A DNA stretch of 58,485 bases, taken from a virus. Position 1 is the first letter of the stretch; each line of letters starts with the position of its first letter. The DNA is taken from positions 1 through 58,485 of the IMG/VR virus record IMGVR_UViG_3300035190_000319; one strand, given 5' to 3'. The notes under the pieces are model-generated. The model was not told the origin of the DNA. It saw nothing but the letters and a program-made list of their open reading frames with translations, and ran no database searches. Below, piece after piece: positions 1 through 58,485 of this stretch. The position numbers and the translations under genes were made by a program.

Positions 1-264
1 AAAAGGTTCAGCTTTTTTTTCCTTAACAGCTTGCTTCATTGGCTCTTTCTTGTCGCCATCTTTATCTAAGTCTAAGAAGTCTGGTTTAGCGGCAGCTTCT
101 TTAAAAGTTTGATATTTTGCTTCTAAAGCCTTAACTGCTTCGGTGATACTACCACGTGCATCCACGCTTTCGTAGACTGTAGTAGCTTCTGTATCTGGCG
201 TCGATGCGGCAGTATCAGAAATGCCTTTTAACTTGCCTAAGATGTTGTAGATGTTGTTGCTCAT
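1..264 (-). CDS. Partial protein with EF-hand-like motif (N-terminal 88 aa)
   Basis: Open reading frame entering from the left edge; its ATG is at 262-264 and the 3' end lies outside the window. The visible 88 residues are charged and probably helical. Near residues 64-73 is DLDKDGDKKE, which resembles a calcium-binding EF-hand or dockerin loop followed by a Lys-rich tail. It lies 4 bp after the stop of the preceding minus-strand gene, so it is probably in the same late operon (gp4-gp16 side). I do not recognise the family. The motif suggests a small acidic structural or core protein, but this is inference. No strong Shine-Dalgarno is obvious beyond GGAAAATAA just before the ATG. Confidence 0.7.
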   Translation of the reverse strand, partial: MSNNIYNILGKLKGISDTAASTPDTEATTVYESVDARGSITEAVKALEAKYQTFKEAAAKPDFLDLDKDGDKKEPMKQAVKEKKAEPF

Positions 265-268
265 TTTA

Positions 269-874
269 TTATTTTCCTTTAACTGGGCTTGGTATTTTAT
301 TTTGTACTGAGCCCACTGGGCTTTGTGTTCCTTGTGGTAAATCATTTGTTGTTTTACCATCTGCAGGTTCATTACCGGCAATTTCAAACTTAACTTTGTT
401 TAATTCTTTAAGAAAACTACCTTGACTGTATGCTTTACTGGCTTCTTCGCCGCAGGCACATTCGTCAGCTGAATATTCTTTATCTAATACTGCTTCACCT
501 TTTTTAAATTCACGTACATCATTGCCTTCTAAATCCCAACGACGTTGTTCTTCTGGATGACTTGGTGATGTTACAACAATATTACTTTGAGAGATACCGG
601 CACGTTGACTAACAATAGCAAGTAGCTGTGAATCGTTTACCGGATATGTAAGCACAACATCCATTAGATAAATTTGACAATTTACCATACTTGGAAAATC
701 TATATCATTTGATTTAATTGGTAGACGTTTAGCTTTACTAAGACTTTGTAAGCCATAAGCATCAAGTGCCGTTTCTAATGCTGCTAATTTGTCCGCTGGA
801 TCAATGTTGGCAATTTTAATACGGAACTCATAGGTCTTTTGACTATCAGTTAAATGTTGCAGAAAATTCTTCAT
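269..874 (-). CDS. Conserved hypothetical protein, 201 aa
   Basis: I do not recognise the family with confidence. Residues 1-110 look like a folded domain (mixed helix and strand, including a hydrophobic segment near MVNCQIYLMDVVLTYPV). The tail is hydrophilic, with a CAC motif (DECACGEEA) and a Pro/Gly/Ser-rich C-terminus. The start is supported by AAGGA 11 bp upstream and a late-type box AATAAATA at 896-903. It follows the small terminase gene and precedes the partial gene at the edge, suggesting a DNA-packaging or structural accessory role (inference only). Confidence 0.65.
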   Translation of the reverse strand: MKNFLQHLTDSQKTYEFRIKIANIDPADKLAALETALDAYGLQSLSKAKRLPIKSNDIDFPSMVNCQIYLMDVVLTYPVNDSQLLAIVSQRAGISQSNIVVTSPSHPEEQRRWDLEGNDVREFKKGEAVLDKEYSADECACGEEASKAYSQGSFLKELNKVKFEIAGNEPADGKTTNDLPQGTQSPVGSVQNKIPSPVKGK

Positions 875-895
875 AGTTTTATATATCCTTACAGT

Positions 896-903
896 TATTT
901 ATT
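896..903 (-). promoter_or_regulatory. Late promoter box AATAAATA
   Basis: Minus-strand AATAAATA matches the T4-type late -10 box (TATAAATA) at 7 of 8 positions. It lies 22 bp upstream of the ATG of the 201-aa gene and is followed by an AAGGA ribosome-binding site. Confidence 0.55.
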
Positions 904-916
904 CAAAATTGCTGTT

Positions 917-1420
917 TTAATCTGGCTTGCTTTTACCTAGTATCTGTGCTAACAGTGCATTTCTATCAAGAACTACGCCACCGCTACCATCTACTGCATC
1001 GAGCAATTTGTCACCGTCTGTCTTGCTGGCATCTTTGGCCGCTTGTTGATCTAACCGCATCTTTTTAAGTTGTAGGTCAATTGTACGTATCTTACGGTCA
1101 ATTTTAGCCTGTTTAGCTGTAATGGCATGTCCTAGCAGTGTGCCCGCTGTTTGCAGTATTGTTCCGCTAAAACGTGCTTCTACGTTCATACCAAGCGACA
1201 TCAAATCTTTAAAATTCTCAGTTGCCATAGCACTTAGTTCATCGAGCTCGTTATCGGTTGTATCTAAGTCATTAACAAAAGGAAGTGCAGCATCGATTTT
1301 ATCAATTGCAAGATCTACTTCTATTAGACGGGCTGTATTCTCCTCGATTTGATCGACAATTTCTTGATTAGTTGTTGGAATATCGGGTAGATTAAAAAGT
1401 TCAGATAATTTAGATGTCAT
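917..1420 (-). CDS. gp16: Small terminase subunit gp16 (putative)
   Basis: 167 aa, close to T4 gp16 (164 aa). The family's role is to bind DNA as an oligomeric ring and stimulate the large terminase during headful packaging. The N-terminus LFNLPDIP resembles the short Leu/Pro-rich motif of T4 gp16. The centre (about residues 70-135) is a long amphipathic helical hairpin with the alternating Lys/Gln/Leu pattern expected for the oligomerisation coiled coil. The ATG overlaps the TGA of the upstream homing endonuclease gene (ATGA), so it may be translationally coupled to it. The large terminase gp17 is not in the window. The similarity is modest and the call depends partly on gene order. Confidence 0.65.
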   Translation of the reverse strand: MTSKLSELFNLPDIPTTNQEIVDQIEENTARLIEVDLAIDKIDAALPFVNDLDTTDNELDELSAMATENFKDLMSLGMNVEARFSGTILQTAGTLLGHAITAKQAKIDRKIRTIDLQLKKMRLDQQAAKDASKTDGDKLLDAVDGSGGVVLDRNALLAQILGKSKPD

Positions 1421-2013
1421 AGTGTAGTATTTAGTTTACATTGTGCCCCATGATATCTTAAATAATTTGATTTGCCTCCGATTATTTTATTACAATGTTC
1501 GCAAATAAACTTTGGCTTAGGAATCCCTAATTGCTTTAGACTACTACTTAACATAGCATCAGCTGATTGTTTACGCCCGTACATTGGATTATTTTTGCCT
1601 TGTTTTATTTTTGATTGTTTTAATTTAGTTTCTACGCTATGTGTTTTTCCTAACCAATGTAGTGAGGTTTTAGGAATGCCTGTATATGCAACGGATAATT
1701 GTGTTTTTATTAATTCATAAATTCTCGCAGTTGGCTTATATCTATCTCTATTATCGGCAAATGTCATTTGCCAAGAAGCATACGCCATGCCTCGTTTTGC
1801 TAGACCAGATGTCATCTTAGGCAATAATAAATGACAGATAAAATGTTCACGAGCCGTAAGTCTTACTAAATTATCAGATAAATTGCTTCCACCTAGAGAT
1901 TTAGGAATGATATGATGTTTTTCTGTGTATACCGTTGATGATAAAATTCTTGACTTAGCAGTAGCAATAATGCTAAAATAACAGTTAGTATATTTGTTTA
2001 TAATAAATGGCAT
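1417..2013 (-). CDS. HNH homing endonuclease, free-standing
   Basis: 198 aa. Residues 33-66 carry the HNH core: EKHHIIPKSLGG, then NLVRLTAREHFICHLLL. A NUMOD3-like DNA-binding stretch follows around residues 120-155, including GKNNPMYGRK. The C-terminus has a zinc-finger-like CEHC...H...C cluster. Such enzymes cut the cognate site in related genomes and spread by repair. It sits between gp4 and gp16, two conserved genes, and shares its core with the second HNH protein at 41509-42270. It has its own host-type promoter whose predicted +1 falls on the ATG. No intron or split gene is seen, so it appears to be an intergenic, free-standing element. Confidence 0.9.
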   Translation of the reverse strand: MPFIINKYTNCYFSIIATAKSRILSSTVYTEKHHIIPKSLGGSNLSDNLVRLTAREHFICHLLLPKMTSGLAKRGMAYASWQMTFADNRDRYKPTARIYELIKTQLSVAYTGIPKTSLHWLGKTHSVETKLKQSKIKQGKNNPMYGRKQSADAMLSSSLKQLGIPKPKFICEHCNKIIGGKSNYLRYHGAQCKLNTTL

Positions 2014-2019
2014 ATAATT

Positions 2020-2048
2020 AGTATAGTATATTTCAAGTAATAAGTCAA
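2020..2048 (-). promoter_or_regulatory. Sigma-70 promoter of HNH gene, predicted leaderless
   Basis: Minus-strand TTGACT (2043-2048), 17-bp spacer, TATACT (2020-2025). Six bases then separate the -10 from the ATG at 2011-2013, so a normal +1 coincides with the A of the start codon. No Shine-Dalgarno is present before the ATG. Confidence 0.75.
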
Positions 2049-2053
2049 TTTAG

Positions 2054-2485
2054 TTATCTCTTTACGTTGCGGTACAAATCAAACTCTGTAATTACTCTAA
2101 AGCGCATGCCATGTGCCTTCGCCCACTGATCTGCCATGGCCCACTTAGCCATATTCACTGCTACAGACAATTTGTCTTGATAGCTTTTGGCCGCCTCCAT
2201 TGTTGTTTGTGTGCTTGGCTTGATTTCGATAAGTTCGGTATGACGTTGTTGGTTTACATCTAAGTAGACCACAAGAAAATCCGGAATGTATACTGTGTTC
2301 TTGCCAGTTACTGGGTTGCGGTACGGAATAGTAATTGCTTCACTTGCCCAGTTAATTACAGATGGGTTGTTGTCCGCAAATGCACAAAAAGTATATTCCC
2401 AACTTGATCTATATGTTGGCAGACGTTTACCGATATATTTCTCAGTGTTGATTATTTGATATTTGCCGTTTGCGTATTTTGCCAT
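2054..2485 (-). CDS. gp4: Head completion protein gp4 (nuclease-like)
   Basis: 143 aa, similar in length to T4 gp4 (also called gp50/65 in older work), which acts on the filled head before tail joining. The sequence IPDFLVVY (about residues 67-74) followed by ELIEIKPS (about 83-90) fits a PD-(D/E)XK nuclease core, as reported for this family. The N-terminal KYIGKRLPTYRSSWEYTFC is typical of T4-like gp4. The ATG overlaps the TAA of the upstream 121-aa gene (TAATG), indicating coupled translation. Confidence 0.85.
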   Translation of the reverse strand: MAKYANGKYQIINTEKYIGKRLPTYRSSWEYTFCAFADNNPSVINWASEAITIPYRNPVTGKNTVYIPDFLVVYLDVNQQRHTELIEIKPSTQTTMEAAKSYQDKLSVAVNMAKWAMADQWAKAHGMRFRVITEFDLYRNVKR

Positions 2486-2850
2486 TATGCAAGGATAGAT
2501 CGTGCTATGTATTTGTTTGGTTGTGGACTGTTACTAAGTCCTAATAGACTAGTGCCGACTCTATTTAAATTAAGAAACATTGTTAGGTATGCATTAAGTT
2601 CATTTTTATTTAATTTACGAAATTCATCAAGTATCGTTATCGGGTCAATACCCTGAGTTTGGGCTGTGTATATTACTGCGGCCGACAATGCTGTACCGCT
2701 TTCTTTATTACCTGTCACAGTTTGAAAGTATCCGACAATAGTATCATCAACATTTTGACTAATTGTATAATCAGGTTTAAAAAAATTATTAAAATAGGCG
2801 GTTGTACTATTTGTATTAATGTTTGATGGTAAATTTCCGGTTGTTGTCAT
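2485..2850 (-). CDS. Conserved virion-associated protein, 121 aa
   Basis: Function unknown. The C-terminal two-thirds (ITILDEFRKLNKNELNAYLT, then LNLNRVGTSLLGL and NKYIARSIL) matches my memory of a small conserved protein of T4-like cyanophages, usually annotated as structural. An AGGA site lies about 6 bp before the ATG. It is coupled to gp4 downstream by a TAATG overlap and follows the tube-like gene by 10 bp. It probably acts in head or tail completion, judging by position only. Confidence 0.7.
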   Translation of the reverse strand: MTTTGNLPSNINTNSTTAYFNNFFKPDYTISQNVDDTIVGYFQTVTGNKESGTALSAAVIYTAQTQGIDPITILDEFRKLNKNELNAYLTMFLNLNRVGTSLLGLSNSPQPNKYIARSILA

Positions 2851-2860
2851 GTTATTTCCT

Positions 2861-3907
2861 TTAATTCATGTTTCCCGAGGATCTTCTGACTCCAACTAAT
2901 CCCGGTATAGAAGTAGTTGCTTTAGATAATCCTGTAGATATACTTGATATAGTTGGTACAAATACTGTACTCTGTGTATTTTGTCCACGCAATATATTCA
3001 TTGCATCTTGTTTTAGTTCAGCAGTGGCTGCTGATTTAATATCTGTGTTCTTAACATTTCTACCCGTGCGCAATGCACCCAACGCAGCGGCGCCAAAGTT
3101 GCCAGAGGCTAAGTTAGTTATTACATCACCTGCACCTTGGACTATGCCGCCTTGTCCAAGTAAGCTGTTTGTACCGCCACCTAAACTTGTTAATGGGCTG
3201 GCTGTTTTATCATAATGAAGTTGCGCAAACCCTTGTACTTTGCCACTGGCAACAGGGCCGGCTTCATAATGTATTGCTTCGTATGCCACTGTCATACTAT
3301 GTTCGATGGGACTGTAATCACCAGCTGTATGTTGACCATGGGCAAAACTTTGTATTGTTGGATTTATTAAAATATAGCTACTAAACGATTTTTGATGTAG
3401 ACTATAAATTCGAATAGCGGTAATATAATTAGGTGCGTCGGTCCCGTTAGCCAATGGGCTAAATCCCCAATTTTGTGAAGTGCGTTTTTTATATTTAGAT
3501 TCTTGTTTATATATCTGTTCTTGCTGTTCCCAATCTCTATAATAGTATTGATAATAGCCCTGCCAAAAATCACGTACTACGTTAGAACTATCATCGTGGA
3601 ACGTAAGACTAACTGGATCATAGTTAATTCTTTCTTGGTGGATCATTTTTCTATTGTATGCGTTTAATATTTTATTTTGCACTGTAAATTTGGGCAAGGT
3701 AACTGTTTTTGCCATCATGCCAATTTCAGTATTATCACCAGGTTTTATATTTGGGTTAATATCAATAAACACATGGAACATCGTTCCAATTTTAGGACTA
3801 AGTCTATATAAGCCGTCAACAAAAGTCTTAGAGGCATGTTGCCAGTCTTTGATATTATCGCCTGTGCCTAATTGTGTTAATAATTGGTTAAAGAATCCAG
3901 ATGCCAT
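2861..3907 (-). CDS. Tail tube-like or tube initiator structural protein, 348 aa
   Basis: Probably a virion protein with a gp19-like tube fold in its N-terminal half. The segment IGMMAKTVTLPKFTVQNKIL followed by NAYNRKMIHQERINYDPVSLT has the strand-loop pattern of tube and tube-initiator proteins (T4 gp19, gp48, gp54). Residues 240-348 are Gly/Ala/Thr-rich and low complexity. It lies directly downstream of gp19 but has its own late box, separated from gp19 by a terminator. A role as gp54-like tube initiator or tube-associated protein is possible but not shown. The assignment is by pattern and neighbourhood. Confidence 0.6.
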   Translation of the reverse strand: MASGFFNQLLTQLGTGDNIKDWQHASKTFVDGLYRLSPKIGTMFHVFIDINPNIKPGDNTEIGMMAKTVTLPKFTVQNKILNAYNRKMIHQERINYDPVSLTFHDDSSNVVRDFWQGYYQYYYRDWEQQEQIYKQESKYKKRTSQNWGFSPLANGTDAPNYITAIRIYSLHQKSFSSYILINPTIQSFAHGQHTAGDYSPIEHSMTVAYEAIHYEAGPVASGKVQGFAQLHYDKTASPLTSLGGGTNSLLGQGGIVQGAGDVITNLASGNFGAAALGALRTGRNVKNTDIKSAATAELKQDAMNILRGQNTQSTVFVPTISSISTGLSKATTSIPGLVGVRRSSGNMN

Positions 3908-3926
3908 TTTTGCTATCCATTTATAT

Positions 3927-3934
3927 TATTTATC
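3927..3934 (-). promoter_or_regulatory. Late promoter box GATAAATA
   Basis: Minus-strand GATAAATA, 19 bp upstream of the ATG of the 348-aa tube-like gene and immediately after the gp19 terminator. It restarts transcription where the previous unit ends. Confidence 0.6.
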
Positions 3935-3937
3935 GCC

Positions 3938-3969
3938 AAAAAAAAGCCCGGTAATAACCGAGCTTTTAA
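3938..3969 (-). terminator. Rho-independent terminator after gp19
   Basis: On the minus strand AAAAGCTCGGT, loop TATT, ACCGGGCTTTT, then more T residues. The stem has one G-U wobble. It lies 20 bp after the gp19 stop codon. Confidence 0.85.
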
Positions 3970-3988
3970 GTTGTTTCATTTACGGGTA

Positions 3989-4606
3989 TTAACCAGTAAT
4001 TGTGCTACCTAATGTTCTTGCTACAACACTACCAACACCTGTACCAACTGGAGTTTGGATAGCATTATCGTAACGGATTGTTAAGCCAATTGTCATTGGA
4101 TCATTTGTGCCGTAGTTAGAATCACCATAGTCTGCACTCGACAAGTAGCAACCATACAATTCCCATGATTCAAGAATTGTTGGCTCACTTGCGCCGTTGC
4201 CGCCGTCTAAGGCTTCCCAACGTGTGACAAATTTATAGTCAATACCACTAGCAGCACTAGCTTGTTCCATAAAGTCAAATTGTTTTTGTAGTTGTTCACC
4301 AACACGTTTGCTAACTTCACCAGACGCATCATCACGTAGGTTGCAGGTTACTGCGGTCCACGTTGGTTTGCCTGCTAGATAGACTTTACTGTTGTACACT
4401 GGAATTAAAATTTCTTCAAATTCTAATGTAGGACGTTTAAAATCTATAACTTGTTTAGTTAACTCAGTACTTGGTTGACTAACACCAAAGTTTTCAAATG
4501 TTACGCGAAAGCGGAACTTTAATTTAGGCATTAACAAACCCTGTGCGCTGGCGCTTTGGTTTGTACTTAGCGGTACGGTAAACTTGCTTAATGATGATGT
4601 TGCCAT
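3989..4606 (-). CDS. gp19: Tail tube protein gp19
   Basis: 205 aa; T4 gp19 is 163 aa. The family forms stacked hexameric rings that make the inner tail tube. Typical features are the N-terminal LMPKLKFRFRVTFENFGV and the following strand VIDFKRPTLEFEEILIPVYN, with the conserved KVYLAGKPTWTAV. The ATG has AAGGA 9 bp upstream and a late box at 4625-4632. It lies between sheath gp18 and a tube-like protein, as expected for the tail operon, and is closed by a strong terminator. Confidence 0.92.
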   Translation of the reverse strand: MATSSLSKFTVPLSTNQSASAQGLLMPKLKFRFRVTFENFGVSQPSTELTKQVIDFKRPTLEFEEILIPVYNSKVYLAGKPTWTAVTCNLRDDASGEVSKRVGEQLQKQFDFMEQASAASGIDYKFVTRWEALDGGNGASEPTILESWELYGCYLSSADYGDSNYGTNDPMTIGLTIRYDNAIQTPVGTGVGSVVARTLGSTITG

Positions 4607-4624
4607 CTTAGTATTCCTTTTATA

Positions 4625-4632
4625 TATTTAGC
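4625..4632 (-). promoter_or_regulatory. Late promoter box GCTAAATA for gp19
   Basis: Minus-strand GCTAAATA, 18 bp upstream of the gp19 ATG, followed by AAAAGGA. It lets gp19 be made independently of gp18, which fits the different copy needs of tube and sheath. Confidence 0.6.
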
Positions 4633-4650
4633 TATTTTTTAGTCTATAAC

Positions 4651-4670
4651 TGGGAGAGTTACCTCTCCCA
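4651..4670 (-). terminator. Hairpin between gp18 and gp19 without U-tract
   Basis: Perfect 8-bp stem TGGGAGAG / CTCTCCCA with a 4-base loop, 17 bp after the gp18 stop. No T run follows on the minus strand, so it may be a weak terminator, an RNA 3'-end stabiliser or a processing site rather than a full terminator. Confidence 0.55.
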
Positions 4671-4686
4671 TTATATACATACTTAA

Positions 4687-7600
4687 TTAAACACCTGCTG
4701 CAATGCCACCTGTATTTTTCAAGCGTACTGGAATGTAGATGAATTCAATTGCTTTAACTGGCTCAATTGCAATATCAACATACAATTCATTACGGTCAAT
4801 ACGATCCGGTGTGTTGTTAGTTGTATCACATACTACCAAGTAGTCATAGATACCACGTTTAGCAACTACATCATTAAGTACTGATTCAAATGCTTGTTTA
4901 ACTTGGTTGCGTGTAATTGTATCGTTTGGTTCAAATATGAACGGACGAGCAACTTCATCTAATACTTTACGTAAGTAACATACTAAACGAGCAACGTTAA
5001 TACGATCCATTGCACTAGTTGATGCTGCACGAGTTTTTTGACCATAGTTTACTAGACCAACACCCGGTAATACTGTTAATGGGTTAACTCTTTGTGTGTA
5101 CAATACATCACGTAGACCAGCAGTAACACCGATGCTACGGAATGCATTACCATCAGTTACATCAACATAACCAATTGAGCTAACATTGTCAATTAAGCCA
5201 CGACGTACACCAGCCGGTGCAAACCATGGATAGCTAACATTATCGCTACGAAGAATTGTACGCAACATCATATGGCTTGGTGGAACAACTACACTTTCGC
5301 CGCCTAAGTCTGTACCTAATCCGCTTGGGTAGAATACACCCAAATATTCACTTGAACTTACTAGACCGTTCATACCATTGTCTGATGCAAGATTTTGATT
5401 GCTTGCCCATGCTTCAATTTGTGTTGAAGCTGAATTTAATGTAAGTGGACTATCACCAATAATAAATGCAGTTTGTTTACGATCGTTATTTAAAGTAATC
5501 ATGTTAGTGATTAGCTCTGGATAACCAGGAGCACAAATTAAGTTAAACTGTACTTGTTCTTCACGTAATGCAACGCTTGATTCAATTGCTGATTTCATAG
5601 CTTCAACAATAACATTGCGAACTGCTTTATGTCCGAAGTAAGGAACTAAGTTTTGATCAACTCCGCTATTGCTTACCCATGCACCAATTTCTGTCGGAGG
5701 GTTAGTCTCATCAGCAAAATATGTACTTTCAAAACGTTTAACACCGTAACCGCTACGACGTGTATTAAACAAAATTGTACCACGTGAGTACAGTTGAAAC
5801 TCTGGTGCATCTGGATCTAAATAATTACTTGATGCTAAATCAACAATACTTGGAATAGCGTCAACAATTGGATCTGTACTATCATTAGTACTCCAACGTG
5901 CATCAGCAAACAATACACCATCGGCACTAACTTGATCGGTATTATCTAACAATTCCCACACCGCGCCAGTGTAACGATAAATTACTGGGTAATTTTCTAA
6001 ATCACCCGTATCAATCCACAAGTCGCCTGGCACCAATTGAGCTCCGGCTACCTGGGTAGTTGGTTGTGATGCTGCTAATATCGGACCTGATGGATCGGTT
6101 GCGCTTAAATCATATCCACGTGCATCATTAACTACGTTTTTGTAACCTTTCCATCCATTACCGCCATCGTGAATCATAATATCAACTTCAACCGCTGAAT
6201 TATAATACCATAATGTGCCATCAGCTGGGTTGCTAAAAGGCGCAGTAGTTGAATATGTATATGTTAATGGAGTAAACGGGCTGGCTAAGTAAACTGTGCC
6301 CGCTGTTATTACCTGCATATTACTATCGTTAATTAAACCTGCATCAGCTAACGGAGTACCTGATGTTTGTGTAAATTTAATAGTACCACCAGCAAGATGA
6401 CTAATACTAATTGCACCAGCCGATGTAACTGATGCAACAATGTTTGGTAAGTTTGCAGCTAATATATCACCAACTAAACTTGCAGCTGTTGTACTGCTTA
6501 AATTAATAGTTGCAGATTGTGTAACAGTTGTTCCCGGTACACTAACTTCCATAATAAATGCATCATTCGCATCAAATACAATTGGACTTGTTGGTGTTGT
6601 ACCTGTTATGTTTACTAAACCAGATACGTTTTTAACGTATAGTTTTGCAGTTACTAATTCAGCTGTAGTAGGAGTATTATCATATTGTACATATACTGTA
6701 CCTACACCGAGTTGGCTACCGCCGCCTACTAAATCCAATCCCTGTATTGCCGCGGTATCGCTAGAATATAATGGTGCTGCTTGTACTACCCATGAATCTA
6801 ATAGTGCGCTGTATTGTTTAATACCCCAGTTTGCTCCGTTACCTGTAGCTGATGTTTTAAGCCACACAGAACCAACTGGACGAGGAGTTTGATCACTTGT
6901 TCTCCAAGCTGGTGTATTTCGATATGTGTCAAATGCTACTGTTGGACCATTAAATGCAACTAAGTTAGCACTAGTAGATGAAAGTAATCCAAGTTTCACC
7001 GCGCAGTCTACTCCACCAATGGTTGATGTGCCACCTTTTTCAACTCGTAGTGTACCTGATGGTATTGATAGATTGCCGGTTTCTGCAGCCAAACTATTAA
7101 TACGCAATTCAAGTTGGCCAGCAACGTTAACTGTTGCTGTAACATTTTTTCCGCTTAATGCAGTATTAATATCTGTCGCTGCAGACGATACTGTAGTGCC
7201 ACTTAATGTAACATTAACATTGTTAATGCGCATTTTGTCACCAACTGTTAATGTAGCTCCGGTTGGAGTACCTACTAATGTCGGTACTGCAAGTTGCCAT
7301 TCATCTGAGCCAACTAATGCCCAGGTGTTATCCCAACGTTTAAAGTAAATTGGGTTTGATGAGCTTACTGTGTTAACAGCATACGAACCGATTGCACCAA
7401 CTGATGCTAAAGGTACTCCGCTAGTTAATTGTGCAGTGTCAGTGATTACTGTTGGTGTTTGTAATACAAATCCAAGTTCAGTCCATTCTGTAATACCCCA
7501 ATTGGTACCACCTGTACTCACATCTAACCAATATGTACCGTCTGCTGCAGAACCCGTTGGGCGAATACTTGTACCAGCCAACTCAGATAAGTTAACATCA

Positions 7601-7935
7601 GCACGTTGAACGTATACTTGATTAGACACACCTAATGCACTGTATGCTGCAAGTAAACCATATTCATTTAATTCATGTGCATGAATAGGATTATCGCTAG
7701 AATCAACTTGAAAATTAACGCTACCAAAGCCAGTAACTAATTCACGTTGACTAGTAATTTTAATTAGTTTACCAGCATTTGCTTTAGTTGTATAAGTAGC
7801 AGTTGTGCCGGCTGGATTTAGTTTGTCTTGGTCTGTAGCCAATAATACATAAGCAACTGTACCAGTTGCGGTTGGTTGGTATTGGCTTTCGTCTATAACG
7901 GTAACCGATACACCTGGGGAAATTAATGATGCCAT
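4687..7935 (-). CDS. gp18: Contractile tail sheath protein gp18, extended
   Basis: 1082 aa from the ATG at 7933-7935. This start is chosen because AAGGA lies 9 bp upstream and the protein then begins MASLISPGVSVTVIDESQY, the typical sheath N-terminus; the longer reading frame adds only 17 residues. The C-terminal region carries the conserved sheath core (RTILRSDNVSYPWFAPAG, then VNYGQKTRA and INVARLVCYLRKVLDEVARP). T4 gp18 is 659 aa. About 400 extra residues, roughly residues 150-680, are Thr/Gly/Ser-rich beta modules with repeated GxLW...Y...W patterns, probably displayed on the outside of the sheath. Confidence 0.95.
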   Translation of the reverse strand: MASLISPGVSVTVIDESQYQPTATGTVAYVLLATDQDKLNPAGTTATYTTKANAGKLIKITSQRELVTGFGSVNFQVDSSDNPIHAHELNEYGLLAAYSALGVSNQVYVQRADVNLSELAGTSIRPTGSAADGTYWLDVSTGGTNWGITEWTELGFVLQTPTVITDTAQLTSGVPLASVGAIGSYAVNTVSSSNPIYFKRWDNTWALVGSDEWQLAVPTLVGTPTGATLTVGDKMRINNVNVTLSGTTVSSAATDINTALSGKNVTATVNVAGQLELRINSLAAETGNLSIPSGTLRVEKGGTSTIGGVDCAVKLGLLSSTSANLVAFNGPTVAFDTYRNTPAWRTSDQTPRPVGSVWLKTSATGNGANWGIKQYSALLDSWVVQAAPLYSSDTAAIQGLDLVGGGSQLGVGTVYVQYDNTPTTAELVTAKLYVKNVSGLVNITGTTPTSPIVFDANDAFIMEVSVPGTTVTQSATINLSSTTAASLVGDILAANLPNIVASVTSAGAISISHLAGGTIKFTQTSGTPLADAGLINDSNMQVITAGTVYLASPFTPLTYTYSTTAPFSNPADGTLWYYNSAVEVDIMIHDGGNGWKGYKNVVNDARGYDLSATDPSGPILAASQPTTQVAGAQLVPGDLWIDTGDLENYPVIYRYTGAVWELLDNTDQVSADGVLFADARWSTNDSTDPIVDAIPSIVDLASSNYLDPDAPEFQLYSRGTILFNTRRSGYGVKRFESTYFADETNPPTEIGAWVSNSGVDQNLVPYFGHKAVRNVIVEAMKSAIESSVALREEQVQFNLICAPGYPELITNMITLNNDRKQTAFIIGDSPLTLNSASTQIEAWASNQNLASDNGMNGLVSSSEYLGVFYPSGLGTDLGGESVVVPPSHMMLRTILRSDNVSYPWFAPAGVRRGLIDNVSSIGYVDVTDGNAFRSIGVTAGLRDVLYTQRVNPLTVLPGVGLVNYGQKTRAASTSAMDRINVARLVCYLRKVLDEVARPFIFEPNDTITRNQVKQAFESVLNDVVAKRGIYDYLVVCDTTNNTPDRIDRNELYVDIAIEPVKAIEFIYIPVRLKNTGGIAAGV

Positions 7936-7953
7936 TTTTAGTATCCTTATATT

Positions 7954-7983
7954 ATAATACTTTAAAATATTTATCAGTATTAT
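7954..7983 (-). repeat. Inverted repeat flanking gp18 late promoter
   Basis: Eight-bp perfect arms ATAATACT (7954-7961) and AGTATTAT (7976-7983) enclose the late box GATAAATA (minus, 7968-7975). RNA reading through from upstream would fold it; RNA started at the box would lack the 5' arm. The gp18 AAGGA site lies about 6 bp beyond the stem, so sequestration would be only partial. Confidence 0.6.
7968..7975 (-). promoter_or_regulatory. Late promoter box GATAAATA for gp18
   Basis: Minus-strand GATAAATA, 32 bp upstream of the gp18 ATG, inside the loop of an inverted repeat. Confidence 0.6.
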
Positions 7984-8020
7984 CAAAATATAGTCTATTA
8001 AGGTGCCTTTGGCAAAGGTT

Positions 8021-8031
8021 TGCTATAAATA
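8021..8031 (+). promoter_or_regulatory. Promoter-like TGCTATAAATA before zinc-cluster gene
   Basis: TGCTATAAATA can be read as an extended sigma-70 -10 (TGC-TATAAA, six bases before the ATG) or as a perfect late box TATAAATA (four bases before the ATG). No good -35 is seen 17 bp upstream. Either reading puts +1 at or within a few bases of the start codon. Confidence 0.4.
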
Positions 8032-8035
8032 CTGT

Positions 8036-8386
8036 ATGGAATTTCGTCCTTTATGTCAGAGTTGTACTAGAAACCCCGCAGCAATTAACTATAAGCGTGG
8101 TGGTGTAACTCATTTTCGAACAAGGTGTAGCGGCTGTATTAGAAAGAATAGAAAATTAGCACCACAAAAACCGACTTGGATGCTTGCTGGGTATAAGAAA
8201 AAGCCGCATTGTGAAAAATGCGGCTTTAAGGCAAAGTATAAAGAACAACTCAGCGTGTATTATGTCGATGGCAATTTAAAAAATAATGCACCAATTAATT
8301 TAAGAACTATTTGCGCAAACTGTCAAATCACTATTGTTAAAGAAGGATTAGGCTGGACTCAGGGCGATCTCGTTCCTGATTTCTGA
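8036..8386 (+). CDS. CxxC-rich HNH-like zinc-binding protein
   Basis: 116 aa from the ATG at 8036. Four CxxC pairs (CQSC, CSGC, CEKC, CANC), the last with NLRTICANC, give two zinc knuckles around a short HNH-like core (VYYVDGNLKNNAPINLRTIC). It matches my memory of a small protein widely conserved in T4-like cyanophages, often labelled HNH endonuclease, although a complete catalytic His/Asn set is not clear. It is transcribed against its neighbours; its last 39 bp overlap the 3' end of gp1, and it contains a hairpin that would terminate minus-strand transcription. No Shine-Dalgarno is visible before this start. Confidence 0.8.
   Translation: MEFRPLCQSCTRNPAAINYKRGGVTHFRTRCSGCIRKNRKLAPQKPTWMLAGYKKKPHCEKCGFKAKYKEQLSVYYVDGNLKNNAPINLRTICANCQITIVKEGLGWTQGDLVPDF
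8200..8227 (-). terminator. Terminator of gp1 transcript inside opposite-strand gene
   Basis: Ten-bp perfect stem AAAGCCGCAT / ATGCGGCTTT. On the minus strand it is followed by TTTTTCTT, a good U-tract. It lies about 120 bp downstream of the gp1 stop, wholly within the plus-strand coding sequence of the zinc-cluster protein. Confidence 0.7.
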
Positions 8387-9013
8387 TATAATTAACGACT
8401 CAGTATTAGCATACAGTTCTTCAATACTACCATCGTTAGTCACAGTAACATCAAACTTAGTACCAATCCACGCATACTCGCTTGGGTGAATGCCTAGATT
8501 ATCTAGTTCGCTTTTACCTAGTGCCCATCCAATCTTCTTCATACCAGCATTTACAGTTTTAGCGGCATTATACCACTCAGGTTCGTTGCCGCGTTTAACA
8601 CGTACTGTCTTACCGCCTAAGTTCTTAACCATTTTAAGTTCGTTTGGAAAGCGGCAATCTGAAATTACAATGTCTTCATTTGTTTTACGGAGTTTGTTTT
8701 CAAGACTTGCTATCCATATATCAGTGTGGAACCCTTGACGACATACTTCAGTGCCCCAGTTTTGTAATACCCAACGTGGAGTTAGATTCGGCATCTTTAA
8801 GCGTTTGGCCCACCACGGATCTACTCGTTCGCGCCAAGCTCTGCCTTCTGCACTGCGTCCTTCTAATAGTTCACGGTCCCAACCAAATACTGTTGCAACT
8901 GCATCTTTGAGTGTGCCAGCAAAGCTCTCACGTTTAAAGCCGTGCTCTGCTACTAGGTAATCTGCGATTGTGTCTTTGCCTGAACCGATGAAGCCTGTCA
9001 CTGATATAATCAT
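8348..9013 (-). CDS. gp1: Deoxynucleoside monophosphate kinase gp1
   Basis: 221 aa; T4 gp1 is 241 aa. It phosphorylates dNMPs to dNDPs for phage DNA synthesis. The N-terminal P-loop is GFIGSGKDT (residues 7-15). The conserved WVLQNWGTEVCRQGFHTDIW and VISDCRFPNEL are typical of this family. AAAGGA precedes the ATG, and a consensus host promoter lies upstream, making it an early-type gene inside a late cluster. Its 3' end overlaps the convergent zinc-cluster gene by 39 bp. Confidence 0.93.
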   Translation of the reverse strand: MIISVTGFIGSGKDTIADYLVAEHGFKRESFAGTLKDAVATVFGWDRELLEGRSAEGRAWRERVDPWWAKRLKMPNLTPRWVLQNWGTEVCRQGFHTDIWIASLENKLRKTNEDIVISDCRFPNELKMVKNLGGKTVRVKRGNEPEWYNAAKTVNAGMKKIGWALGKSELDNLGIHPSEYAWIGTKFDVTVTNDGSIEELYANTESLIISEIRNEIALSPA

Positions 9014-9037
9014 ACTATTCCTTTCTGTATATAGTAT

Positions 9038-9066
9038 ATTATACTTTTTTTATTGCCAGGTGTCAA
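9038..9066 (-). promoter_or_regulatory. Consensus sigma-70 promoter of gp1
   Basis: Minus-strand TTGACA (9061-9066), 17-bp spacer, TATAAT (9038-9043): a perfect host consensus. The leader of about 18 nt carries AAAGGA. Confidence 0.9.
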
Positions 9067-9074
9067 TTATTGAT

Positions 9075-9959
9075 TTAACCAGTTATCCAAGTTAAAGGGG
9101 TGCCGCCGTCGGCATAAGTTGATATTTCAGCATCAAGTTTATCTAGCAATGCCTGTCCTTCTGCTTTAAGTGCGGCACCATTTAAACTGCCACCGCCTTG
9201 TGGACCAGCAATAGTAGCAAATTTCTCACGTGCTTGACCTATACTCATCATCACCAATGCATAAGCATAGTCTTGTATCCACGGATATACCTGCGGATCG
9301 TTTAACAACATATTATCAGGTTTAACATTGTATACCCATAACGCAACACTTTCTACCGCAGTAGAGTTTGGTCCTTGCCAAGGTTGTTTGCGCAATACTG
9401 TTAATTTTTTAGTTGCTTTATTGAACGTAAAGTTCATGTAGCCACCAAACATAGTCATTGCTAGCTCTTGGTATTGTGTAAACAATTCGTAGTTAGCAAG
9501 TCCACCTACTCGTCCTGCCACTAACATATAAGTGTTTAAATATCCACTTGCAAATGGTTCAAATTGACTAGCTGTAGTACCTGTTACACTACCGATACCA
9601 CGACGAAATATTTTTCTAACGTCCATAATCTCACGTGGTAATATGTATTCTTGTGTTTCTGGTTGTAAATCTAAGAACGCATAGCTTTCTTCTACTGCGT
9701 TTGAACTGCGTTGACGATAACGTATAAAGGCCTGCTTAATACCCATGTCGTAATGTTCTTTATCTGCTTCGACATCAACAATTTGATCACCTAATCGTAG
9801 ACGAATGTAATCAATGATATCGTTGCGTTGTTGATTCTCTGGTATCAGCGGAGTTGCATCATAAGCAATATGCCCAGCACCTGTACCGGTAACTGGATTG
9901 TATAAACTGTCTGTAGTTAGACTGAGATTTGCGGTTAAATTACCTGTTGCTGTTGCCAT
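9075..9959 (-). CDS. gp13: Neck protein gp13
   Basis: 294 aa; T4 gp13 is 309 aa. gp13 and gp14 close the head after packaging and form the tail-joining site. The family's signature is clear in YIRLRLGDQIVDVEADKEHY and RYRQRSSNAVEESYAFLDL (residues about 50-97). AGGA lies 9 bp upstream of the ATG, but that site is part of a 10-bp inverted repeat with the late box in its loop, so expression may be limited to late-initiated transcripts. It is separated from gp14 by two early-type genes and lies on the opposite strand from gp14 and gp15. Confidence 0.93.
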   Translation of the reverse strand: MATATGNLTANLSLTTDSLYNPVTGTGAGHIAYDATPLIPENQQRNDIIDYIRLRLGDQIVDVEADKEHYDMGIKQAFIRYRQRSSNAVEESYAFLDLQPETQEYILPREIMDVRKIFRRGIGSVTGTTASQFEPFASGYLNTYMLVAGRVGGLANYELFTQYQELAMTMFGGYMNFTFNKATKKLTVLRKQPWQGPNSTAVESVALWVYNVKPDNMLLNDPQVYPWIQDYAYALVMMSIGQAREKFATIAGPQGGGSLNGAALKAEGQALLDKLDAEISTYADGGTPLTWITG

Positions 9960-9965
9960 GTGAAA

Positions 9966-10001
9966 TCATCCTGTTTCGTATATTTAGCACTAACAGGATG
10001 A
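9966..10001 (-). repeat. Inverted repeat hiding gp13 ribosome-binding site
   Basis: Perfect 10-bp arms at 9966-9975 and 9992-10001 (minus-strand 5' arm TCATCCTGTT, 3' arm AACAGGATGA). The 3' arm contains the gp13 AGGA site; the 16-base loop contains GCTAAATA. RNA reading through from 10012-11205 can form the hairpin, while RNA initiated at the late box (about 9975) lacks the 5' arm. Confidence 0.8.
9981..9988 (-). promoter_or_regulatory. Late promoter box GCTAAATA for gp13
   Basis: Minus-strand GCTAAATA in the loop of the inverted repeat, 21 bp upstream of the gp13 ATG. Confidence 0.65.
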
Positions 10002-10011
10002 CTTTTAATGT

Positions 10012-11205
10012 TTATGCTACTTTGAGTAAAATAGTATCAAGGTTGATACGTCCATTTAGTTTAATATCAGTTGCTTTGATATTGTCTAAGAACTTACGCA
10101 ATTCAATCTTGCCCGCGGCTAAGAATTCTTTTAGCTGCACCTCTGGCTTACGTAAAGTTTTTTGTACGCTTGTAGACTCGTTAAAACCTGTTATAGCAGT
10201 ACCTTTAACACCAAGTGCACCACCCATATCTTCTGCTATGTATTTGCCTAGTTTACGTGTCTTAATATTGTAGACCCAAAGCTCGGTGGCGCCTATGATG
10301 TCAACTGGGTTGATTGATACTAGTTTATTAGTAGTATCGTTTTTAGCATACTTGAGTTTAGCAATAAGTTTTTCTTTTTGCGGAGGCTTACGCACTGCCG
10401 CTTTCTTAGTTGCTTTCTTAACCTGTCCATACTGTGCAATGCCGTCAAACAATCGAGTATAGAAAGCATCATAACGTTTCCAGTCTGCCGCTTTCATATA
10501 GCTGTATGCTTCTTTTAAGTCTTCGTCGCTTGTTGACTTAGCTTCTGTAATTTCAGCATAACGACGTTCAAACACAGCCTGTATTTTACCTAGCATTGCC
10601 TGTGGTACGCCTTTACCACTTAGGTATTCGTATGCTTTAGGTTCTACAGTCTTACCTTCGTACAAACTATCTTCAAGTTCTTCGAAGTGCAAGATATGAG
10701 TTTTCATAATCTCATTCATACGGTCCTGAATAGTAGGCACCTTAACTGCTGGTTTGGTTTTATCTGTTATTTCTTCAAGTACCTTAACATCGTTATCATC
10801 CAATGCTAATGCTTTAGTTACGGCACCAATAATGTACTTGATTTCACGTTCACGCAATGGCATACCCTTACTGTGTGCTTTAATCAGCGCAGGCGCAGTT
10901 AACGGAGTGTAACCGTCTGTGCTTTTAGCAAAACGTGTAATAGTTACAGCATCTAGTTTATGAGCAACGCCTGCTGTCTGTTTTAACCACTCGACCAAAT
11001 ACTTTTTAAGCTCTTTGCTAGAATAGAAATAGTTGTAATAGCGCAAGCTCTTGCGCATCTCGTGATCAAACTCTTCATCTGTAAACTTTAACGCACGTTC
11101 GGTATCCCAAACTGGCTCACTACCAACAGCTTTCTCATCTGCAAAAATTGGATCACGTGTTGCTGTCTTAGCTTTTTTCTTTGCTCCGTCAATTTTAATA
11201 GCCAT
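10012..11205 (-). CDS. Conserved T4-like phage protein of unknown function, 397 aa
   Basis: I do not know the function; similar proteins occur in marine T4-like phages as far as I recall. It is Lys-rich (KKAKTATRD at the start; basic KKATKKAAVRKPPQKEKLIAKLK around residue 278-300) and mostly helical in its first 260 residues. The last 100 residues are more strand-like (ATELWVYNIKTRKLGKYIA). AAGGA precedes the ATG and a perfect sigma-70 promoter lies 33 bp upstream, so it is probably expressed early. This is unexpected between neck genes gp13 and gp14. A nucleic-acid-binding role is possible from the basic stretches, but this is speculation. Confidence 0.75.
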   Translation of the reverse strand: MAIKIDGAKKKAKTATRDPIFADEKAVGSEPVWDTERALKFTDEEFDHEMRKSLRYYNYFYSSKELKKYLVEWLKQTAGVAHKLDAVTITRFAKSTDGYTPLTAPALIKAHSKGMPLREREIKYIIGAVTKALALDDNDVKVLEEITDKTKPAVKVPTIQDRMNEIMKTHILHFEELEDSLYEGKTVEPKAYEYLSGKGVPQAMLGKIQAVFERRYAEITEAKSTSDEDLKEAYSYMKAADWKRYDAFYTRLFDGIAQYGQVKKATKKAAVRKPPQKEKLIAKLKYAKNDTTNKLVSINPVDIIGATELWVYNIKTRKLGKYIAEDMGGALGVKGTAITGFNESTSVQKTLRKPEVQLKEFLAAGKIELRKFLDNIKATDIKLNGRINLDTILLKVA

Positions 11206-11237
11206 CTGTTCTTCCTTGTTAATAGTTTATATATAGC

Positions 11238-11266
11238 ATTATACAGCCATTTGTTGTATTTGTCAA
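11238..11266 (-). promoter_or_regulatory. Consensus sigma-70 promoter of 397-aa gene
   Basis: Minus-strand TTGACA (11261-11266), 17-bp spacer, TATAAT (11238-11243): perfect consensus. The -35 abuts the stop codon of the 88-aa gene. Confidence 0.9.
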
Positions 11267-11268
11267 GC

Positions 11269-11535
11269 TCATCCTGCCAGTAGAACTGCAAACGTTATCA
11301 TACGTTCATAGTTTGCTATCTCTTCATTGACTTTGTCAACTAATTCTTTATGTAGTCTAGTCTGCTTTTGGTGTCTACGACAATTGATTTCTTCTTTACT
11401 TATATCTTTAACCATTAGTCCAATATTATGACTGATGTTCCACATTTCGTGCGTGTACTTTTTCATTTTATGTAATGGCGCTTCTAATGCAGTCTGCACT
11501 TCTGGCCAATCTAAACTTGATTGTATTTCATTCAT
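11269..11535 (-). CDS. Small early-type protein, 88 aa
   Basis: Function unknown. It is predicted to be mostly helical, with a conserved-looking centre IGLMVKDISKEEINCRRHQK and a hydrophobic end ITFAVLLAG. It has a strong host-type promoter whose predicted +1 is the A of its ATG, and there is no Shine-Dalgarno, so the mRNA would be leaderless. It precedes the 397-aa gene, which has its own promoter. Coding status is supported by tight packing and the dedicated promoter. Confidence 0.65.
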   Translation of the reverse strand: MNEIQSSLDWPEVQTALEAPLHKMKKYTHEMWNISHNIGLMVKDISKEEINCRRHQKQTRLHKELVDKVNEEIANYERMITFAVLLAG

Positions 11536-11541
11536 AAAGCA

Positions 11542-11570
11542 AGTATAGCATCTATTTGCAGCTATGTCAA
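11542..11570 (-). promoter_or_regulatory. Sigma-70 promoter of 88-aa gene, predicted leaderless
   Basis: Minus-strand TTGACA (11565-11570), 17-bp spacer, TATACT (11542-11547), then six bases to the ATG at 11533-11535. The promoter overlaps the gp14 leader on the other strand. Confidence 0.85.
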
Positions 11571-11589
11571 TCTAAGCTAAATATTAGAT
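11570..11589 (+). repeat. Inverted repeat with gp14 late promoter as its loop
   Basis: ATCTAA (11570-11575), GCTAAATA (11576-11583), TTAGAT (11584-11589). The six-bp arms exactly bracket the late box. The gp14 site AGGA lies 5 bp beyond the 3' arm. Confidence 0.55.
11576..11583 (+). promoter_or_regulatory. Late promoter box GCTAAATA for gp14-gp15
   Basis: Plus-strand GCTAAATA, 21 bp upstream of the gp14 ATG. It overlaps the divergent sigma-70 promoter region of the 88-aa gene by only a few bases, so early leftward and late rightward initiation may compete. Confidence 0.65.
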
Positions 11590-11604
11590 ATACAGGACTA
11601 TGTA

Positions 11605-13146
11605 ATGCCAAGATTAAGCATGTACCGCCCAAATAAGGGAAATGATTATAAATTCTTCGACCGCAGAATCAGTGAGATGTTTACTGTTGGCGGCGTTGAT
11701 ATTAATATTCACAAGTATCTTGGTCCAATCGAACAAGGCACCAGCATTACTACTTCGGCAGCGCAGGGTTCGCCTGGCACCCAATTAGTATTTGCTAATA
11801 CATCGGCTGTAACCCGTGGTATGTTTGTTGCGGGTACTAATATTCCTGCTGGCGCAACAGTCATTGCAAAGACTAGCACAACTATTACATTATCAGCAAG
11901 CACCACAGCTATTGTTGGGTCTGGTGCAACCATTGCCGTCTATCCTGATGCAACACAGCCTAGTTATGCTAATGAAAGTGTGAAAAATATACAAGACCTA
12001 TTGTTTTTAGAAAATAGAGATCGTAAGTACGACACTAGTGTCTACACTATGCGCAGTGTTTATCGCATGAACGACAATGATTTTGACCTAAGTCAGTTTG
12101 GTTTGTTCTTAACTGGAGATACTATGTTTATGGTATTTCATTTGAACGATATGGTTGAAACACTAGGTCGTAAGATTATGGTAGGCGACGTAATGGAACT
12201 ACCACATTTAAAAGACTTTTATCCATTAGACGATGATTTACCCAGTGCGCTAAAACGTTATTACGTTGTGCAAGATGCTACACGTGCGGCAGAAGGATTT
12301 AGTCAAACATGGTATCCGCATTTATGGCGTGTTAAAGTTGCTCCGCTGGTCGATAGTCAAGAATACAAAGACATTACACAAAACATCAGCAGTGGCGATG
12401 ATAACAATACACCAATTGGTGATTTATTAAGCACCTACGACAAGTATACTGCGGTTAACGATGCTATTATTGCTCGGGCAGAAGCCGAAGTGCCACTAAG
12501 TGGATATGACACTAGTACCATTTATACCTTGCCAGTTGATACTAATAATTTACCAAATGTAGCTATTACATCTACTGCTAAAGTACAAGGATACTTAACA
12601 AGTACAGGTTTGCCGCCAAACGGATTGGCGGTTAGTGCAGGAATTGCGTTTCCGTCTACTCCAGCCGTTGGCGATTACTACCTACGCTTAGATTATGTTC
12701 CTAACAGACTATTCCGGTACGATTCTAAACGTTGGATTAAAATTGAGGATTCTGTACGCACTAACCTAACACCGGGATTAGATAATACAACTCAACGTAG
12801 TGGTTTTGTTAATAATATAAATGCCACATATAGTGGCGGACTTGGTTGGGACGCAATTCGTGTTGCTACCTCTTACACTCCGGCGGGCAACGCAAAAACA
12901 TTATCATTTAATATGTCAACTAAGACAGTTGTAACAAAAATTGCGTATGTTAGCACACATGGCGTAAAAACTACATTAAATGGCACACATATTACCAATA
13001 CTGTAGCAAATACTGCTGGAAATGTGTCATTTACTCTCACAAATACCTTAGCAACTAACGATATGCTAGAATATACAGTTTACAGCAAAGTAACACCAGA
13101 ACGTCAGGGTTTATCTGACATACTTTCACCTTTGGCGGATAATTAA
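11605..13146 (+). CDS. gp14: Neck protein gp14, extended
   Basis: 513 aa; T4 gp14 is 256 aa. The core is recognisable: NDNDFDLSQFGLFLTGDTMF, DVMELPHLKDFYPLDDDLP and FSQTWYPHLWRVKVAPLVDS. Two additions explain the length: a Thr/Ala-rich beta module at about residues 48-112 (TRGMFVAGTNIPAGATVIA) inserted near the N-terminus, and a C-terminal extension (about residues 285-513) with GDYYLRLDYVPNRLFRYDS and further beta repeats. AGGA precedes the ATG. Its stop overlaps the gp15 start (TAATG). It probably exposes decoration domains on the neck. Confidence 0.9.
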   Translation: MPRLSMYRPNKGNDYKFFDRRISEMFTVGGVDINIHKYLGPIEQGTSITTSAAQGSPGTQLVFANTSAVTRGMFVAGTNIPAGATVIAKTSTTITLSASTTAIVGSGATIAVYPDATQPSYANESVKNIQDLLFLENRDRKYDTSVYTMRSVYRMNDNDFDLSQFGLFLTGDTMFMVFHLNDMVETLGRKIMVGDVMELPHLKDFYPLDDDLPSALKRYYVVQDATRAAEGFSQTWYPHLWRVKVAPLVDSQEYKDITQNISSGDDNNTPIGDLLSTYDKYTAVNDAIIARAEAEVPLSGYDTSTIYTLPVDTNNLPNVAITSTAKVQGYLTSTGLPPNGLAVSAGIAFPSTPAVGDYYLRLDYVPNRLFRYDSKRWIKIEDSVRTNLTPGLDNTTQRSGFVNNINATYSGGLGWDAIRVATSYTPAGNAKTLSFNMSTKTVVTKIAYVSTHGVKTTLNGTHITNTVANTAGNVSFTLTNTLATNDMLEYTVYSKVTPERQGLSDILSPLADN

Positions 13147-14561
13147 TGAGTAGTCAATTCTTTTACGATGGTCAGATCGAACGCTTTGTAGTACAATTCA
13201 TTAGAATAATGAGTGGCTACGAAGTTGAGTTTGGACAGGATCGCACAGGCAGTAAAACTCTACAACGTGTGCCAGTTTACTATGCAGATGGTAGCAAACA
13301 AGTTGCGGCTATTTTAGCCAACAACAGTGAAAACGCTATGCAGACTGTGCCAGCAATGGCTGTGTATATTAGTGGATTAACCTACGACAGAGACCGTGTA
13401 CAAAGCCCTACTTATGTTAATAACATGAGTATACGTCAACGTAAATATGATGAAACTACCGATACCTACGAACAAACGCAAGGCAATGCATTTACCATTG
13501 AACGTATAATGCCTGTGCCCTACACATTAGAATTAAAATTAGATATATGGACCAGTAATACAAAACAAAAATTACAGTTAGTTGAACAGATATTGCCTTT
13601 ATTTAATCCTGGGTTAGAAATACAAAGTACAGACAATTATATCGACTGGACAAGTTTAAGTGTCATTTATTTAGATAGTCCTAATTGGTCAAGTCGTTCA
13701 GTGCCTGTGGGTACTGAAAATCCAGTTGATGTTGCCACCCTTACATTTAAATTGCCGATTTGGATTAGTCCACCCGCTAAAGTTAAAAAACTTGGTGTTA
13801 TACAAAAGATTATTGCCGGTATACACGATGCACAGGGTGATTTAAATTCTGCCGCCTACACCGAAGCTAATCTAATGGGTACTCGTATGTATTATACTCC
13901 TATGGATTATGGTGTGTTACTGTTAAGAAGTGGTGGTAACTCTTACACATTAACATTATTGAAAGTAAGCGAAATTGAAGATCCACGCGAGCCCACGTTA
14001 AGTACTCCTACTAAAATTGGTACACGTGATAACTGGCATAATTTAGTTAATGTATATGGCGCATTAGTTGATGGTATCAGTCAAGTTAGATTATTAGCAG
14101 ATGATGGCGAATCAGAGATTGTTGGTACTGTTACCTATCACCCAACAGATGATAGTTTGTTAATTTTTAATGCAGATATTGATACCTATCCTGCAAACAC
14201 ATTAGCTGCAATTGATGCTATTGTTGACCCACGTAAGAATACTGCGGTAGCGTTAGCACAAGGTGCTGTTAATGGTACACGTTATTTAATATTAAATTCA
14301 ATTGGCAGCAGTGCTAATGGTGCGTTAGAAGGCCCGAGTGCATGGCGCGGGTCAGATGATGCAGATTTAATAGCAAACGCAAATGACATTATTGAATTCA
14401 ATGGCACGCACTGGACTGTTGTATTTGACAGTTCGGCTGCGACTGTGTTACAATACGTGTCAAATTTGAATACCGGAACACAATATAAATGGAATCTTAA
14501 TCAATGGGTTAAATCCTTTGAGGGAGAATATAAAAATGGACTCTGGACATTAGTTCTTTAG
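13146..14561 (+). CDS. gp15: Tail completion/sheath terminator protein gp15, extended
   Basis: 471 aa; T4 gp15 is 272 aa. It caps the tail and binds the neck. The N-terminus (FFYDGQIERFVVQFIRIMSG, then RVPVYYADGSKQVAAIL) and PVPYTLELKLDIWTSNTKQK, VEQILPLFNP and LTFKLPIWISPPA are typical. Residues about 230-471 are an added C-terminal region ending in GTQYKWNLNQWVKSFEGEYK, which I recall from marine T4-like gp15. Its start overlaps the gp14 stop, so the two neck proteins are translationally coupled. Confidence 0.9.
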   Translation: MSSQFFYDGQIERFVVQFIRIMSGYEVEFGQDRTGSKTLQRVPVYYADGSKQVAAILANNSENAMQTVPAMAVYISGLTYDRDRVQSPTYVNNMSIRQRKYDETTDTYEQTQGNAFTIERIMPVPYTLELKLDIWTSNTKQKLQLVEQILPLFNPGLEIQSTDNYIDWTSLSVIYLDSPNWSSRSVPVGTENPVDVATLTFKLPIWISPPAKVKKLGVIQKIIAGIHDAQGDLNSAAYTEANLMGTRMYYTPMDYGVLLLRSGGNSYTLTLLKVSEIEDPREPTLSTPTKIGTRDNWHNLVNVYGALVDGISQVRLLADDGESEIVGTVTYHPTDDSLLIFNADIDTYPANTLAAIDAIVDPRKNTAVALAQGAVNGTRYLILNSIGSSANGALEGPSAWRGSDDADLIANANDIIEFNGTHWTVVFDSSAATVLQYVSNLNTGTQYKWNLNQWVKSFEGEYKNGLWTLVL

Positions 14562-14590
14562 TTGACATTTATCAGTTAGTGTAGTATAAT
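14562..14590 (+). promoter_or_regulatory. Consensus sigma-70 promoter of Nudix gene
   Basis: TTGACA (14562-14567), 17-bp spacer, TATAAT (14585-14590). The ATG begins seven bases after the -10, so the mRNA would have a leader of zero or one base. It starts on the stop codon side of gp15. Confidence 0.9.
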
Positions 14591-14597
14591 AGTTAAT

Positions 14598-15050
14598 ATG
14601 TTAACTAAAATAAAAGAATCAGTATCAAATAAATCAATTGAAGGTGTTGGCACGTTCATTTATTGTGTCGTAACACATCGATATCTTTTTTTATTACGTA
14701 ATGCAAGTAAGTATTCTGGTACGTGGGGATTAGCCGGCGGTAAGATCGACAACGGCGAACAGTTACTTGAATCATTACATCGAGAGCTTGCAGAAGAATT
14801 AGGTGTAGATTTTTCCTCTGCTAGAGTAATACCTATCGAAAAATTCACCAGTGACAAAAACAATTTCTCTTATCATACATTTTTACTACCTGTCAACGAA
14901 GAATTTGTTCCTGAGTTAAATCATGAGCATAGAGGATATTGTTGGGTTGAATTGGGTGATTATCCTAAACCCCTACACCCCGGAGTTTGGCGTACAGTTA
15001 ATTTTAAAGAAGTTATTGCTAAGATTAAAACACTAGAATCTATATTATAG
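14598..15050 (+). CDS. Nudix hydrolase
   Basis: 150 aa. The complete Nudix box GX5EX7REUXEEXGU is present at residues 48-70 (G48, E54, R62, E63, E66, E67, G69). The surrounding TWGLAGGK supports a nucleotide or NDP-sugar pyrophosphohydrolase. The substrate cannot be told from the sequence; dNTP sanitation, NAD/ADP-ribose cleavage or decapping of cellular RNA are all known for phage Nudix enzymes. It has a perfect host promoter with no leader, so it is an early-type gene wedged between the late neck operon and the fibre block. A bidirectional terminator follows. Confidence 0.92.
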   Translation: MLTKIKESVSNKSIEGVGTFIYCVVTHRYLFLLRNASKYSGTWGLAGGKIDNGEQLLESLHRELAEELGVDFSSARVIPIEKFTSDKNNFSYHTFLLPVNEEFVPELNHEHRGYCWVELGDYPKPLHPGVWRTVNFKEVIAKIKTLESIL

Positions 15051-15054
15051 CCAC

Positions 15055-15081
15055 AAAAAAAGCACCGCAAGGTGCTTTTTT
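15055..15081. terminator. Bidirectional terminator between Nudix and fibre operon
   Basis: AAAAAAAGCACC, loop GCAA, GGTGCTTTTTT. A-tract and T-tract flank a GCACC/GGTGC stem, so it can stop both the plus-strand Nudix transcript and the minus-strand fibre operon. Confidence 0.93.
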
Positions 15082-15093
15082 ATTACTACTGTA

Positions 15094-15831
15094 TTATAGA
15101 TTTGCTTCTATTACAAATTGTCTAAATGATATCTGACGGAAATTTACTAATGCTTTCCATTCGTCTGGCATCGTTACTCTTCCTGCTTTAGTTACCCACA
15201 CAAAATCAACATCATTATATGTATTAATTAACATTGCACGATCTGCTACCCACTTTTGAGACGATGATTCACTTCTAGTTTCTCCGTATCCAGCAGTATC
15301 TGCATAAACATTATAATTATAGCCCGGAGTATCTTGATTATCAAACCCTAATAGGAATATTTTTTTATGTCCATCAAATGCCGCAATATATGCCGCTGTA
15401 GTACCTGCATCAGTATACGGATCTCGTGGTATTAAATAGAATTTATTTGGATATTCAAGTAAGTGAATCGCACTTGTATATACAATATTATCTGTAGGAT
15501 AATTTTTACCCGCCAGTTCTGCAATAATACCATTACCACGTGCTACTAAAAAGTCCGGAGTATAATCTCTATAAAGTGCATTACAGCCATATGTTTGTAC
15601 TGTATCTGCACCCAATAGTCCGCCTCTGTGCTCAAAAATTGCTCGCATATCGAAGTCTAGTCTAGACGGGCCGTTGCCAATGACAACAGCCTGATTAGAT
15701 ATTTGGGTATTAGTAACAGCGTTTGGCAGATGTTCCGTTGTATCGTGCCAAACACCGTCTGTATAATTACGCTCTACTACAATATCTTCGCCGGTATAAT
15801 CTGCTCTGTATAACTTATTAATTTTTAACAT
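15094..15831 (-). CDS. DUF115/MptE-like protein, possible glycosyltransferase-like
   Basis: 245 aa. Around residue 48 is AVVIGNGPSRLDFD, a Rossmann-type GNGPS loop seen in DUF115/MAF_flag10-like and related nucleotide-sugar proteins. It continues with YGCNALYRDYTPDFLVARG and later AAYIAAFDGHKKIFLLGFDN, a pattern I recall from hypothetical proteins of marine T4-like phages. It lies 3 bp downstream of the 1762-aa fibre gene and ends the operon. A role in modifying fibre or host glycans is inference. No catalytic residues are assigned. Confidence 0.7.
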   Translation of the reverse strand: MLKINKLYRADYTGEDIVVERNYTDGVWHDTTEHLPNAVTNTQISNQAVVIGNGPSRLDFDMRAIFEHRGGLLGADTVQTYGCNALYRDYTPDFLVARGNGIIAELAGKNYPTDNIVYTSAIHLLEYPNKFYLIPRDPYTDAGTTAAYIAAFDGHKKIFLLGFDNQDTPGYNYNVYADTAGYGETRSESSSQKWVADRAMLINTYNDVDFVWVTKAGRVTMPDEWKALVNFRQISFRQFVIEANL

Positions 15832-15834
15832 TAA

Positions 15835-18800
15835 TTACACCTTAATATATGATACGCTAAGTTTTACTGCATTACCTGCTGCAACACCTGTGTAGCTTAA
15901 TTCAACGTTAGCACCATTTACTGCTACAGATACTGTGCCCAATGCAGCGGCTCCTGTGTACATAGTTGCATATTGTGTACGTGTTGCTGTTGTACCGTTG
16001 TGTAATACTAACACTTCAGTAGTTTCATACTCACCTGTACCGCTGTTTGATATCGATAATACATATTTTGCTGAACGATATGTCGCTTTAGCAAAACTAT
16101 CAATGACTACAGCACTAGTACCTACGGTAACTGCTGTTTGATCATATATAATTTTAGTACCGTTTGTGTATGTTACAGATTGTGCATTAACGGTTACATG
16201 ATCACTAGATGAATCACCAATATTAATATTGCCAGCAGTATCACCTAATACAGTTAAACTACCTTTGATTATTACATCATTTTCAAATGTAGCTAGTCCG
16301 TCGTTGTCTATACTGAATTTTTTAGTTGTTACACTAGCTCCTGTATAAATTTGTGCTTCGGTATTAGTTGTAATAAATTGTACTAATCCGTTGGCACTAG
16401 TAAGTGCTGATACTACAGATGTAGTTGCTAATAAACGTACATCAATTACGTCGCCTAATGCCGGTGCTTCGGTAAATGTTAATACATCTAAGCTAACATC
16501 ATATGCAAGTGCTGGTATCTGTATTACACCGTTGATACTAACAATAGTTGCAGCTGTAGTTGATTCATCTTGTAGCGTAAATGTTGTGTTAACGCCGTTA
16601 ACGTTACCATACGGATTGCCTGTTGCATCAGAAAATTGTCTATCACTAATTACAGTAAATACAGAACCTGCTGTTTGCCATATAGAACCATCAAAGAACT
16701 CTAAGTTATTAATGGAATTATTAAATCGTACCATGCCGCCGACATCAACGTTACCACTGTTACTTGGACGTTGTGCAGTTGACCCAACTGGTAGCAACAT
16801 TGTATCAGTTGCATCAATTTTTAATGTTACACCACCTTGTACAGTTGTATTACCACCACTACCTTGATAATGCCCACCACCTATAATAACTGAATCTGCA
16901 TTGCTGTTTGCATAAATTAATGCAGTTGAGTTTTTACCTTTAACTACAAAGTTTTCTGCGCTTTGTGCATTATTAATTGTAGCGCCGTTGGCTACATATA
17001 TATTTGTAGCAAACCCTGCGCCACCTGAAACTTGCAGTGCACCAGTTGTTGTTGATGTTGCTGCTGTAGTTGCCGAAATAGTTGCATTGCCTACTATGTT
17101 AGTTGTTGCATTGCGGATATTTGTTGTACCAGTAGTAGCACCTAAGTTGAATGTAGTTGCAGAACCACCAACATTTAATGTTGTTACGTTTACGTTTGCA
17201 ATATCAAGTGTTGTTTGTCCACTGTAAATTGTAGTTGCGTTTGGTAGGTACACGTTTGCATTACGTATATTAAATGTACCTGTTGCGGCACCTGTTACTA
17301 CAGAAGTAGCAGCACCTGCAAAGTTCATCGTTGTTGCTACAGTATTATATAATGCTTGCGTTGCTTGTTGTCCAACTACAGTTGGGTTGTTGATAGTAAT
17401 AGTACCGCTACCAGCACCAATATTTGCTGTAGTTGCTGATGTAAATGCACTTACTGTTGTTGCGTTTTGTGTTAACAAGCTAACTGTTGTTTGCGCACCA
17501 TCAATAGTTGTTGCATTTGGTACCCATACATTTGCATTATTAGCAGTAAGTATACCAGTTGCAGCACCTATGTTAAGTGCAGTAGCAGCACCTGCAAAGT
17601 TCATTGTAGTTGCTACTGAATTGTACAATGCTTGCGTTGCTTGTTGACCAACTAATGTTGGGTTGTTGATAGTAATAGTACCACTACCAGCACCAATATT
17701 TGCCGTAGTTGCTGATGTAAATGCACTTACAGTTGTTGCGTTTTGTGTTAATAATGCAACAGTAGTTTGTGCACCACCAATAGTTGTTGCATTTGGTACC
17801 CATACGTTTGCATTATTAGCAGTAAGTGTACCAGTTGCAGCACCAATATTAAGTGCAGTAGCAGCACCACCTAAGTTTAATGTTGTTGCAGTTGTGTTAT
17901 ATAAATCTTGTGATGCTTGCGTACCAACTACAGTTGGATTGCCAATAGTAATTGTACCACTGTTTGCACCAACTGCGATTGTAGTTGCAGCACCACCTAA
18001 GTTTAACGTAGTGGCAGTTGTATTATATAATGCTTGCGTTGTTTGCGTACCGACTACAGTCGGGTTATTAATAGTTAACGTACCACTTGTAGCACCAAAC
18101 TCTAAGTCAGTTGCAGCTTTAAATGCATCTACAGTAGTTGCGTTTGTATTAAACACCGTAGCAGTAGCACTTGTAGTAGTAATGTCACCACCATTAACAG
18201 CTAAATCACCAGTTAACGTAACATCACCAGTAATACCCAATGTTCCTCCAACTGTTGCATTACCAATAATATTAGTAGTTGCATTGCGGATATTTGCTAC
18301 ACCTGTAGTAGCACCAAGTATCATTGTAGACGCAGCACCAAATGCGTTTACAGTAGTTGCAGTTGTATTGTAAACATTTTGTGTTGTTTGTGTACCAACT
18401 AATGTTGGGTTACCAATAGTAATTGTACCACTATTAGCACCTGCGTTAATTGCAGTAGCAGCACCTGCAAAGTTAACCGTTGTTGCTGTTGCATTTAGTA
18501 AATCAAATGTACTAGCCGATGTAGTTGCTGCGCCACCGTTAACAGCTAAGTTAGCAGTTAATGTAGTATCACCAGTTACACCAAGTGTTGTACTAAATTG
18601 TGCAGATGTACCGATTAAATGTTTATTTAAATTCCAACTAGTTGTTGCGTGTGTGTAAAGTATTGTTGCACCAGCACCATCAACTGTTAGTCCAGCGCCG
18701 TTTGCCGCTGCAGAATCTACAGCACCTTTAGCTACTGTAATATTTAAATCTTCAACATCTAATGTCGCTGTATTAAGAGTTGTTACATTACCGTTAACTG

Positions 18801-21123
18801 TTAAATCACCAGTAACTACAACATTACCACCAACATTTAAGTTTTTAGCAACACCAACGCCGCCTAATAATACCAATGCTCCAGATGTAGTATTTGTACT
18901 TTCTGTTGTTGCACTAATATTTAAATTACCAGTTGTTATTAAGTTATTTTGTACAGTAGTATTGCCTGTTGATGCGCCAACGTTAAGTGCAGTAGCAGCA
19001 CCAAATGCGTTTACTGTTGTTGCTACTGTATTATAAACAGCTTGCGTTGTTTGTGTACCAACTAAAGTTGGGTTGTTAATTGTTATTGTACCACTTGTAG
19101 CACCTACATCAATTGCAGTAGCAGCTCTAGCAAAGTTAACTGTTGTAGCGGTTGCATCAATTAAATTAAATGTGCCAGCAGATGTAGTTAAATCACCACC
19201 GTTAACTGCTAAATCACCAGCTAATGTAACATCACCAGTTAAACCAAGAGTTCCGCCAACAGTTGCATTACCAATAATGTTAGTAGTTGCATTGCGGATA
19301 TTTGCTACGCCAGTAGTTGCACCTAATATCATTGTAGATGCAGCACCAAATGCGTTTACAGTAGTTGCAGTTGTATTGTAAACATTTTGTGTTGTTTGTG
19401 TACCAACTAATTCTGGGTTGTTAATTGTTATTGTACCACTCGTAGCACCCACATCAATTGCAGTTGCTGCACCAGCAAAATTAACTGTTGTGGCATTTGC
19501 ATCTATTAAATTAAATGTGCCAGCAGATGTAGTTAAATCACCACCGTTAACTGCTAAATCATCTGTTAATGTTGCTACTCCAGTTACAGCTAATGTACCA
19601 CCAACTGTAGCATTTCCGATAACATTAGTAGTTGCGTTGCGGATATTTGCTACACCAGTAGTTGCACCAACTATAAGTGTTGTTGCAGCGCCAAATGCAT
19701 CAACAGTAGTTGCTACGGTATTATAAACAGCTTGCGTTGTTTGTGTACCAACTAATGTTGGGTTATTAATAGTTAATGTACCTGTTGTAGCACCAAACTC
19801 TAAATCAGTTGCAGCTTTAAATGCATCTACAGTAGTTGCGTTTGTATTAAACACTGTAGCAGTAGCACTTGTAGTAGTAATGTCACCGCCATTAACTGCT
19901 AAATCACCAGTTAGTGTTGTGTCACCGCCAACTGTTGCATTACCAATAATGTTAGTAGTTGCATTGCGGATATTTGCTACGCCAGTAGTTGCACCAACTA
20001 TAAGTGTTGTTGCAGCACCTGCAAAGTTCATTGTAGTTGCGGCTGTATTATACAAGTTTTGTGTTGATTGCGTACCAACTAATGTTGGATTATTAATTGT
20101 TGCTGTACCTGATGTTGCACCAACATTTAATGTTGTTGCAGCACCTGCAAAGTTCATAGTAGTTGCGTTTGTGTTGTATAATGCTTGCGTTGCTTGTTGT
20201 CCAACTACAGTTGGGTTGTTAATTGTAAATGTACCTGTTCCTGCGCCAACGTTTGCTGTAGTTGCTGATGTAAATGCACTTACAGTTGTTGCGTTTTGTG
20301 TTAGCAATGATACAGTAGTTTGCGCACCGTCGATTGTAGTTGCATTTGGAACCCATACATTTGCATTATTAGCAGTAAGTATACCAGTTGCAGCACCAAT
20401 ATTAAGTGCAGTAGCAGCACCTGCAAAGTTCATTGTAGTTGCGTTTGTATTATACAATGCTTGCGTTGCTTGTTGCCCAACTACTGTCGGGTTGTTAATT
20501 GTAAATGTACCTGTTCCGGCACCAACGTTTGCTGTTGTAACTGCTCCGCCGAAGTTTAATGTAGTTACTGTAGAATTTAATAAATCAAACGTTGCAGTGT
20601 TCGCAGTTAATGCGCCGCCACCAATTAATAAATTACCGCTTAATGTACCGTACCATGCGCTAATATTACCAGTAACATTTAAATTACCTAGTGTCGACGT
20701 AGCAGCTACAGTTAAGTTACCAACTTTTAAGTTAGCATAACCACTGTTGTTAATTGCACCGTAAGTAGTACCAGTGTCCGATGTGTATGTAAGTTCAAAC
20801 TGTTTGTTTGATTCTTTCCATATAAATGCTGTAGTAGTTTGGTCGCCACGATTAATCAACAAACCGATGTCGTATGAGTTAGTACCACTAAACGCATTGT
20901 TCATTACAATCAATGGATCGTTTACGTATGTGTTAGTAGATGCTACTGTTAAGTATGTACTCGACCCTTGTACTGTCAAGTTACCAGTAATAGTAACATC
21001 ACTGGTCATTGTTAGGTTGCTGTTAAATAAACTACCTACGATAGATCCCGGAAGAATCTTGGTGTTAGCAAGGATTGTTGCATCCGTAATCTGATTATTT
21101 TTAATTCTGGTTAGGACTGACAT
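15835..21123 (-). CDS. Giant repetitive tail fibre/adhesin, 1762 aa
   Basis: The largest gene in the window. The N-terminus (MSVLTRIKNNQITDATILAN) followed by TSDVTITGNLTVQGSSTYL is typical of phage fibre attachment regions. Residues about 175-1350 are more than twenty degenerate repeats of roughly 35-45 residues, built on NPTLVGTQTTQALYNTTATT and FAGAATALNVGA-like segments, probably a long trimeric beta-helix. The C-terminus (residues about 1440-1762) is non-repetitive, with FFDGSIWQTAG and VFTVISDRQF modules. A late box lies about 105 bp upstream. No S74 chaperone is seen at its end. The repeats are also strongly conserved in DNA, so recombination can change fibre length. Confidence 0.88.
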   Translation of the reverse strand: MSVLTRIKNNQITDATILANTKILPGSIVGSLFNSNLTMTSDVTITGNLTVQGSSTYLTVASTNTYVNDPLIVMNNAFSGTNSYDIGLLINRGDQTTTAFIWKESNKQFELTYTSDTGTTYGAINNSGYANLKVGNLTVAATSTLGNLNVTGNISAWYGTLSGNLLIGGGALTANTATFDLLNSTVTTLNFGGAVTTANVGAGTGTFTINNPTVVGQQATQALYNTNATTMNFAGAATALNIGAATGILTANNANVWVPNATTIDGAQTTVSLLTQNATTVSAFTSATTANVGAGTGTFTINNPTVVGQQATQALYNTNATTMNFAGAATTLNVGATSGTATINNPTLVGTQSTQNLYNTAATTMNFAGAATTLIVGATTGVANIRNATTNIIGNATVGGDTTLTGDLAVNGGDITTTSATATVFNTNATTVDAFKAATDLEFGATTGTLTINNPTLVGTQTTQAVYNTVATTVDAFGAATTLIVGATTGVANIRNATTNVIGNATVGGTLAVTGVATLTDDLAVNGGDLTTSAGTFNLIDANATTVNFAGAATAIDVGATSGTITINNPELVGTQTTQNVYNTTATTVNAFGAASTMILGATTGVANIRNATTNIIGNATVGGTLGLTGDVTLAGDLAVNGGDLTTSAGTFNLIDATATTVNFARAATAIDVGATSGTITINNPTLVGTQTTQAVYNTVATTVNAFGAATALNVGASTGNTTVQNNLITTGNLNISATTESTNTTSGALVLLGGVGVAKNLNVGGNVVVTGDLTVNGNVTTLNTATLDVEDLNITVAKGAVDSAAANGAGLTVDGAGATILYTHATTSWNLNKHLIGTSAQFSTTLGVTGDTTLTANLAVNGGAATTSASTFDLLNATATTVNFAGAATAINAGANSGTITIGNPTLVGTQTTQNVYNTTATTVNAFGAASTMILGATTGVANIRNATTNIIGNATVGGTLGITGDVTLTGDLAVNGGDITTTSATATVFNTNATTVDAFKAATDLEFGATSGTLTINNPTVVGTQTTQALYNTTATTLNLGGAATTIAVGANSGTITIGNPTVVGTQASQDLYNTTATTLNLGGAATALNIGAATGTLTANNANVWVPNATTIGGAQTTVALLTQNATTVSAFTSATTANIGAGSGTITINNPTLVGQQATQALYNSVATTMNFAGAATALNIGAATGILTANNANVWVPNATTIDGAQTTVSLLTQNATTVSAFTSATTANIGAGSGTITINNPTVVGQQATQALYNTVATTMNFAGAATSVVTGAATGTFNIRNANVYLPNATTIYSGQTTLDIANVNVTTLNVGGSATTFNLGATTGTTNIRNATTNIVGNATISATTAATSTTTGALQVSGGAGFATNIYVANGATINNAQSAENFVVKGKNSTALIYANSNADSVIIGGGHYQGSGGNTTVQGGVTLKIDATDTMLLPVGSTAQRPSNSGNVDVGGMVRFNNSINNLEFFDGSIWQTAGSVFTVISDRQFSDATGNPYGNVNGVNTTFTLQDESTTAATIVSINGVIQIPALAYDVSLDVLTFTEAPALGDVIDVRLLATTSVVSALTSANGLVQFITTNTEAQIYTGASVTTKKFSIDNDGLATFENDVIIKGSLTVLGDTAGNINIGDSSSDHVTVNAQSVTYTNGTKIIYDQTAVTVGTSAVVIDSFAKATYRSAKYVLSISNSGTGEYETTEVLVLHNGTTATRTQYATMYTGAAALGTVSVAVNGANVELSYTGVAAGNAVKLSVSYIKV
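17090..20560 (-). repeat. Tandem degenerate DNA repeats within giant fibre gene
   Basis: Blocks such as 17387-17650, 17663-17870 and 20220-20470 are near-identical (for example the segments coding for ATTVSAFTSATTANIGAG and NANVWVPNATTI). Another block type (18180-18530, 19150-19500 and 19490-19930) repeats with only scattered changes. The pattern suggests expansion by unequal recombination. Boundaries are approximate. Confidence 0.8.
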
Positions 21124-21157
21124 TTATGGTTTAGCTCCGCATATTATTATAATTATT

Positions 21158-21177
21158 AGTTTATACTACTGTAAACT
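21158..21177 (-). promoter_or_regulatory. Leader hairpin of giant fibre mRNA
   Basis: Six-bp arms AGTTTA / TAAACT with an 8-base loop, in the roughly 100-nt leader between the late box (21230-21237) and the ATG. It is possibly just stabilising. Confidence 0.35.
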
Positions 21178-21229
21178 GAATAGTAGCGGCGGTTCCATAT
21201 TCCCCTGAGCTGGCACAGTTTGTTATATG

Positions 21230-21237
21230 TATTTAGC
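21230..21237 (-). promoter_or_regulatory. Late promoter box GCTAAATA for giant fibre
   Basis: Minus-strand GCTAAATA followed by CATATAACA, similar to other late initiator regions in this genome. It leaves an unusually long leader of about 100 nt. Confidence 0.6.
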
Positions 21238-21269
21238 TGAGAGAGAAGTTTTTGAGTTTGACGGTATGT

Positions 21270-21494
21270 TTAGATTACTGTGATTGCTTTTAGATCATCT
21301 AACGTTTCTGCTGTGTCGACTAAGTTAGTGATATTACGAAGTCTTTCTTTTTCAGCTACAATAGCAGAAGTATCGGCGCCTGTTTCTAACGCACGTTGAA
21401 ATGCTATATCTTGTGCAGCTAATAAAGGCACACGCTCTTCACGTAATCGTTCCTTGGTAATTTCTTGAGCTTTGGCAAAGTTTATTGTAATCAT
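21270..21494 (-). CDS. Small fibre-associated protein, 74 aa
   Basis: The start at 21494 is chosen because its ATG overlaps the TGA of the upstream gene (ATGA); the longer frame adds five residues. The sequence ITKERLREERVPLLAAQDIAF...LETGADTSAIVAEKERLRNI...LDDLKAI is an alpha-helical type I recall in many phages and prophages next to tail fibres, always paired with the small protein encoded just upstream. It is probably a fibre assembly or accessory protein; the mechanism is unknown. Confidence 0.75.
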   Translation of the reverse strand: MITINFAKAQEITKERLREERVPLLAAQDIAFQRALETGADTSAIVAEKERLRNITNLVDTAETLDDLKAITVI

Positions 21495-21685
21495 GCTGTA
21501 TACTCCCATGCATCTCTAAATGTTCTATCTGACGGTATGTCTGACTCATCTACAATTTTATATTCAGCTCCGGCGGGCACATCCTTAGCTGCTAATTCTT
21601 CAATAGTATGTGTGGCCAAATACTCAGCTGTGGGGATTATCACTGCTACTCCGCCATCATCTTTTTTATATATAATTCTTTTCAT
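21491..21685 (-). CDS. Small fibre-associated protein, 64 aa
   Basis: It begins MKRIIYKKDDGGVAVIIPT, a distinctive start found in small phage/prophage proteins linked to tail fibres. It is strand-rich and short. It overlaps the 74-aa gene by ATGA, so the pair is co-translated. It follows the 310-aa fibre gene by 6 bp. It may help fibre folding or attachment (inference from neighbourhood). Confidence 0.75.
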   Translation of the reverse strand: MKRIIYKKDDGGVAVIIPTAEYLATHTIEELAAKDVPAGAEYKIVDESDIPSDRTFRDAWEYTA

Positions 21686-21691
21686 TTTTGA

Positions 21692-22624
21692 TTATCCTAT
21701 AATTATTGCTGTTACATACTGGCTGTCTGCAGCGCCACCTGCATCATGAAAAGTAAATATTGGTTGTGTTGTTGTAGTACTGGCTGTTGCAGAACCACTA
21801 TTCTCGTTGACCATAAAAGCGGCTTGGCCTCTTCCCGACGGTGATCCACAAGATCCAACACAGGTATAGGTGTCAGTTGGCATAGCAGTTGTTAAATTAA
21901 TTACATATCTTCCAGTACCATTATCTGTTATAGAGCTAACATTTTGACTCTCTCTTATAGCAACTGCTCCTGTACCATTAAAATTTACAAATGCTCTGAT
22001 GGCATACGACGGCGCACTACCCGAAGCGGTTGTTAGTTTTGTTGCTGTTGTAGCTGATCCTGCTGTAGTTGCTGATCCGGCAGTAGATGCTGATCCTGCG
22101 CTAGTAGCATAGTCAGCAGTTGATGCTGAGCCAGCAGTAGTTGCTGATCCGGCAGATCCACTAATATTTACACCAGTTAATGTCTGACTTGCTGATGTAC
22201 GATTTAATGCTATTGCTGTGGTGCCGACATATAATGTATCTGTTAAATTTGCTTTACTGGCAATCGCTCCAGCCTGTACTCCGGCATTAGCTGTCCATGC
22301 AGTAGTAACTGCGTCAACATAACCTTTCATTGCTGTATTGGCTGTGGTTATACTTGAACTAGTAGTTGATATTTGTCCATCAACATAGCCTTTCATGTTA
22401 GTGTTAGCTGTAGTAACTGTTGATCCAAGCGCATAACTAGCGGCTGGTGTGCCGCCAAGGAAGCTGGCATTATTTGCCAGACTAGCAGTTCCTGTAAAAT
22501 TTGTAGCAGTTACATTACCTGATGTGATATTGCCAGAAACCGTTAGGTTACCCAAGGTACCTACAGTGGTAATGTTACCTTGTATATTATGTAGTACGTC
22601 TGGTGTTACCTGTGTTAATGCCAT
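21692..22624 (-). CDS. Short tail fibre protein, 310 aa
   Basis: The N-terminal region (LGNLTVSGNITSGNVTATNF, ASLANNASFLGG) is the beta-strand module shared with other fibres here. Two near copies of TTANTNMKGYVDG at residues 70-100 form a coiled trimer stem; the same module occurs in the 1273-aa fibre. Then comes an SAG/STA low-complexity spacer (about residues 173-205). The C-terminal tip (FVNFNGTGAVAIRESQNVSS and YVINLTTAMPTDTYTCVG) is a common receptor-binding tip of phage tail fibres. A late box with a conserved initiator lies upstream. Confidence 0.85.
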   Translation of the reverse strand: MALTQVTPDVLHNIQGNITTVGTLGNLTVSGNITSGNVTATNFTGTASLANNASFLGGTPAASYALGSTVTTANTNMKGYVDGQISTTSSSITTANTAMKGYVDAVTTAWTANAGVQAGAIASKANLTDTLYVGTTAIALNRTSASQTLTGVNISGSAGSATTAGSASTADYATSAGSASTAGSATTAGSATTATKLTTASGSAPSYAIRAFVNFNGTGAVAIRESQNVSSITDNGTGRYVINLTTAMPTDTYTCVGSCGSPSGRGQAAFMVNENSGSATASTTTTQPIFTFHDAGGAADSQYVTAIIIG

Positions 22625-22644
22625 ATTAGTTCTCTGTTATAGTG

Positions 22645-22652
22645 TATTTACT
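22645..22652 (-). promoter_or_regulatory. Late promoter box AGTAAATA with conserved initiator
   Basis: Minus-strand AGTAAATA followed by CACTATAACAGAG. Almost the same downstream sequence follows the late boxes of gp48 (49867) and gp6 (57191). Confidence 0.65.
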
Positions 22653-22682
22653 ACTTTTGTTGGAGATGACCGATTAATAAAT

Positions 22683-22766
22683 TTATTCATCGTTTTTATC
22701 CTCTATTAGTTGTATTATTTCTACGCCATTATCATTAAGTAAGTTAAAATGCTCTGATAGTTTCAT
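22683..22766 (-). CDS. Possible micro-gene, 27 aa
   Basis: ATG at 22764-22766 with AGGA about 10 bp upstream, encoding a 27-residue acidic peptide (MKLSEHFNLLNDNGVEIIQL then a short acidic end). It starts 17 bp after the stop of the 132-aa gene in the same operon, which is why I list it. The length is too short for certainty. Confidence 0.35.
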   Translation of the reverse strand: MKLSEHFNLLNDNGVEIIQLIEDKNDE

Positions 22767-22782
22767 AGGTATAACTTCCTAC

Positions 22783-23181
22783 TTAACTACTTGCCGCTGC
22801 TTTTGCTTCTTCGGTTATTTTCTTTTCGGCAAGCACGGTATCGTAGTCTAAACCACCTGCAATAATTTGTGCTTTTAGTGCTTCTAATACTAACTTAGCT
22901 TTATTTTGTTCCACTCTTTCTGTGCGTACTAATGAACGCAATTTATCACGATATTGATATTGTGCAATTGTTTGAACATCCTCATCACTCATATCCCAAG
23001 GTAAATTTTGTGTTTCCATATTAGCATATTGGGCTAAATTGCTTGGCAAAGCATCTTGTGGCAAACCTGTAAGCATAACAGTATAGTTATCCACATTGAT
23101 TTGGTAATGGTAAACTTCTTTTTCCCTGTGGTATGCATTTGTTACTAATGTATCTAAATGTTCGTCTTGTGTTACTACCAT
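22783..23181 (-). CDS. Fibre-operon hypothetical protein, 132 aa
   Basis: The first 75 residues look like a small folded domain; residues about 75-132 are a strongly charged helix (YRDKLRSLVRTERVEQNKAK) ending in Ala/Ser. Small helical proteins in this position are often tail fibre assembly chaperones, but I do not recognise this one. It lies between the propeller protein and a short fibre, on the same strand, and is probably co-transcribed with them. Confidence 0.65.
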   Translation of the reverse strand: MVVTQDEHLDTLVTNAYHREKEVYHYQINVDNYTVMLTGLPQDALPSNLAQYANMETQNLPWDMSDEDVQTIAQYQYRDKLRSLVRTERVEQNKAKLVLEALKAQIIAGGLDYDTVLAEKKITEEAKAAASS

Positions 23182-23206
23182 GATTATTTCTCCTAATTAA
23201 AATTTA

Positions 23207-24382
23207 TTAAAGTACATTGTTAAAAGCTACACCACCACCATTGTTAGGTGGAGGTGATGCTGGATCAGCATATCTAGTACCGAAGCCAGGAGACCAAGGA
23301 TAGGATACACTAGCTTGGCCAACGGAGCCCGATGCCGCGCACGAAATAACGGTTCCTGCTCTATTGAATGCAACAGCATTAACTTGGTTTGATGGATTTG
23401 AAACAGGGTCAGCATATTTAGTTCCAAAGCCCGCAGACCAAGGATATGCTTGTACAAATGGTGAATTATTAGATCCCACTACAATAGCTGTTCCTGCTGG
23501 ATTAAATGTAACACCATTACCTTGCCCTGCTGGAAGTGTAGCAGGATTAGCATATCTAGAACCATAACCAGTAGCGTCAGACCAAGGATATGTTGATATA
23601 AATGGTGTATAGCTATGAGCAAATGCAATAGCTGTTCCTGCTGGGTTAAATGCAACGGTAAAGGGAGTATCTATTAGAGCTGTAGCAGGATTAGCATATC
23701 TAGTACCGAAGCCAGAAGACCAAACATAAACTGCTTGAAATGGTGATATGGCATTAGCCACGGCAAGAACGGTTCCTGCTGGGTTAAATTTACAATTTCG
23801 CCCCTGGTTTGCTGGAAGTGTACCAGGATCAGCAAATTTAGTACCAAAGCCCGGAGACCAAGGATATGCTGATATAAATGGTGTTGAGGTATGAGATACT
23901 GCAATAACTGTTCCTGCTGGGTTATATGCAGCATTTGTACCGAACCCTGTTGGAAGTGTAGCGGGATTCGCATATTTAGTTCCAAAGCCCGCAGACCAAG
24001 GATATGCCGTTACAAATGGGGTTACTCCATGAGATACTGCAAGAGCTGTTCCTGCTGGGTTAAAACTAAGCCCAATCCCTTGTCCTGTTGGAAGTGTACC
24101 AGGATTAGCATATCTAGTGCCATAACCAGTAGAAGCAGAAAAAGGATATGCTACTACAAAGGGGGTGGCAGAAGCCGTCACTGCAAGATCAGGAACCGTG
24201 CTACTCTTACCCCAAAAGTTAGTAGGCATTATAATTGCACCACTAGCAACACCTGCAAGTGTCCGCACATTAGTGTCATTCAATGATATTTGAGCATTAA
24301 AGGCCTGCCCTAATTCCAAGTTGATAGATTGACCTACAATTATATTACCTAAACTAATTGGACCTGATACGTTAAGTGGCAT
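23207..24382 (-). CDS. Beta-propeller-like fibre/adhesin protein, 391 aa
   Basis: Residues 1-65 (ISLGNIIVGQSINLELGQAF, then TLAGVASGAIIMPTNFWGKSS) are a module found at the start of many phage tail fibre and minor tail proteins. Then come about seven tandem repeats of roughly 43 residues with the pattern FNPAGT-x-IAVSH-x-x-TPFI-x-x-YPWS-x-GFGTKYA-x-P. This WD40-like spacing suggests a seven- or eight-bladed propeller. It lies 3 bp after the 1273-aa fibre gene. The likely role is binding a surface sugar or protein; which one is unknown. Confidence 0.85.
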   Translation of the reverse strand: MPLNVSGPISLGNIIVGQSINLELGQAFNAQISLNDTNVRTLAGVASGAIIMPTNFWGKSSTVPDLAVTASATPFVVAYPFSASTGYGTRYANPGTLPTGQGIGLSFNPAGTALAVSHGVTPFVTAYPWSAGFGTKYANPATLPTGFGTNAAYNPAGTVIAVSHTSTPFISAYPWSPGFGTKFADPGTLPANQGRNCKFNPAGTVLAVANAISPFQAVYVWSSGFGTRYANPATALIDTPFTVAFNPAGTAIAFAHSYTPFISTYPWSDATGYGSRYANPATLPAGQGNGVTFNPAGTAIVVGSNNSPFVQAYPWSAGFGTKYADPVSNPSNQVNAVAFNRAGTVISCAASGSVGQASVSYPWSPGFGTRYADPASPPPNNGGGVAFNNVL

Positions 24383-24385
24383 ATA

Positions 24386-27300
24386 TTACTTGCCCTTTAT
24401 TTGTTGCTCTAGCAATTGGACCTGTTGTTGTAGTTCTTTAATTGCTTGGAATGCCAGGGCACACATTTTTTCGTAGTCAACAGCCAAGTAGCCATCTTCT
24501 CTAGTGCGCACTGCTTCGGGTAATACCTGCGCAACATCTTGTGCTATAACACCGAAGTCTGCTTTGCGCATAAAGTAGTCATCTAGGCCACCGTGATCGG
24601 CAATGTATTCATCAGTCCAATCGAATAGTTTACCACCAATGGCAGTAACTTTATCTAGTGCGTCGGGTATGTCACGCACATTTTCTTTTAAGTGTGAGTC
24701 TGAACTGTAGTAAGCAGTAATGTTGTTTGTAGCACGAATTTCACCAGTGGTGCCACTTGCGGCTGTGCCCACACCCAAACTGCCAAACTGCACACTAGAT
24801 GAAGTAGCCACTGCTTGCCCAATACTAAACGTAACTGCTCCCGTACCAGCACTTACACTAACGCCAGTGCCTGCTACTGCGCTGGTTACGGCTGTTGATA
24901 AGTATCCGCTTGGGTTAGTTGCATTGTACGGAGTAAATCCTAATGCAGTAGTGACTTGACTCGATGTAATCGCACCAACTAAATTTGTAGCACTTATATT
25001 ACCGGCTGTGATATTTCCAGTTACAGACAATGCTCCGAGTGTACCTAATGATGTAATACTTGTTTGTGCTGCAGTAAGAATTGTACCAGTTAAATTAGTA
25101 GCCGTTACATTACCAGCTGAAATATTTCCAGTAAATGTTGCGCCGCTTAATGCGGCTTTTTCTGTATCTAATTCTGCTAAGGCATCTTGTACAGTTGTGG
25201 CACTAATTGTACCCACTGGACTACTATAGGTAGCATTAGCATAAGCATTGTAATCGGTATAAGCATCAACTTCAGCTAATAATACTGTACCAGAACTTAC
25301 CCCAGTTGATAAAGTAACAGCCGAACTATTGGTTTCTGTATAAGCACTGTCAAATTGTCTAACACCGTTAATGTATATGCGTAATTGTCCTGCGCCGGGT
25401 GTATAGGTACCTAGTCCTGTAAATACTGTTTGTCCAGCCGTTGCTGTTTTGTAAGTGCGACTAGTACTAATTATAGTACCTACAGTACTACTTGCTCCAG
25501 ATTCAGCGGCCCAATAGTATGTACCTGGTCCTGATGTTTTTAATACATAACCACTGGTTTCACCACTTGGGAATAGATTGTTTAACGCTTCACTTGCGCT
25601 AGTACCACCAGTTCCGCCCGACGTAATAGCTAATGCTGTAGTCGATAGTGTTAAACTTGTTGCAGATATTGCGCCGCTAAATGTTGCTCCACTTAGATTG
25701 GCTTTAGTACTATCGATACTGTCAACGTAGCCGTTCATGTTGGTGTTGGCTGTTACAATTGCAGCATTTGCACCCGTAACTGAACTACTTACTGTGGTGA
25801 TTTGATTTGATTGTATTGTGTTCGCCGCATCAACATATCCTTTCATGTTGGTATTAGCTGTAGTGATTGCAGCATTTGCACCCGTAACTGAATTGCTAAC
25901 CGTAGTAATTTGCCCGTCAACATAGCCTTTCATGTTGGTGTTGGCTGTAGTTATAGCTGTGTTAGTATCAGTAATTAATCCGCTTTGTGTTGCGGCATTA
26001 CTTGTTAGTGTTGCTAAACTACCAGTAACTGAATCTAATATTGATACGCCATTAGTGTAGTTGAAATTATTAGCTGATATATTACCAGCAATGGCTAATC
26101 CTAAACTAGAAAAACTAGCAATATTTGAATTACTAACAGCAACATTAATAGAATTAGCAGTAACAGTAACATTACTATTGCCTGCATACAACAGCGAGGG
26201 ATTTATATCATTACTTAAATTAATTGGAGTCGCACTACCTGCCGGAGTAAAACTTAAAGCATTATCAACTACTTTAAGTAGAGCACCACCAATATGGATA
26301 GTACTGCCACTCATATACAAGTCGCGCCACCACAGTGAATTAGATCCTAAATCATATGTGACATTTGCTGAGGGTAGTAAATTACCAGTGATATTGATAT
26401 TGCCTGTAGATAATTCTACTTTAGATGTGGGGCCGTATGTTAATGATGATATAGAAACTGCGCCAGCAGCAATACTTCGAATTTCGATAATATCAGTACT
26501 TTGCGGAGTTTCTATAAATGTTATCAAATTACCAGTCATTATGTATGACGTAAACGGTTGTTGTAGTGTACCGTTGATGCTGACAATCAATCCGTCCGGT
26601 GTAGATTCTTCACTTAAAACATAACTGGCATTTACGCCATCGGGAGTAATTGTTTCCGATGTAATTGTAGCTGCACCTGGGTATGTCCATTCTGTTCCAG
26701 TCCAGTATTCTAATGTTTCACTGTCTGTGTTGAATCGTATGTAACCCAATTCCGGATTAAGCGGTCGAACCGATGAATTACCAGCCGGTATACTCAGTGC
26801 ATCTGTTCCTACAATATGCACAATACCCGTATTTTGTGCATTAAGGTAGATGTTTCCTGATGATGAAATTGTGTTATCATCGATTGATATGTTACCAATA
26901 TTAACAGTATTGTAGAATGTTGATGTATTTGCTGTTATATTTGCGATTAGCTGAGAATCAAGTGTAAGTTCTAATCTACTGGCAGCACCATCTATTAACT
27001 CTAATAGACTATCACCGTTGGTTAACGAAGCTCCAGCGGCACTGATAGCAGTAGTTAAATAGTTTAATGTAACAACATCTTGTTGACCTACTGGGTTAGC
27101 AACATTAGAAATTATACTGTTACCAGCAAAAATATAATTATTAACCGGAGCAAGAGTTAAGTTGGCTGTAGTTGATATTGTTGTATTGTTAAATGTAACA
27201 TTACCTACTTGTGTTAATGTTACGTTGGCAATGTTTGTAATACGACCTTTACTATCTACTGTTATTTTTGGTACACGATCCGCTACTTCATCATCAGCAG

Positions 27301-28207
27301 AACCATATACACCAGCTGTTACTCCGGTATTTGCTAGTGTTAGAGCAATATTAGAAACATTGCCGCTGCCAGTTACATCACCTGTTACATTTATTGTAGT
27401 GGCAGTTGTTATAACTCGAACATTATTTTCATAAAGTTCATCAGCATTAATAACACCTCCACTTGTATTACCTGATATGGTTATATTTCCACCAATAGTA
27501 ATGCTATCAACTGTGATATTACCTAAATTTGTTATGTTAGGCTGAACTGATGTAAGTATCGTTCCAGTAATAGTGTTGGCTGTTATATTATTAGCAACAA
27601 TATCTGCACCCGTTACATTACCAGTAATAGATATATTCCCACCAATGGAAATACTGTCGACTGTAACATTACCTAAATTTGTTATGTTAGGTTGATTTGC
27701 TGTAAGGATCGTACCATATAAATTATTTGAGTTAACAGTATTAGCATACACTGTACTCCACCATTTATCAGCATATCCGATATTGCCAGAGATGTTGCTT
27801 GATGGTACTATAGAACTTTGCGCAATGATATTGCCACTTACTGTCAGCGCAGATAATGTGCCAAGCGATGTTATATTAGTCTGTGCGGCTGTTAGTATTG
27901 TACCTGCTATGTTTGTGCTAGTGATATTATCGACATATACGTTGCTGCCGTAAATATTACGCCAACGGTTATTAGTTGAACCAATATCGTATGATAAGTT
28001 AGCTGAAGTTAGTACATTACCTGTAGTTACAAGTACATTGCCGGTGACATTTAGTGCTTCTTGAGGTGATGCCGTGTTGATACCAAGACGAAAGTTAGTA
28101 AAATCTAACTGTAATAGCGTATCACTGTTGGTAGTAAACCCTAGATCAAGACCTTGTCTATCTAAATTTCCTAACAGTGCCGCTCCGGGTACACGACCTA
28201 TTGCCAT
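24386..28207 (-). CDS. Long tail fibre with C-terminal S74 chaperone, 1273 aa
   Basis: The N-terminus (MAIGRVPGAALLGNLDRQGL, then FRLGINTASPQEALNVTGN) is a recurrent fibre N-domain in marine T4-like phages. The middle is Thr/Ile/Asn-rich beta repeats (ITGNVTGADIVANNITANTI type) and a TTANTNMKGYVD coiled stem repeated four times (residues about 745-825). The last about 105 residues are an S74 intramolecular chaperone: SDSHLKENVRDI starts near residue 1168, followed by FGVIAQDVAQVLPEAV and YEKMCALAFQAIKEL. Autocleavage before the Ser of SDSHLKEN is expected from the family. Its AGGAG site is in an inverted repeat with a late box. Confidence 0.92.
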   Translation of the reverse strand: MAIGRVPGAALLGNLDRQGLDLGFTTNSDTLLQLDFTNFRLGINTASPQEALNVTGNVLVTTGNVLTSANLSYDIGSTNNRWRNIYGSNVYVDNITSTNIAGTILTAAQTNITSLGTLSALTVSGNIIAQSSIVPSSNISGNIGYADKWWSTVYANTVNSNNLYGTILTANQPNITNLGNVTVDSISIGGNISITGNVTGADIVANNITANTITGTILTSVQPNITNLGNITVDSITIGGNITISGNTSGGVINADELYENNVRVITTATTINVTGDVTGSGNVSNIALTLANTGVTAGVYGSADDEVADRVPKITVDSKGRITNIANVTLTQVGNVTFNNTTISTTANLTLAPVNNYIFAGNSIISNVANPVGQQDVVTLNYLTTAISAAGASLTNGDSLLELIDGAASRLELTLDSQLIANITANTSTFYNTVNIGNISIDDNTISSSGNIYLNAQNTGIVHIVGTDALSIPAGNSSVRPLNPELGYIRFNTDSETLEYWTGTEWTYPGAATITSETITPDGVNASYVLSEESTPDGLIVSINGTLQQPFTSYIMTGNLITFIETPQSTDIIEIRSIAAGAVSISSLTYGPTSKVELSTGNINITGNLLPSANVTYDLGSNSLWWRDLYMSGSTIHIGGALLKVVDNALSFTPAGSATPINLSNDINPSLLYAGNSNVTVTANSINVAVSNSNIASFSSLGLAIAGNISANNFNYTNGVSILDSVTGSLATLTSNAATQSGLITDTNTAITTANTNMKGYVDGQITTVSNSVTGANAAITTANTNMKGYVDAANTIQSNQITTVSSSVTGANAAIVTANTNMNGYVDSIDSTKANLSGATFSGAISATSLTLSTTALAITSGGTGGTSASEALNNLFPSGETSGYVLKTSGPGTYYWAAESGASSTVGTIISTSRTYKTATAGQTVFTGLGTYTPGAGQLRIYINGVRQFDSAYTETNSSAVTLSTGVSSGTVLLAEVDAYTDYNAYANATYSSPVGTISATTVQDALAELDTEKAALSGATFTGNISAGNVTATNLTGTILTAAQTSITSLGTLGALSVTGNITAGNISATNLVGAITSSQVTTALGFTPYNATNPSGYLSTAVTSAVAGTGVSVSAGTGAVTFSIGQAVATSSSVQFGSLGVGTAASGTTGEIRATNNITAYYSSDSHLKENVRDIPDALDKVTAIGGKLFDWTDEYIADHGGLDDYFMRKADFGVIAQDVAQVLPEAVRTREDGYLAVDYEKMCALAFQAIKELQQQVQLLEQQIKGK

Positions 28208-28213
28208 TCACTG

Positions 28214-28242
28214 ACTCCTATTTTAATATTTATCGCAGGAGT
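28214..28242 (-). repeat. Inverted repeat hiding the 1273-aa fibre's ribosome-binding site
   Basis: ACTCCT (28214-28219) pairs with AGGAGT (28237-28242). On the minus strand the 5' arm is ACTCCT, the loop holds GATAAATA, and the 3' arm AGGAGT is the ribosome-binding site of the fibre gene. RNA from the late box lacks the 5' arm. Confidence 0.75.
28227..28234 (-). promoter_or_regulatory. Late promoter box GATAAATA for long fibre
   Basis: Minus-strand GATAAATA inside the inverted-repeat loop, 19 bp upstream of the ATG. Confidence 0.65.
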
Positions 28243-28661
28243 TAGGCTGCGGTTGTACTGCCAATATTATGTAATACTAATATAACTGCAGAAGTTGTTG
28301 GTACACTGGTAAAAGTTATAGTTGTTGTTCCATTAAACGTATAGTTCACACCCGGATTTTGATAAACTGTGTTTAAAAATACCAGGACCTGTGGTTCTTG
28401 TCCAGAATTATAAGTTTTAGTCATTGTAAAAGTCGATGCTACATTATCACCAGCAAACGTATCTTTAGTAATAGTAACTTCACCTTCTTTAGCTACGGCA
28501 TTCCATGTGCTGCCGGAATAAAATTCTAATTTACTTGTAGAAGTGTTATATCGTGTTTGTCCAATAACTGGCACATCTGGACCGATAGAACTTGATCCTA
28601 CAGGAACACCTAGTGCATAACTGCCTGTTTTAAATACTGTGTTTTTAAGTAAGCGTCCCAT
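28242..28661 (-). CDS. Fibre/structural module protein, 139 aa
   Basis: It starts MGRLLKNTVFKTGSYALGVP, resembling the GRPIKKKFF-type starts of structural proteins in marine T4-like phages. RYNTSTSKLEFYSGSTWNAV is a beta module shared with the larger fibres here (compare VRFNNSINNLEFFDGSIWQT in the giant fibre). The C-terminal half (VLVFLNTVYQNPGVNYTFNG) is another recurrent fibre module. It is probably a small virion fibre or connector. AGGA lies 6 bp before the ATG. Confidence 0.75.
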   Translation of the reverse strand: MGRLLKNTVFKTGSYALGVPVGSSSIGPDVPVIGQTRYNTSTSKLEFYSGSTWNAVAKEGEVTITKDTFAGDNVASTFTMTKTYNSGQEPQVLVFLNTVYQNPGVNYTFNGTTTITFTSVPTTSAVILVLHNIGSTTAA

Positions 28662-28973
28662 TTACATTCCTACATAACTAACTGTTGTTGTTATTGATGA
28701 ATTCGCTGATGCGTTAGCTCTTAATGTATCACCGTTGGCCAATACAATTTTTTCCATATCAACAACAAAAGTGTCATTACTTTGTATTTGTACACTTTTG
28801 TAAATTTGTACGTTACTATTGATCGTTGCTGTTCCGCTAGGCACCGCATATAGATCAAATGTTTTAGCAGTAGAATCTGTATTGCAAAAGTATATAACAG
28901 ATACTACAGTGTTGCCCGAACTGACGTATACGTTTGATACCACTGTTGTTAATAAGGTGTTAGAAATTGCCAT
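28662..28973 (-). CDS. Small structural protein, 103 aa
   Basis: The start at 28973 is preferred: AGGA lies 8 bp upstream and the longer frame overlaps the previous gene. The sequence MAISNTLLTTVVSNVYVSSG and VSVIYFCNTDSTAKTFDLYAV reads as an all-beta domain common in phage structural proteins of this type. The role in the particle is unknown. It lies between two other fibre-type genes with 11 bp or less on each side. Confidence 0.72.
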   Translation of the reverse strand: MAISNTLLTTVVSNVYVSSGNTVVSVIYFCNTDSTAKTFDLYAVPSGTATINSNVQIYKSVQIQSNDTFVVDMEKIVLANGDTLRANASANSSITTTVSYVGM

Positions 28974-28983
28974 TGTGTTAATC

Positions 28984-29565
28984 CTATAATAGTATTGAAA
29001 AAGCAAATGCTCGCTTTTTCGTAATTAGTTCTTCGTTAACAGCTTCGCCATTAACAACAAATACTCCACTTGCTCCTGCACTTGGTGTTGCAGCATATAC
29101 TACAGTGGCACCAGTAACTGCTGTGGGCGCAACTAGGGTATTGTTAATTTGTATGTTACCATTGAATTTTAAATTGCCGACATTTGATGATAAGGTGTAG
29201 CTATTGGTATTTAAATTACCGCCTAATGCTGGTGCAGTATCGTCAATTAATGCAAATGTTCCAGCTGTTGATGCAACTATGTTTAAATATGTTGTTCCAT
29301 CATTGGTAACTTGCCATCTATCAGTAGCCTCATTCCAGCGTAAGGCAACATTTGCCAGTGATCCTCGAGCAACAGCAATACCAGCAGTACCCAGTGTAAC
29401 ACCTGCACCGACTTCGCCATCATTAAGAACAATAATGTTGTCCTTTAATGTAGTATTAGTAGTTTGAATTGCAGTTTGTGAACCTTGTACCGTTAGATTA
29501 CCTGTGATGATAACATCAGTAGTGTCAATTGTATACGAGGTGTTGAGTTTTTTAACAGCAGCCAT
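28984..29565 (-). CDS. Fibre N-module protein, 193 aa
   Basis: TSYTIDTTDVIITGNLTVQG then TNTTLKDNIIVLNDGEVGAG is the same fold and wording as residues 40-110 of the giant fibre (TSDVTITGNLTVQGSSTYLT, then PLIVMNNAFSG), so both probably use the same docking module. RWNEATDRWQVTNDG continues the module. It is likely a virion fibre component or short fibre. A late box lies 20 bp upstream. Confidence 0.77.
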   Translation of the reverse strand: MAAVKKLNTSYTIDTTDVIITGNLTVQGSQTAIQTTNTTLKDNIIVLNDGEVGAGVTLGTAGIAVARGSLANVALRWNEATDRWQVTNDGTTYLNIVASTAGTFALIDDTAPALGGNLNTNSYTLSSNVGNLKFNGNIQINNTLVAPTAVTGATVVYAATPSAGASGVFVVNGEAVNEELITKKRAFAFSILL

Positions 29566-29585
29566 CTAAATATCCCAGTTTCTAT

Positions 29586-29593
29586 TATTTATG
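29586..29593 (-). promoter_or_regulatory. Late promoter box CATAAATA
   Basis: Minus-strand CATAAATA directly after the terminator of the 315-aa structural gene. It starts the next fibre unit. Confidence 0.6.
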
Positions 29594-29614
29594 CTAATTG
29601 TAGATAGTATAGTC

Positions 29615-29644
29615 AAAAAAATAACAGCCGAAGCTGTTATTTTT
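29615..29644 (-). terminator. Rho-independent terminator after 315-aa structural gene
   Basis: AAAAATAACAGC, loop CGAA, GCTGTTATTTTT: a long symmetrical stem that could act on either strand. It lies 12 bp after the stop codon. Confidence 0.9.
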
Positions 29645-29656
29645 AGTAACTAAAAA

Positions 29657-30604
29657 TTAGTCGTTTGATGCAAGTTTAACTGTTGTATTTGCTACTGCAT
29701 CACCAGTTGACGTCCAGCGAGCATGGCTGTTTGCGGTAAACTGTACACCTGCTGTATATCCATCAATATCTGCCGGGAATAACAATGCTGTACGTGATTC
29801 AAGTTTACCAACTACATAACTACCATTATCAGAGTCAAACGCTGTTAGTGTCATTTCGCCTGCGGCTGTTGGGCCACCTGCAGCAACAACTTGCGCTACT
29901 GTTGGGCTGTTAACACCGTTAACACCTGTTGGCACTAAACGAACTACATCAGTACCATCAGCATTAGTTACGCGATAACGACGTGAACTGCGTTGACTAA
30001 CGATATCAGCTTGTTTACCAATTGTGCCACCGGTAATCCGTGCGTTAGCTCTAATTGTATTAGCTGTAACTGTAGTAGCAGCAAGAACTGCTGTTAATGA
30101 GCCTGCTGAACCGATATCACCAAAACCAATCACTGTTGTACTTGTTGCACCGGTATTAGCGGCACTCATTGTAACATTACCTGTACCGATAGCTGTAATT
30201 TTAGTAGTTGCTGCAAACGCTGTATTTGCAGCCATACCAACAAATAAACCTACAGTAGTTGAAACTGTTAGTACATTTGAAGCACTAATTGCTCCGCCAG
30301 TTACAACAACGTTGGCTGGTTTAACTAAAGTAATATCTGGTGCAGTTGTGTAACCAGTACCTGCTGTTGTAACTGTTGCTGTATCAATACGACCGTTGGC
30401 TGTACTAACTGCAGCGATATTAATAACTGCACGTGTACCACCAATTGGGCTAACTGCTGCGGTTGCTGTTAAACCTTGTGAATAATTTGTGCCGCGGTTT
30501 GTGTAAGTAATGCTCGATACGCCTTCACCGCCTGGGGCTGTGTAGGTTAAACCATCATTAACATTATCTGAACCAAAAAACTTTTTCTTAATAGGACGTC
30601 CCAT
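29657..30604 (-). CDS. Structural protein with beta modules, 315 aa
   Basis: It begins MGRPIKKKFFGSDNVNDGLT, a start I recall in structural proteins of marine T4-like phages. Next comes GVSSITYTNRGTNYSQGLTA with GRIDTATVTTAGTGYTTAPD, the paired GTxY repeats typical of this family. Residues 120-175 (SNVLTVSTTVGLFVGMAANT) resemble the insertion found in neck protein gp14. The C-terminal LFPADIDGYTAGVQFTANSH is unassigned. The gene has a leader with two hairpins and AAGGAG, and its own terminator, so it may be abundantly expressed. Confidence 0.78.
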   Translation of the reverse strand: MGRPIKKKFFGSDNVNDGLTYTAPGGEGVSSITYTNRGTNYSQGLTATAAVSPIGGTRAVINIAAVSTANGRIDTATVTTAGTGYTTAPDITLVKPANVVVTGGAISASNVLTVSTTVGLFVGMAANTAFAATTKITAIGTGNVTMSAANTGATSTTVIGFGDIGSAGSLTAVLAATTVTANTIRANARITGGTIGKQADIVSQRSSRRYRVTNADGTDVVRLVPTGVNGVNSPTVAQVVAAGGPTAAGEMTLTAFDSDNGSYVVGKLESRTALLFPADIDGYTAGVQFTANSHARWTSTGDAVANTTVKLASND

Positions 30605-30625
30605 TTGTTTCTCCTTGTATAATTA

Positions 30626-30656
30626 GCGTTCTAACGCCTACGCAGTGGGTTACTGC
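30626..30656 (-). promoter_or_regulatory. Two leader hairpins upstream of structural gene
   Basis: GCGTT-CT-AACGC (30626-30637) and GCAGT-GGGTT-ACTGC (30642-30656), both perfect 5-bp stems, sit between the glycosyltransferase-like gene and the AAGGAG of the 315-aa gene. Function unknown; either RNA stability or a weak terminator. Confidence 0.45.
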
Positions 30657-30691
30657 ATAAACTCTCATTCAAGAGCGAACTATAGTATTTA

Positions 30692-31693
30692 TTAATTTAA
30701 ACGAGATACTATTAGTTTAAGCAACGATTCTTTAAGATTAGTTGATTTTAAATGATTAAAATTGTGCAGCCTTCTATCAGTAGTATTGATTAATAACTTA
30801 GCATGATCTAATGTAGCAATATAATCTAACACTTCATGCATTGCATCTATCCTGGCTTTGTTATCTTGTATATTATCATAGCTATGGTCAACTATATCAT
30901 CAAATACATCAAATCCTATATCTCTTAGATGTGATATCGCATGTTGTGGGCCACACATAATAGGTATTTGCCCCACAGCAAATATTTTATACGTTTTTTC
31001 GCTTAGTAATGACTTGTTTACTGAAGTTTCTGCTACAATATGAAATAAACTAGTTTTATAGACATCATAATTAGTAGAATTCATTGAGGTAACTAAATCT
31101 AATCCAGTATTAGTTGCTTCGTCTGAATCCATTAGTTGCCATGAATCGTATTCTTCTGTAAATCTTACTATTTCTGCATCTGTGAGAAAGTCCATTGCAT
31201 ATTCTCTAAGGGGGTGAATTGACTTGTATTTAGAGAATAAAATTTTGTCAAAGTAATATTTTTGTTTAAGCTGTATATAATTATATATTTTACCCGGTCT
31301 TTCGTTAAAATTTCTACATGCACAATTAAATAAAAATTCTGTAGTTGGGCTGAGCATTGTATTAGATAATTCCGCAGTTGAGAATAACCAATTTGGGTAA
31401 TAAAAGTAATTCTCTAAATTATCATCTTTATAATTCCAATATAATACTATTGTTTGTATAGGTAATTCATTGATATTGTTTAACGGGCGTTGATCACCGT
31501 GATATTCAAATAATATCAATAGATCAAAATTTGAAGTTAGTTTAGCAATGAATTCATTTAATGTACCGTTACGAATCGAGTCGTTGTATTTTTCTATTGT
31601 AGATACAGCCACTAACCTATTTGTTTTAACGTATTGATCAAGATATTTTAATTTATCTACCCAACAGTTTGAATTTATATCATAACATTTCAT
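30692..31693 (-). CDS. Glycosyltransferase-like (exostosin-like) protein
   Basis: 333 aa from the ATG at 31691-31693; a longer frame begins at a TTG inside the gp23 terminator and is less likely. The C-terminal block LLSEKTYKIFAVGQIPIMCG then IGFDVFDDIVDHSYDNI is the same pattern as ISEKTIKGILSKRPFILVGS...LGFKTFESIWDESYDTI in the 46039-47196 protein, a pattern of phage and bacterial exostosin/fucosyltransferase-like families. It may modify virion or host glycans. It lies between the fibre block and the major capsid gene, set off by a terminator, which suggests a later insertion. Confidence 0.72.
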   Translation of the reverse strand: MKCYDINSNCWVDKLKYLDQYVKTNRLVAVSTIEKYNDSIRNGTLNEFIAKLTSNFDLLILFEYHGDQRPLNNINELPIQTIVLYWNYKDDNLENYFYYPNWLFSTAELSNTMLSPTTEFLFNCACRNFNERPGKIYNYIQLKQKYYFDKILFSKYKSIHPLREYAMDFLTDAEIVRFTEEYDSWQLMDSDEATNTGLDLVTSMNSTNYDVYKTSLFHIVAETSVNKSLLSEKTYKIFAVGQIPIMCGPQHAISHLRDIGFDVFDDIVDHSYDNIQDNKARIDAMHEVLDYIATLDHAKLLINTTDRRLHNFNHLKSTNLKESLLKLIVSRLN

Positions 31694-31721
31694 ATACGTA
31701 CTTATCTTAACATGAGCCAAC

Positions 31722-31746
31722 AAAAAAGCCCCTTGCGGGGCTTTTT
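31722..31746. terminator. Bidirectional terminator downstream of gp23
   Basis: AAAAAAGCCCC, loop TTGC, GGGGCTTTTT. It is the strongest GC stem in the window, 27 bp after the gp23 stop, and closes the capsid operon. Confidence 0.95.
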
Positions 31747-31773
31747 ATTTTCATATCCTACTAAGAATAAATC

Positions 31774-32952
31774 TTATTGGAATGATAGGTTTGCTACAGT
31801 GATTTTTTCTAAGTAGTCAGCTGCATTACCAAGAGATGATGCAGTGTTACTTAATTCAACATAACCATAACGTGTCATAAAGCCCACTACTGGTTCGAAT
31901 GTTGATGGATCTAACACAACACCAGAACTCATTAATGGAACGTATGGACAGTAAAACGCTGCTGCGTCTGATTCTGAAGAACCTTTGTAACCAACTAACA
32001 CTGTGTCGTTTGAAGCGTATGTGTTAACATAGATCTTCATAGCACTGTTTAAAGTACCAACGAATTTTGTGTTTGTAGGAGCTTCGAATGTACCTTCTGT
32101 ACTACGAGCAAAAGCTGAAGTAGTTGCAGATTGTAACACTGTTAATGCTGATGGACTTACAACTGCCCAGTTACCAGCGCCACGACGTGTACGTTGTGCA
32201 ATTTTGTTAGCACTACGGTTGATAAGAACTGCTAAAGCAGCGTGCTCATCACCAACGAATGTAGCTGTACCAGATACAGTAGCTTGGTTGTAGTTATCAG
32301 TTGCAGTAGAAGCCAAAGCTGCTAATGAACCTAGAACTTCTTGGTCAATTTCAACAGTAATTTCTTGTGCCAAAGCTGCCATGATTTCTGCTTCAACATC
32401 TAAACCGTGCATAGATTGTGCATCTTGCGCAGCTTCAAATGTCCAACGAGCAGACAATTTACGTGTTTTAGCTTCAACAACTTGTTTCAAGATTTGAACG
32501 TTAATACGGTTACCTGGAACACCTTCTAGTGAACTAGTTGATGCTGCAAGACCTGTTGACGTTTTGCTTGAGTAAGCTGTAGCAATGTTGAATGGTGAAA
32601 GTGCTTCACCACCTGGAACTGCTGCATCACCGCCTAATGAACCAGCAGCTTGTGAATCTGCATAACGCACACGTAATGTGTGAATTTGTGCAACTGGACC
32701 TGTCATTGGTTGTACACCAACGATTTCATTTGCAATAACTGTTGGCATTACACGACGAATTACTGGAAGAATTACGCGGTTCAATGTTGCAACGTTACCT
32801 ACTGCTGTTGCTCCTGCTGATGCGTTTTCTGTTAAGTGCTTACGTGTGTTTTCTAAGATTACGGACATTGTAGAACGTTTTGAACCTTGTAGACCTTCTA
32901 ACAGGGCATCCTTAGTTTCGTTCCAACGGCCTTCTAATAGTTGGGTTGTCAT
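31774..32952 (-). CDS. gp23: Major capsid protein gp23
   Basis: 392 aa; T4 gp23 is 521 aa. The family signature is clear: VATLNRVILPVIRRVMPTVI, GVQPMTGPVAQIHTLRVRYA, KLSARWTFEAAQDAQSMHGL and AQEITVEIDQEVLGSL. LTEN at residues 40-43 fits the (L/I)xE cleavage rule of the T4 prohead protease, giving a mature protein of about 350 residues. The shorter length suggests that the T4 insertion domain is reduced. AAGGA precedes the ATG but no late box lies directly upstream, so it is probably fed by boxes upstream of gp68 or gp20. Confidence 0.97.
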   Translation of the reverse strand: MTTQLLEGRWNETKDALLEGLQGSKRSTMSVILENTRKHLTENASAGATAVGNVATLNRVILPVIRRVMPTVIANEIVGVQPMTGPVAQIHTLRVRYADSQAAGSLGGDAAVPGGEALSPFNIATAYSSKTSTGLAASTSSLEGVPGNRINVQILKQVVEAKTRKLSARWTFEAAQDAQSMHGLDVEAEIMAALAQEITVEIDQEVLGSLAALASTATDNYNQATVSGTATFVGDEHAALAVLINRSANKIAQRTRRGAGNWAVVSPSALTVLQSATTSAFARSTEGTFEAPTNTKFVGTLNSAMKIYVNTYASNDTVLVGYKGSSESDAAAFYCPYVPLMSSGVVLDPSTFEPVVGFMTRYGYVELSNTASSLGNAADYLEKITVANLSFQ

Positions 32953-32982
32953 TTCTTTGTTTTCCTTTTATAAGTTTTTGTA

Positions 32983-34083
32983 TTACTTTAGCCCTGCTAA
33001 ACGTTTTAGTTCAACAACGTTGTTGTTGGTTTCTAAATTTACTGTTTTAGCAGATTTATCACCAGTTACTTCTACACGACTCTCAGCTAGTACAGACTTT
33101 TCAGCCTTTACTGGTGCTTGTGAGTTGTTTAAAACTGCTGGTAGATACTTGTCGTATGCAGCTTGCAATTTTGCTGTCTGCACACCTTCGAGTAGGCTAG
33201 CCATTACGCTTGCTTTCTCTTTATTTAATGTTTTTAGTAATCCATTAAGTGTGTCCTTACGGTTAACACTTTCTGTAATTACACGTACTTCACGGTTTTT
33301 TGACTCAACTAGAGCTTCTTTTTCCGCAATTACTTTTTTGCTTTCAGCTAGATCAGCTTTAACAGCTTCAATAGTTTGATGCAATTTAGCAATTTCTTTG
33401 TTCTCATTTAAATGAGTTACTGAGAATTCGCTAGCAAATGCTTCGAATAAGCGACGACCGAACATGTTCTCACGAGCAGCTTGGATGTCTTCTTTTAATT
33501 GGGTCAGTTCTGTGCCTAGATTTTGTGCTACTGATTCTTTAACAAGTTTAGCTGAACGTGCAACAAAAGCTTCTTGTAGTTTGGCTAATTTTTGTTTAGC
33601 TTCTGCTACTAGTTTAACTTTAGTTTCAACAACTGCTTTCTTGTCAAGATCGAACTCTTTGATTTCTTCAGCTAACGCTTTGATAACAAATTTTTCTAAC
33701 TTAGCAGTTGCTTCGTTTTGAACTTTGCGATCTGTGCGTAATTCTTTGATTTCTTCGGCTAATTTATTAACTAAAAAGTTATTAAATTTGCTGGCGCTTT
33801 CTACCATGTGACGTTTAAATTTCACGCGGTCTTCTGCTAGAGCTTGTTTCTCATTGGCGAACTCATTAAGTTCGGCAGTAAGACTTTCAGTAACCATTTT
33901 GTCTAGAGCTTCAACCATTACTTGTTTGTCATGAGTGTAGCGTGTCGCAAATTCTTCGCGCAATTCTGCACGAACTTGTTCACGAGCCTCATTAATTTGT
34001 GATTCCCAAGCTTCAGTAATAGCTGCTTGAGTATCTTCGTTAATGATGCCACTATCTAACAATGGCTTGATAGCTGTTAACAT
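32983..34083 (-). CDS. gp22: Prohead scaffold (core) protein gp22
   Basis: 366 aa, almost entirely charged alpha helix with long heptad stretches (LREEFATRYTHDKQVMVEAL and many Lys/Glu-rich repeats), as expected for the inner scaffold of the prohead. It ends ETNNNVVELKRLAGLK, a typical C-terminus of this family that binds capsid protein. It should be degraded by gp21. It sits between gp21 and gp23 as in T4. AGGAG lies upstream of the ATG. Confidence 0.9.
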   Translation of the reverse strand: MLTAIKPLLDSGIINEDTQAAITEAWESQINEAREQVRAELREEFATRYTHDKQVMVEALDKMVTESLTAELNEFANEKQALAEDRVKFKRHMVESASKFNNFLVNKLAEEIKELRTDRKVQNEATAKLEKFVIKALAEEIKEFDLDKKAVVETKVKLVAEAKQKLAKLQEAFVARSAKLVKESVAQNLGTELTQLKEDIQAARENMFGRRLFEAFASEFSVTHLNENKEIAKLHQTIEAVKADLAESKKVIAEKEALVESKNREVRVITESVNRKDTLNGLLKTLNKEKASVMASLLEGVQTAKLQAAYDKYLPAVLNNSQAPVKAEKSVLAESRVEVTGDKSAKTVNLETNNNVVELKRLAGLK

Positions 34084-34092
34084 ACTGATCTC

Positions 34093-34734
34093 CTATTTTA
34101 ATTTTAAATCTTTAATCAAGCGAGTAACCTGCTCTTTTAAATATTTTTGTACCTTTTGATCTGCGCTGGCTTCTTTTGCCATTTCGAATACCTTGTGTCC
34201 ACCACGCATATTCAACAGTCCTTCGTAAATCGCTGTTGGGTATGCATTAGGCGCACTAGGTTGCGCAACTACATCTACTGTGACTATTTCAAAGTCACTC
34301 ACTTGACCGTTACTTTCGCTAACGTTGCCGCTACCTCTAGAACTAACACCAAGTTTAACTCCACTTTCCAACATTGTTTCTACTAACTTACCCATTGGAG
34401 TAGGGAGAACCTTTAATTTACCAAAGCCGTTAGGACCATCCATCCACATATCTGTAATCATGTGACTTACACGGTCTAGGTTAATTTTCAAATCATCTGG
34501 GTGATCTACTTCGCCTAAAACGCTGTAGCCACCCTTGATTTGTTCGTTAATATTTGTTACGGCATTGCTAATTTCATTTACTGGATACACTCGTTCGTTG
34601 TGGTTCTTTACGCCACCTTGAATGAATATGCCTTTCATATAAAGATTCTTACCTTTACCGTCATGACTATCTTCTGTTAGAATTTCCATTCTAGCATTGT
34701 CAAAGGTTAAGTTTTCTTTTAAGTATGAAGCCAT
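34093..34734 (-). CDS. gp21: Prohead maturation protease gp21
   Basis: 213 aa; T4 gp21 is 212 aa. A serine protease that cuts scaffold and capsid proteins inside the prohead. GEVDHPD (His78) and GVSSRGSG (Ser131/132) match the catalytic His and Ser regions. The N-terminal KGIFIQGGVKNHNERVYP and VSDFEIVTVDVVAQPSAPNA are also typical. The reading order gp68-like, gp21, gp22, gp23 on one strand is the classical T4 head module. Confidence 0.95.
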   Translation of the reverse strand: MASYLKENLTFDNARMEILTEDSHDGKGKNLYMKGIFIQGGVKNHNERVYPVNEISNAVTNINEQIKGGYSVLGEVDHPDDLKINLDRVSHMITDMWMDGPNGFGKLKVLPTPMGKLVETMLESGVKLGVSSRGSGNVSESNGQVSDFEIVTVDVVAQPSAPNAYPTAIYEGLLNMRGGHKVFEMAKEASADQKVQKYLKEQVTRLIKDLKLK

Positions 34735-34748
34735 CGTAGTATCCTAAA

Positions 34749-35549
34749 TTATTTTGCTACTGGACTATTTGTACTTGTTGGTGCTTGTGCAGCAGGTGCT
34801 TTTTCTTTCTTAGCAAATGCATTACCAGCTTTACCACCAGGAACATTAATATTACCCATGTTATTTACTGTTGGTTTTTTAACTGTGCCGCCGTTCTCTG
34901 TACCACCGCGTACGATGTTAGCAGATGAGCCGCCCATATCATTTTTCTTAGCTACTGTAGATTGTTTGTTGTCGGCACCTTCAGTATTTGATGGAGCAGC
35001 TACTTTTTCTACATATTCACGAACGATAGATTCTTCAACTTCTTCGTCGTCTTCTTCTTCTGTATCACATTCTTCGGCTTCCATGAATTCTGCTGGAGCA
35101 CTTTCTTCTCCGCCCATTTCGTCGCCGCCAAACATGTCAGCATGCTCTTCTTCGCTTTCTTCGCCAGCCATTAAAGCATCAAATTCAGCTTTAAGTTCGT
35201 CTAATGCTGACTCTAAATCATCAACACGTGTTTCAACGTCGCCGTGCTCTTCTTCGTGTGAATCCAAATCACCTGAGTTATCGAAGTCGTTTTCCATATC
35301 GCCTTCGTCGCTGTCCATTTCAAATTCGTCAGCGCCTTCATCTTCTTCGCTGATACCTTGTTCATCGATAGTAACTTCATCCATGTAACCTTGTACTTTG
35401 TTTCCGCCTACTTCGTCTAAATCTGTTTCGTCGATTAGGCTTTCATAAATGTCACGTGATTTTTCAACAACGATGTTGTGGAATAATTCGCGAGCCTTAT
35501 CAGTTTCATCATTGATGATGTGTTCTATTAACTGTTCATACTTGTTCAT
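34749..35549 (-). CDS. Prohead core protein, gp68-like, highly acidic
   Basis: 266 aa, longer than T4 gp68 (141 aa). The N-terminus MNKYEQLIEHIINDETDKAR then ELFHNIVVEKSRDIYESL is the conserved helix of gp68-like core proteins. Residues about 60-180 are extremely acidic Asp/Glu runs, and the C-terminal 80 residues are Gly/Asn/Lys-rich and likely disordered. It probably fills the prohead core and is degraded or cleaved by gp21. The gene has a leader of about 60 nt with a stem-loop and AAGGAG before the ATG. Confidence 0.82.
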   Translation of the reverse strand: MNKYEQLIEHIINDETDKARELFHNIVVEKSRDIYESLIDETDLDEVGGNKVQGYMDEVTIDEQGISEEDEGADEFEMDSDEGDMENDFDNSGDLDSHEEEHGDVETRVDDLESALDELKAEFDALMAGEESEEEHADMFGGDEMGGEESAPAEFMEAEECDTEEEDDEEVEESIVREYVEKVAAPSNTEGADNKQSTVAKKNDMGGSSANIVRGGTENGGTVKKPTVNNMGNINVPGGKAGNAFAKKEKAPAAQAPTSTNSPVAK

Positions 35550-35580
35550 AAAGAACTCCTTAAATTGTGTCTGTCTAGGT

Positions 35581-35604
35581 GAGATTTACGTTACGTAATA
35601 TCTC
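35581..35604 (-). promoter_or_regulatory. Leader stem-loop of gp68-like gene
   Basis: GAGATTTACG pairs with CGTAATATCTC with a one-base bulge, in the leader between the late box (35613-35620) and the ATG. It may stabilise this mRNA that feeds the whole capsid module. Confidence 0.45.
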
Positions 35605-35612
35605 TGTAATAT

Positions 35613-35620
35613 TATTTACT
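35613..35620 (-). promoter_or_regulatory. Late promoter box AGTAAATA for head module
   Basis: Minus-strand AGTAAATA, 63 bp upstream of the gp68-like ATG. It is the nearest late box upstream of gp68-gp21-gp22-gp23. Confidence 0.55.
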
Positions 35621-35676
35621 GGTTTATTGAAAAATTGAAGTTAAATGCGTGTTTTTTGATTGATTCTTGTTGATAA

Positions 35677-35901
35677 CTACATCGGTGGGGCAACTTCTGC
35701 TGGTTTGTACTGCGATCTTACTCGTTCTAAGTCTTGTTCTTTTTCTAATCTACGTACATCATTCATAATACGTAAACGATGTAATTGTGTTAATGTTAAT
35801 TTAGTTTTACGCAGATCAGACAACTTTAGAGGAGTATTATCATCCTTTTCAGTTTGGTGCTGTTGCACTAATTCAGAATTAAATATTTCAAGTAGATTCA
35901 T
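35677..35901 (-). CDS. Small portal-adjacent protein, 74 aa
   Basis: It begins MNLLEIFNSELVQQHQTEKD and contains LSDLRKTKLTLTQLHRLRIM, a pattern I recall from small proteins next to gp20 in marine T4-like phages. Its location between portal and core proteins suggests a gp67-like core role (inference). A late-type box GGTAAATA ends five bases before the ATG, so a transcript from it would be leaderless, and the ATG lies at the edge of an 8-bp inverted repeat. Confidence 0.72.
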   Translation of the reverse strand: MNLLEIFNSELVQQHQTEKDDNTPLKLSDLRKTKLTLTQLHRLRIMNDVRRLEKEQDLERVRSQYKPAEVAPPM

Positions 35902-35925
35902 AATATTATTTACCTAAAATATTAT
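35900..35925 (-). repeat. Inverted repeat over start codon of the 74-aa gene
   Basis: Arms ATAATATT (35900-35907) and AATATTAT (35918-35925), all A/T, enclose GGTAAATA (minus). One arm includes the AT of the ATG. Weak by energy, but the same design as at gp13 and the long fibre. Confidence 0.45.
35907..35914 (-). promoter_or_regulatory. Late-type box GGTAAATA, predicted leaderless
   Basis: Minus-strand GGTAAATA with exactly five bases to the ATG of the 74-aa gene. With T4 late spacing, +1 is the A of ATG. The box lies just before the portal stop codon. Confidence 0.5.
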
Positions 35926-37637
35926 AAACCAGGAGGTGCAGCGGGCGTTGCTGGTACTGCTGGTGTAGCACCTGTTGCAGGTAATGCTCCTGGTTCTACA
36001 CCCGGAGCTGGTTCTGCAGTTAGGTCGGGCATTTCTAAGTTACCCATGTCGCTTTCTATTCCTGCTGGGGTAATATCAATTGCACGTAATCCAGCATCGG
36101 TATTTACATTATCCGGAGTATCATTGTGCTCTTCGGCCCATAACTCATCGTTGCGTTGCATTTCTTCTTCACTTAAATCTAAGTAACGCTCTAATAAGAA
36201 ACGTTTACTTAGGTATGGTGTTTGTTCTAATGATGTAAATGCTTGTATACGTGCCGCATCTACTTCTGCTTGACGATATTTGGCAAAGTTTTGTGGTTCG
36301 TTTAAGTGTAGTTCAAATAGCTGACCATCAATGTTAATACCTCTCCAACGCATAAACATTTTAAACTCGTTGTCTAGTTTTTCAACTATCATAGTTTGTA
36401 AACGCATACAGTATTGATTGAAGCGCCATTCTTGAATTAATGCAGTAGTTGACTTACCGTCATTAAATGTAGATGAACTATCATCACTGCCTGTAGGCAA
36501 ATAACTGCTAGGAATACGTAAGCCACGGAACATTTTATTAGTAAAGAAACGTAAGTCTGTAATTTCACCCAGGTTACTACCGCCTGGCAATGCTTCAACG
36601 CTCGATCCACGGCCTTCTGCGCCTACTGGGAAGAAAAAGTCTTCGTTTGTGCTTAATGGATTGTATGTAGCATCCATCATGTTTTGTCCGCCACCAGTTT
36701 GTGTTGGTATACGACGTTGATGTACTTCATTTTTAATACGATCCACAAAGGCCATGGCCATGTGTGTAGGCATATTACCTACGTCAATTTTAAATACACG
36801 ACGTTCCGGTGCACGTTGCACACGATAGATAATGATAGCGTCTTCTAATAGTTCTTTTTGTTTAAAGATTTTGAAAATGCTTTCTAAAATGCTAGTACCA
36901 AACGGCCAGTTAACATCTAAGCCTTCAGTTAAACTAATATGCACTACATGTTCTGCATCAAGTACTGCTTCGTTTTGTGCATGACTAAAGCGTGAACCAC
37001 CACTATACGGTACGTTAGGTTGTACATACGAACCAGAGCCGCCGGACCCGCCTTGTTGCGGGTGATTGGTGTAGGTGTCGCTTGAACTTAATGCAGTAGC
37101 AGTTAAGTTTTGAAAGTTAAGATTGAGATTTTTAATTACATATTGCTCGGGCTCTTTGCCTTCTGCTTCATTAACAATAACTTTGATTACACTGCCCATT
37201 TCTGTCCAGTATAATTTAAATGTTTCCGGGTCACGTAGAAATACTTGATCGCCGTACTTTAATGTATTACGAACAAGTTTGAATAGACGTTTGTTTAATT
37301 GATTTAGATTAACCCATTGTAGTAACTGATCTTTAAGTAGTTTAATTTCGTTGTCTGTTGGTGTTTCTTTAAAGAATAAATCAAAGCCTGTGCCATTTTC
37401 TGTATTTGGTTGTGTGCAGAATTCTGCAATAATATCTAGTGCAGCATTAACTTCACTGTCCATATCCATGGATTCATATTGATTATAACGTTCAGTACGA
37501 TTTGGATGGCCAATATACACTTCAGGCAATTGACTTTGATAGTTACGATAGCTTGGATCTGCTGAATTGTTAATTCCACTAATTGGACTTAGTTGTCCAC
37601 CAGTGTTTGCAGTTCGGAAATGTTTTTTCCATGACAT
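35922..37637 (-). CDS. gp20: Portal vertex protein gp20
   Basis: 571 aa; T4 gp20 is 524 aa. It forms the dodecameric portal and starts prohead assembly. Strong family segments are MDMDSEVNAALDIIAEFCTQ, DAIIIYRVQRAPERRVFKID, VGNMPTHMAMAFVDRIKNEV and RIPSSYLPTGSDDSSSTFND. The last about 60 residues are Pro/Ala-rich and probably disordered. A perfect T4 late box is 24 bp upstream of the ATG. It precedes the head module and follows the tape measure on the same strand. Confidence 0.96.
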   Translation of the reverse strand: MSWKKHFRTANTGGQLSPISGINNSADPSYRNYQSQLPEVYIGHPNRTERYNQYESMDMDSEVNAALDIIAEFCTQPNTENGTGFDLFFKETPTDNEIKLLKDQLLQWVNLNQLNKRLFKLVRNTLKYGDQVFLRDPETFKLYWTEMGSVIKVIVNEAEGKEPEQYVIKNLNLNFQNLTATALSSSDTYTNHPQQGGSGGSGSYVQPNVPYSGGSRFSHAQNEAVLDAEHVVHISLTEGLDVNWPFGTSILESIFKIFKQKELLEDAIIIYRVQRAPERRVFKIDVGNMPTHMAMAFVDRIKNEVHQRRIPTQTGGGQNMMDATYNPLSTNEDFFFPVGAEGRGSSVEALPGGSNLGEITDLRFFTNKMFRGLRIPSSYLPTGSDDSSSTFNDGKSTTALIQEWRFNQYCMRLQTMIVEKLDNEFKMFMRWRGINIDGQLFELHLNEPQNFAKYRQAEVDAARIQAFTSLEQTPYLSKRFLLERYLDLSEEEMQRNDELWAEEHNDTPDNVNTDAGLRAIDITPAGIESDMGNLEMPDLTAEPAPGVEPGALPATGATPAVPATPAAPPGL

Positions 37638-37661
37638 AGTTATATTCTCTTTACGATAGTG

Positions 37662-37669
37662 TATTTATA
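37662..37669 (-). promoter_or_regulatory. Perfect late promoter box TATAAATA for gp20
   Basis: Minus-strand TATAAATA, identical to the T4 late consensus, followed by CACTATC. It abuts the tape measure stop codon. Confidence 0.8.
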
Positions 37670-37671
37670 GC

Positions 37672-40326
37672 TTAATAGCTGTTCTGTAAAATTCCTGACG
37701 ATATAGAATTATTTTTTTGCATTGTGGCTAAAATACTTTGTAACAGACTAATTTGTTGTTGTTCTGCCGGATTGGCACTAGCGACTGGTTTTTCCATTGC
37801 TTTTGCTTTGGCTGCCGCTGCGGCAGGATCAACAACAGCACCATACAACTTAGTCTGTTCGGCTGCTAAGTTTTGCGTCATTTGGCCGGCTACTGGTTTT
37901 GGAGCAGTTAATTGATTTGCACTAGAAGTTTTTATTTTAGCTCCCTGTGCTTTAATCATATCTTCTTTAACTCGCTCTGCCGCTGATGCGTAGTTTTCGG
38001 GTGAACCAGGGAAATATGATTCTTCTTCTGCTAGATATTTTTTAAAGTTTGGATGAGATCTAATTTGATCACCGGTTACACCTTTAAGAGTACCGCTAGC
38101 TGACGTGGCCGTCGTTGTAGCTTTGCCTAACTTTTCGCTACCCACATTACCAGCATAGTATTGATCATATATACCTTTGCCGGCGCCTACTACACCACCG
38201 ATGCCTGCTCCTATTGCAGTACCAACTCCTGGTACTACAGAACCAATCATAGCACCATAACCTGCATACTTAGTAGCTGTACCAGCAACTCCCACAGCCT
38301 TACCAGTTTTTTCGTAGCCAGCTTCTGTTAACTTGTCTCCGCCATATTGAATTCCTGTTCCTACTGCAGCACCAACTACGCCAAGTCCTACACCTTTCAG
38401 CACTGTACTGGCACCACCAATTTTACTCAAGTATGAGCTAGCAGCACTACCGACTCCCCCTGTACCTTTAAACGCTTTAAATATCGAAGGTCCAAACTGT
38501 GTTAGAGCAGCAACAACTGAAAGAATTGGTCCTGCTAGTGAAAGGAATAATGATTTTAACGGATTTTCTTCAACTGCATTAGCTAACTTGCCTAATGCTT
38601 CTACTGCTAGCATTGCAGCTTTAAATGATTCTTCTAGTGCTGTGCTAAATGAATCTAAATGGGTTAATGCAAGTGCTTGCATTCTTATTGACATTTCTTG
38701 TTGTTGCGCCATTAGATCAACAGCTACTCCGCCTGCGCCTTTTGCTCCTGCGGCTTGTTCAGCAGCTATTTTAGCTCTTTCTTCTTCAGATTTCGCAAAA
38801 GTTGCTGTGTACTGAGTTGCTCTTAAATTTATAGCACTAGCTGCCTGTGCATCAGCACTAGTAGCCATAGCCATACCTTTGTTGGCCATTGCAGCATCAT
38901 GAGTCGATTGCATTGTATCTTTTTGTAATCGAGCAGTTTGCTCTGCAGACAGTGAACCATCCTGTGCTGCTTTAAATGTTTTAGTATTAAACTCAGCAAT
39001 GCCTCTATTAGTTGCTTGTGCTATAGCAAGGTCTTTGCTGATAACACTACCGTAAATCATATTTTCACGGAAAGCTCGTTGCTGATCCGCATTCATATTC
39101 ATCATTGCATCATTAATTCGTGCTTGTTCGGTGGCTGATTTACCATCTAATATTTGTTGGAATGCCAATGTATCATTATCTTGGCGAAGTTTTTCTTGTT
39201 TAGATTTTGTATCTTCACCTGTTAGATCAGACAGCACCTTCATGTTTTTTGCATATTCTTGAGTCTGTGCTGCTATCTGTTCGTTTGATGCATTTAATTT
39301 TCTTGAAGGTCCGGCCATAATAGCCATTGTTGTTGCATAAGCATCGGCTTGTTCTTCTAAGCCCATACCCAGGGCAAACATTCCGTTACGTGCCGCGTCA
39401 CCTCCTTTTTGCATAGCGGCAGCCATACGTTTACTACCTTCTGCTACACCGAGACCCGATCTTGCAAATGCATCTCTATTTTGAGTAACTGCTTTAGAGA
39501 ATTGGTCTAATGTCATTCCAGCACTTAACGCAGTATCAGTCATACTGATCAAGCCACCGCTATATACTGCTCCTGCCGCTGACATTGATTGGAAACCAGC
39601 AATTAATTGTTTGGTTTGACCAAGCATAAATCCTATGCCGGCTTTAGCTAGTTCACTTAACCCAGTACTTGCGGCACCCAGTACTTCGCCAAAAATACCT
39701 GCAGCACGTCCTGCCATTCCAACTTTGCCGCCGGCACCTGCTGTTGCAGCACCAAATGATTTTAATGAATTTGCACTACCTTGATTGGCTGCGTTAACAA
39801 GATCAACACCAGCAGTCATCATTGATGTAGCTACGTCAAATGAGTCTCCACCACGCAATGCTGTAGTGGCTGCTCCGGTAAATGCTTTAGTTACGCCGGC
39901 GCCTATTGTTCCAGCTAAACTATACACACTATCTTTTAATGCAGCGTGCGCCTTATTACGAGCATTCATTGCTTCGAGATCAGCTTTAGCATCAAGTAGA
40001 GCTTGTTTTTTACTTTGATCTGATGTTTTGTTAACTTCGTTTCTTAGATTATCTAGTTGATCTGATAATTCTTCGGCGCTTACTTCACCTTTGTCGATGC
40101 TCTTTTTAAGATCATCCATGGATTTTTTAATGTCAACAGACGATTTTTTGAATGCGACATTAAATTTCTCAACGCCGCCCGCTAACTCTAATATTTTTTT
40201 CTTGGCTTCGACCCCAGAGAGATTCATTAATTTAGCAACATCTGCATACATCTCCATTTGAGCTCGTGCTTTATCCGATGCGTTAGCAAGTGCTTCAATC
40301 CTCTGGTCTAATTCTTTTTCATCCAT
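37672..40326 (-). CDS. Tail tape measure protein (gp29 position), 884 aa
   Basis: The protein is long and alpha-helical: charged helices at residues 1-130, Gly/Ala/Met-rich repeats in the middle, hydrophobic segments at about 590-625 (LKSLFLSLAGPILSVVAALT) and glycine-rich membrane-like stretches at about 655-745 (GVGLGVVGAAVGTGIQYGG). This layout is that of tape measure proteins, which set tail length and enter the host membrane. T4 gp29 is 590 aa, so a longer tail is implied, if length scales with tail length. It is divergent from gp26 across a large palindrome that carries a late box for each gene. Confidence 0.75.
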   Translation of the reverse strand: MDEKELDQRIEALANASDKARAQMEMYADVAKLMNLSGVEAKKKILELAGGVEKFNVAFKKSSVDIKKSMDDLKKSIDKGEVSAEELSDQLDNLRNEVNKTSDQSKKQALLDAKADLEAMNARNKAHAALKDSVYSLAGTIGAGVTKAFTGAATTALRGGDSFDVATSMMTAGVDLVNAANQGSANSLKSFGAATAGAGGKVGMAGRAAGIFGEVLGAASTGLSELAKAGIGFMLGQTKQLIAGFQSMSAAGAVYSGGLISMTDTALSAGMTLDQFSKAVTQNRDAFARSGLGVAEGSKRMAAAMQKGGDAARNGMFALGMGLEEQADAYATTMAIMAGPSRKLNASNEQIAAQTQEYAKNMKVLSDLTGEDTKSKQEKLRQDNDTLAFQQILDGKSATEQARINDAMMNMNADQQRAFRENMIYGSVISKDLAIAQATNRGIAEFNTKTFKAAQDGSLSAEQTARLQKDTMQSTHDAAMANKGMAMATSADAQAASAINLRATQYTATFAKSEEERAKIAAEQAAGAKGAGGVAVDLMAQQQEMSIRMQALALTHLDSFSTALEESFKAAMLAVEALGKLANAVEENPLKSLFLSLAGPILSVVAALTQFGPSIFKAFKGTGGVGSAASSYLSKIGGASTVLKGVGLGVVGAAVGTGIQYGGDKLTEAGYEKTGKAVGVAGTATKYAGYGAMIGSVVPGVGTAIGAGIGGVVGAGKGIYDQYYAGNVGSEKLGKATTTATSASGTLKGVTGDQIRSHPNFKKYLAEEESYFPGSPENYASAAERVKEDMIKAQGAKIKTSSANQLTAPKPVAGQMTQNLAAEQTKLYGAVVDPAAAAAKAKAMEKPVASANPAEQQQISLLQSILATMQKNNSISSGILQNSY

Positions 40327-40336
40327 GGTTTTAACC

Positions 40337-40344
40337 TATAAATA
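40337..40344 (+). promoter_or_regulatory. Late promoter box TATAAATA for gp26
   Basis: Perfect T4 late consensus, plus strand, 36 bp upstream of the gp26 ATG. It faces the minus-strand box at 40361-40368. Confidence 0.8.
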
Positions 40345-40360
40345 TATAGTATATCAATTA

Positions 40361-40368
40361 TATTTATA
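40361..40368 (-). promoter_or_regulatory. Late promoter box TATAAATA for tape measure
   Basis: Perfect T4 late consensus, minus strand, 34 bp upstream of the tape measure ATG. The two boxes point at each other with +1 sites only a few bases apart. Confidence 0.8.
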
Positions 40369-40380
40369 GGAAATAAAACC

Positions 40381-41235
40381 ATGGCTCAAATCAATAACGC
40401 AAATCCGTTAGCTAAACACTTTCGCCAACCTGCGCTGTATATCAAGTTAACCAGTGAAGGACGTTTTTGGAAAGAAGGCTCATTAGAACTACCTGTAACA
40501 GGCGAACTTCCTGTATATCCAATGACCACCAGAGATGAAATTACATTACGCACACCAGATGCACTAATCAGTGGTACTAGTGTAGTCGATGTTATACAAA
40601 GTTGCTGTCCAAGTATTAAAAACGCTTGGGATATGCCCAGCGTTGATGTAGACACTACATTAATTGCTATCCGTATTGCTAGTTACGGTCCTACAATGGC
40701 TATTGGATCAACTTGTCCAAAATGCGGTACAGAACACGATTATGATGTAGACTTAACTGCTACGTTAGGTTCTGTATCAATGCCAGATTATTCAAAAACT
40801 GTTGAACTACCTGATGGATTATCTGTCAGCCTTAAACCATTAACCTATGCTCAAATTAGCAAATCTGGTAACACTGTGTTTGAAGAAGAAAAGTTAATTC
40901 AAACTCTAGCAGATCCAGATCTTGATGCAGAAGTTAGAAAAGTCAAATACACTGAACATATTAGTAAAATGGTCGAATTAAACATCGAAACCATAACTAA
41001 TTGCACAGCCGCAATTACCACAGAAGACGGTAATGTTGTAACAGACACAAAATTTATTAGAGAATACTATACAAATTCTGAATCGACTGTGTTGCGCACA
41101 ATACAACAGACAATCGAAGAATTAGCCAAAGCAATTAGTATTAAACCAGTTGATGTGGTATGTACTGAATGCTCAAACGAATTTAAATTAGCTATCGATT
41201 TTGACTATGCAAGTTTTTTCGCTCGAGGCTTTTGA
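40381..41235 (+). CDS. gp26: Baseplate hub protein gp26
   Basis: 284 aa; T4 gp26 is 208 aa. A baseplate hub or hub-assembly protein. Two zinc-type CxxC motifs are seen: CPKCGTEHDYDVDL (about residue 118) and CTECSNEFKLAIDF (about 262), the latter next to the C-terminal YASFFARGF, a typical ending of this family. TITNCTAAITTEDG lies between them. The end overlaps gp51 by four bases (TTGA), so the two are coupled. Confidence 0.87.
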   Translation: MAQINNANPLAKHFRQPALYIKLTSEGRFWKEGSLELPVTGELPVYPMTTRDEITLRTPDALISGTSVVDVIQSCCPSIKNAWDMPSVDVDTTLIAIRIASYGPTMAIGSTCPKCGTEHDYDVDLTATLGSVSMPDYSKTVELPDGLSVSLKPLTYAQISKSGNTVFEEEKLIQTLADPDLDAEVRKVKYTEHISKMVELNIETITNCTAAITTEDGNVVTDTKFIREYYTNSESTVLRTIQQTIEELAKAISIKPVDVVCTECSNEFKLAIDFDYASFFARGF

Positions 41236-41450
41236 CCCTAGATAATGATGCCATCGTAGAATTGCTTGATTCCTACGATAAAGAGTCAAAAGCCTTCAGA
41301 GAAGAAGCATTACGTATGTGTTGGTATATGCGTGGTGGTTTAAGTTATGAAGATGCAATGTTTTTAACACAGCAAGAAAGAGATATTATCGGAAAGATTA
41401 TTAAAGATAATATGGAAACGACCCAGAAGTCAGGGCTGCCTTTTTTTTAG
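41232..41450 (+). CDS. gp51: Baseplate hub assembly catalyst gp51-like
   Basis: 72 aa with a TTG start overlapping the gp26 TGA. No in-frame ATG lies in the first 25 codons, so TTG is the best start. MRGGLSYEDAMFLTQQERDI and the ending METTQKSGLPFF match small proteins annotated gp51 in marine T4-like phages, where they follow gp26. T4 gp51 acts catalytically in hub assembly and is not in the virion. The final codons are a run of eight T, which is coding and not a terminator. Confidence 0.75.
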   Translation: MTLDNDAIVELLDSYDKESKAFREEALRMCWYMRGGLSYEDAMFLTQQERDIIGKIIKDNMETTQKSGLPFF

Positions 41451-41482
41451 TAAAACACTAATCTACATTTTTAAGTAAAGCA

Positions 41483-41490
41483 GATAAATA
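41483..41490 (+). promoter_or_regulatory. Late-type box GATAAATA before HNH gene
   Basis: Plus-strand GATAAATA, 18 bp upstream of the HNH ATG; AGGAG follows. Late expression would contrast with the host-type promoter of the first HNH gene. Confidence 0.5.
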
Positions 41491-41508
41491 AACATATAGG
41501 AGATTTAT

Positions 41509-42270
41509 ATGTTTATTGAAAACAAATACAAGCGGTGGTATGATGCAATTGTCAGTAATGCACAATTGAGATCAACACCGCTTTCTTACAGTGAAAAACA
41601 TCACATCATACCAAAATCAATCGGAGGACAAGATAGTAAAGATAATCTTGTTCATTTGTCAGGGCGCGAGCATTTTATATGCCATTGGTTGTTAATTAAA
41701 ATAACAACAGGTAGCAATCGTGAAAAAATGATATATGCATTAAACGGAATGCAGCGTGTATCACGTACTCATCAACAAGAACGATATATTACTAAAATTA
41801 CCAGTCGTGTATTTGCTAATCTTAAAGAAGAATTTAGTAGAATACATTCTGCACGACTTACAGGTCGCACCATGTCTACAGAACAAAAAGCTAAAATATC
41901 TGCAGCAGGAAAAGGAAGAATACAATCTCAAGAAACTATAGATAAACGCAGTGCATCTTGTACAGGTAAAAAAAGAACACTTGAACAAAAAGAACGTATG
42001 AGTATTGCTCAAAAAGGGAGAATAGCGAAAGAATATTCCCAAGAAGAAAAGAATATAATATCAGCAAAAATATCTGCAGCAAATAAAGGTAGAGTTATGT
42101 CTGATGAAACTAAAGTTAAACTTTCTGCGATTAATAAAGGAAAAAAGTTACCGCCAAAAAGCGAAGAAACAAAACAGAAGATGCGTAAACCAAAAACAGA
42201 AGCACATAAAAAAGCAATATCAGACGCACGTAAAGCCAAATATGCAATACCCGTACCAAAGTCATTATAA
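41509..42270 (+). CDS. HNH homing endonuclease with NUMOD3 repeats
   Basis: 253 aa. Residues 29-62 carry YSEKHHIIPKSIGG then NLVHLSGREHFICHWLL, the same core as the HNH protein at 1417-2013. The C-terminal 130 residues are at least five NUMOD3-type DNA-binding motifs (MSTEQKAKISAAGKGR, RTLEQKERMSIAQKGR, MSDETKVKLSAINKGK and similar). A free-standing homing endonuclease downstream of gp51. The strong basic helices suggest a long DNA target. AGGAG precedes the ATG. It may terminate at the structured region beginning near 42299. Confidence 0.92.
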   Translation: MFIENKYKRWYDAIVSNAQLRSTPLSYSEKHHIIPKSIGGQDSKDNLVHLSGREHFICHWLLIKITTGSNREKMIYALNGMQRVSRTHQQERYITKITSRVFANLKEEFSRIHSARLTGRTMSTEQKAKISAAGKGRIQSQETIDKRSASCTGKKRTLEQKERMSIAQKGRIAKEYSQEEKNIISAKISAANKGRVMSDETKVKLSAINKGKKLPPKSEETKQKMRKPKTEAHKKAISDARKAKYAIPVPKSL

Positions 42271-42860
42271 GAGCAAAAGACATTTAAGTACATTTAAAGA
42301 ATGTCTATAGACATTCGCATTTCGCTTGCGCTCATGCCTTTTTTTCTAATCTAATTAATCTAATTTACTTTGATATGTACTGTAATGCTTTTGACTTTAA
42401 AACTGCTTCATCCAGATTATAGTCATACTTCACCCACTAAAGGCAAAGTAAAACAGAGCGACTTCATCCGAGTGCTTCATCATACTAACTAAAAGAGATT
42501 ATATTCATTTACACGGAAGCGGTCGCCCTGTACTCCCTACTCTTGCTTCTTACGACGGTTGATGCATAATCCGTAGTTAGCCAAACTATGTCATCATATG
42601 GGTTGTATCTTTTTCACAGTGCCCAAATCATTCGGTTTTTACACCTAATTTTTATATTGTTGATTCGCTTTTTATAGCACAATACCAAGTCGCCATTCAG
42701 TGTATAGTCTAGTCTATACGTTCCACTCGGAGCCATTATGCGACCGAGATCTCCTCTGAATACAGAACTTAATCTGCGATAGGGCTGTTAAAACATTTAC
42801 TACTTTACTACGGAGTTGGAATTTGTTTCTATGAGAGTGACTTGGTGTCTGAGAGCTGTG
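42271..42860 (-). ncRNA. Gene-free stretch, candidate non-coding RNA
   Basis: About 600 bp without a credible ORF on either strand, in a genome where gaps are usually under 100 bp. A near-consensus sigma-70 promoter (42866-42894) points leftward into it, giving a start near 42859. On that strand several stems are visible: CTCGG/CCGAG (about 42728-42749), GTATAG/CTATAC around a 6-base loop (about 42702-42719), and a perfect 18-bp palindrome at 42299-42316. The RNA would be about 550 nt or would extend antisense to the HNH gene. No tRNA, tmRNA, 6S or group I intron signature was recognised. Confidence 0.45.
42299..42316. repeat. Perfect 18-bp palindrome after HNH gene
   Basis: GAATGTC-TATA-GACATTC. 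It is followed on the plus strand by a short irregular hairpin and T7 (about 42339-42345), so it may be part of the HNH gene's terminator, or the 3' end of the leftward non-coding RNA (followed by CTTTAAATG on that strand). Confidence 0.6.
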
Positions 42861-42865
42861 TGTTT

Positions 42866-42894
42866 ATTGTAATACGTTTAGTGTCGTTGGTCAA
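42866..42894 (-). promoter_or_regulatory. Orphan sigma-70 promoter into gene-free region
   Basis: Minus-strand TTGACC (42889-42894), 17-bp spacer, TACAAT (42866-42871). It overlaps the stop codon of the GIY-YIG-like gene and has no ORF downstream on its strand for about 600 bp. Confidence 0.7.
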
Positions 42895-43331
42895 CTGTTT
42901 TTATCAATCTTTAAATCTTTTACAGAGCCTTTACCAAGTTTAATCTGTATGATACCGTTGTAGTTATTTTCCTTCAACAGCACACCTTCTGTAAATTGAT
43001 AGTACGCTTCCATATAGTTTGTTTCACCGCGACTCTTACACAAATGTATAATTTCGCGAGTAAACTGTTCTTTGCCTAAAGCTAATATATCTGCTACTAA
43101 TCGACTCGAAGAACCCCAATAGTCTTTCCAATCAGTTTCGATTGTTTCTAGACGTTTGTTCTTTTTGCCTTTTAGTGGTGGTCTTTTTTTGATAGTTTTA
43201 AAATACTTACGGCCAACATAATCGTAGCCGTTAGTAAGATTGGTTATTCTATAAATGAAACCGTAGTATGCACCAATATCCTCAGAGTCAAATATTACAC
43301 CATTGTACGTCCAAGGATATTCGTATGTCAT
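42891..43331 (-). CDS. GIY-YIG-like putative endonuclease
   Basis: 146 aa. YYGFIYRITNLTNGYDYVGR (residues 22-41) is the GIY-YIG pair of strands in the form GFIY and YVG. DWKDYWGSSS and ETNYMEAYYQF follow, the latter giving a possible catalytic Glu. WTYNGVIFDSEDIG is a conserved lead-in that I recall in T4-like cyanophages. It may be a DNA-processing enzyme rather than a homing element, since it is conserved in these phages. It follows the histone-like gene by 7 bp. Confidence 0.8.
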   Translation of the reverse strand: MTYEYPWTYNGVIFDSEDIGAYYGFIYRITNLTNGYDYVGRKYFKTIKKRPPLKGKKNKRLETIETDWKDYWGSSSRLVADILALGKEQFTREIIHLCKSRGETNYMEAYYQFTEGVLLKENNYNGIIQIKLGKGSVKDLKIDKNS

Positions 43332-43338
43332 ACGTTAT

Positions 43339-43524
43339 TTATTTTGCAGCCGCTGCATTTTTCTTCTCTTGGATTTCTGCACGACGAGCTTTTGCCAATT
43401 TAGCCAAGTCACCTAATGCACCACGAGCACGTGCCGCTGCGGCTTTAACACCTTTAACTTCAAATTTTTCTGATTCTGCTACGTATAATTCTACTGCTGC
43501 TAAAATATCATCATGAATTGCCAT
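43339..43524 (-). CDS. Histone H1/Hc1-like small basic protein
   Basis: 61 aa from the ATG at 43522-43524, chosen for AAGGAG 8 bp upstream. The sequence KGVKAAAARARGALGDLAKL AKARRAEIQE, split here as two helices, has the GxKAAxxRARxALxxLxKL pattern of the bacterial Hc1/histone-H1-like family, with an Ala/Lys tail. A role in DNA compaction or as a small DNA-binding regulator is likely but not proven. A late-type box lies 26 bp upstream; the neighbour is recombination protein gp46. Confidence 0.7.
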   Translation of the reverse strand: MAIHDDILAAVELYVAESEKFEVKGVKAAAARARGALGDLAKLAKARRAEIQEKKNAAAAK

Positions 43525-43549
43525 GTTTACTTCTCCTTGTTGTTGTGTG

Positions 43550-43557
43550 TATTTAAC
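43550..43557 (-). promoter_or_regulatory. Late-type box GTTAAATA for histone-like gene
   Basis: Minus-strand GTTAAATA followed by CACACAACAACAAGGAG. It suggests that the small basic protein is made late, when DNA is packaged. Confidence 0.5.
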
Positions 43558-43579
43558 CACCCTGTATTGGATGGTAAAA

Positions 43580-45352
43580 TTAAATTACTTCTACGTCAGT
43601 ACTATATGATGTAAACCCATTTTCTTTGGTTACAGTCATAATGTTATTAACTCGCCCCGCAAGTTCATCTTTATGCGAAACAAGCCAAATACTTTTCTCA
43701 TGCTCTCTAGACATTTTTTTAAGTATACCCAATGAACTTTCAACTCCGCTACTGTCCATGCCGCTGTCAATAAGCTCATCAATGAATAATAAGTTAATAG
43801 GATTGTATAAACTTTCCCAGACATCACGGAATGCCCACGATAAACTTAATATCAAGCGATTGCGTTCACCACGTGATAAGTTATCAAAGTCTAGTTCACG
43901 GCCTAACTCTGTAATTTCTACACTTAAATCGTTTAAGAATGTTACTGTATGTGGCAATCCTATACGATCTAAGTATTGACTTAGGCGTGCGTTTAAATGC
44001 GACAAGTTTTGATCAATAATACGTTTACGAATAAAGCTATCTTTGTTAGTTAATAGTTTCAACAAGAAGTCTTGATGTTCTTTTAACTTAACTAGCTCGT
44101 TCATAGTAGTATAATCAGTTTCTACTAATGCAGTCTGTGTCATCTCTTCGATTTGTTCAGCATATGGATCAACTTCTGTAGCCTTAGCGGCCAACTGTGT
44201 TTCTAAACTAGTAATAGAACCCTTGTGATGAAACGCATCTGCTTCTTTATCGTAATATACTCGAGGTTGCGCACCAAGAGGACCAATTTCTGTTTTAGCA
44301 CCTATCAGCGCCGTTAATTGTGTTTGATCAGTTTGGTACTGTGTAGTAGCAGTTTCGAGTGATGTACGTTTAGCCGCTAACACTTCTTCGTGTTTGCTAT
44401 CGTGAAAATGTTGACCGCAGGCATAACAAGTATGTGCTTCGAGGTCGGCAATTTCTTTAGTAACTTTATCTATAGTCTTTTGTTCACGGGCAATATCTGC
44501 TTCGCTACGCAAAATGGCCTTGGTCAAATCATCTAAGTCTTTACGCTGTTGGTTGTAAGCAGTAAGCGCAGTGTGTGCCGCTAGCTCTTGTTCAATATCA
44601 ATTTTACGTAGTTCTGTAAGGGCATTTTGTAGTTTTACTGTGTCATCTGCATGCTTGGTAGTCCACATAGTTTGCCGGCGTTTTAAGCTGTCAATTTGCT
44701 CTTGAATACGACCATTTGCGTCGGTTATAGCCTTAATATTGAACTCTTCTTGCTGTATTGCATCCTTAGTAGCACGACCCAACTCTTTAAGTTTTTCTGC
44801 CTTTTCACTTAAGACAGTGATACCAAGTAGCTGTTCAATAATTTCACGTTGGTCGTTAGATTTAAGACTAAGGAATGGTTCAGTGTAAGTGTTAAGCGCA
44901 ACAATATGTTTAAACATATCATGCTTCATGCTTAACATACGCTCAATCTCAGCTTGTGTTTCTCTACTGTCACCTTGACTTTCGTCGGTAATTTCTTTTT
45001 CTTCATCGCCTACGTAAAACTTCATTATGTTAGGCTTACGTCCACGTTCAATCTTATAATCTTGCCCGTTATGCTCGAACTCAACTGTAACTAACATGTT
45101 CTTACCATTAGTTTTATTAATTAAGTTATCACGTTTAATATTAGTTAATGCTTGCCCGAACAAACTATAGCTTAGTGCATTGATGATAGTTGTTTTACCA
45201 GTACCGTTACGTGCGCCACTATCATCTCCACCCAAGTCAACGTTAACACCAAGCACTAATGTGAGGTCATTGCGATCGAAGTCCACTGCTTGCGTTGCAT
45301 TACCAACGCTCATGAAATTTTTAACTGTAAGATTTTTTATTTTAAAGGTCAT
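43580..45352 (-). CDS. gp46: Recombination endonuclease subunit gp46 (Rad50-like)
   Basis: 590 aa; T4 gp46 is 560 aa. An SMC/Rad50-type ATPase that with gp47 resects DNA ends for recombination-dependent replication. Walker A is GARNGTGKT (residues 46-54), the zinc hook CYACGQ is near residue 308 between two coiled-coil arms, the ABC signature LSRGERNRL is near 489, and the Walker B LLFIDELIDS is near 520. It follows the SGNH gene by one base. It is normally adjacent to gp47 but is here separated by three other genes. Confidence 0.96.
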   Translation of the reverse strand: MTFKIKNLTVKNFMSVGNATQAVDFDRNDLTLVLGVNVDLGGDDSGARNGTGKTTIINALSYSLFGQALTNIKRDNLINKTNGKNMLVTVEFEHNGQDYKIERGRKPNIMKFYVGDEEKEITDESQGDSRETQAEIERMLSMKHDMFKHIVALNTYTEPFLSLKSNDQREIIEQLLGITVLSEKAEKLKELGRATKDAIQQEEFNIKAITDANGRIQEQIDSLKRRQTMWTTKHADDTVKLQNALTELRKIDIEQELAAHTALTAYNQQRKDLDDLTKAILRSEADIAREQKTIDKVTKEIADLEAHTCYACGQHFHDSKHEEVLAAKRTSLETATTQYQTDQTQLTALIGAKTEIGPLGAQPRVYYDKEADAFHHKGSITSLETQLAAKATEVDPYAEQIEEMTQTALVETDYTTMNELVKLKEHQDFLLKLLTNKDSFIRKRIIDQNLSHLNARLSQYLDRIGLPHTVTFLNDLSVEITELGRELDFDNLSRGERNRLILSLSWAFRDVWESLYNPINLLFIDELIDSGMDSSGVESSLGILKKMSREHEKSIWLVSHKDELAGRVNNIMTVTKENGFTSYSTDVEVI

Positions 45353-45353
45353 A

Positions 45354-46046
45354 TTATAAGTTTAACATCTTTGCATATTGAATGTAAACATTTTCGATTA
45401 AGTTAGTATCAGTGATATGATAATAAGGTCTAATCAATGTATTATCATACTCGTCCCATAAATTAATAGGGCATTCGTGCAATATATACTTACTAAAATC
45501 CCAAGTGACTGTTGGGTTAAACGATTTGTGTTCGAATCCACCTTGACTCCATGCCCATGTTAAATTAGGCGTTGAGTCAAGTAATTGTAAAGTAAATAAT
45601 ATAAAAATATAGTTTTTTTCTATTAGATTAGGAAGATCCACTGCCTCTTTAAAAAATTCTTGAATTATATTAATTTTTTTGATAGTTAATATGTTGGCAG
45701 TATTTTTAGCCACGGTGTTCCACGAAGCACAAATCATCGATTTATCGTTGGAGGGCAAAGCAGCATTCCAATATCTAGATACATTATCTGATTGTATAAG
45801 AGTATCACTATTTAATGAAAATTCCTGTCTGACAGAACTGGTAGCATTATAAATTAAATAATCACAGTTATGGGCTAGCGCATGTTTAACTTGTAAATAA
45901 ATTAAATAATTACTTGCACCGACACTAGATAGATTAATTATATTAATATTTGGATACGATAGTGTTAATAAATCAACCCAATTATCTCCATATTTAGGAT
46001 CGGAACTACAAAAGCTATCACCGCAGATATATAAAGTTTTACTCAT
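45354..46046 (-). CDS. SGNH/GDSL-like hydrolase domain protein
   Basis: 230 aa. The N-terminal LYICGDSFCSSDP fits block I (GDS) of the SGNH family, NLSSVGASNYLIYLQ a block II glycine, and LIYNATSSVRQEF a block III-like Asn. A clear C-terminal DxxH is not seen, so activity is uncertain. Proteins of this form in marine phages are usually next to glycan genes. It overlaps the glycosyltransferase-like gene upstream by eight bases and is the last gene of the cassette. A possible role is acyl-group removal from, or transfer to, a glycan. Confidence 0.7.
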   Translation of the reverse strand: MSKTLYICGDSFCSSDPKYGDNWVDLLTLSYPNINIINLSSVGASNYLIYLQVKHALAHNCDYLIYNATSSVRQEFSLNSDTLIQSDNVSRYWNAALPSNDKSMICASWNTVAKNTANILTIKKINIIQEFFKEAVDLPNLIEKNYIFILFTLQLLDSTPNLTWAWSQGGFEHKSFNPTVTWDFSKYILHECPINLWDEYDNTLIRPYYHITDTNLIENVYIQYAKMLNL

Positions 46047-47196
46047 AGTACCATTTCAACTTATCATCATTGATAAAATTACTGCAATAATGATTATAAT
46101 TATATTCAACGATCTCTTGAACTTGATTGGCTAATTCATTAATTGGTCTATTACTTAAATTAGTAAGCAAGGATATAATAGTAGTCATACGTATTGATGA
46201 ATTATCGATGGTATCGTATGATTCGTCCCAAATTGATTCAAATGTTTTAAATCCAAGTAATTTTAATTGAGCTAATGTTCCTTTAGAACCAACAAGAATA
46301 AATGGTCGTTTAGATAAAATACCCTTGATAGTTTTTTCAGAAATCCACGAATATGGATAATCATATACTGTTTCTGTTATAACATAGATTAATGCATGTT
46401 GTAAGAAAGATGGTTGAAAATCGGAAATTCTATTATCGTGCAGATCGGGGTAACTTGATAAATCTTGATATTGATTTATAAATTTTTTCGAATATTGAGT
46501 TAATAGCGCATGATCGTTATTAGTAAGGAGCAGTAAGTCATTTATTCGAATAAATGGAATAGTAGATCTTAATGCCACTGCCGTGTTTGTAATACCACAA
46601 GTATCTATCAATGGGCCTGTAGAATTAGGTGATGATCTAAACATATGGGATATATACCCTTGGTCTACTAGATTTGAATTAGCTAGATGACTAAGAAACA
46701 AAATTCGATGTGATCTTTGCTCACCATTTAAACAAATAAATAACCGACTTAATTTATTAGTTGAATAATTAATAGGATTAACTAATTGTGGAGCGAGTAA
46801 AGGGATGAATATAGATTCAATCACAGTAGGAGGGCTTACATTAAATAACTTACAAATATTGAATATTTCGGTATGCATACCATACGTTGCTGAAAAATAA
46901 ATTAAAAATTCAGTAGGCAATCCGAAATATTGGCAACATCTAAAAAAATTGTAATTATTATTGCCCATTGGTACCTGCTGATTCTCTACATAATAATCAG
47001 TATCGATATTTAATATTAATATTCGTTGATTGGGTAAAAATGTATAGTCTTTCCATTTTTCTGCCCATGCGTAAAACTCATTGGGGTTATTATCGTGCAG
47101 GAAAAAATCAAAACAATCAACAAGTTCGAATCGATCAGTTAATTGTTTAATTGTTGAATCTCGTAATTTATTCAATGAATTATCAGTATAGTCCAT
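46039..47196 (-). CDS. Glycosyltransferase-like (exostosin-like) protein
   Basis: 385 aa. RLFICLNGEQRSHRILFLSH (about residues 150-170) and the C-terminal ISEKTIKGILSKRPFILVGS then LLGFKTFESIWDESYDTI are typical of a phage and bacterial group related to exostosin/fucosyltransferase-like proteins. It is a distant relative of the 30692-31693 protein. The N-terminal region (LILNIDTDYYVENQQVPMGN) is unique. It lies in the cassette between gp46 and gp47, 2 bp after the SDR gene. Substrate unknown. Confidence 0.72.
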   Translation of the reverse strand: MDYTDNSLNKLRDSTIKQLTDRFELVDCFDFFLHDNNPNEFYAWAEKWKDYTFLPNQRILILNIDTDYYVENQQVPMGNNNYNFFRCCQYFGLPTEFLIYFSATYGMHTEIFNICKLFNVSPPTVIESIFIPLLAPQLVNPINYSTNKLSRLFICLNGEQRSHRILFLSHLANSNLVDQGYISHMFRSSPNSTGPLIDTCGITNTAVALRSTIPFIRINDLLLLTNNDHALLTQYSKKFINQYQDLSSYPDLHDNRISDFQPSFLQHALIYVITETVYDYPYSWISEKTIKGILSKRPFILVGSKGTLAQLKLLGFKTFESIWDESYDTIDNSSIRMTTIISLLTNLSNRPINELANQVQEIVEYNYNHYCSNFINDDKLKWYYE

Positions 47197-47198
47197 GA

Positions 47199-47813
47199 TT
47201 ATTTTTTATTAATTGTAAATTTTTCAATGGTATCGTTATTAATTGCAAATTTTACCACTTCGACTATATGATTTACAGTAAGGTGCATCCGTGAATCATA
47301 GAATGATTTAATCACTTCGGGGGTATAGATTCCTCTCGCTTCTGGAAAATTAGTTTTTGTCCTACCAGGCCGAATTTCAATTAATTTATACTCAGACGAT
47401 AATTCATCACGTAAACAATCGATAAACGTGGATAATCCAGATTTACTTGCAGCATACACACTATCGCCACCAATATTTTTTTCAACGCACCGACTAGTGA
47501 TAAAAATAACCTTGCCTGATGCATTTTGATTGATAAATTTTTGAGTTAAGTATATCGGCGCTCTGAGATTAGTATCTAAGATTCTGAAATAATCATCAAC
47601 TTTATGAGTAACAAATGTATTTCCTCCGCCATTAGCATGACCGGCATTATTGATTAAGATATCAATTCCACTCAGGTTGATTTTTTCTAAATCACTAATT
47701 AAATTTAGATCATAATCTAGTCTGTTAATATCAACTATAGTATGATCTCTACATAATTCGGATTTAAGAGCGAGTCCGATGCCAGATGTTGTACCAGTAA
47801 TTGCGATTCTCAT
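47199..47813 (-). CDS. Short-chain dehydrogenase/reductase (SDR)
   Basis: 204 aa. All classical SDR motifs are present: TGTTSGIG at residues 6-13 (NAD(P) binding), NNAG at 55-58, Ser107, and YAASK with Tyr120 and Lys124. It is short for a classical SDR (usually about 250), lacking part of the C-terminal substrate region. Its ATG overlaps the gp47 stop by four bases. A sugar nucleotide or a keto-group on a glycan precursor is a plausible substrate given the glycosyltransferase-like neighbour, but this is inference. Confidence 0.88.
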   Translation of the reverse strand: MRIAITGTTSGIGLALKSELCRDHTIVDINRLDYDLNLISDLEKINLSGIDILINNAGHANGGGNTFVTHKVDDYFRILDTNLRAPIYLTQKFINQNASGKVIFITSRCVEKNIGGDSVYAASKSGLSTFIDCLRDELSSEYKLIEIRPGRTKTNFPEARGIYTPEVIKSFYDSRMHLTVNHIVEVVKFAINNDTIEKFTINKK

Positions 47814-48826
47814 AAATTCCTGTAGATGTCTAATAACAATGCTGGATTATAATGCTCACTGTTAATAGCTGTTAGTTGACTAGTTACAATAGTGTCAATA
47901 CTTTCAAATTGAATATTGCCTAACATAATATCTGTACCAACATCTGTATGCTTAACTGGAATTAGTGTAAGCTCACGTAGATTATAAGTGCCTACAAACG
48001 TTTCTTTAATAAAAGTTGCTTCTTCATAAGAAATATCCACATCAATGTTTACACGACAGTGCATGCCTTTTTGTAATAATGCTTCTGGACTTTGTAGTAT
48101 ACCACTTAACGTGTAGACACGATACTTGGGTTGATCCGGCCAAGCATGAAATGTGGGTTCTTCACCCCAGGATAATATCATCATACCGCGTTCATCATCG
48201 CCAGCGTCGGCATAGTTATGCGGGAATGCATTGCCAATATAGGTAATATTTTTACCAGTTTGACGTTTATGAAAGTGACCACTGTAGACATGATCAATAT
48301 GCCCGAAGTCTTCGCGTCTAATCTCGCCGTGTTCTGGCATCTGTACCATGGCGTTCATATAGTAGCCCGGTAATTCGAAATGCCCAAACATATATTTGGC
48401 ATTAATTTTTTGTATCTTTTTATGATCATCGCCTACTAACCACGGAACAATACTAACATCACCTTCTTGATAAAAGTCGTTAATAATTTCAATGTTAGGA
48501 ATATGTCGTGCCCACTCAGCTGATTGTATATCACGCTTGTCGCGATAATATAAGTCATGATTGCCCGGAATGAATATAACACGCTCAAACGCTTTGCCCA
48601 ACAACTCTAACGCTGTTAGACTGTAGTTTAACGTGATGATATTAATTGCCGCTCGATTATTATGCCAGTCACCTAACATAAAGCAAACATCACAACCTTC
48701 TTCTTTAGCTTTGCTAATAAACCACTTAACAAAGTTTAAACAATCATCATTATGTGTTTGACTATTTGACTTTAAGCCAAAATGCACGTCAGTCAGAACT
48801 GCTGCTTTTTTAAATAAATTTGCCAT
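47810..48826 (-). CDS. gp47: Recombination endonuclease subunit gp47 (Mre11-like)
   Basis: 338 aa; T4 gp47 is 339 aa. The calcineurin-type phosphoesterase motifs are in order: TDVHFG (about residue 12), MLGDWHNN (about 50), IPGNHDLY (about 94) and YSGHFHKR (about 186). It is the nuclease partner of gp46. It has a TATACT box six bases from the ATG and a TAGACA -35 at 18 bp, so its own transcript would be leaderless. It overlaps the SDR gene, which begins the inserted cassette. Confidence 0.96.
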   Translation of the reverse strand: MANLFKKAAVLTDVHFGLKSNSQTHNDDCLNFVKWFISKAKEEGCDVCFMLGDWHNNRAAINIITLNYSLTALELLGKAFERVIFIPGNHDLYYRDKRDIQSAEWARHIPNIEIINDFYQEGDVSIVPWLVGDDHKKIQKINAKYMFGHFELPGYYMNAMVQMPEHGEIRREDFGHIDHVYSGHFHKRQTGKNITYIGNAFPHNYADAGDDERGMMILSWGEEPTFHAWPDQPKYRVYTLSGILQSPEALLQKGMHCRVNIDVDISYEEATFIKETFVGTYNLRELTLIPVKHTDVGTDIMLGNIQFESIDTIVTSQLTAINSEHYNPALLLDIYRNL

Positions 48827-48832
48827 ATAATT

Positions 48833-48862
48833 AGTATATACTACATAACCCTGTAATGTCTA
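48833..48862 (-). promoter_or_regulatory. Sigma-70-type promoter of gp47, predicted leaderless
   Basis: Minus-strand TAGACA (48857-48862), 18-bp spacer, TATACT (48833-48838), six bases, ATG. The string TATACTAATTATATG is identical to that before the HNH gene at 2013. Confidence 0.6.
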
Positions 48863-48878
48863 ATAGAATGTAACCAAA

Positions 48879-49772
48879 TTACTCGTCTGCTCCGTGTCCG
48901 CCACCGCCCCATGAACCGCCGCCTTGATTTTGTCTTGTATAACTAGGTGCGTAGTTGTTCATCTCTAAGATGTCATCACGAATGTTTTGATTACGCTTTT
49001 CGATGTTTAGAACACGGGTAAAGCTGTTGGTGATTGCGGCTGTGTAATAGGCAAATGGATTGTCTGATTTGCTTTCATCGAACTGTAGGCCAATCTGACT
49101 TAACTGTAGTAATGCTTGACTGCGCATTTCATCGTTATAGGTATAACCGCGCCAGTTGCTACGTGTAGCATAGCGTTCACATAGTTTAACAAACATATGA
49201 GCCAACTTAGCAGTCATCTGCCCGTGATCTTTACTAAACGCACCAGTAGTTAAATCACCCTTCCAATGGCTTTTACCTACAATAACTGGAGTTAGGTCTT
49301 CAGTTACTGAGTAATGAAAGAATGGTGGAAAGTTTAGCTTAACGTACTTAGTAGCACCTTTAACTTTAACAGCGGGCTCATCATACTCAGTTTCGAATAA
49401 ATCTTCGTCGTATGCTTCTTGTGCTTTAGCATCAGATTTTTTCTGTTTAACTTCATCGATTGGTATATGTTCCCAGGTCATGACACGGAATACAATGTCA
49501 GTGACTGGAATATTTTCTACAGGGATTGCAAATTCATCTAGTTTGCGTTTATTGCCAAGTAACAGTTCGGCTTCTTGTGCTTCTTTAGCTAGTCTAGTTG
49601 CACGTGTTGCCCTTGCTTCTGCTACGGATTTTTTAGTAATTGCACTAACATTTGATACAATAGCATCGTAAATGGTTACTTCTTCATTGACGAAACTACA
49701 GTATGCTAATTTACTTTTTGCTATTTCTTTTAATATGTCTTTGTTGTTGAGATAATTAATTTTACGAGCCAC
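48879..49772 (-). CDS. gp55: Late-transcription sigma factor gp55
   Basis: 297 aa with a GTG start; T4 gp55 is 185 aa. The C-terminal half carries the family signature: SNWRGYTYNDEMRSQALLQL then FDESKSDNPFAYYTAAITNS and FTRVLNIEKRNQNIRDDIL, corresponding to sigma region 2. It directs RNA polymerase to TATAAATA-type boxes. The first about 170 residues are an N-terminal extension not in T4; the end is Gly/Asn-rich. AAGGA lies 10 bp upstream. A TATACT box is at about 49794-49799, and a minus-facing CATAAATA at 49826-49833 could give late self-activation. Confidence 0.88.
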   Translation of the reverse strand: MARKINYLNNKDILKEIAKSKLAYCSFVNEEVTIYDAIVSNVSAITKKSVAEARATRATRLAKEAQEAELLLGNKRKLDEFAIPVENIPVTDIVFRVMTWEHIPIDEVKQKKSDAKAQEAYDEDLFETEYDEPAVKVKGATKYVKLNFPPFFHYSVTEDLTPVIVGKSHWKGDLTTGAFSKDHGQMTAKLAHMFVKLCERYATRSNWRGYTYNDEMRSQALLQLSQIGLQFDESKSDNPFAYYTAAITNSFTRVLNIEKRNQNIRDDILEMNNYAPSYTRQNQGGGSWGGGGHGADE

Positions 49773-49825
49773 AGTGTTTGGTTCCTTTTAATTAGTATAA
49801 CATAATAGCATTGCACTATACAACC

Positions 49826-49833
49826 TATTTATG
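49826..49833 (-). promoter_or_regulatory. Late-type box CATAAATA upstream of gp55
   Basis: Minus-strand CATAAATA, 53 bp upstream of the gp55 GTG. It is back to back with the gp48 late box (49867-49874). If active, gp55 would stimulate its own synthesis. Confidence 0.4.
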
Positions 49834-49866
49834 CGGTTAATCTTTAACTGCTACTATTTCTCCGGC

Positions 49867-49874
49867 AATAAATA
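49867..49874 (+). promoter_or_regulatory. Late promoter box AATAAATA with conserved initiator (gp48)
   Basis: Plus-strand AATAAATA followed by CACTATAACACAGAGG, nearly the same as at 22652 and 57198. The AGAGG is the ribosome-binding site. Confidence 0.7.
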
Positions 49875-49897
49875 CACTATAACACAGAGGTTTTATT

Positions 49898-51127
49898 ATG
49901 GCTCTAAATCCTACAGACGCACCCGTATACGACAATAGAGGCGGATATGTACCGGGACAAGTTCAATCTACTAACGGTGGATATGACCCGTATGCTCCGC
50001 AAAATTATACCGGTGCTTATGCACCTAGTTTCGCCGGTGGCTATAACGGTGAACAAACACTAAGCAGTGGTGGCGGCTATAATCCTAGCAACCCTAGTGC
50101 ATATTTAACAGGCACAGATTCAATTGGCGGTAAAGCCGCGATAACTGAAAATTATAATCAAGGTGCGGATTTCCGAGGCGGGTTTTATGGAGATCAGGTT
50201 GAAGAAAGTGGCGGTGGGTTTGATCCATCGACATCATATGAATCGGAAGATGCAAGAAAAAGTCTATTACCAGACAATGCTGCAGTGGCCGCAACAAAAA
50301 GCGATCCGTCGATTGCAATACAAGATGCTGGGTCTGGCGCTGGTGCTTCAGATGACGATTGGCGAGTGCGTATAAGTCTAGCAGATAAAGCAACTATATT
50401 TTACAAAGCAACAGGCGCAAATCCTAATAATCTTATGGCACCGTTAGTAGAAACAAACGGAGTTATATTCCCTTATACACCAACTATAACTGTATCACAT
50501 GTAGCCAATTATAGTCCTACTACTCCGGTACACAGCAACTATTCGCAACAATTTTATACCAACAGTGAAGTAAGTGACATTACTATCGGTGGAGAATTTA
50601 CTGTACAAGGCATCGATGAAGGAAAATATTTACTAGCGGCTATCTACTTTTTTAGATCAGCTACTAAAATGTTCTTTGGTAGTGGAGCAAATGCAGGTAA
50701 TCCACCGCCAATTGTATTCTTGGATGGATACGGTAGTCACTATTTCCCACATGTGCCTTGTGTGATAACTAACTTTACACACACTATGCCAAACGAAGTT
50801 GATTATATACAAATTCCAGTAACAACAACTACATTAACAGAGTCAACTGTTACTCCGTCGACTCCTATGAGTGTAGTAAACGATTCGCTAGGGCCAAAGT
50901 ATGCACCAGACATGGGCCGTGATGCTACTGCAACAAATAAAGCAGCCAATACAACAAAAACAGAATATAAATCAGTGACAACATCTACCAGGGTGCCAGC
51001 AGTAAGTACAATATCGATCACATTGAAACCAATATACAGCCGCAAAAATCTACATGATAATTTCAATCTTGATGCATTCGCCGCAGGCAGACTAATACAA
51101 ACTGCTACTACCGGAGGATTCCTATAA
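49898..51127 (+). CDS. gp48: Baseplate tail-tube cap protein gp48
   Basis: 409 aa. The first about 140 residues are Gly/Tyr-rich repeats (GGYDPYAPQ, GGGYNPSNPSAY, GGGFDPSTSYE) and probably flexible. The remainder is the conserved gp48-type domain: DDDWRVRISLADKATIFYKA, NGVIFPYTPTITVSHVANYS, LLAAIYFFRSATKMFFGSGA and FPHVPCVITNFTHTMPNEVD. The Gly/Tyr repeat N-terminus is unusual compared with T4. Its stop overlaps the gp53 start (TAATG). It begins the right-hand baseplate operon. Confidence 0.85.
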   Translation: MALNPTDAPVYDNRGGYVPGQVQSTNGGYDPYAPQNYTGAYAPSFAGGYNGEQTLSSGGGYNPSNPSAYLTGTDSIGGKAAITENYNQGADFRGGFYGDQVEESGGGFDPSTSYESEDARKSLLPDNAAVAATKSDPSIAIQDAGSGAGASDDDWRVRISLADKATIFYKATGANPNNLMAPLVETNGVIFPYTPTITVSHVANYSPTTPVHSNYSQQFYTNSEVSDITIGGEFTVQGIDEGKYLLAAIYFFRSATKMFFGSGANAGNPPPIVFLDGYGSHYFPHVPCVITNFTHTMPNEVDYIQIPVTTTTLTESTVTPSTPMSVVNDSLGPKYAPDMGRDATATNKAANTTKTEYKSVTTSTRVPAVSTISITLKPIYSRKNLHDNFNLDAFAAGRLIQTATTGGFL

Positions 51128-51432
51128 TGTCAGCAGTTACTTATAGTCAAACAAGTCCATATAGCAAAACAGACTCTTATGGATTCTTTTTAGATGTTAC
51201 TACATTTAGAGATATACCCGCACTTGCGGCTGATGTAGTCTATAGAATTGCTACAACATATAAACATCGTCCGGACTTATTAGCCTATGACCTATATGGC
51301 GACAGTGCATTGTGGTGGGTGTTTGCTATGCGTAATCCCAACACTATACAAGATCCAGTGTTTGATTTCTTGCCAGGTACAACAATATTCATTCCTAAAA
51401 AAGAAACAATCATTGCGGCATTGGGGTTATAG
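51127..51432 (+). CDS. gp53: Baseplate wedge protein gp53
   Basis: 101 aa; T4 gp53 is 196 aa and has a second domain missing here. The shared part is the C-terminal half: YKHRPDLLAYDLYGDSALWW and VFAMRNPNTIQDPVFDFLPG then TTIFIPK. The pattern resembles a LysM-like fold. It is coupled to gp48 by overlap and followed by the hub gene three bases later. Confidence 0.9.
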   Translation: MSAVTYSQTSPYSKTDSYGFFLDVTTFRDIPALAADVVYRIATTYKHRPDLLAYDLYGDSALWWVFAMRNPNTIQDPVFDFLPGTTIFIPKKETIIAALGL

Positions 51433-51435
51433 TAG

Positions 51436-54400
51436 ATGGCTACCGCAGCACAATTACAATCTAAAATAACATCAGCTCAACAAACTCTTGCATCTAATCA
51501 GCAAGAGTTAGCTAGCCTACGTCAACGGTATGATCAAAAAATAATAAATGCAAATAGTCCCGGCAATCGTAGTTTGAGGGAGAATTTGTTACAAGACGCT
51601 GCAGATCTGCAGGTAGATATAGATAACGCTGTTGATATTATTAGACGACAAGAATTAGCAATAGCAGATTTAAATGCTCAATTACAAGAAGCGCCGGCTA
51701 TAACATCAGACACCGCTGCAAATAAAATTGCTAACGATCCTCCTGTTGCTAACCCTCCGGTGGCATTACAAGACACTGCAGCTCCGCCAGCACCGCCTAC
51801 TGAAAATAATACATTGTCACCAGGTGAGGAAAAAAATCTAAGTGTAAGCACGGCCGGCGCCGGAGCGGCAATAAACAACTACGATATTGGTCCTAGTTTT
51901 TCAACAAAATCAGAGGCTACTAGCGGCGAACCAACAAAAGCAACTACAGCAAATACTAAAAAGAAAAAAGATCCGATACCTAATCCGTTACTGGCCTACC
52001 CGTCTTATACCTACGGAATAAGTTTAGCATTACTAACAGTTAAAGAATATAATGATATTGTTAGCGATGTTAAAAATTACCAATCAAATCGTGTTATTAT
52101 AGCTAGTGCAGGCAGATATAACATCGACGAAGGTGCATCAATGTTTAAACGTGCACCATTCTTTGCTGAAGATTTTTACTTTGACAACTTAAACATGACC
52201 ACGGTAATTGGTCTTAATGATCGTTCACGTTCGACTAATGCAATCAATTTTACATTTACTATCATTGAACCATATGGAGTTACACTATTAAATCGAATTC
52301 TTGACCTTAGTGCTGATATCGAATCATTAAATTACATAGCACAGCCTTATCTGTTACAAATTGATTTCTTTGGCATGAACGACGCTGGTGAGATTGTTGG
52401 AATCATCCCCGATCAAACAAAACGTATACCTATTCGTATTTTAAAAATGGATATAAAAGCATCTGCAAAAGGCGCAGAATATCAAATGGAAGCGTGTCCG
52501 TATAGTCATTCCGCCTATGATCTATCAACAATCACTACACCAGCAAACTTTGAAATAACTGCAGGCACACTTGAAAGTTTTTTACAAAGCACTGTTGAGG
52601 AAACGGCTTTTGCTGACGCAAAAAAACAACGAGAAGGACTAATTGGCAAAAACGGTCAATTTCAACAGGATGATAACGGACTTCTGACAGTTAGAGGCGG
52701 CACAAACCAAGTCGTTCCGCTAACTGCTATAGGAAATGCAAGTGCAGAATCTACTAATTCTATTAGAGGCAAAGATGCATTCTATAAAGTAAAATCATAT
52801 GGTGGTGCCATTACTGCATATTATGCAGACTTAGCCGCTAGAGAAAGAACAACAATTGCAGACAAATATTATTTTAAAGTTCACCCAGATATCATTAAGG
52901 ATGGCGCCACTCAATTTAATCTTAATATTGAAACATTAAGTACAGCACAAACTCCGATGGCCAGCGAAGAAAACGGAATGTCTATTAGGGGCACTCCTGG
53001 AAGTTTAGATCATGGCCTTCGGGTATTTGCAATTAATACAGGTACAAGTATAGATCAAGTTATTGCCTTTGCAATGCGTCACACCAAGTACTTACAAGGA
53101 CAAGTGCAACCAGTTTCAAAATTTAAAGACGACACGGAATATAAAAAATATCTTGAATCACAGGCCAACGAGCCGCTAAAATGGTATAAGGTTGTACCAA
53201 CTATAAAGTTAGGTGAATATAATACAACACAAGAAACATGGGCTCGTGAAATAACCTATCATATACTTCCGTATACAGTATACAATACAAAAACACGTGA
53301 AGGACCACAAGGAACGTGGACTGAACCGTGTAAAATACATAATTATTGGTACACTGGAAAAAACAATGATGTACTTGATTTTAATGTTGAATTTAACGCA
53401 CTGTACTATACTGCCGTCACAGCATATAGAGAAAACTTATCTAAGACACAGAATCTATTAATAGATGAAACTACTAATGCAAAAATTACGCCGGAGTCGA
53501 GAGAAGCCAATGCAGTAATGCCTCAGGGCAAGAAAAAAGTTGTAGAAAACTCACAGCAACACTCGTCTAGCGGTGCTGTAACAGTAGAAGCAATTGCACT
53601 AGCTGATATTGAAGCATCGTTGTATACAACAGCCGGTGGCGATATGCTTCAGGCAAAATTAAAAATAATTGGCGACCCACAGTATATTAAACAAGATGAT
53701 GTTTTTTATCCACCAGAAATGACTGTATTGTCGGACCAGGTTGATGGAACAGGAATAGAACCTCGATTAATTGCCAATGGTAGTCTACGTATGGACCAAG
53801 GTGAAATCTATGTACAGATAACAGTTAAAAGTCCAAGCGATATAGATGAAGCAACCGGGTTGATGAAGTTTGATTCTAAATATTCAACGAGTTTATTTTC
53901 AGGAATGTATCGCATATTAACTGTTGAAAGCACATTCACCGGCGGAAAATTTGAACAAACATTGGATGTGGTACGCTTACCTCGACAAACATCACTTGAA
54001 CCAAAATATCCCTCAAAAACTGCTAATAAAGAACGTGAAGTTGAAGCAGTAACTCCATTACCAACCGATGTAGCCGCGGCTAATGTTGCATCTACTGCAA
54101 CAACAACCGGTGATGATAAAGCTCCAGATAGTGCACCAGTCGAAGATACCGCACCACCAGTGCAAACTGCTGAAGAAAAAGCATTGGCTAAAGTAGATGC
54201 AACTGCACCAGAGACTGCAATAACTACACAAACAGAACCAGTAGCAATACCGAGCCCCGTTCCACCAAGTGCAGAAAAATTAGCATTAAAAGCTACATCA
54301 GATCAAGCCAGAGCCGCAAGAGATCAAGCACAATCTGCAGCAAATACTGCGTTAGATGCAGTTGCGCAAATTGAATCTAGAATTGAGACTATACGTGCTA

Positions 54401-54609
54401 ACCTTGATAGATACCCCGACAGAGTAGCACGAGGAGTATTAACACAAGCCGAGGCTGCCTCGTTAATTGATAATAATCAACAAAACTTGGCTCTAGCACA
54501 GAATCAGTTAGCAACTGCACAAGCTAAGTATGCACCCTTGGATGCAGCCAATAAAGCCGCACAAACTGCATACGTTAACGCATTAGATGCATATACAAGA
54601 GCGGCTTAA
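51436..54609 (+). CDS. Giant baseplate hub-like structural protein, 1057 aa
   Basis: It lies immediately before gp5, where T4 has gp27 in the hub complex. Residues 1-80 and about 955-1057 are coiled coils; 80-185 and 870-950 are Pro/Ala/Thr-rich linkers. The core (about 190-870) contains YGISLALLTVKEYNDIVSDV, FYFDNLNMTTVIGLNDRS, YLLQIDFFGMNDAGEIVG, INTGTSIDQVIAFAMRHTKY and a final SGMYRILTVESTFTGGKFEQ typical of hub proteins (gp27/gpD-like last domain). T4 gp27 is 391 aa, so this would be a greatly enlarged version. The assignment is tentative. Confidence 0.7.
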   Translation: MATAAQLQSKITSAQQTLASNQQELASLRQRYDQKIINANSPGNRSLRENLLQDAADLQVDIDNAVDIIRRQELAIADLNAQLQEAPAITSDTAANKIANDPPVANPPVALQDTAAPPAPPTENNTLSPGEEKNLSVSTAGAGAAINNYDIGPSFSTKSEATSGEPTKATTANTKKKKDPIPNPLLAYPSYTYGISLALLTVKEYNDIVSDVKNYQSNRVIIASAGRYNIDEGASMFKRAPFFAEDFYFDNLNMTTVIGLNDRSRSTNAINFTFTIIEPYGVTLLNRILDLSADIESLNYIAQPYLLQIDFFGMNDAGEIVGIIPDQTKRIPIRILKMDIKASAKGAEYQMEACPYSHSAYDLSTITTPANFEITAGTLESFLQSTVEETAFADAKKQREGLIGKNGQFQQDDNGLLTVRGGTNQVVPLTAIGNASAESTNSIRGKDAFYKVKSYGGAITAYYADLAARERTTIADKYYFKVHPDIIKDGATQFNLNIETLSTAQTPMASEENGMSIRGTPGSLDHGLRVFAINTGTSIDQVIAFAMRHTKYLQGQVQPVSKFKDDTEYKKYLESQANEPLKWYKVVPTIKLGEYNTTQETWAREITYHILPYTVYNTKTREGPQGTWTEPCKIHNYWYTGKNNDVLDFNVEFNALYYTAVTAYRENLSKTQNLLIDETTNAKITPESREANAVMPQGKKKVVENSQQHSSSGAVTVEAIALADIEASLYTTAGGDMLQAKLKIIGDPQYIKQDDVFYPPEMTVLSDQVDGTGIEPRLIANGSLRMDQGEIYVQITVKSPSDIDEATGLMKFDSKYSTSLFSGMYRILTVESTFTGGKFEQTLDVVRLPRQTSLEPKYPSKTANKEREVEAVTPLPTDVAAANVASTATTTGDDKAPDSAPVEDTAPPVQTAEEKALAKVDATAPETAITTQTEPVAIPSPVPPSAEKLALKATSDQARAARDQAQSAANTALDAVAQIESRIETIRANLDRYPDRVARGVLTQAEAASLIDNNQQNLALAQNQLATAQAKYAPLDAANKAAQTAYVNALDAYTRAA

Positions 54610-54631
54610 TCAAAAATAAGGAAAGTAATAA

Positions 54632-56770
54632 ATGGCAATAGATCACAGAGTTGGTAGTAAGGTAGTTAAACATCTACGCAGAGAAGACGCTGCCGCCACT
54701 AGAGTTGACCCACATCCATACATTGGTATTGTTAAAAACAATTTAGACCCAACTCGCGCAGGTAGACTACAAGTATGGATTCCGGATTTAGGTGGCGACC
54801 CTGACGAATCATCAAATTGGCGCACAGTTAGCTATGCTAGTCCGTTTATGGGTACAACTGATATCGCATCAAAATATGCAAACAAACCCAATAGTGATAA
54901 TAAATTTGTAAATGTTCCACATACCTACGGTATGTGGATGGTGCCACCTGATATTGGTGTAGAAGTAATTGTAATATTCATTGCTGGCGACCCGTTACGT
55001 GGATATTTTATTGCCTGTGTTAACTCAAAGGTTAGCAGACACATGATGCCAGGCTTGGCCAGCAGTAATAAGATCGATACATCGGGGGCATCAGCTGATA
55101 CTAAAAAATCATATCAAAATGGAATTACTGCCCCTGTAGTTGAATATAACGAAAATGATCTTACAGCTAGATCAAATCCAAACTTTATTGATAATCCTAA
55201 ACCAATACACGAACAACAATATAGTATATTGAAAACACAAGGGTTAGATAGAGACACTGCTCGTGGTACAATTACTAGTAGTAGCCAACGTGAAAGTCCG
55301 AGTAACGTTTTTGGTATTAGCACACCCGGTCGCCCATATGCAGATGATCCTGCTAACAATCGCGAAGCATATCTTGCCAAACAAAAAGCTGGCACGTTGA
55401 CTGAAGACGATTATCGCTTTTCAACTCGTGTCGGCGGCCACACGTTTGTCATGGATGACGGAGCCGTAACAGGTGAAAATCAATTAGTAAGATTGCGCAC
55501 TGCTGGTGGTCATCAGATAATGATGAATGATACTGCGACTGACAATACTTTGTACATCTCGCATAGTGATGGTACAAGCTGGGTTGAATTAACTAAAGAC
55601 GGTGCGGTCAATATCTATACAAATAATGGGTTTAATGTAAGAAGTGAAGGGTCTATTAATTTACATTCAGACAATAATATAAACCTTAATGCCGCTAATA
55701 AAATAAACATGAAATCAGGCAGTAAATTTCAAATTGACTGCGGTAGTTTTAACATGTTGTCTACTGGGGTAGTTACTGTTGGCGCAGCTGGTACTATAGG
55801 ATTACAAAGTGATTCGCCCGTTAACATCGACGCCGCAAGTATATCAATGAAAGCAGCCGGAGATATTGCTCACACCGGTGAATTGATTAAACAGAATAGT
55901 GGCGGCGCACAATCAGTTAATAAGCCAAAAGAAATACAAATCAATAATTTATCAGACGTTGTACTTAATTCAACAGTTGGCTTATATACCAGTACCGGTA
56001 GTTTATCTTCGATAGTCACGGTCGCTCCTACGCACGAACCATATAGACGAAGTGCGCCATTGCCGTTTGCAGCGGCAGAATCAATTGGACAACAACCTGC
56101 TGAAACATATACAGGTAAGACTGATGCAACTAAAACAGCCGCCGGCACAGGAGTTAAAAATCCAGCCACTGAAGTTGATCTACGAAATCAACCTACCACT
56201 GACTGTTCAATTGGCGGGCTAACTTCTGCACAAATGACAGCGTACTATGCAGTTATAGGTAAAAGCGAAAGCGGATCTCCCGGACGAGGTGGACAAGCAA
56301 ACGGTGAAAGCGGATATCGATGTATCAATAGTATCGGATTCGTAGGGAAATATCAATTTGGATATCCTGCATTACAGGATGCCAAACATGTTAAAATGTC
56401 CTGCGGTAGTAATGCACAGTTACGCAACCCAAATAACTGGATTGGCAAAGACGGCATTGATAGCTTAGAAAAATTCCTAAACAGTCCAGCCATACAAGAA
56501 GCTGAGATGTGTGCTTATACCAAACGCAACTACAAAACATTATGTAATATTGGTACTGTGACTAAAGATACTCCTCTCGAAGATGTAGCGGGATTATTGG
56601 CAGTTAGTCACTTACTAGGCGCTGGCGGCGCCAAACAATGGCGTGGCGGTAGTGGCAAAACAGATGCTTTTGGTACTACCGGCGATAATTATTTTGCCAA
56701 AGGCAAATATGCCGTTGCAGTACTAGGACCAAAAATGGCCACATTAGATCAACCAATTAAATCCACATAA
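54632..56770 (+). CDS. gp5: Baseplate hub spike gp5 with C-terminal murein hydrolase
   Basis: 712 aa; T4 gp5 is 575 aa. Order of parts: OB-fold (residues about 24-140, YIGIVKNNLDPTRAGRLQVW and YGMWMVPPDIGVEVIVIFIA), linker, VGGHTFVMDDG and beta-helix repeats (about 315-425, NINLNAANKINMKSGS), linker, then a C-terminal domain (about 530-700): YYAVIGKSESGSPGRGG, INSIGFVGKYQFGYPALQDA and VAGLLAVSHLLGAGGAKQWR. The last domain has the look of a lysozyme/lytic transglycosylase-like enzyme with Glu in GKSESG a possible catalytic residue. In T4 the lysozyme lies between OB-fold and beta-helix, so the order differs. Confidence 0.87.
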   Translation: MAIDHRVGSKVVKHLRREDAAATRVDPHPYIGIVKNNLDPTRAGRLQVWIPDLGGDPDESSNWRTVSYASPFMGTTDIASKYANKPNSDNKFVNVPHTYGMWMVPPDIGVEVIVIFIAGDPLRGYFIACVNSKVSRHMMPGLASSNKIDTSGASADTKKSYQNGITAPVVEYNENDLTARSNPNFIDNPKPIHEQQYSILKTQGLDRDTARGTITSSSQRESPSNVFGISTPGRPYADDPANNREAYLAKQKAGTLTEDDYRFSTRVGGHTFVMDDGAVTGENQLVRLRTAGGHQIMMNDTATDNTLYISHSDGTSWVELTKDGAVNIYTNNGFNVRSEGSINLHSDNNINLNAANKINMKSGSKFQIDCGSFNMLSTGVVTVGAAGTIGLQSDSPVNIDAASISMKAAGDIAHTGELIKQNSGGAQSVNKPKEIQINNLSDVVLNSTVGLYTSTGSLSSIVTVAPTHEPYRRSAPLPFAAAESIGQQPAETYTGKTDATKTAAGTGVKNPATEVDLRNQPTTDCSIGGLTSAQMTAYYAVIGKSESGSPGRGGQANGESGYRCINSIGFVGKYQFGYPALQDAKHVKMSCGSNAQLRNPNNWIGKDGIDSLEKFLNSPAIQEAEMCAYTKRNYKTLCNIGTVTKDTPLEDVAGLLAVSHLLGAGGAKQWRGGSGKTDAFGTTGDNYFAKGKYAVAVLGPKMATLDQPIKST

Positions 56771-56776
56771 CCCTAG

Positions 56777-56784
56777 GATAAATA
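56777..56784 (+). promoter_or_regulatory. Late-type box GATAAATA before gp25, predicted leaderless
   Basis: Plus-strand GATAAATA with five bases to the gp25 ATG, so +1 would be the A of ATG. For read-through RNA, AGGA at 56775-56778 is the only ribosome-binding site and is 11 bp from ATG, which is long. Confidence 0.5.
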
Positions 56785-56789
56785 TTATT

Positions 56790-57167
56790 ATGGCTATTTT
56801 ATATAAAGGTTTCTCAACAGTAGGACGAAATAAAAAGTTTCGTCTAACTGACTTTGAGTTAATTAAGCAAGATTTAACAAATCACTTTCAAATCCGCAAA
56901 GGTGAGAAACTGATGAATCCTAATTTTGGCACTATTATATGGAACGTTTTATATGATCCATTCACTCCTGAACTTAAGAGTGCAATTATAGCTGATATTA
57001 AAGCAATTGCCGCCTATGACCCACGTGTTTCTATCGACAATGTTATCGTTACTGAGTATGAAACTGGTATCCAAATTGAACTTGAACTACGCTATCTACA
57101 GACAAATCAAACAAATTTAATGAATCTTAGATTCAACAATCAAAACAGAACACTCACAACATATTAA
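56790..57167 (+). CDS. gp25: Baseplate wedge protein gp25
   Basis: 125 aa; T4 gp25 is 132 aa. It is the contractile-injection wedge core that starts sheath assembly. The family signature is complete: RKFRLTDFELIKQDLTNHFQ-like segment, IRKGEKLMNPNFGTIIWNVL, with the conserved GEKLMNPxFG that is also found in type VI TssE proteins. It precedes gp6 as in many T4-like phages. Confidence 0.95.
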   Translation: MAILYKGFSTVGRNKKFRLTDFELIKQDLTNHFQIRKGEKLMNPNFGTIIWNVLYDPFTPELKSAIIADIKAIAAYDPRVSIDNVIVTEYETGIQIELELRYLQTNQTNLMNLRFNNQNRTLTTY

Positions 57168-57190
57168 TAAACTACGTACTTTTTTCCTTA

Positions 57191-57198
57191 AATAAATA
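57191..57198 (+). promoter_or_regulatory. Late promoter box AATAAATA with conserved initiator (gp6)
   Basis: Plus-strand AATAAATA followed by CATTATAACAGGGA; the AGGGA is the gp6 ribosome-binding site. Confidence 0.7.
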
Positions 57199-57218
57199 CA
57201 TTATAACAGGGAATTAGT

Positions 57219-58485
57219 ATGGCTATTACCACAAGACAATCAGGTTTATTAGTTGCGGAAGACTGGACACGAGTCTATCAAACCTTCCGCAATGCGGACT
57301 TTCAAAGCTATGACTACGAAACACTTCGTAAGTCAATGATTGATTATTTACGCTTATATTACCCAGAGGACTTTAACGACTTTATTGAATCAAGTGAGTT
57401 TATTGCACTGATTGATTTAATTGCGTTCCTAGGTCAAAGTCTAGCTTTCCGTGGCGATTTAAACGCACGTGAAAACTTTATGGATACTGCACAACGTCGT
57501 GACAGTGTGCTTAAATTAGCCAAACTAATTTCATACAATCCTAAACGTAATATCCCTGCCAGTGGATTCTTAAAAGTTGACAGTGTAAGTACAACTGAAA
57601 CTGTATACGACAGTAACGGTATTAATTTGTCCGGTTTAGTAATCTCATGGTCCGATTCAGCAAACGACAATTGGTATGAGCAGTTCACCGCAGTGATCAA
57701 TGCAGGTTTATTATCGACTCAATCTGTTGGTAAACCTAGTAACTCACAATTAATTAATGGTATAACCAACGACGAATATCAAATAAATTTAGTACCGAGT
57801 ATTATTGCAACATATAGTTTTACAACTAAAATTGAAGGCACAACAACTAAATTTGAAATGACTAGTCCGACAAGTGCAGGTAGAACTTTTGTATACGAAG
57901 CTGCACCTCGTCAAAATCAACCATTTAATCTACTTTATCGTAATGATAATTTAGGTAATACCAGCAATAATACAGGGTTCTTTACCTATTTTAAACAAGG
58001 TGAATTAAAATCACTTGATTTTACATTCCAAGAAAGCACACCAAATCGTGTGTATAGTGTTAACGTAGATAATATTAATAATACTGACATATGGTTATAC
58101 AGTTTAGATGCGCAGGGCCTACCAAATGCAGTATGGACACAGGTTGCGACAGTAAACAATACCAACGTTATCTATAATAAAAGCACTAATAAATCTGTAT
58201 TTCAAGTCAACACCAGAGCCAGTGATCAAATTGATCTAGTGTTTGGTGATGGGTCTTTTGCTAATATACCTCAGGGTAATTATAGACTATATTATCGTGT
58301 AAGTAACGGTGCTGATTATAAAATTACTCCTGATGAGATGCAAGGTATAGTTGTACCGATTAATTACATCAGCCGAAGTGGTCGTATTGAAACACTTACT
58401 GTTCGTGCAAGTTTGCGCTACACAGTAGCCAACGCTAGTTCACGTGAAACACTCGACGAAATACGTCAAAAAGCACCACAACAAT
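57219..58485 (+). CDS. gp6: Baseplate wedge protein gp6, partial
   Basis: Starts at the ATG at 57219 and runs off the window; 422 codons are visible (T4 gp6 is 660 aa). The N-terminal region has the family pattern DWTRVYQTFRNADFQSYDYE then LIDLIAFLGQSLAFRGDLNA and RENFMDTAQRRDSVLKLAKL, the J-like domain shared with other contractile injection systems. AGGGA is 11 bp upstream of ATG. It continues the wedge operon started by gp25. Confidence 0.95.
   Translation, partial: MAITTRQSGLLVAEDWTRVYQTFRNADFQSYDYETLRKSMIDYLRLYYPEDFNDFIESSEFIALIDLIAFLGQSLAFRGDLNARENFMDTAQRRDSVLKLAKLISYNPKRNIPASGFLKVDSVSTTETVYDSNGINLSGLVISWSDSANDNWYEQFTAVINAGLLSTQSVGKPSNSQLINGITNDEYQINLVPSIIATYSFTTKIEGTTTKFEMTSPTSAGRTFVYEAAPRQNQPFNLLYRNDNLGNTSNNTGFFTYFKQGELKSLDFTFQESTPNRVYSVNVDNINNTDIWLYSLDAQGLPNAVWTQVATVNNTNVIYNKSTNKSVFQVNTRASDQIDLVFGDGSFANIPQGNYRLYYRVSNGADYKITPDEMQGIVVPINYISRSGRIETLTVRASLRYTVANASSRETLDEIRQKAPQQ

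Follow-up and report, generated by a model that had tools for sequence, protein, structure and literature searches.

A predicted late promoter within a ribosome-binding-site hairpin ahead of a tail-fibre gene in a giant T4-related phage

Introduction

Ahead of a long tail-fibre gene, a late-promoter box lies between two complementary arms, one of which is the ribosome-binding site of that gene, and this layout raises the question of whether the hairpin selects the transcript from which the fibre is made. The locus is part of a 58,485-nucleotide stretch of viral DNA (IMG/VR record IMGVR_UViG_3300035190_000319), all of which is referred to as the window. The major capsid protein shares 66-68% identity with its counterparts in PA5oct, Vibrio phage 2.275.O and Sinorhizobium phage Phosso, and gp13 matches jumbo phages such as Atu_ph07, PA5oct, XaC1, GAP32, K64-1 and CBB; the window therefore comes from a giant T4-related phage.

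T4 uses hairpins that hide the ribosome-binding site, together with late promoter control, on its lysis gene (gene e) and on homing-endonuclease genes (PMC3014915, PMC2988022), and in its late promoters gp55 reads an 8-bp TATA box that lies roughly one helical turn ahead of the start (PMC2988020). The mechanism is already known, and what is new is that it is conserved on virion genes of giant T4-related phages; in the open-access papers searched, no report of such a hairpin switch on virion genes across these phages was found. The explanation favoured here, with a probability of about 0.8, is that the fibre hairpin works as a translational switch with the promoter inside it, of the kind known from T4 gene e and I-TevI.

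Layout of the fibre leader

Read 5' to 3' on the minus strand, the hairpin (28242-28214) is ACTCCT-GC-GATAAATA-TTAAAAT-AGGAGT, preceded by ...GCAGCC and the stop codon TAA (28244-28242), and followed by the six nucleotides CAGTGA that separate the 3' arm from the ATG at 28207 (Table 1). The first-pass annotation had claimed an exact ACTCCT/AGGAGT pairing with AGGAGT as the fibre ribosome-binding site, a box between the arms, and an overlap of the 5' arm with the upstream stop codon, and the sequence bears out each point: the arms are exact 6-bp complements, with a seventh pair closable by G.U, the box occupies the loop, and the last base of the TAA opens ACTCCT. The C-terminal region of the fibre protein resembles tail-fibre and distal long-fibre families (phrog_8215, 3.9e-33; phrog_5668, 2.9e-26; phrog_5667, 9.8e-18).

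Calling the box "late" is backed by the gp55-like late sigma factor encoded in the window and by the ATAAATA motif reported upstream of structural genes in CBB, a related phage (PMC5259590). Matches to T4 gp55 were found in seven of the eight records searched (E up to 1), those in PA5oct, XaC1 and CBB being weak (0.003-0.007).

Table 1. Elements of the fibre leader, its gp13 counterpart and associated genes in the window
Feature	Position	Strand	Basis or remark
5' arm ACTCCT	28237..28242	-	sequence and arm-swap tests; begins with the final base of the upstream TAA
Late-promoter box GATAAATA in the hairpin loop	28227..28234	-	sequence; box kept in 31/32 relatives; gp55-type sigma factor in the window
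Predicted late transcription start, about A28221	28219..28222	-	predicted with the box at -13 to -6; T4 geometry (PMC2988020)
3' arm AGGAGT, fibre-gene Shine-Dalgarno	28214..28219	-	sequence; 6 nt upstream of ATG 28207
Tail-fibre gene, 1,273 aa	24386..28207	-	PHROG matches, translation
Upstream ORF, 139 aa	28242..28661	-	weak tail-fibre/baseplate similarity; stop codon overlaps the 5' arm
ATAAATA of late box CATAAATA, before ORF 28984-29565	29586..29592	-	putative; nearest promoter-like element for read-through RNA
gp13 hairpin, arms AAGTCATCCTGTT / AACAGGATGATTT, box GCTAAATA at 9988-9981 in the loop	9963..10004	-	sequence, swap test
gp13-type head-tail adaptor (neck) gene	9075..9959	-	phrog_211, head-tail adaptor Ad2, E=2.3e-29
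gp55-like sigma factor for late transcription	48879..49772	-	phrog_12791, E=2.4e-77; phrog_234, E=5.1e-24; T4 gp55 match

Predicted folding of the fibre leader

In isolation, the fibre hairpin has a predicted energy of -5.8 to -6.5 kcal/mol. Structure prediction, which had been proposed as a check, places bases 2-6 of the Shine-Dalgarno sequence in pairs with the 5' arm in a 104-nt transcript context with a probability of at least 0.98, the outer pair reaching 0.89, and thus predicts that the site is sequestered. Opening the region from the Shine-Dalgarno sequence to the ATG at 37 C would cost 5.5-7.3 kcal/mol in the read-through RNA versus 3.0 in the late RNA. A GC-rich hairpin, CGCAG/CTGCG, competes with the 5' arm; its predicted probability in the long RNA is about 0.004, and it was set aside as the main fold of the leader, although this minor structure could form first during transcription.

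When partners were swapped among 102 late-box leaders from the window and four related contigs, the natural pairing at the fibre site came within the best 5-6%, and shuffling the 5' segment gave p=0.063. A 6-bp stem considered alone is thus weak, suggestive evidence, with a chance of about 0.05-0.08 of arising when a purine-rich Shine-Dalgarno sequence meets a pyrimidine-rich partner in AT-rich DNA. As an explanation of the whole pattern, such a chance encounter is very improbable, because the arm-swap and covariation tests over relatives, together with the genome-wide excess of pairing, argue against it. The fibre site is significant because of this comparative evidence and not because of the single stem.

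Arm pairing among relatives

Relatives of the fibre N-terminus were taken from IMG/VR (the best 80 of 401 encoded relatives) and supplemented by means of the start-codon pattern MAI[SG]R[VI]PG, which gave 32 distinct leaders once duplicates were removed. Among cultured phages, neither a nucleotide search with positions 27000-30000 nor tblastn with the fibre N-terminus returned matches. A late-type box (ATAAATA or CTAAATA type) stands 18-32 nt before the ATG in all of the distinct leaders except L010, which also lacks the hairpin.

The arms change in sequence and pairing is kept: against ACTCCT/AGGAGT in the window, the relatives have GTCCTC/GAGGAC (L003), AATTATCC/GGATAATT (L007), AATAATCC/GGATTATT (L133), AAAATCC/GGATTTT (L103), TAATTTTC/GAAAATTA (L100) and AACTTTTC/GAAAGGTT (L095). 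The pairing energy was compared with that obtained when the 5' segment of each relative was joined to the 3' segment of another. The natural mean was -8.19 kcal/mol versus -5.95 after swapping (n=31, sd 0.33, z=-6.7), and z was -4.5 for a set thinned to 18 dissimilar leaders; in neither set did any of the 20,000 permutations come as low as the natural mean. Furthermore, 14 aligned leaders of one sub-group showed a covariation of 0.221 versus 0.120 when shuffled (2/500) and a maximum of 0.123 when slid, and paired cells made up 82.7% of their helix, against 29-52% after a shift of 1-3 columns. In a substantial minority of the relatives (e.g., L005, L008, L085, L091, L097 and L116), the natural pairing gains little or nothing over swaps.

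The first-pass annotation had named arms that are not conserved as pairs in related genomes as the outcome that would speak against it; the arms were found to vary and to stay complementary, at the fibre gene as well as at gp13. Covariation of this kind suggests that the pairing of the fibre arms is maintained by selection.

The inverted repeat could instead act in the DNA, serving the late polymerase or a DNA-binding regulator, with RNA folding being incidental. Such a reading would suit the position of the box, which in nearly every instance sits within or between the arms, and one palindrome in the window, between genes 37672 and 40381, is simply two opposed boxes. However, no sequence is shared among the arms, the spacing between arm and box is variable, and the position of the 3' arm follows that of the Shine-Dalgarno sequence; moreover, T4 late promoters have no conserved sequence at -35 according to a 2010 review (PMC2988020), and arm changes that G.U pairing tolerates occur in L008 and L147. 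A role at the DNA level is accordingly improbable, and the translational switch is retained.

The gp13 element

The same arrangement had been noticed at gp13 with unrelated arms, so that the design rather than the sequence would be repeated, and this is right: there, AAGTCATCCTGTT and AACAGGATGATTT enclose GCTAAATA. The gp13 arms form 13 bp with -16.5 to -18.6 kcal/mol and are stronger than the fibre hairpin. Because the distance between arm and box varies, and MAFFT alignment puts the gp13 5' arms out of register, pair counts were omitted and the swap test was used; over 26 distinct relatives, the natural mean was -13.7 versus -9.6 after swapping (sd 0.49, z about -8.4). A late-type box lies in the loop or the 5' arm of a gp13 hairpin that hides the Shine-Dalgarno sequence in seven of nine cultured jumbo phages (XaC1, PHA46, Hallingskeid, GAP32, K64-1, CBB and Vibrio phage 2.275.O). 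The PA5oct gp13 leader has the box and no Shine-Dalgarno-hiding hairpin of this kind, and the Atu_ph07 leader has no canonical box.

Pairing across late boxes genome-wide

Every gene with an upstream late box was scanned for pairing across the box and compared with swapped partners, gene starts being taken from a simple home-made ORF caller and not from curated annotation. Close homologues are shared among the window, G001 and G002, and p-values are accordingly reported genome by genome. Pairing at late-box leaders exceeds that of swapped partners in the window (p=0.008) and in four large jumbo-phage genomes, namely G001 (0.0016), G006 (0.0002), CBB (0.0001) and XaC1 (0.0002); the excess is borderline in G002 (0.04). 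Genes of the same genomes that have no box showed no consistent difference in mean pairing from swapped partners; among them, some genomes, e.g., CBB, have somewhat more very strong pairings (-10 or below) than swapping gives. The strong late-box cases include an endolysin (G006) and homing endonucleases (G001), which belong to the gene classes that T4 controls in this way. Others are a baseplate wedge gene (G001), gp13, and, in XaC1 or CBB, genes for a tail fibre, a tail tube and a KTSC-type structural protein.

Some leaders flagged by energy were not counted as support. In some, for example at the sheath gene (ATG near 7935), the Shine-Dalgarno sequence is not sequestered, and the palindrome at the 37672/40381 leaders arises only from two late promoters facing each other; all of these remain inside the genome-wide totals.

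These data also bear on translational coupling, in which a ribosome ending at the upstream stop would open the stem and fibre translation would depend on it. In favour of coupling, nearly all fibre relatives have the upstream stop at or in the 5' arm, 8-14 nt ahead of the box (2 nt in L121), and the upstream reading frame extends over 139-186 codons. On the other hand, the 5' arm of gp13 begins about 7-12 nt past the upstream stop in the window and the cultured relatives, so the overlap is not needed, and pairing is in excess at late-box genes and not consistently so at genes without a box, a pattern not expected from coupling alone. Coupling is therefore unlikely as the main explanation; judging from gp13 it is not the core of the design, yet it may modulate the fibre hairpin.

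Upstream transcription and the proposed switch

According to the switch model, RNA reading through from upstream would carry both arms, and binding of ACTCCT to the Shine-Dalgarno AGGAGT would reduce initiation. The box GATAAATA appears to be placed so that its own RNA lacks the 5' arm: a gp55-type late polymerase would start about six bases past it, near A28221, and the resulting late RNA, with its ribosome-binding site free, would be translated. The fibre would then be made mainly from its own late transcript, because only the late RNA escapes the 5' arm. We infer the transcription start, the degree of repression and the early-versus-late timing at the fibre gene.

The hairpin itself was considered as an intrinsic terminator, i.e., a GC stem followed by a T run, and this reading was rejected: CAGTGAATG comes 3' of the stem, and no own-strand terminator-like site was detected in 28000-32000, including the interval between the late box at 29592-29586 and the fibre gene. 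As a separate observation, a strong terminator-like hairpin, AAAAAGCCCC..GGGGCTTTTT, occupies 31723-31746, between the major capsid gene and ORF 30692-31723.

As the nearest promoter-like element upstream is a late box, the read-through RNA may also be late. This opens a variant of the switch, compatible with it, in which the hairpin blocks fibre translation from a long multi-gene late RNA and would tie the fibre dose to its own promoter. The variant draws on the box ahead of 28984-29565 and on the fact that no own-strand terminator-like site was detected between it and the fibre gene, but given several weak sigma-70-like matches upstream of the fibre gene some read-through RNA may be early, and we regard the variant as plausible at somewhat less than even odds. 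A broader and more tentative extension is that a set of virion, lysis and homing genes of giant T4-related phages might be translatable only from their own late promoters, each placed within the hairpin that conceals the ribosome-binding site, with the hairpin filtering RNAs by promoter of origin and setting dose; as upstream RNA would often be late too, this filter would operate within late operons, beyond an early/late clock.

Comparison with known systems

The closest parallel to the proposed fibre switch is T4 gene e, where the Shine-Dalgarno sequence is likewise in the 3' arm, the read-through RNA folds, the late RNA is made without the 5' arm, and TATAAATA late boxes lie between the arms or just upstream of the Shine-Dalgarno sequence (PMC3014915). 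When the T4 e leader was re-read as a control, two boxes were found upstream of the Shine-Dalgarno sequence, inside the folded leader. The T4 gene encodes lysozyme and its repression has been measured at about 100-fold (PMC3014915), whereas the window gene encodes a tail fibre, has a shorter stem and is known here from sequence and prediction; in addition, the nearest promoter upstream of the fibre gene is also of late type.

As predicted for the fibre leader, those of T4 I-TevI, I-TevII, I-TevIII and segB and of Aeh1 mobE have a hairpin that sequesters the ribosome-binding site and a late promoter positioned for late RNA to escape it; in them, the read-through RNA that folds is early or middle (PMC2988022). 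These are homing-endonuclease genes, whereas the window site belongs to a virion gene; the homing endonucleases of G001 share the design. A virion gene of T4, soc (capsid decoration), is listed among genes whose initiation region forms an inhibitory RNA structure (PMC3014915), and its leader, re-read as a control, has a late box just upstream; the window gene differs in encoding a tail fibre in another gene context. In the jumbo phages CBB and GAP32 the same ATAAATA box precedes structural genes, and the accessible text of that paper describes the promoter motif without mention of a hairpin (PMC5259590), whereas hairpins around the CBB box were found here.

The T4 examples are few and mostly concern lysis or homing genes, whereas here essential virion genes are involved across giant phages. 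Covarying leaders with a promoter in the hairpin, repeated with unrelated arms, suggest that this branch uses the device generally in late-gene control. The signature, a box between arms that pair with the Shine-Dalgarno sequence, may serve to locate late start sites and genes under tight timing in uncultured phages; testable examples occur in such cultured phages as CBB, GAP32, K64-1, PHA46 and XaC1.

Other late-box arrangements

A 354-kb related phage (G006) has a box inside a Shine-Dalgarno hairpin of -19.4 kcal/mol at its endolysin gene (G006:C1:121734-122360, minus strand; L310:1734-2360), a close analogue of T4 gene e control. In the window, the start codon of the homing-endonuclease gene 41509-42270 lies in a perfect 11-bp hairpin, AATAAACATAT / ATATGTTTATT (41483-41517, plus strand), with the Shine-Dalgarno AGGAG in the loop and a late box GATAAATA overlapping the 5' arm, comparable to control of the T4 I-TevI type.

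Between the divergent genes 37672-40326 (minus) and 40381-41235 (plus), two opposed TATAAATA boxes form a palindrome (40327-40380) in which each box doubles as a 5' arm over the TATAGG ribosome site of the other gene; the arrangement recurs in G002 and partly in G006. XaC1 (269910-271051) and CBB (230504-232199) have genes for a translation initiation factor, a ClpS-domain protein and a KTSC-type structural protein in a row, with late-box hairpins at the ClpS and KTSC genes of CBB and at the KTSC-family gene of XaC1.

Finally, two late boxes of the window stand only 4-5 nt before an ATG, at 56777-56792 (plus; GATAAATA TTATT ATG) and at 43331-43343 (minus; AATAAATA ACGT ATG). The genes concerned are a baseplate wedge gene and one resembling homing-endonuclease/'NAD synthetase' PHROGs, and the boxes, if used, would give leaderless late RNA.
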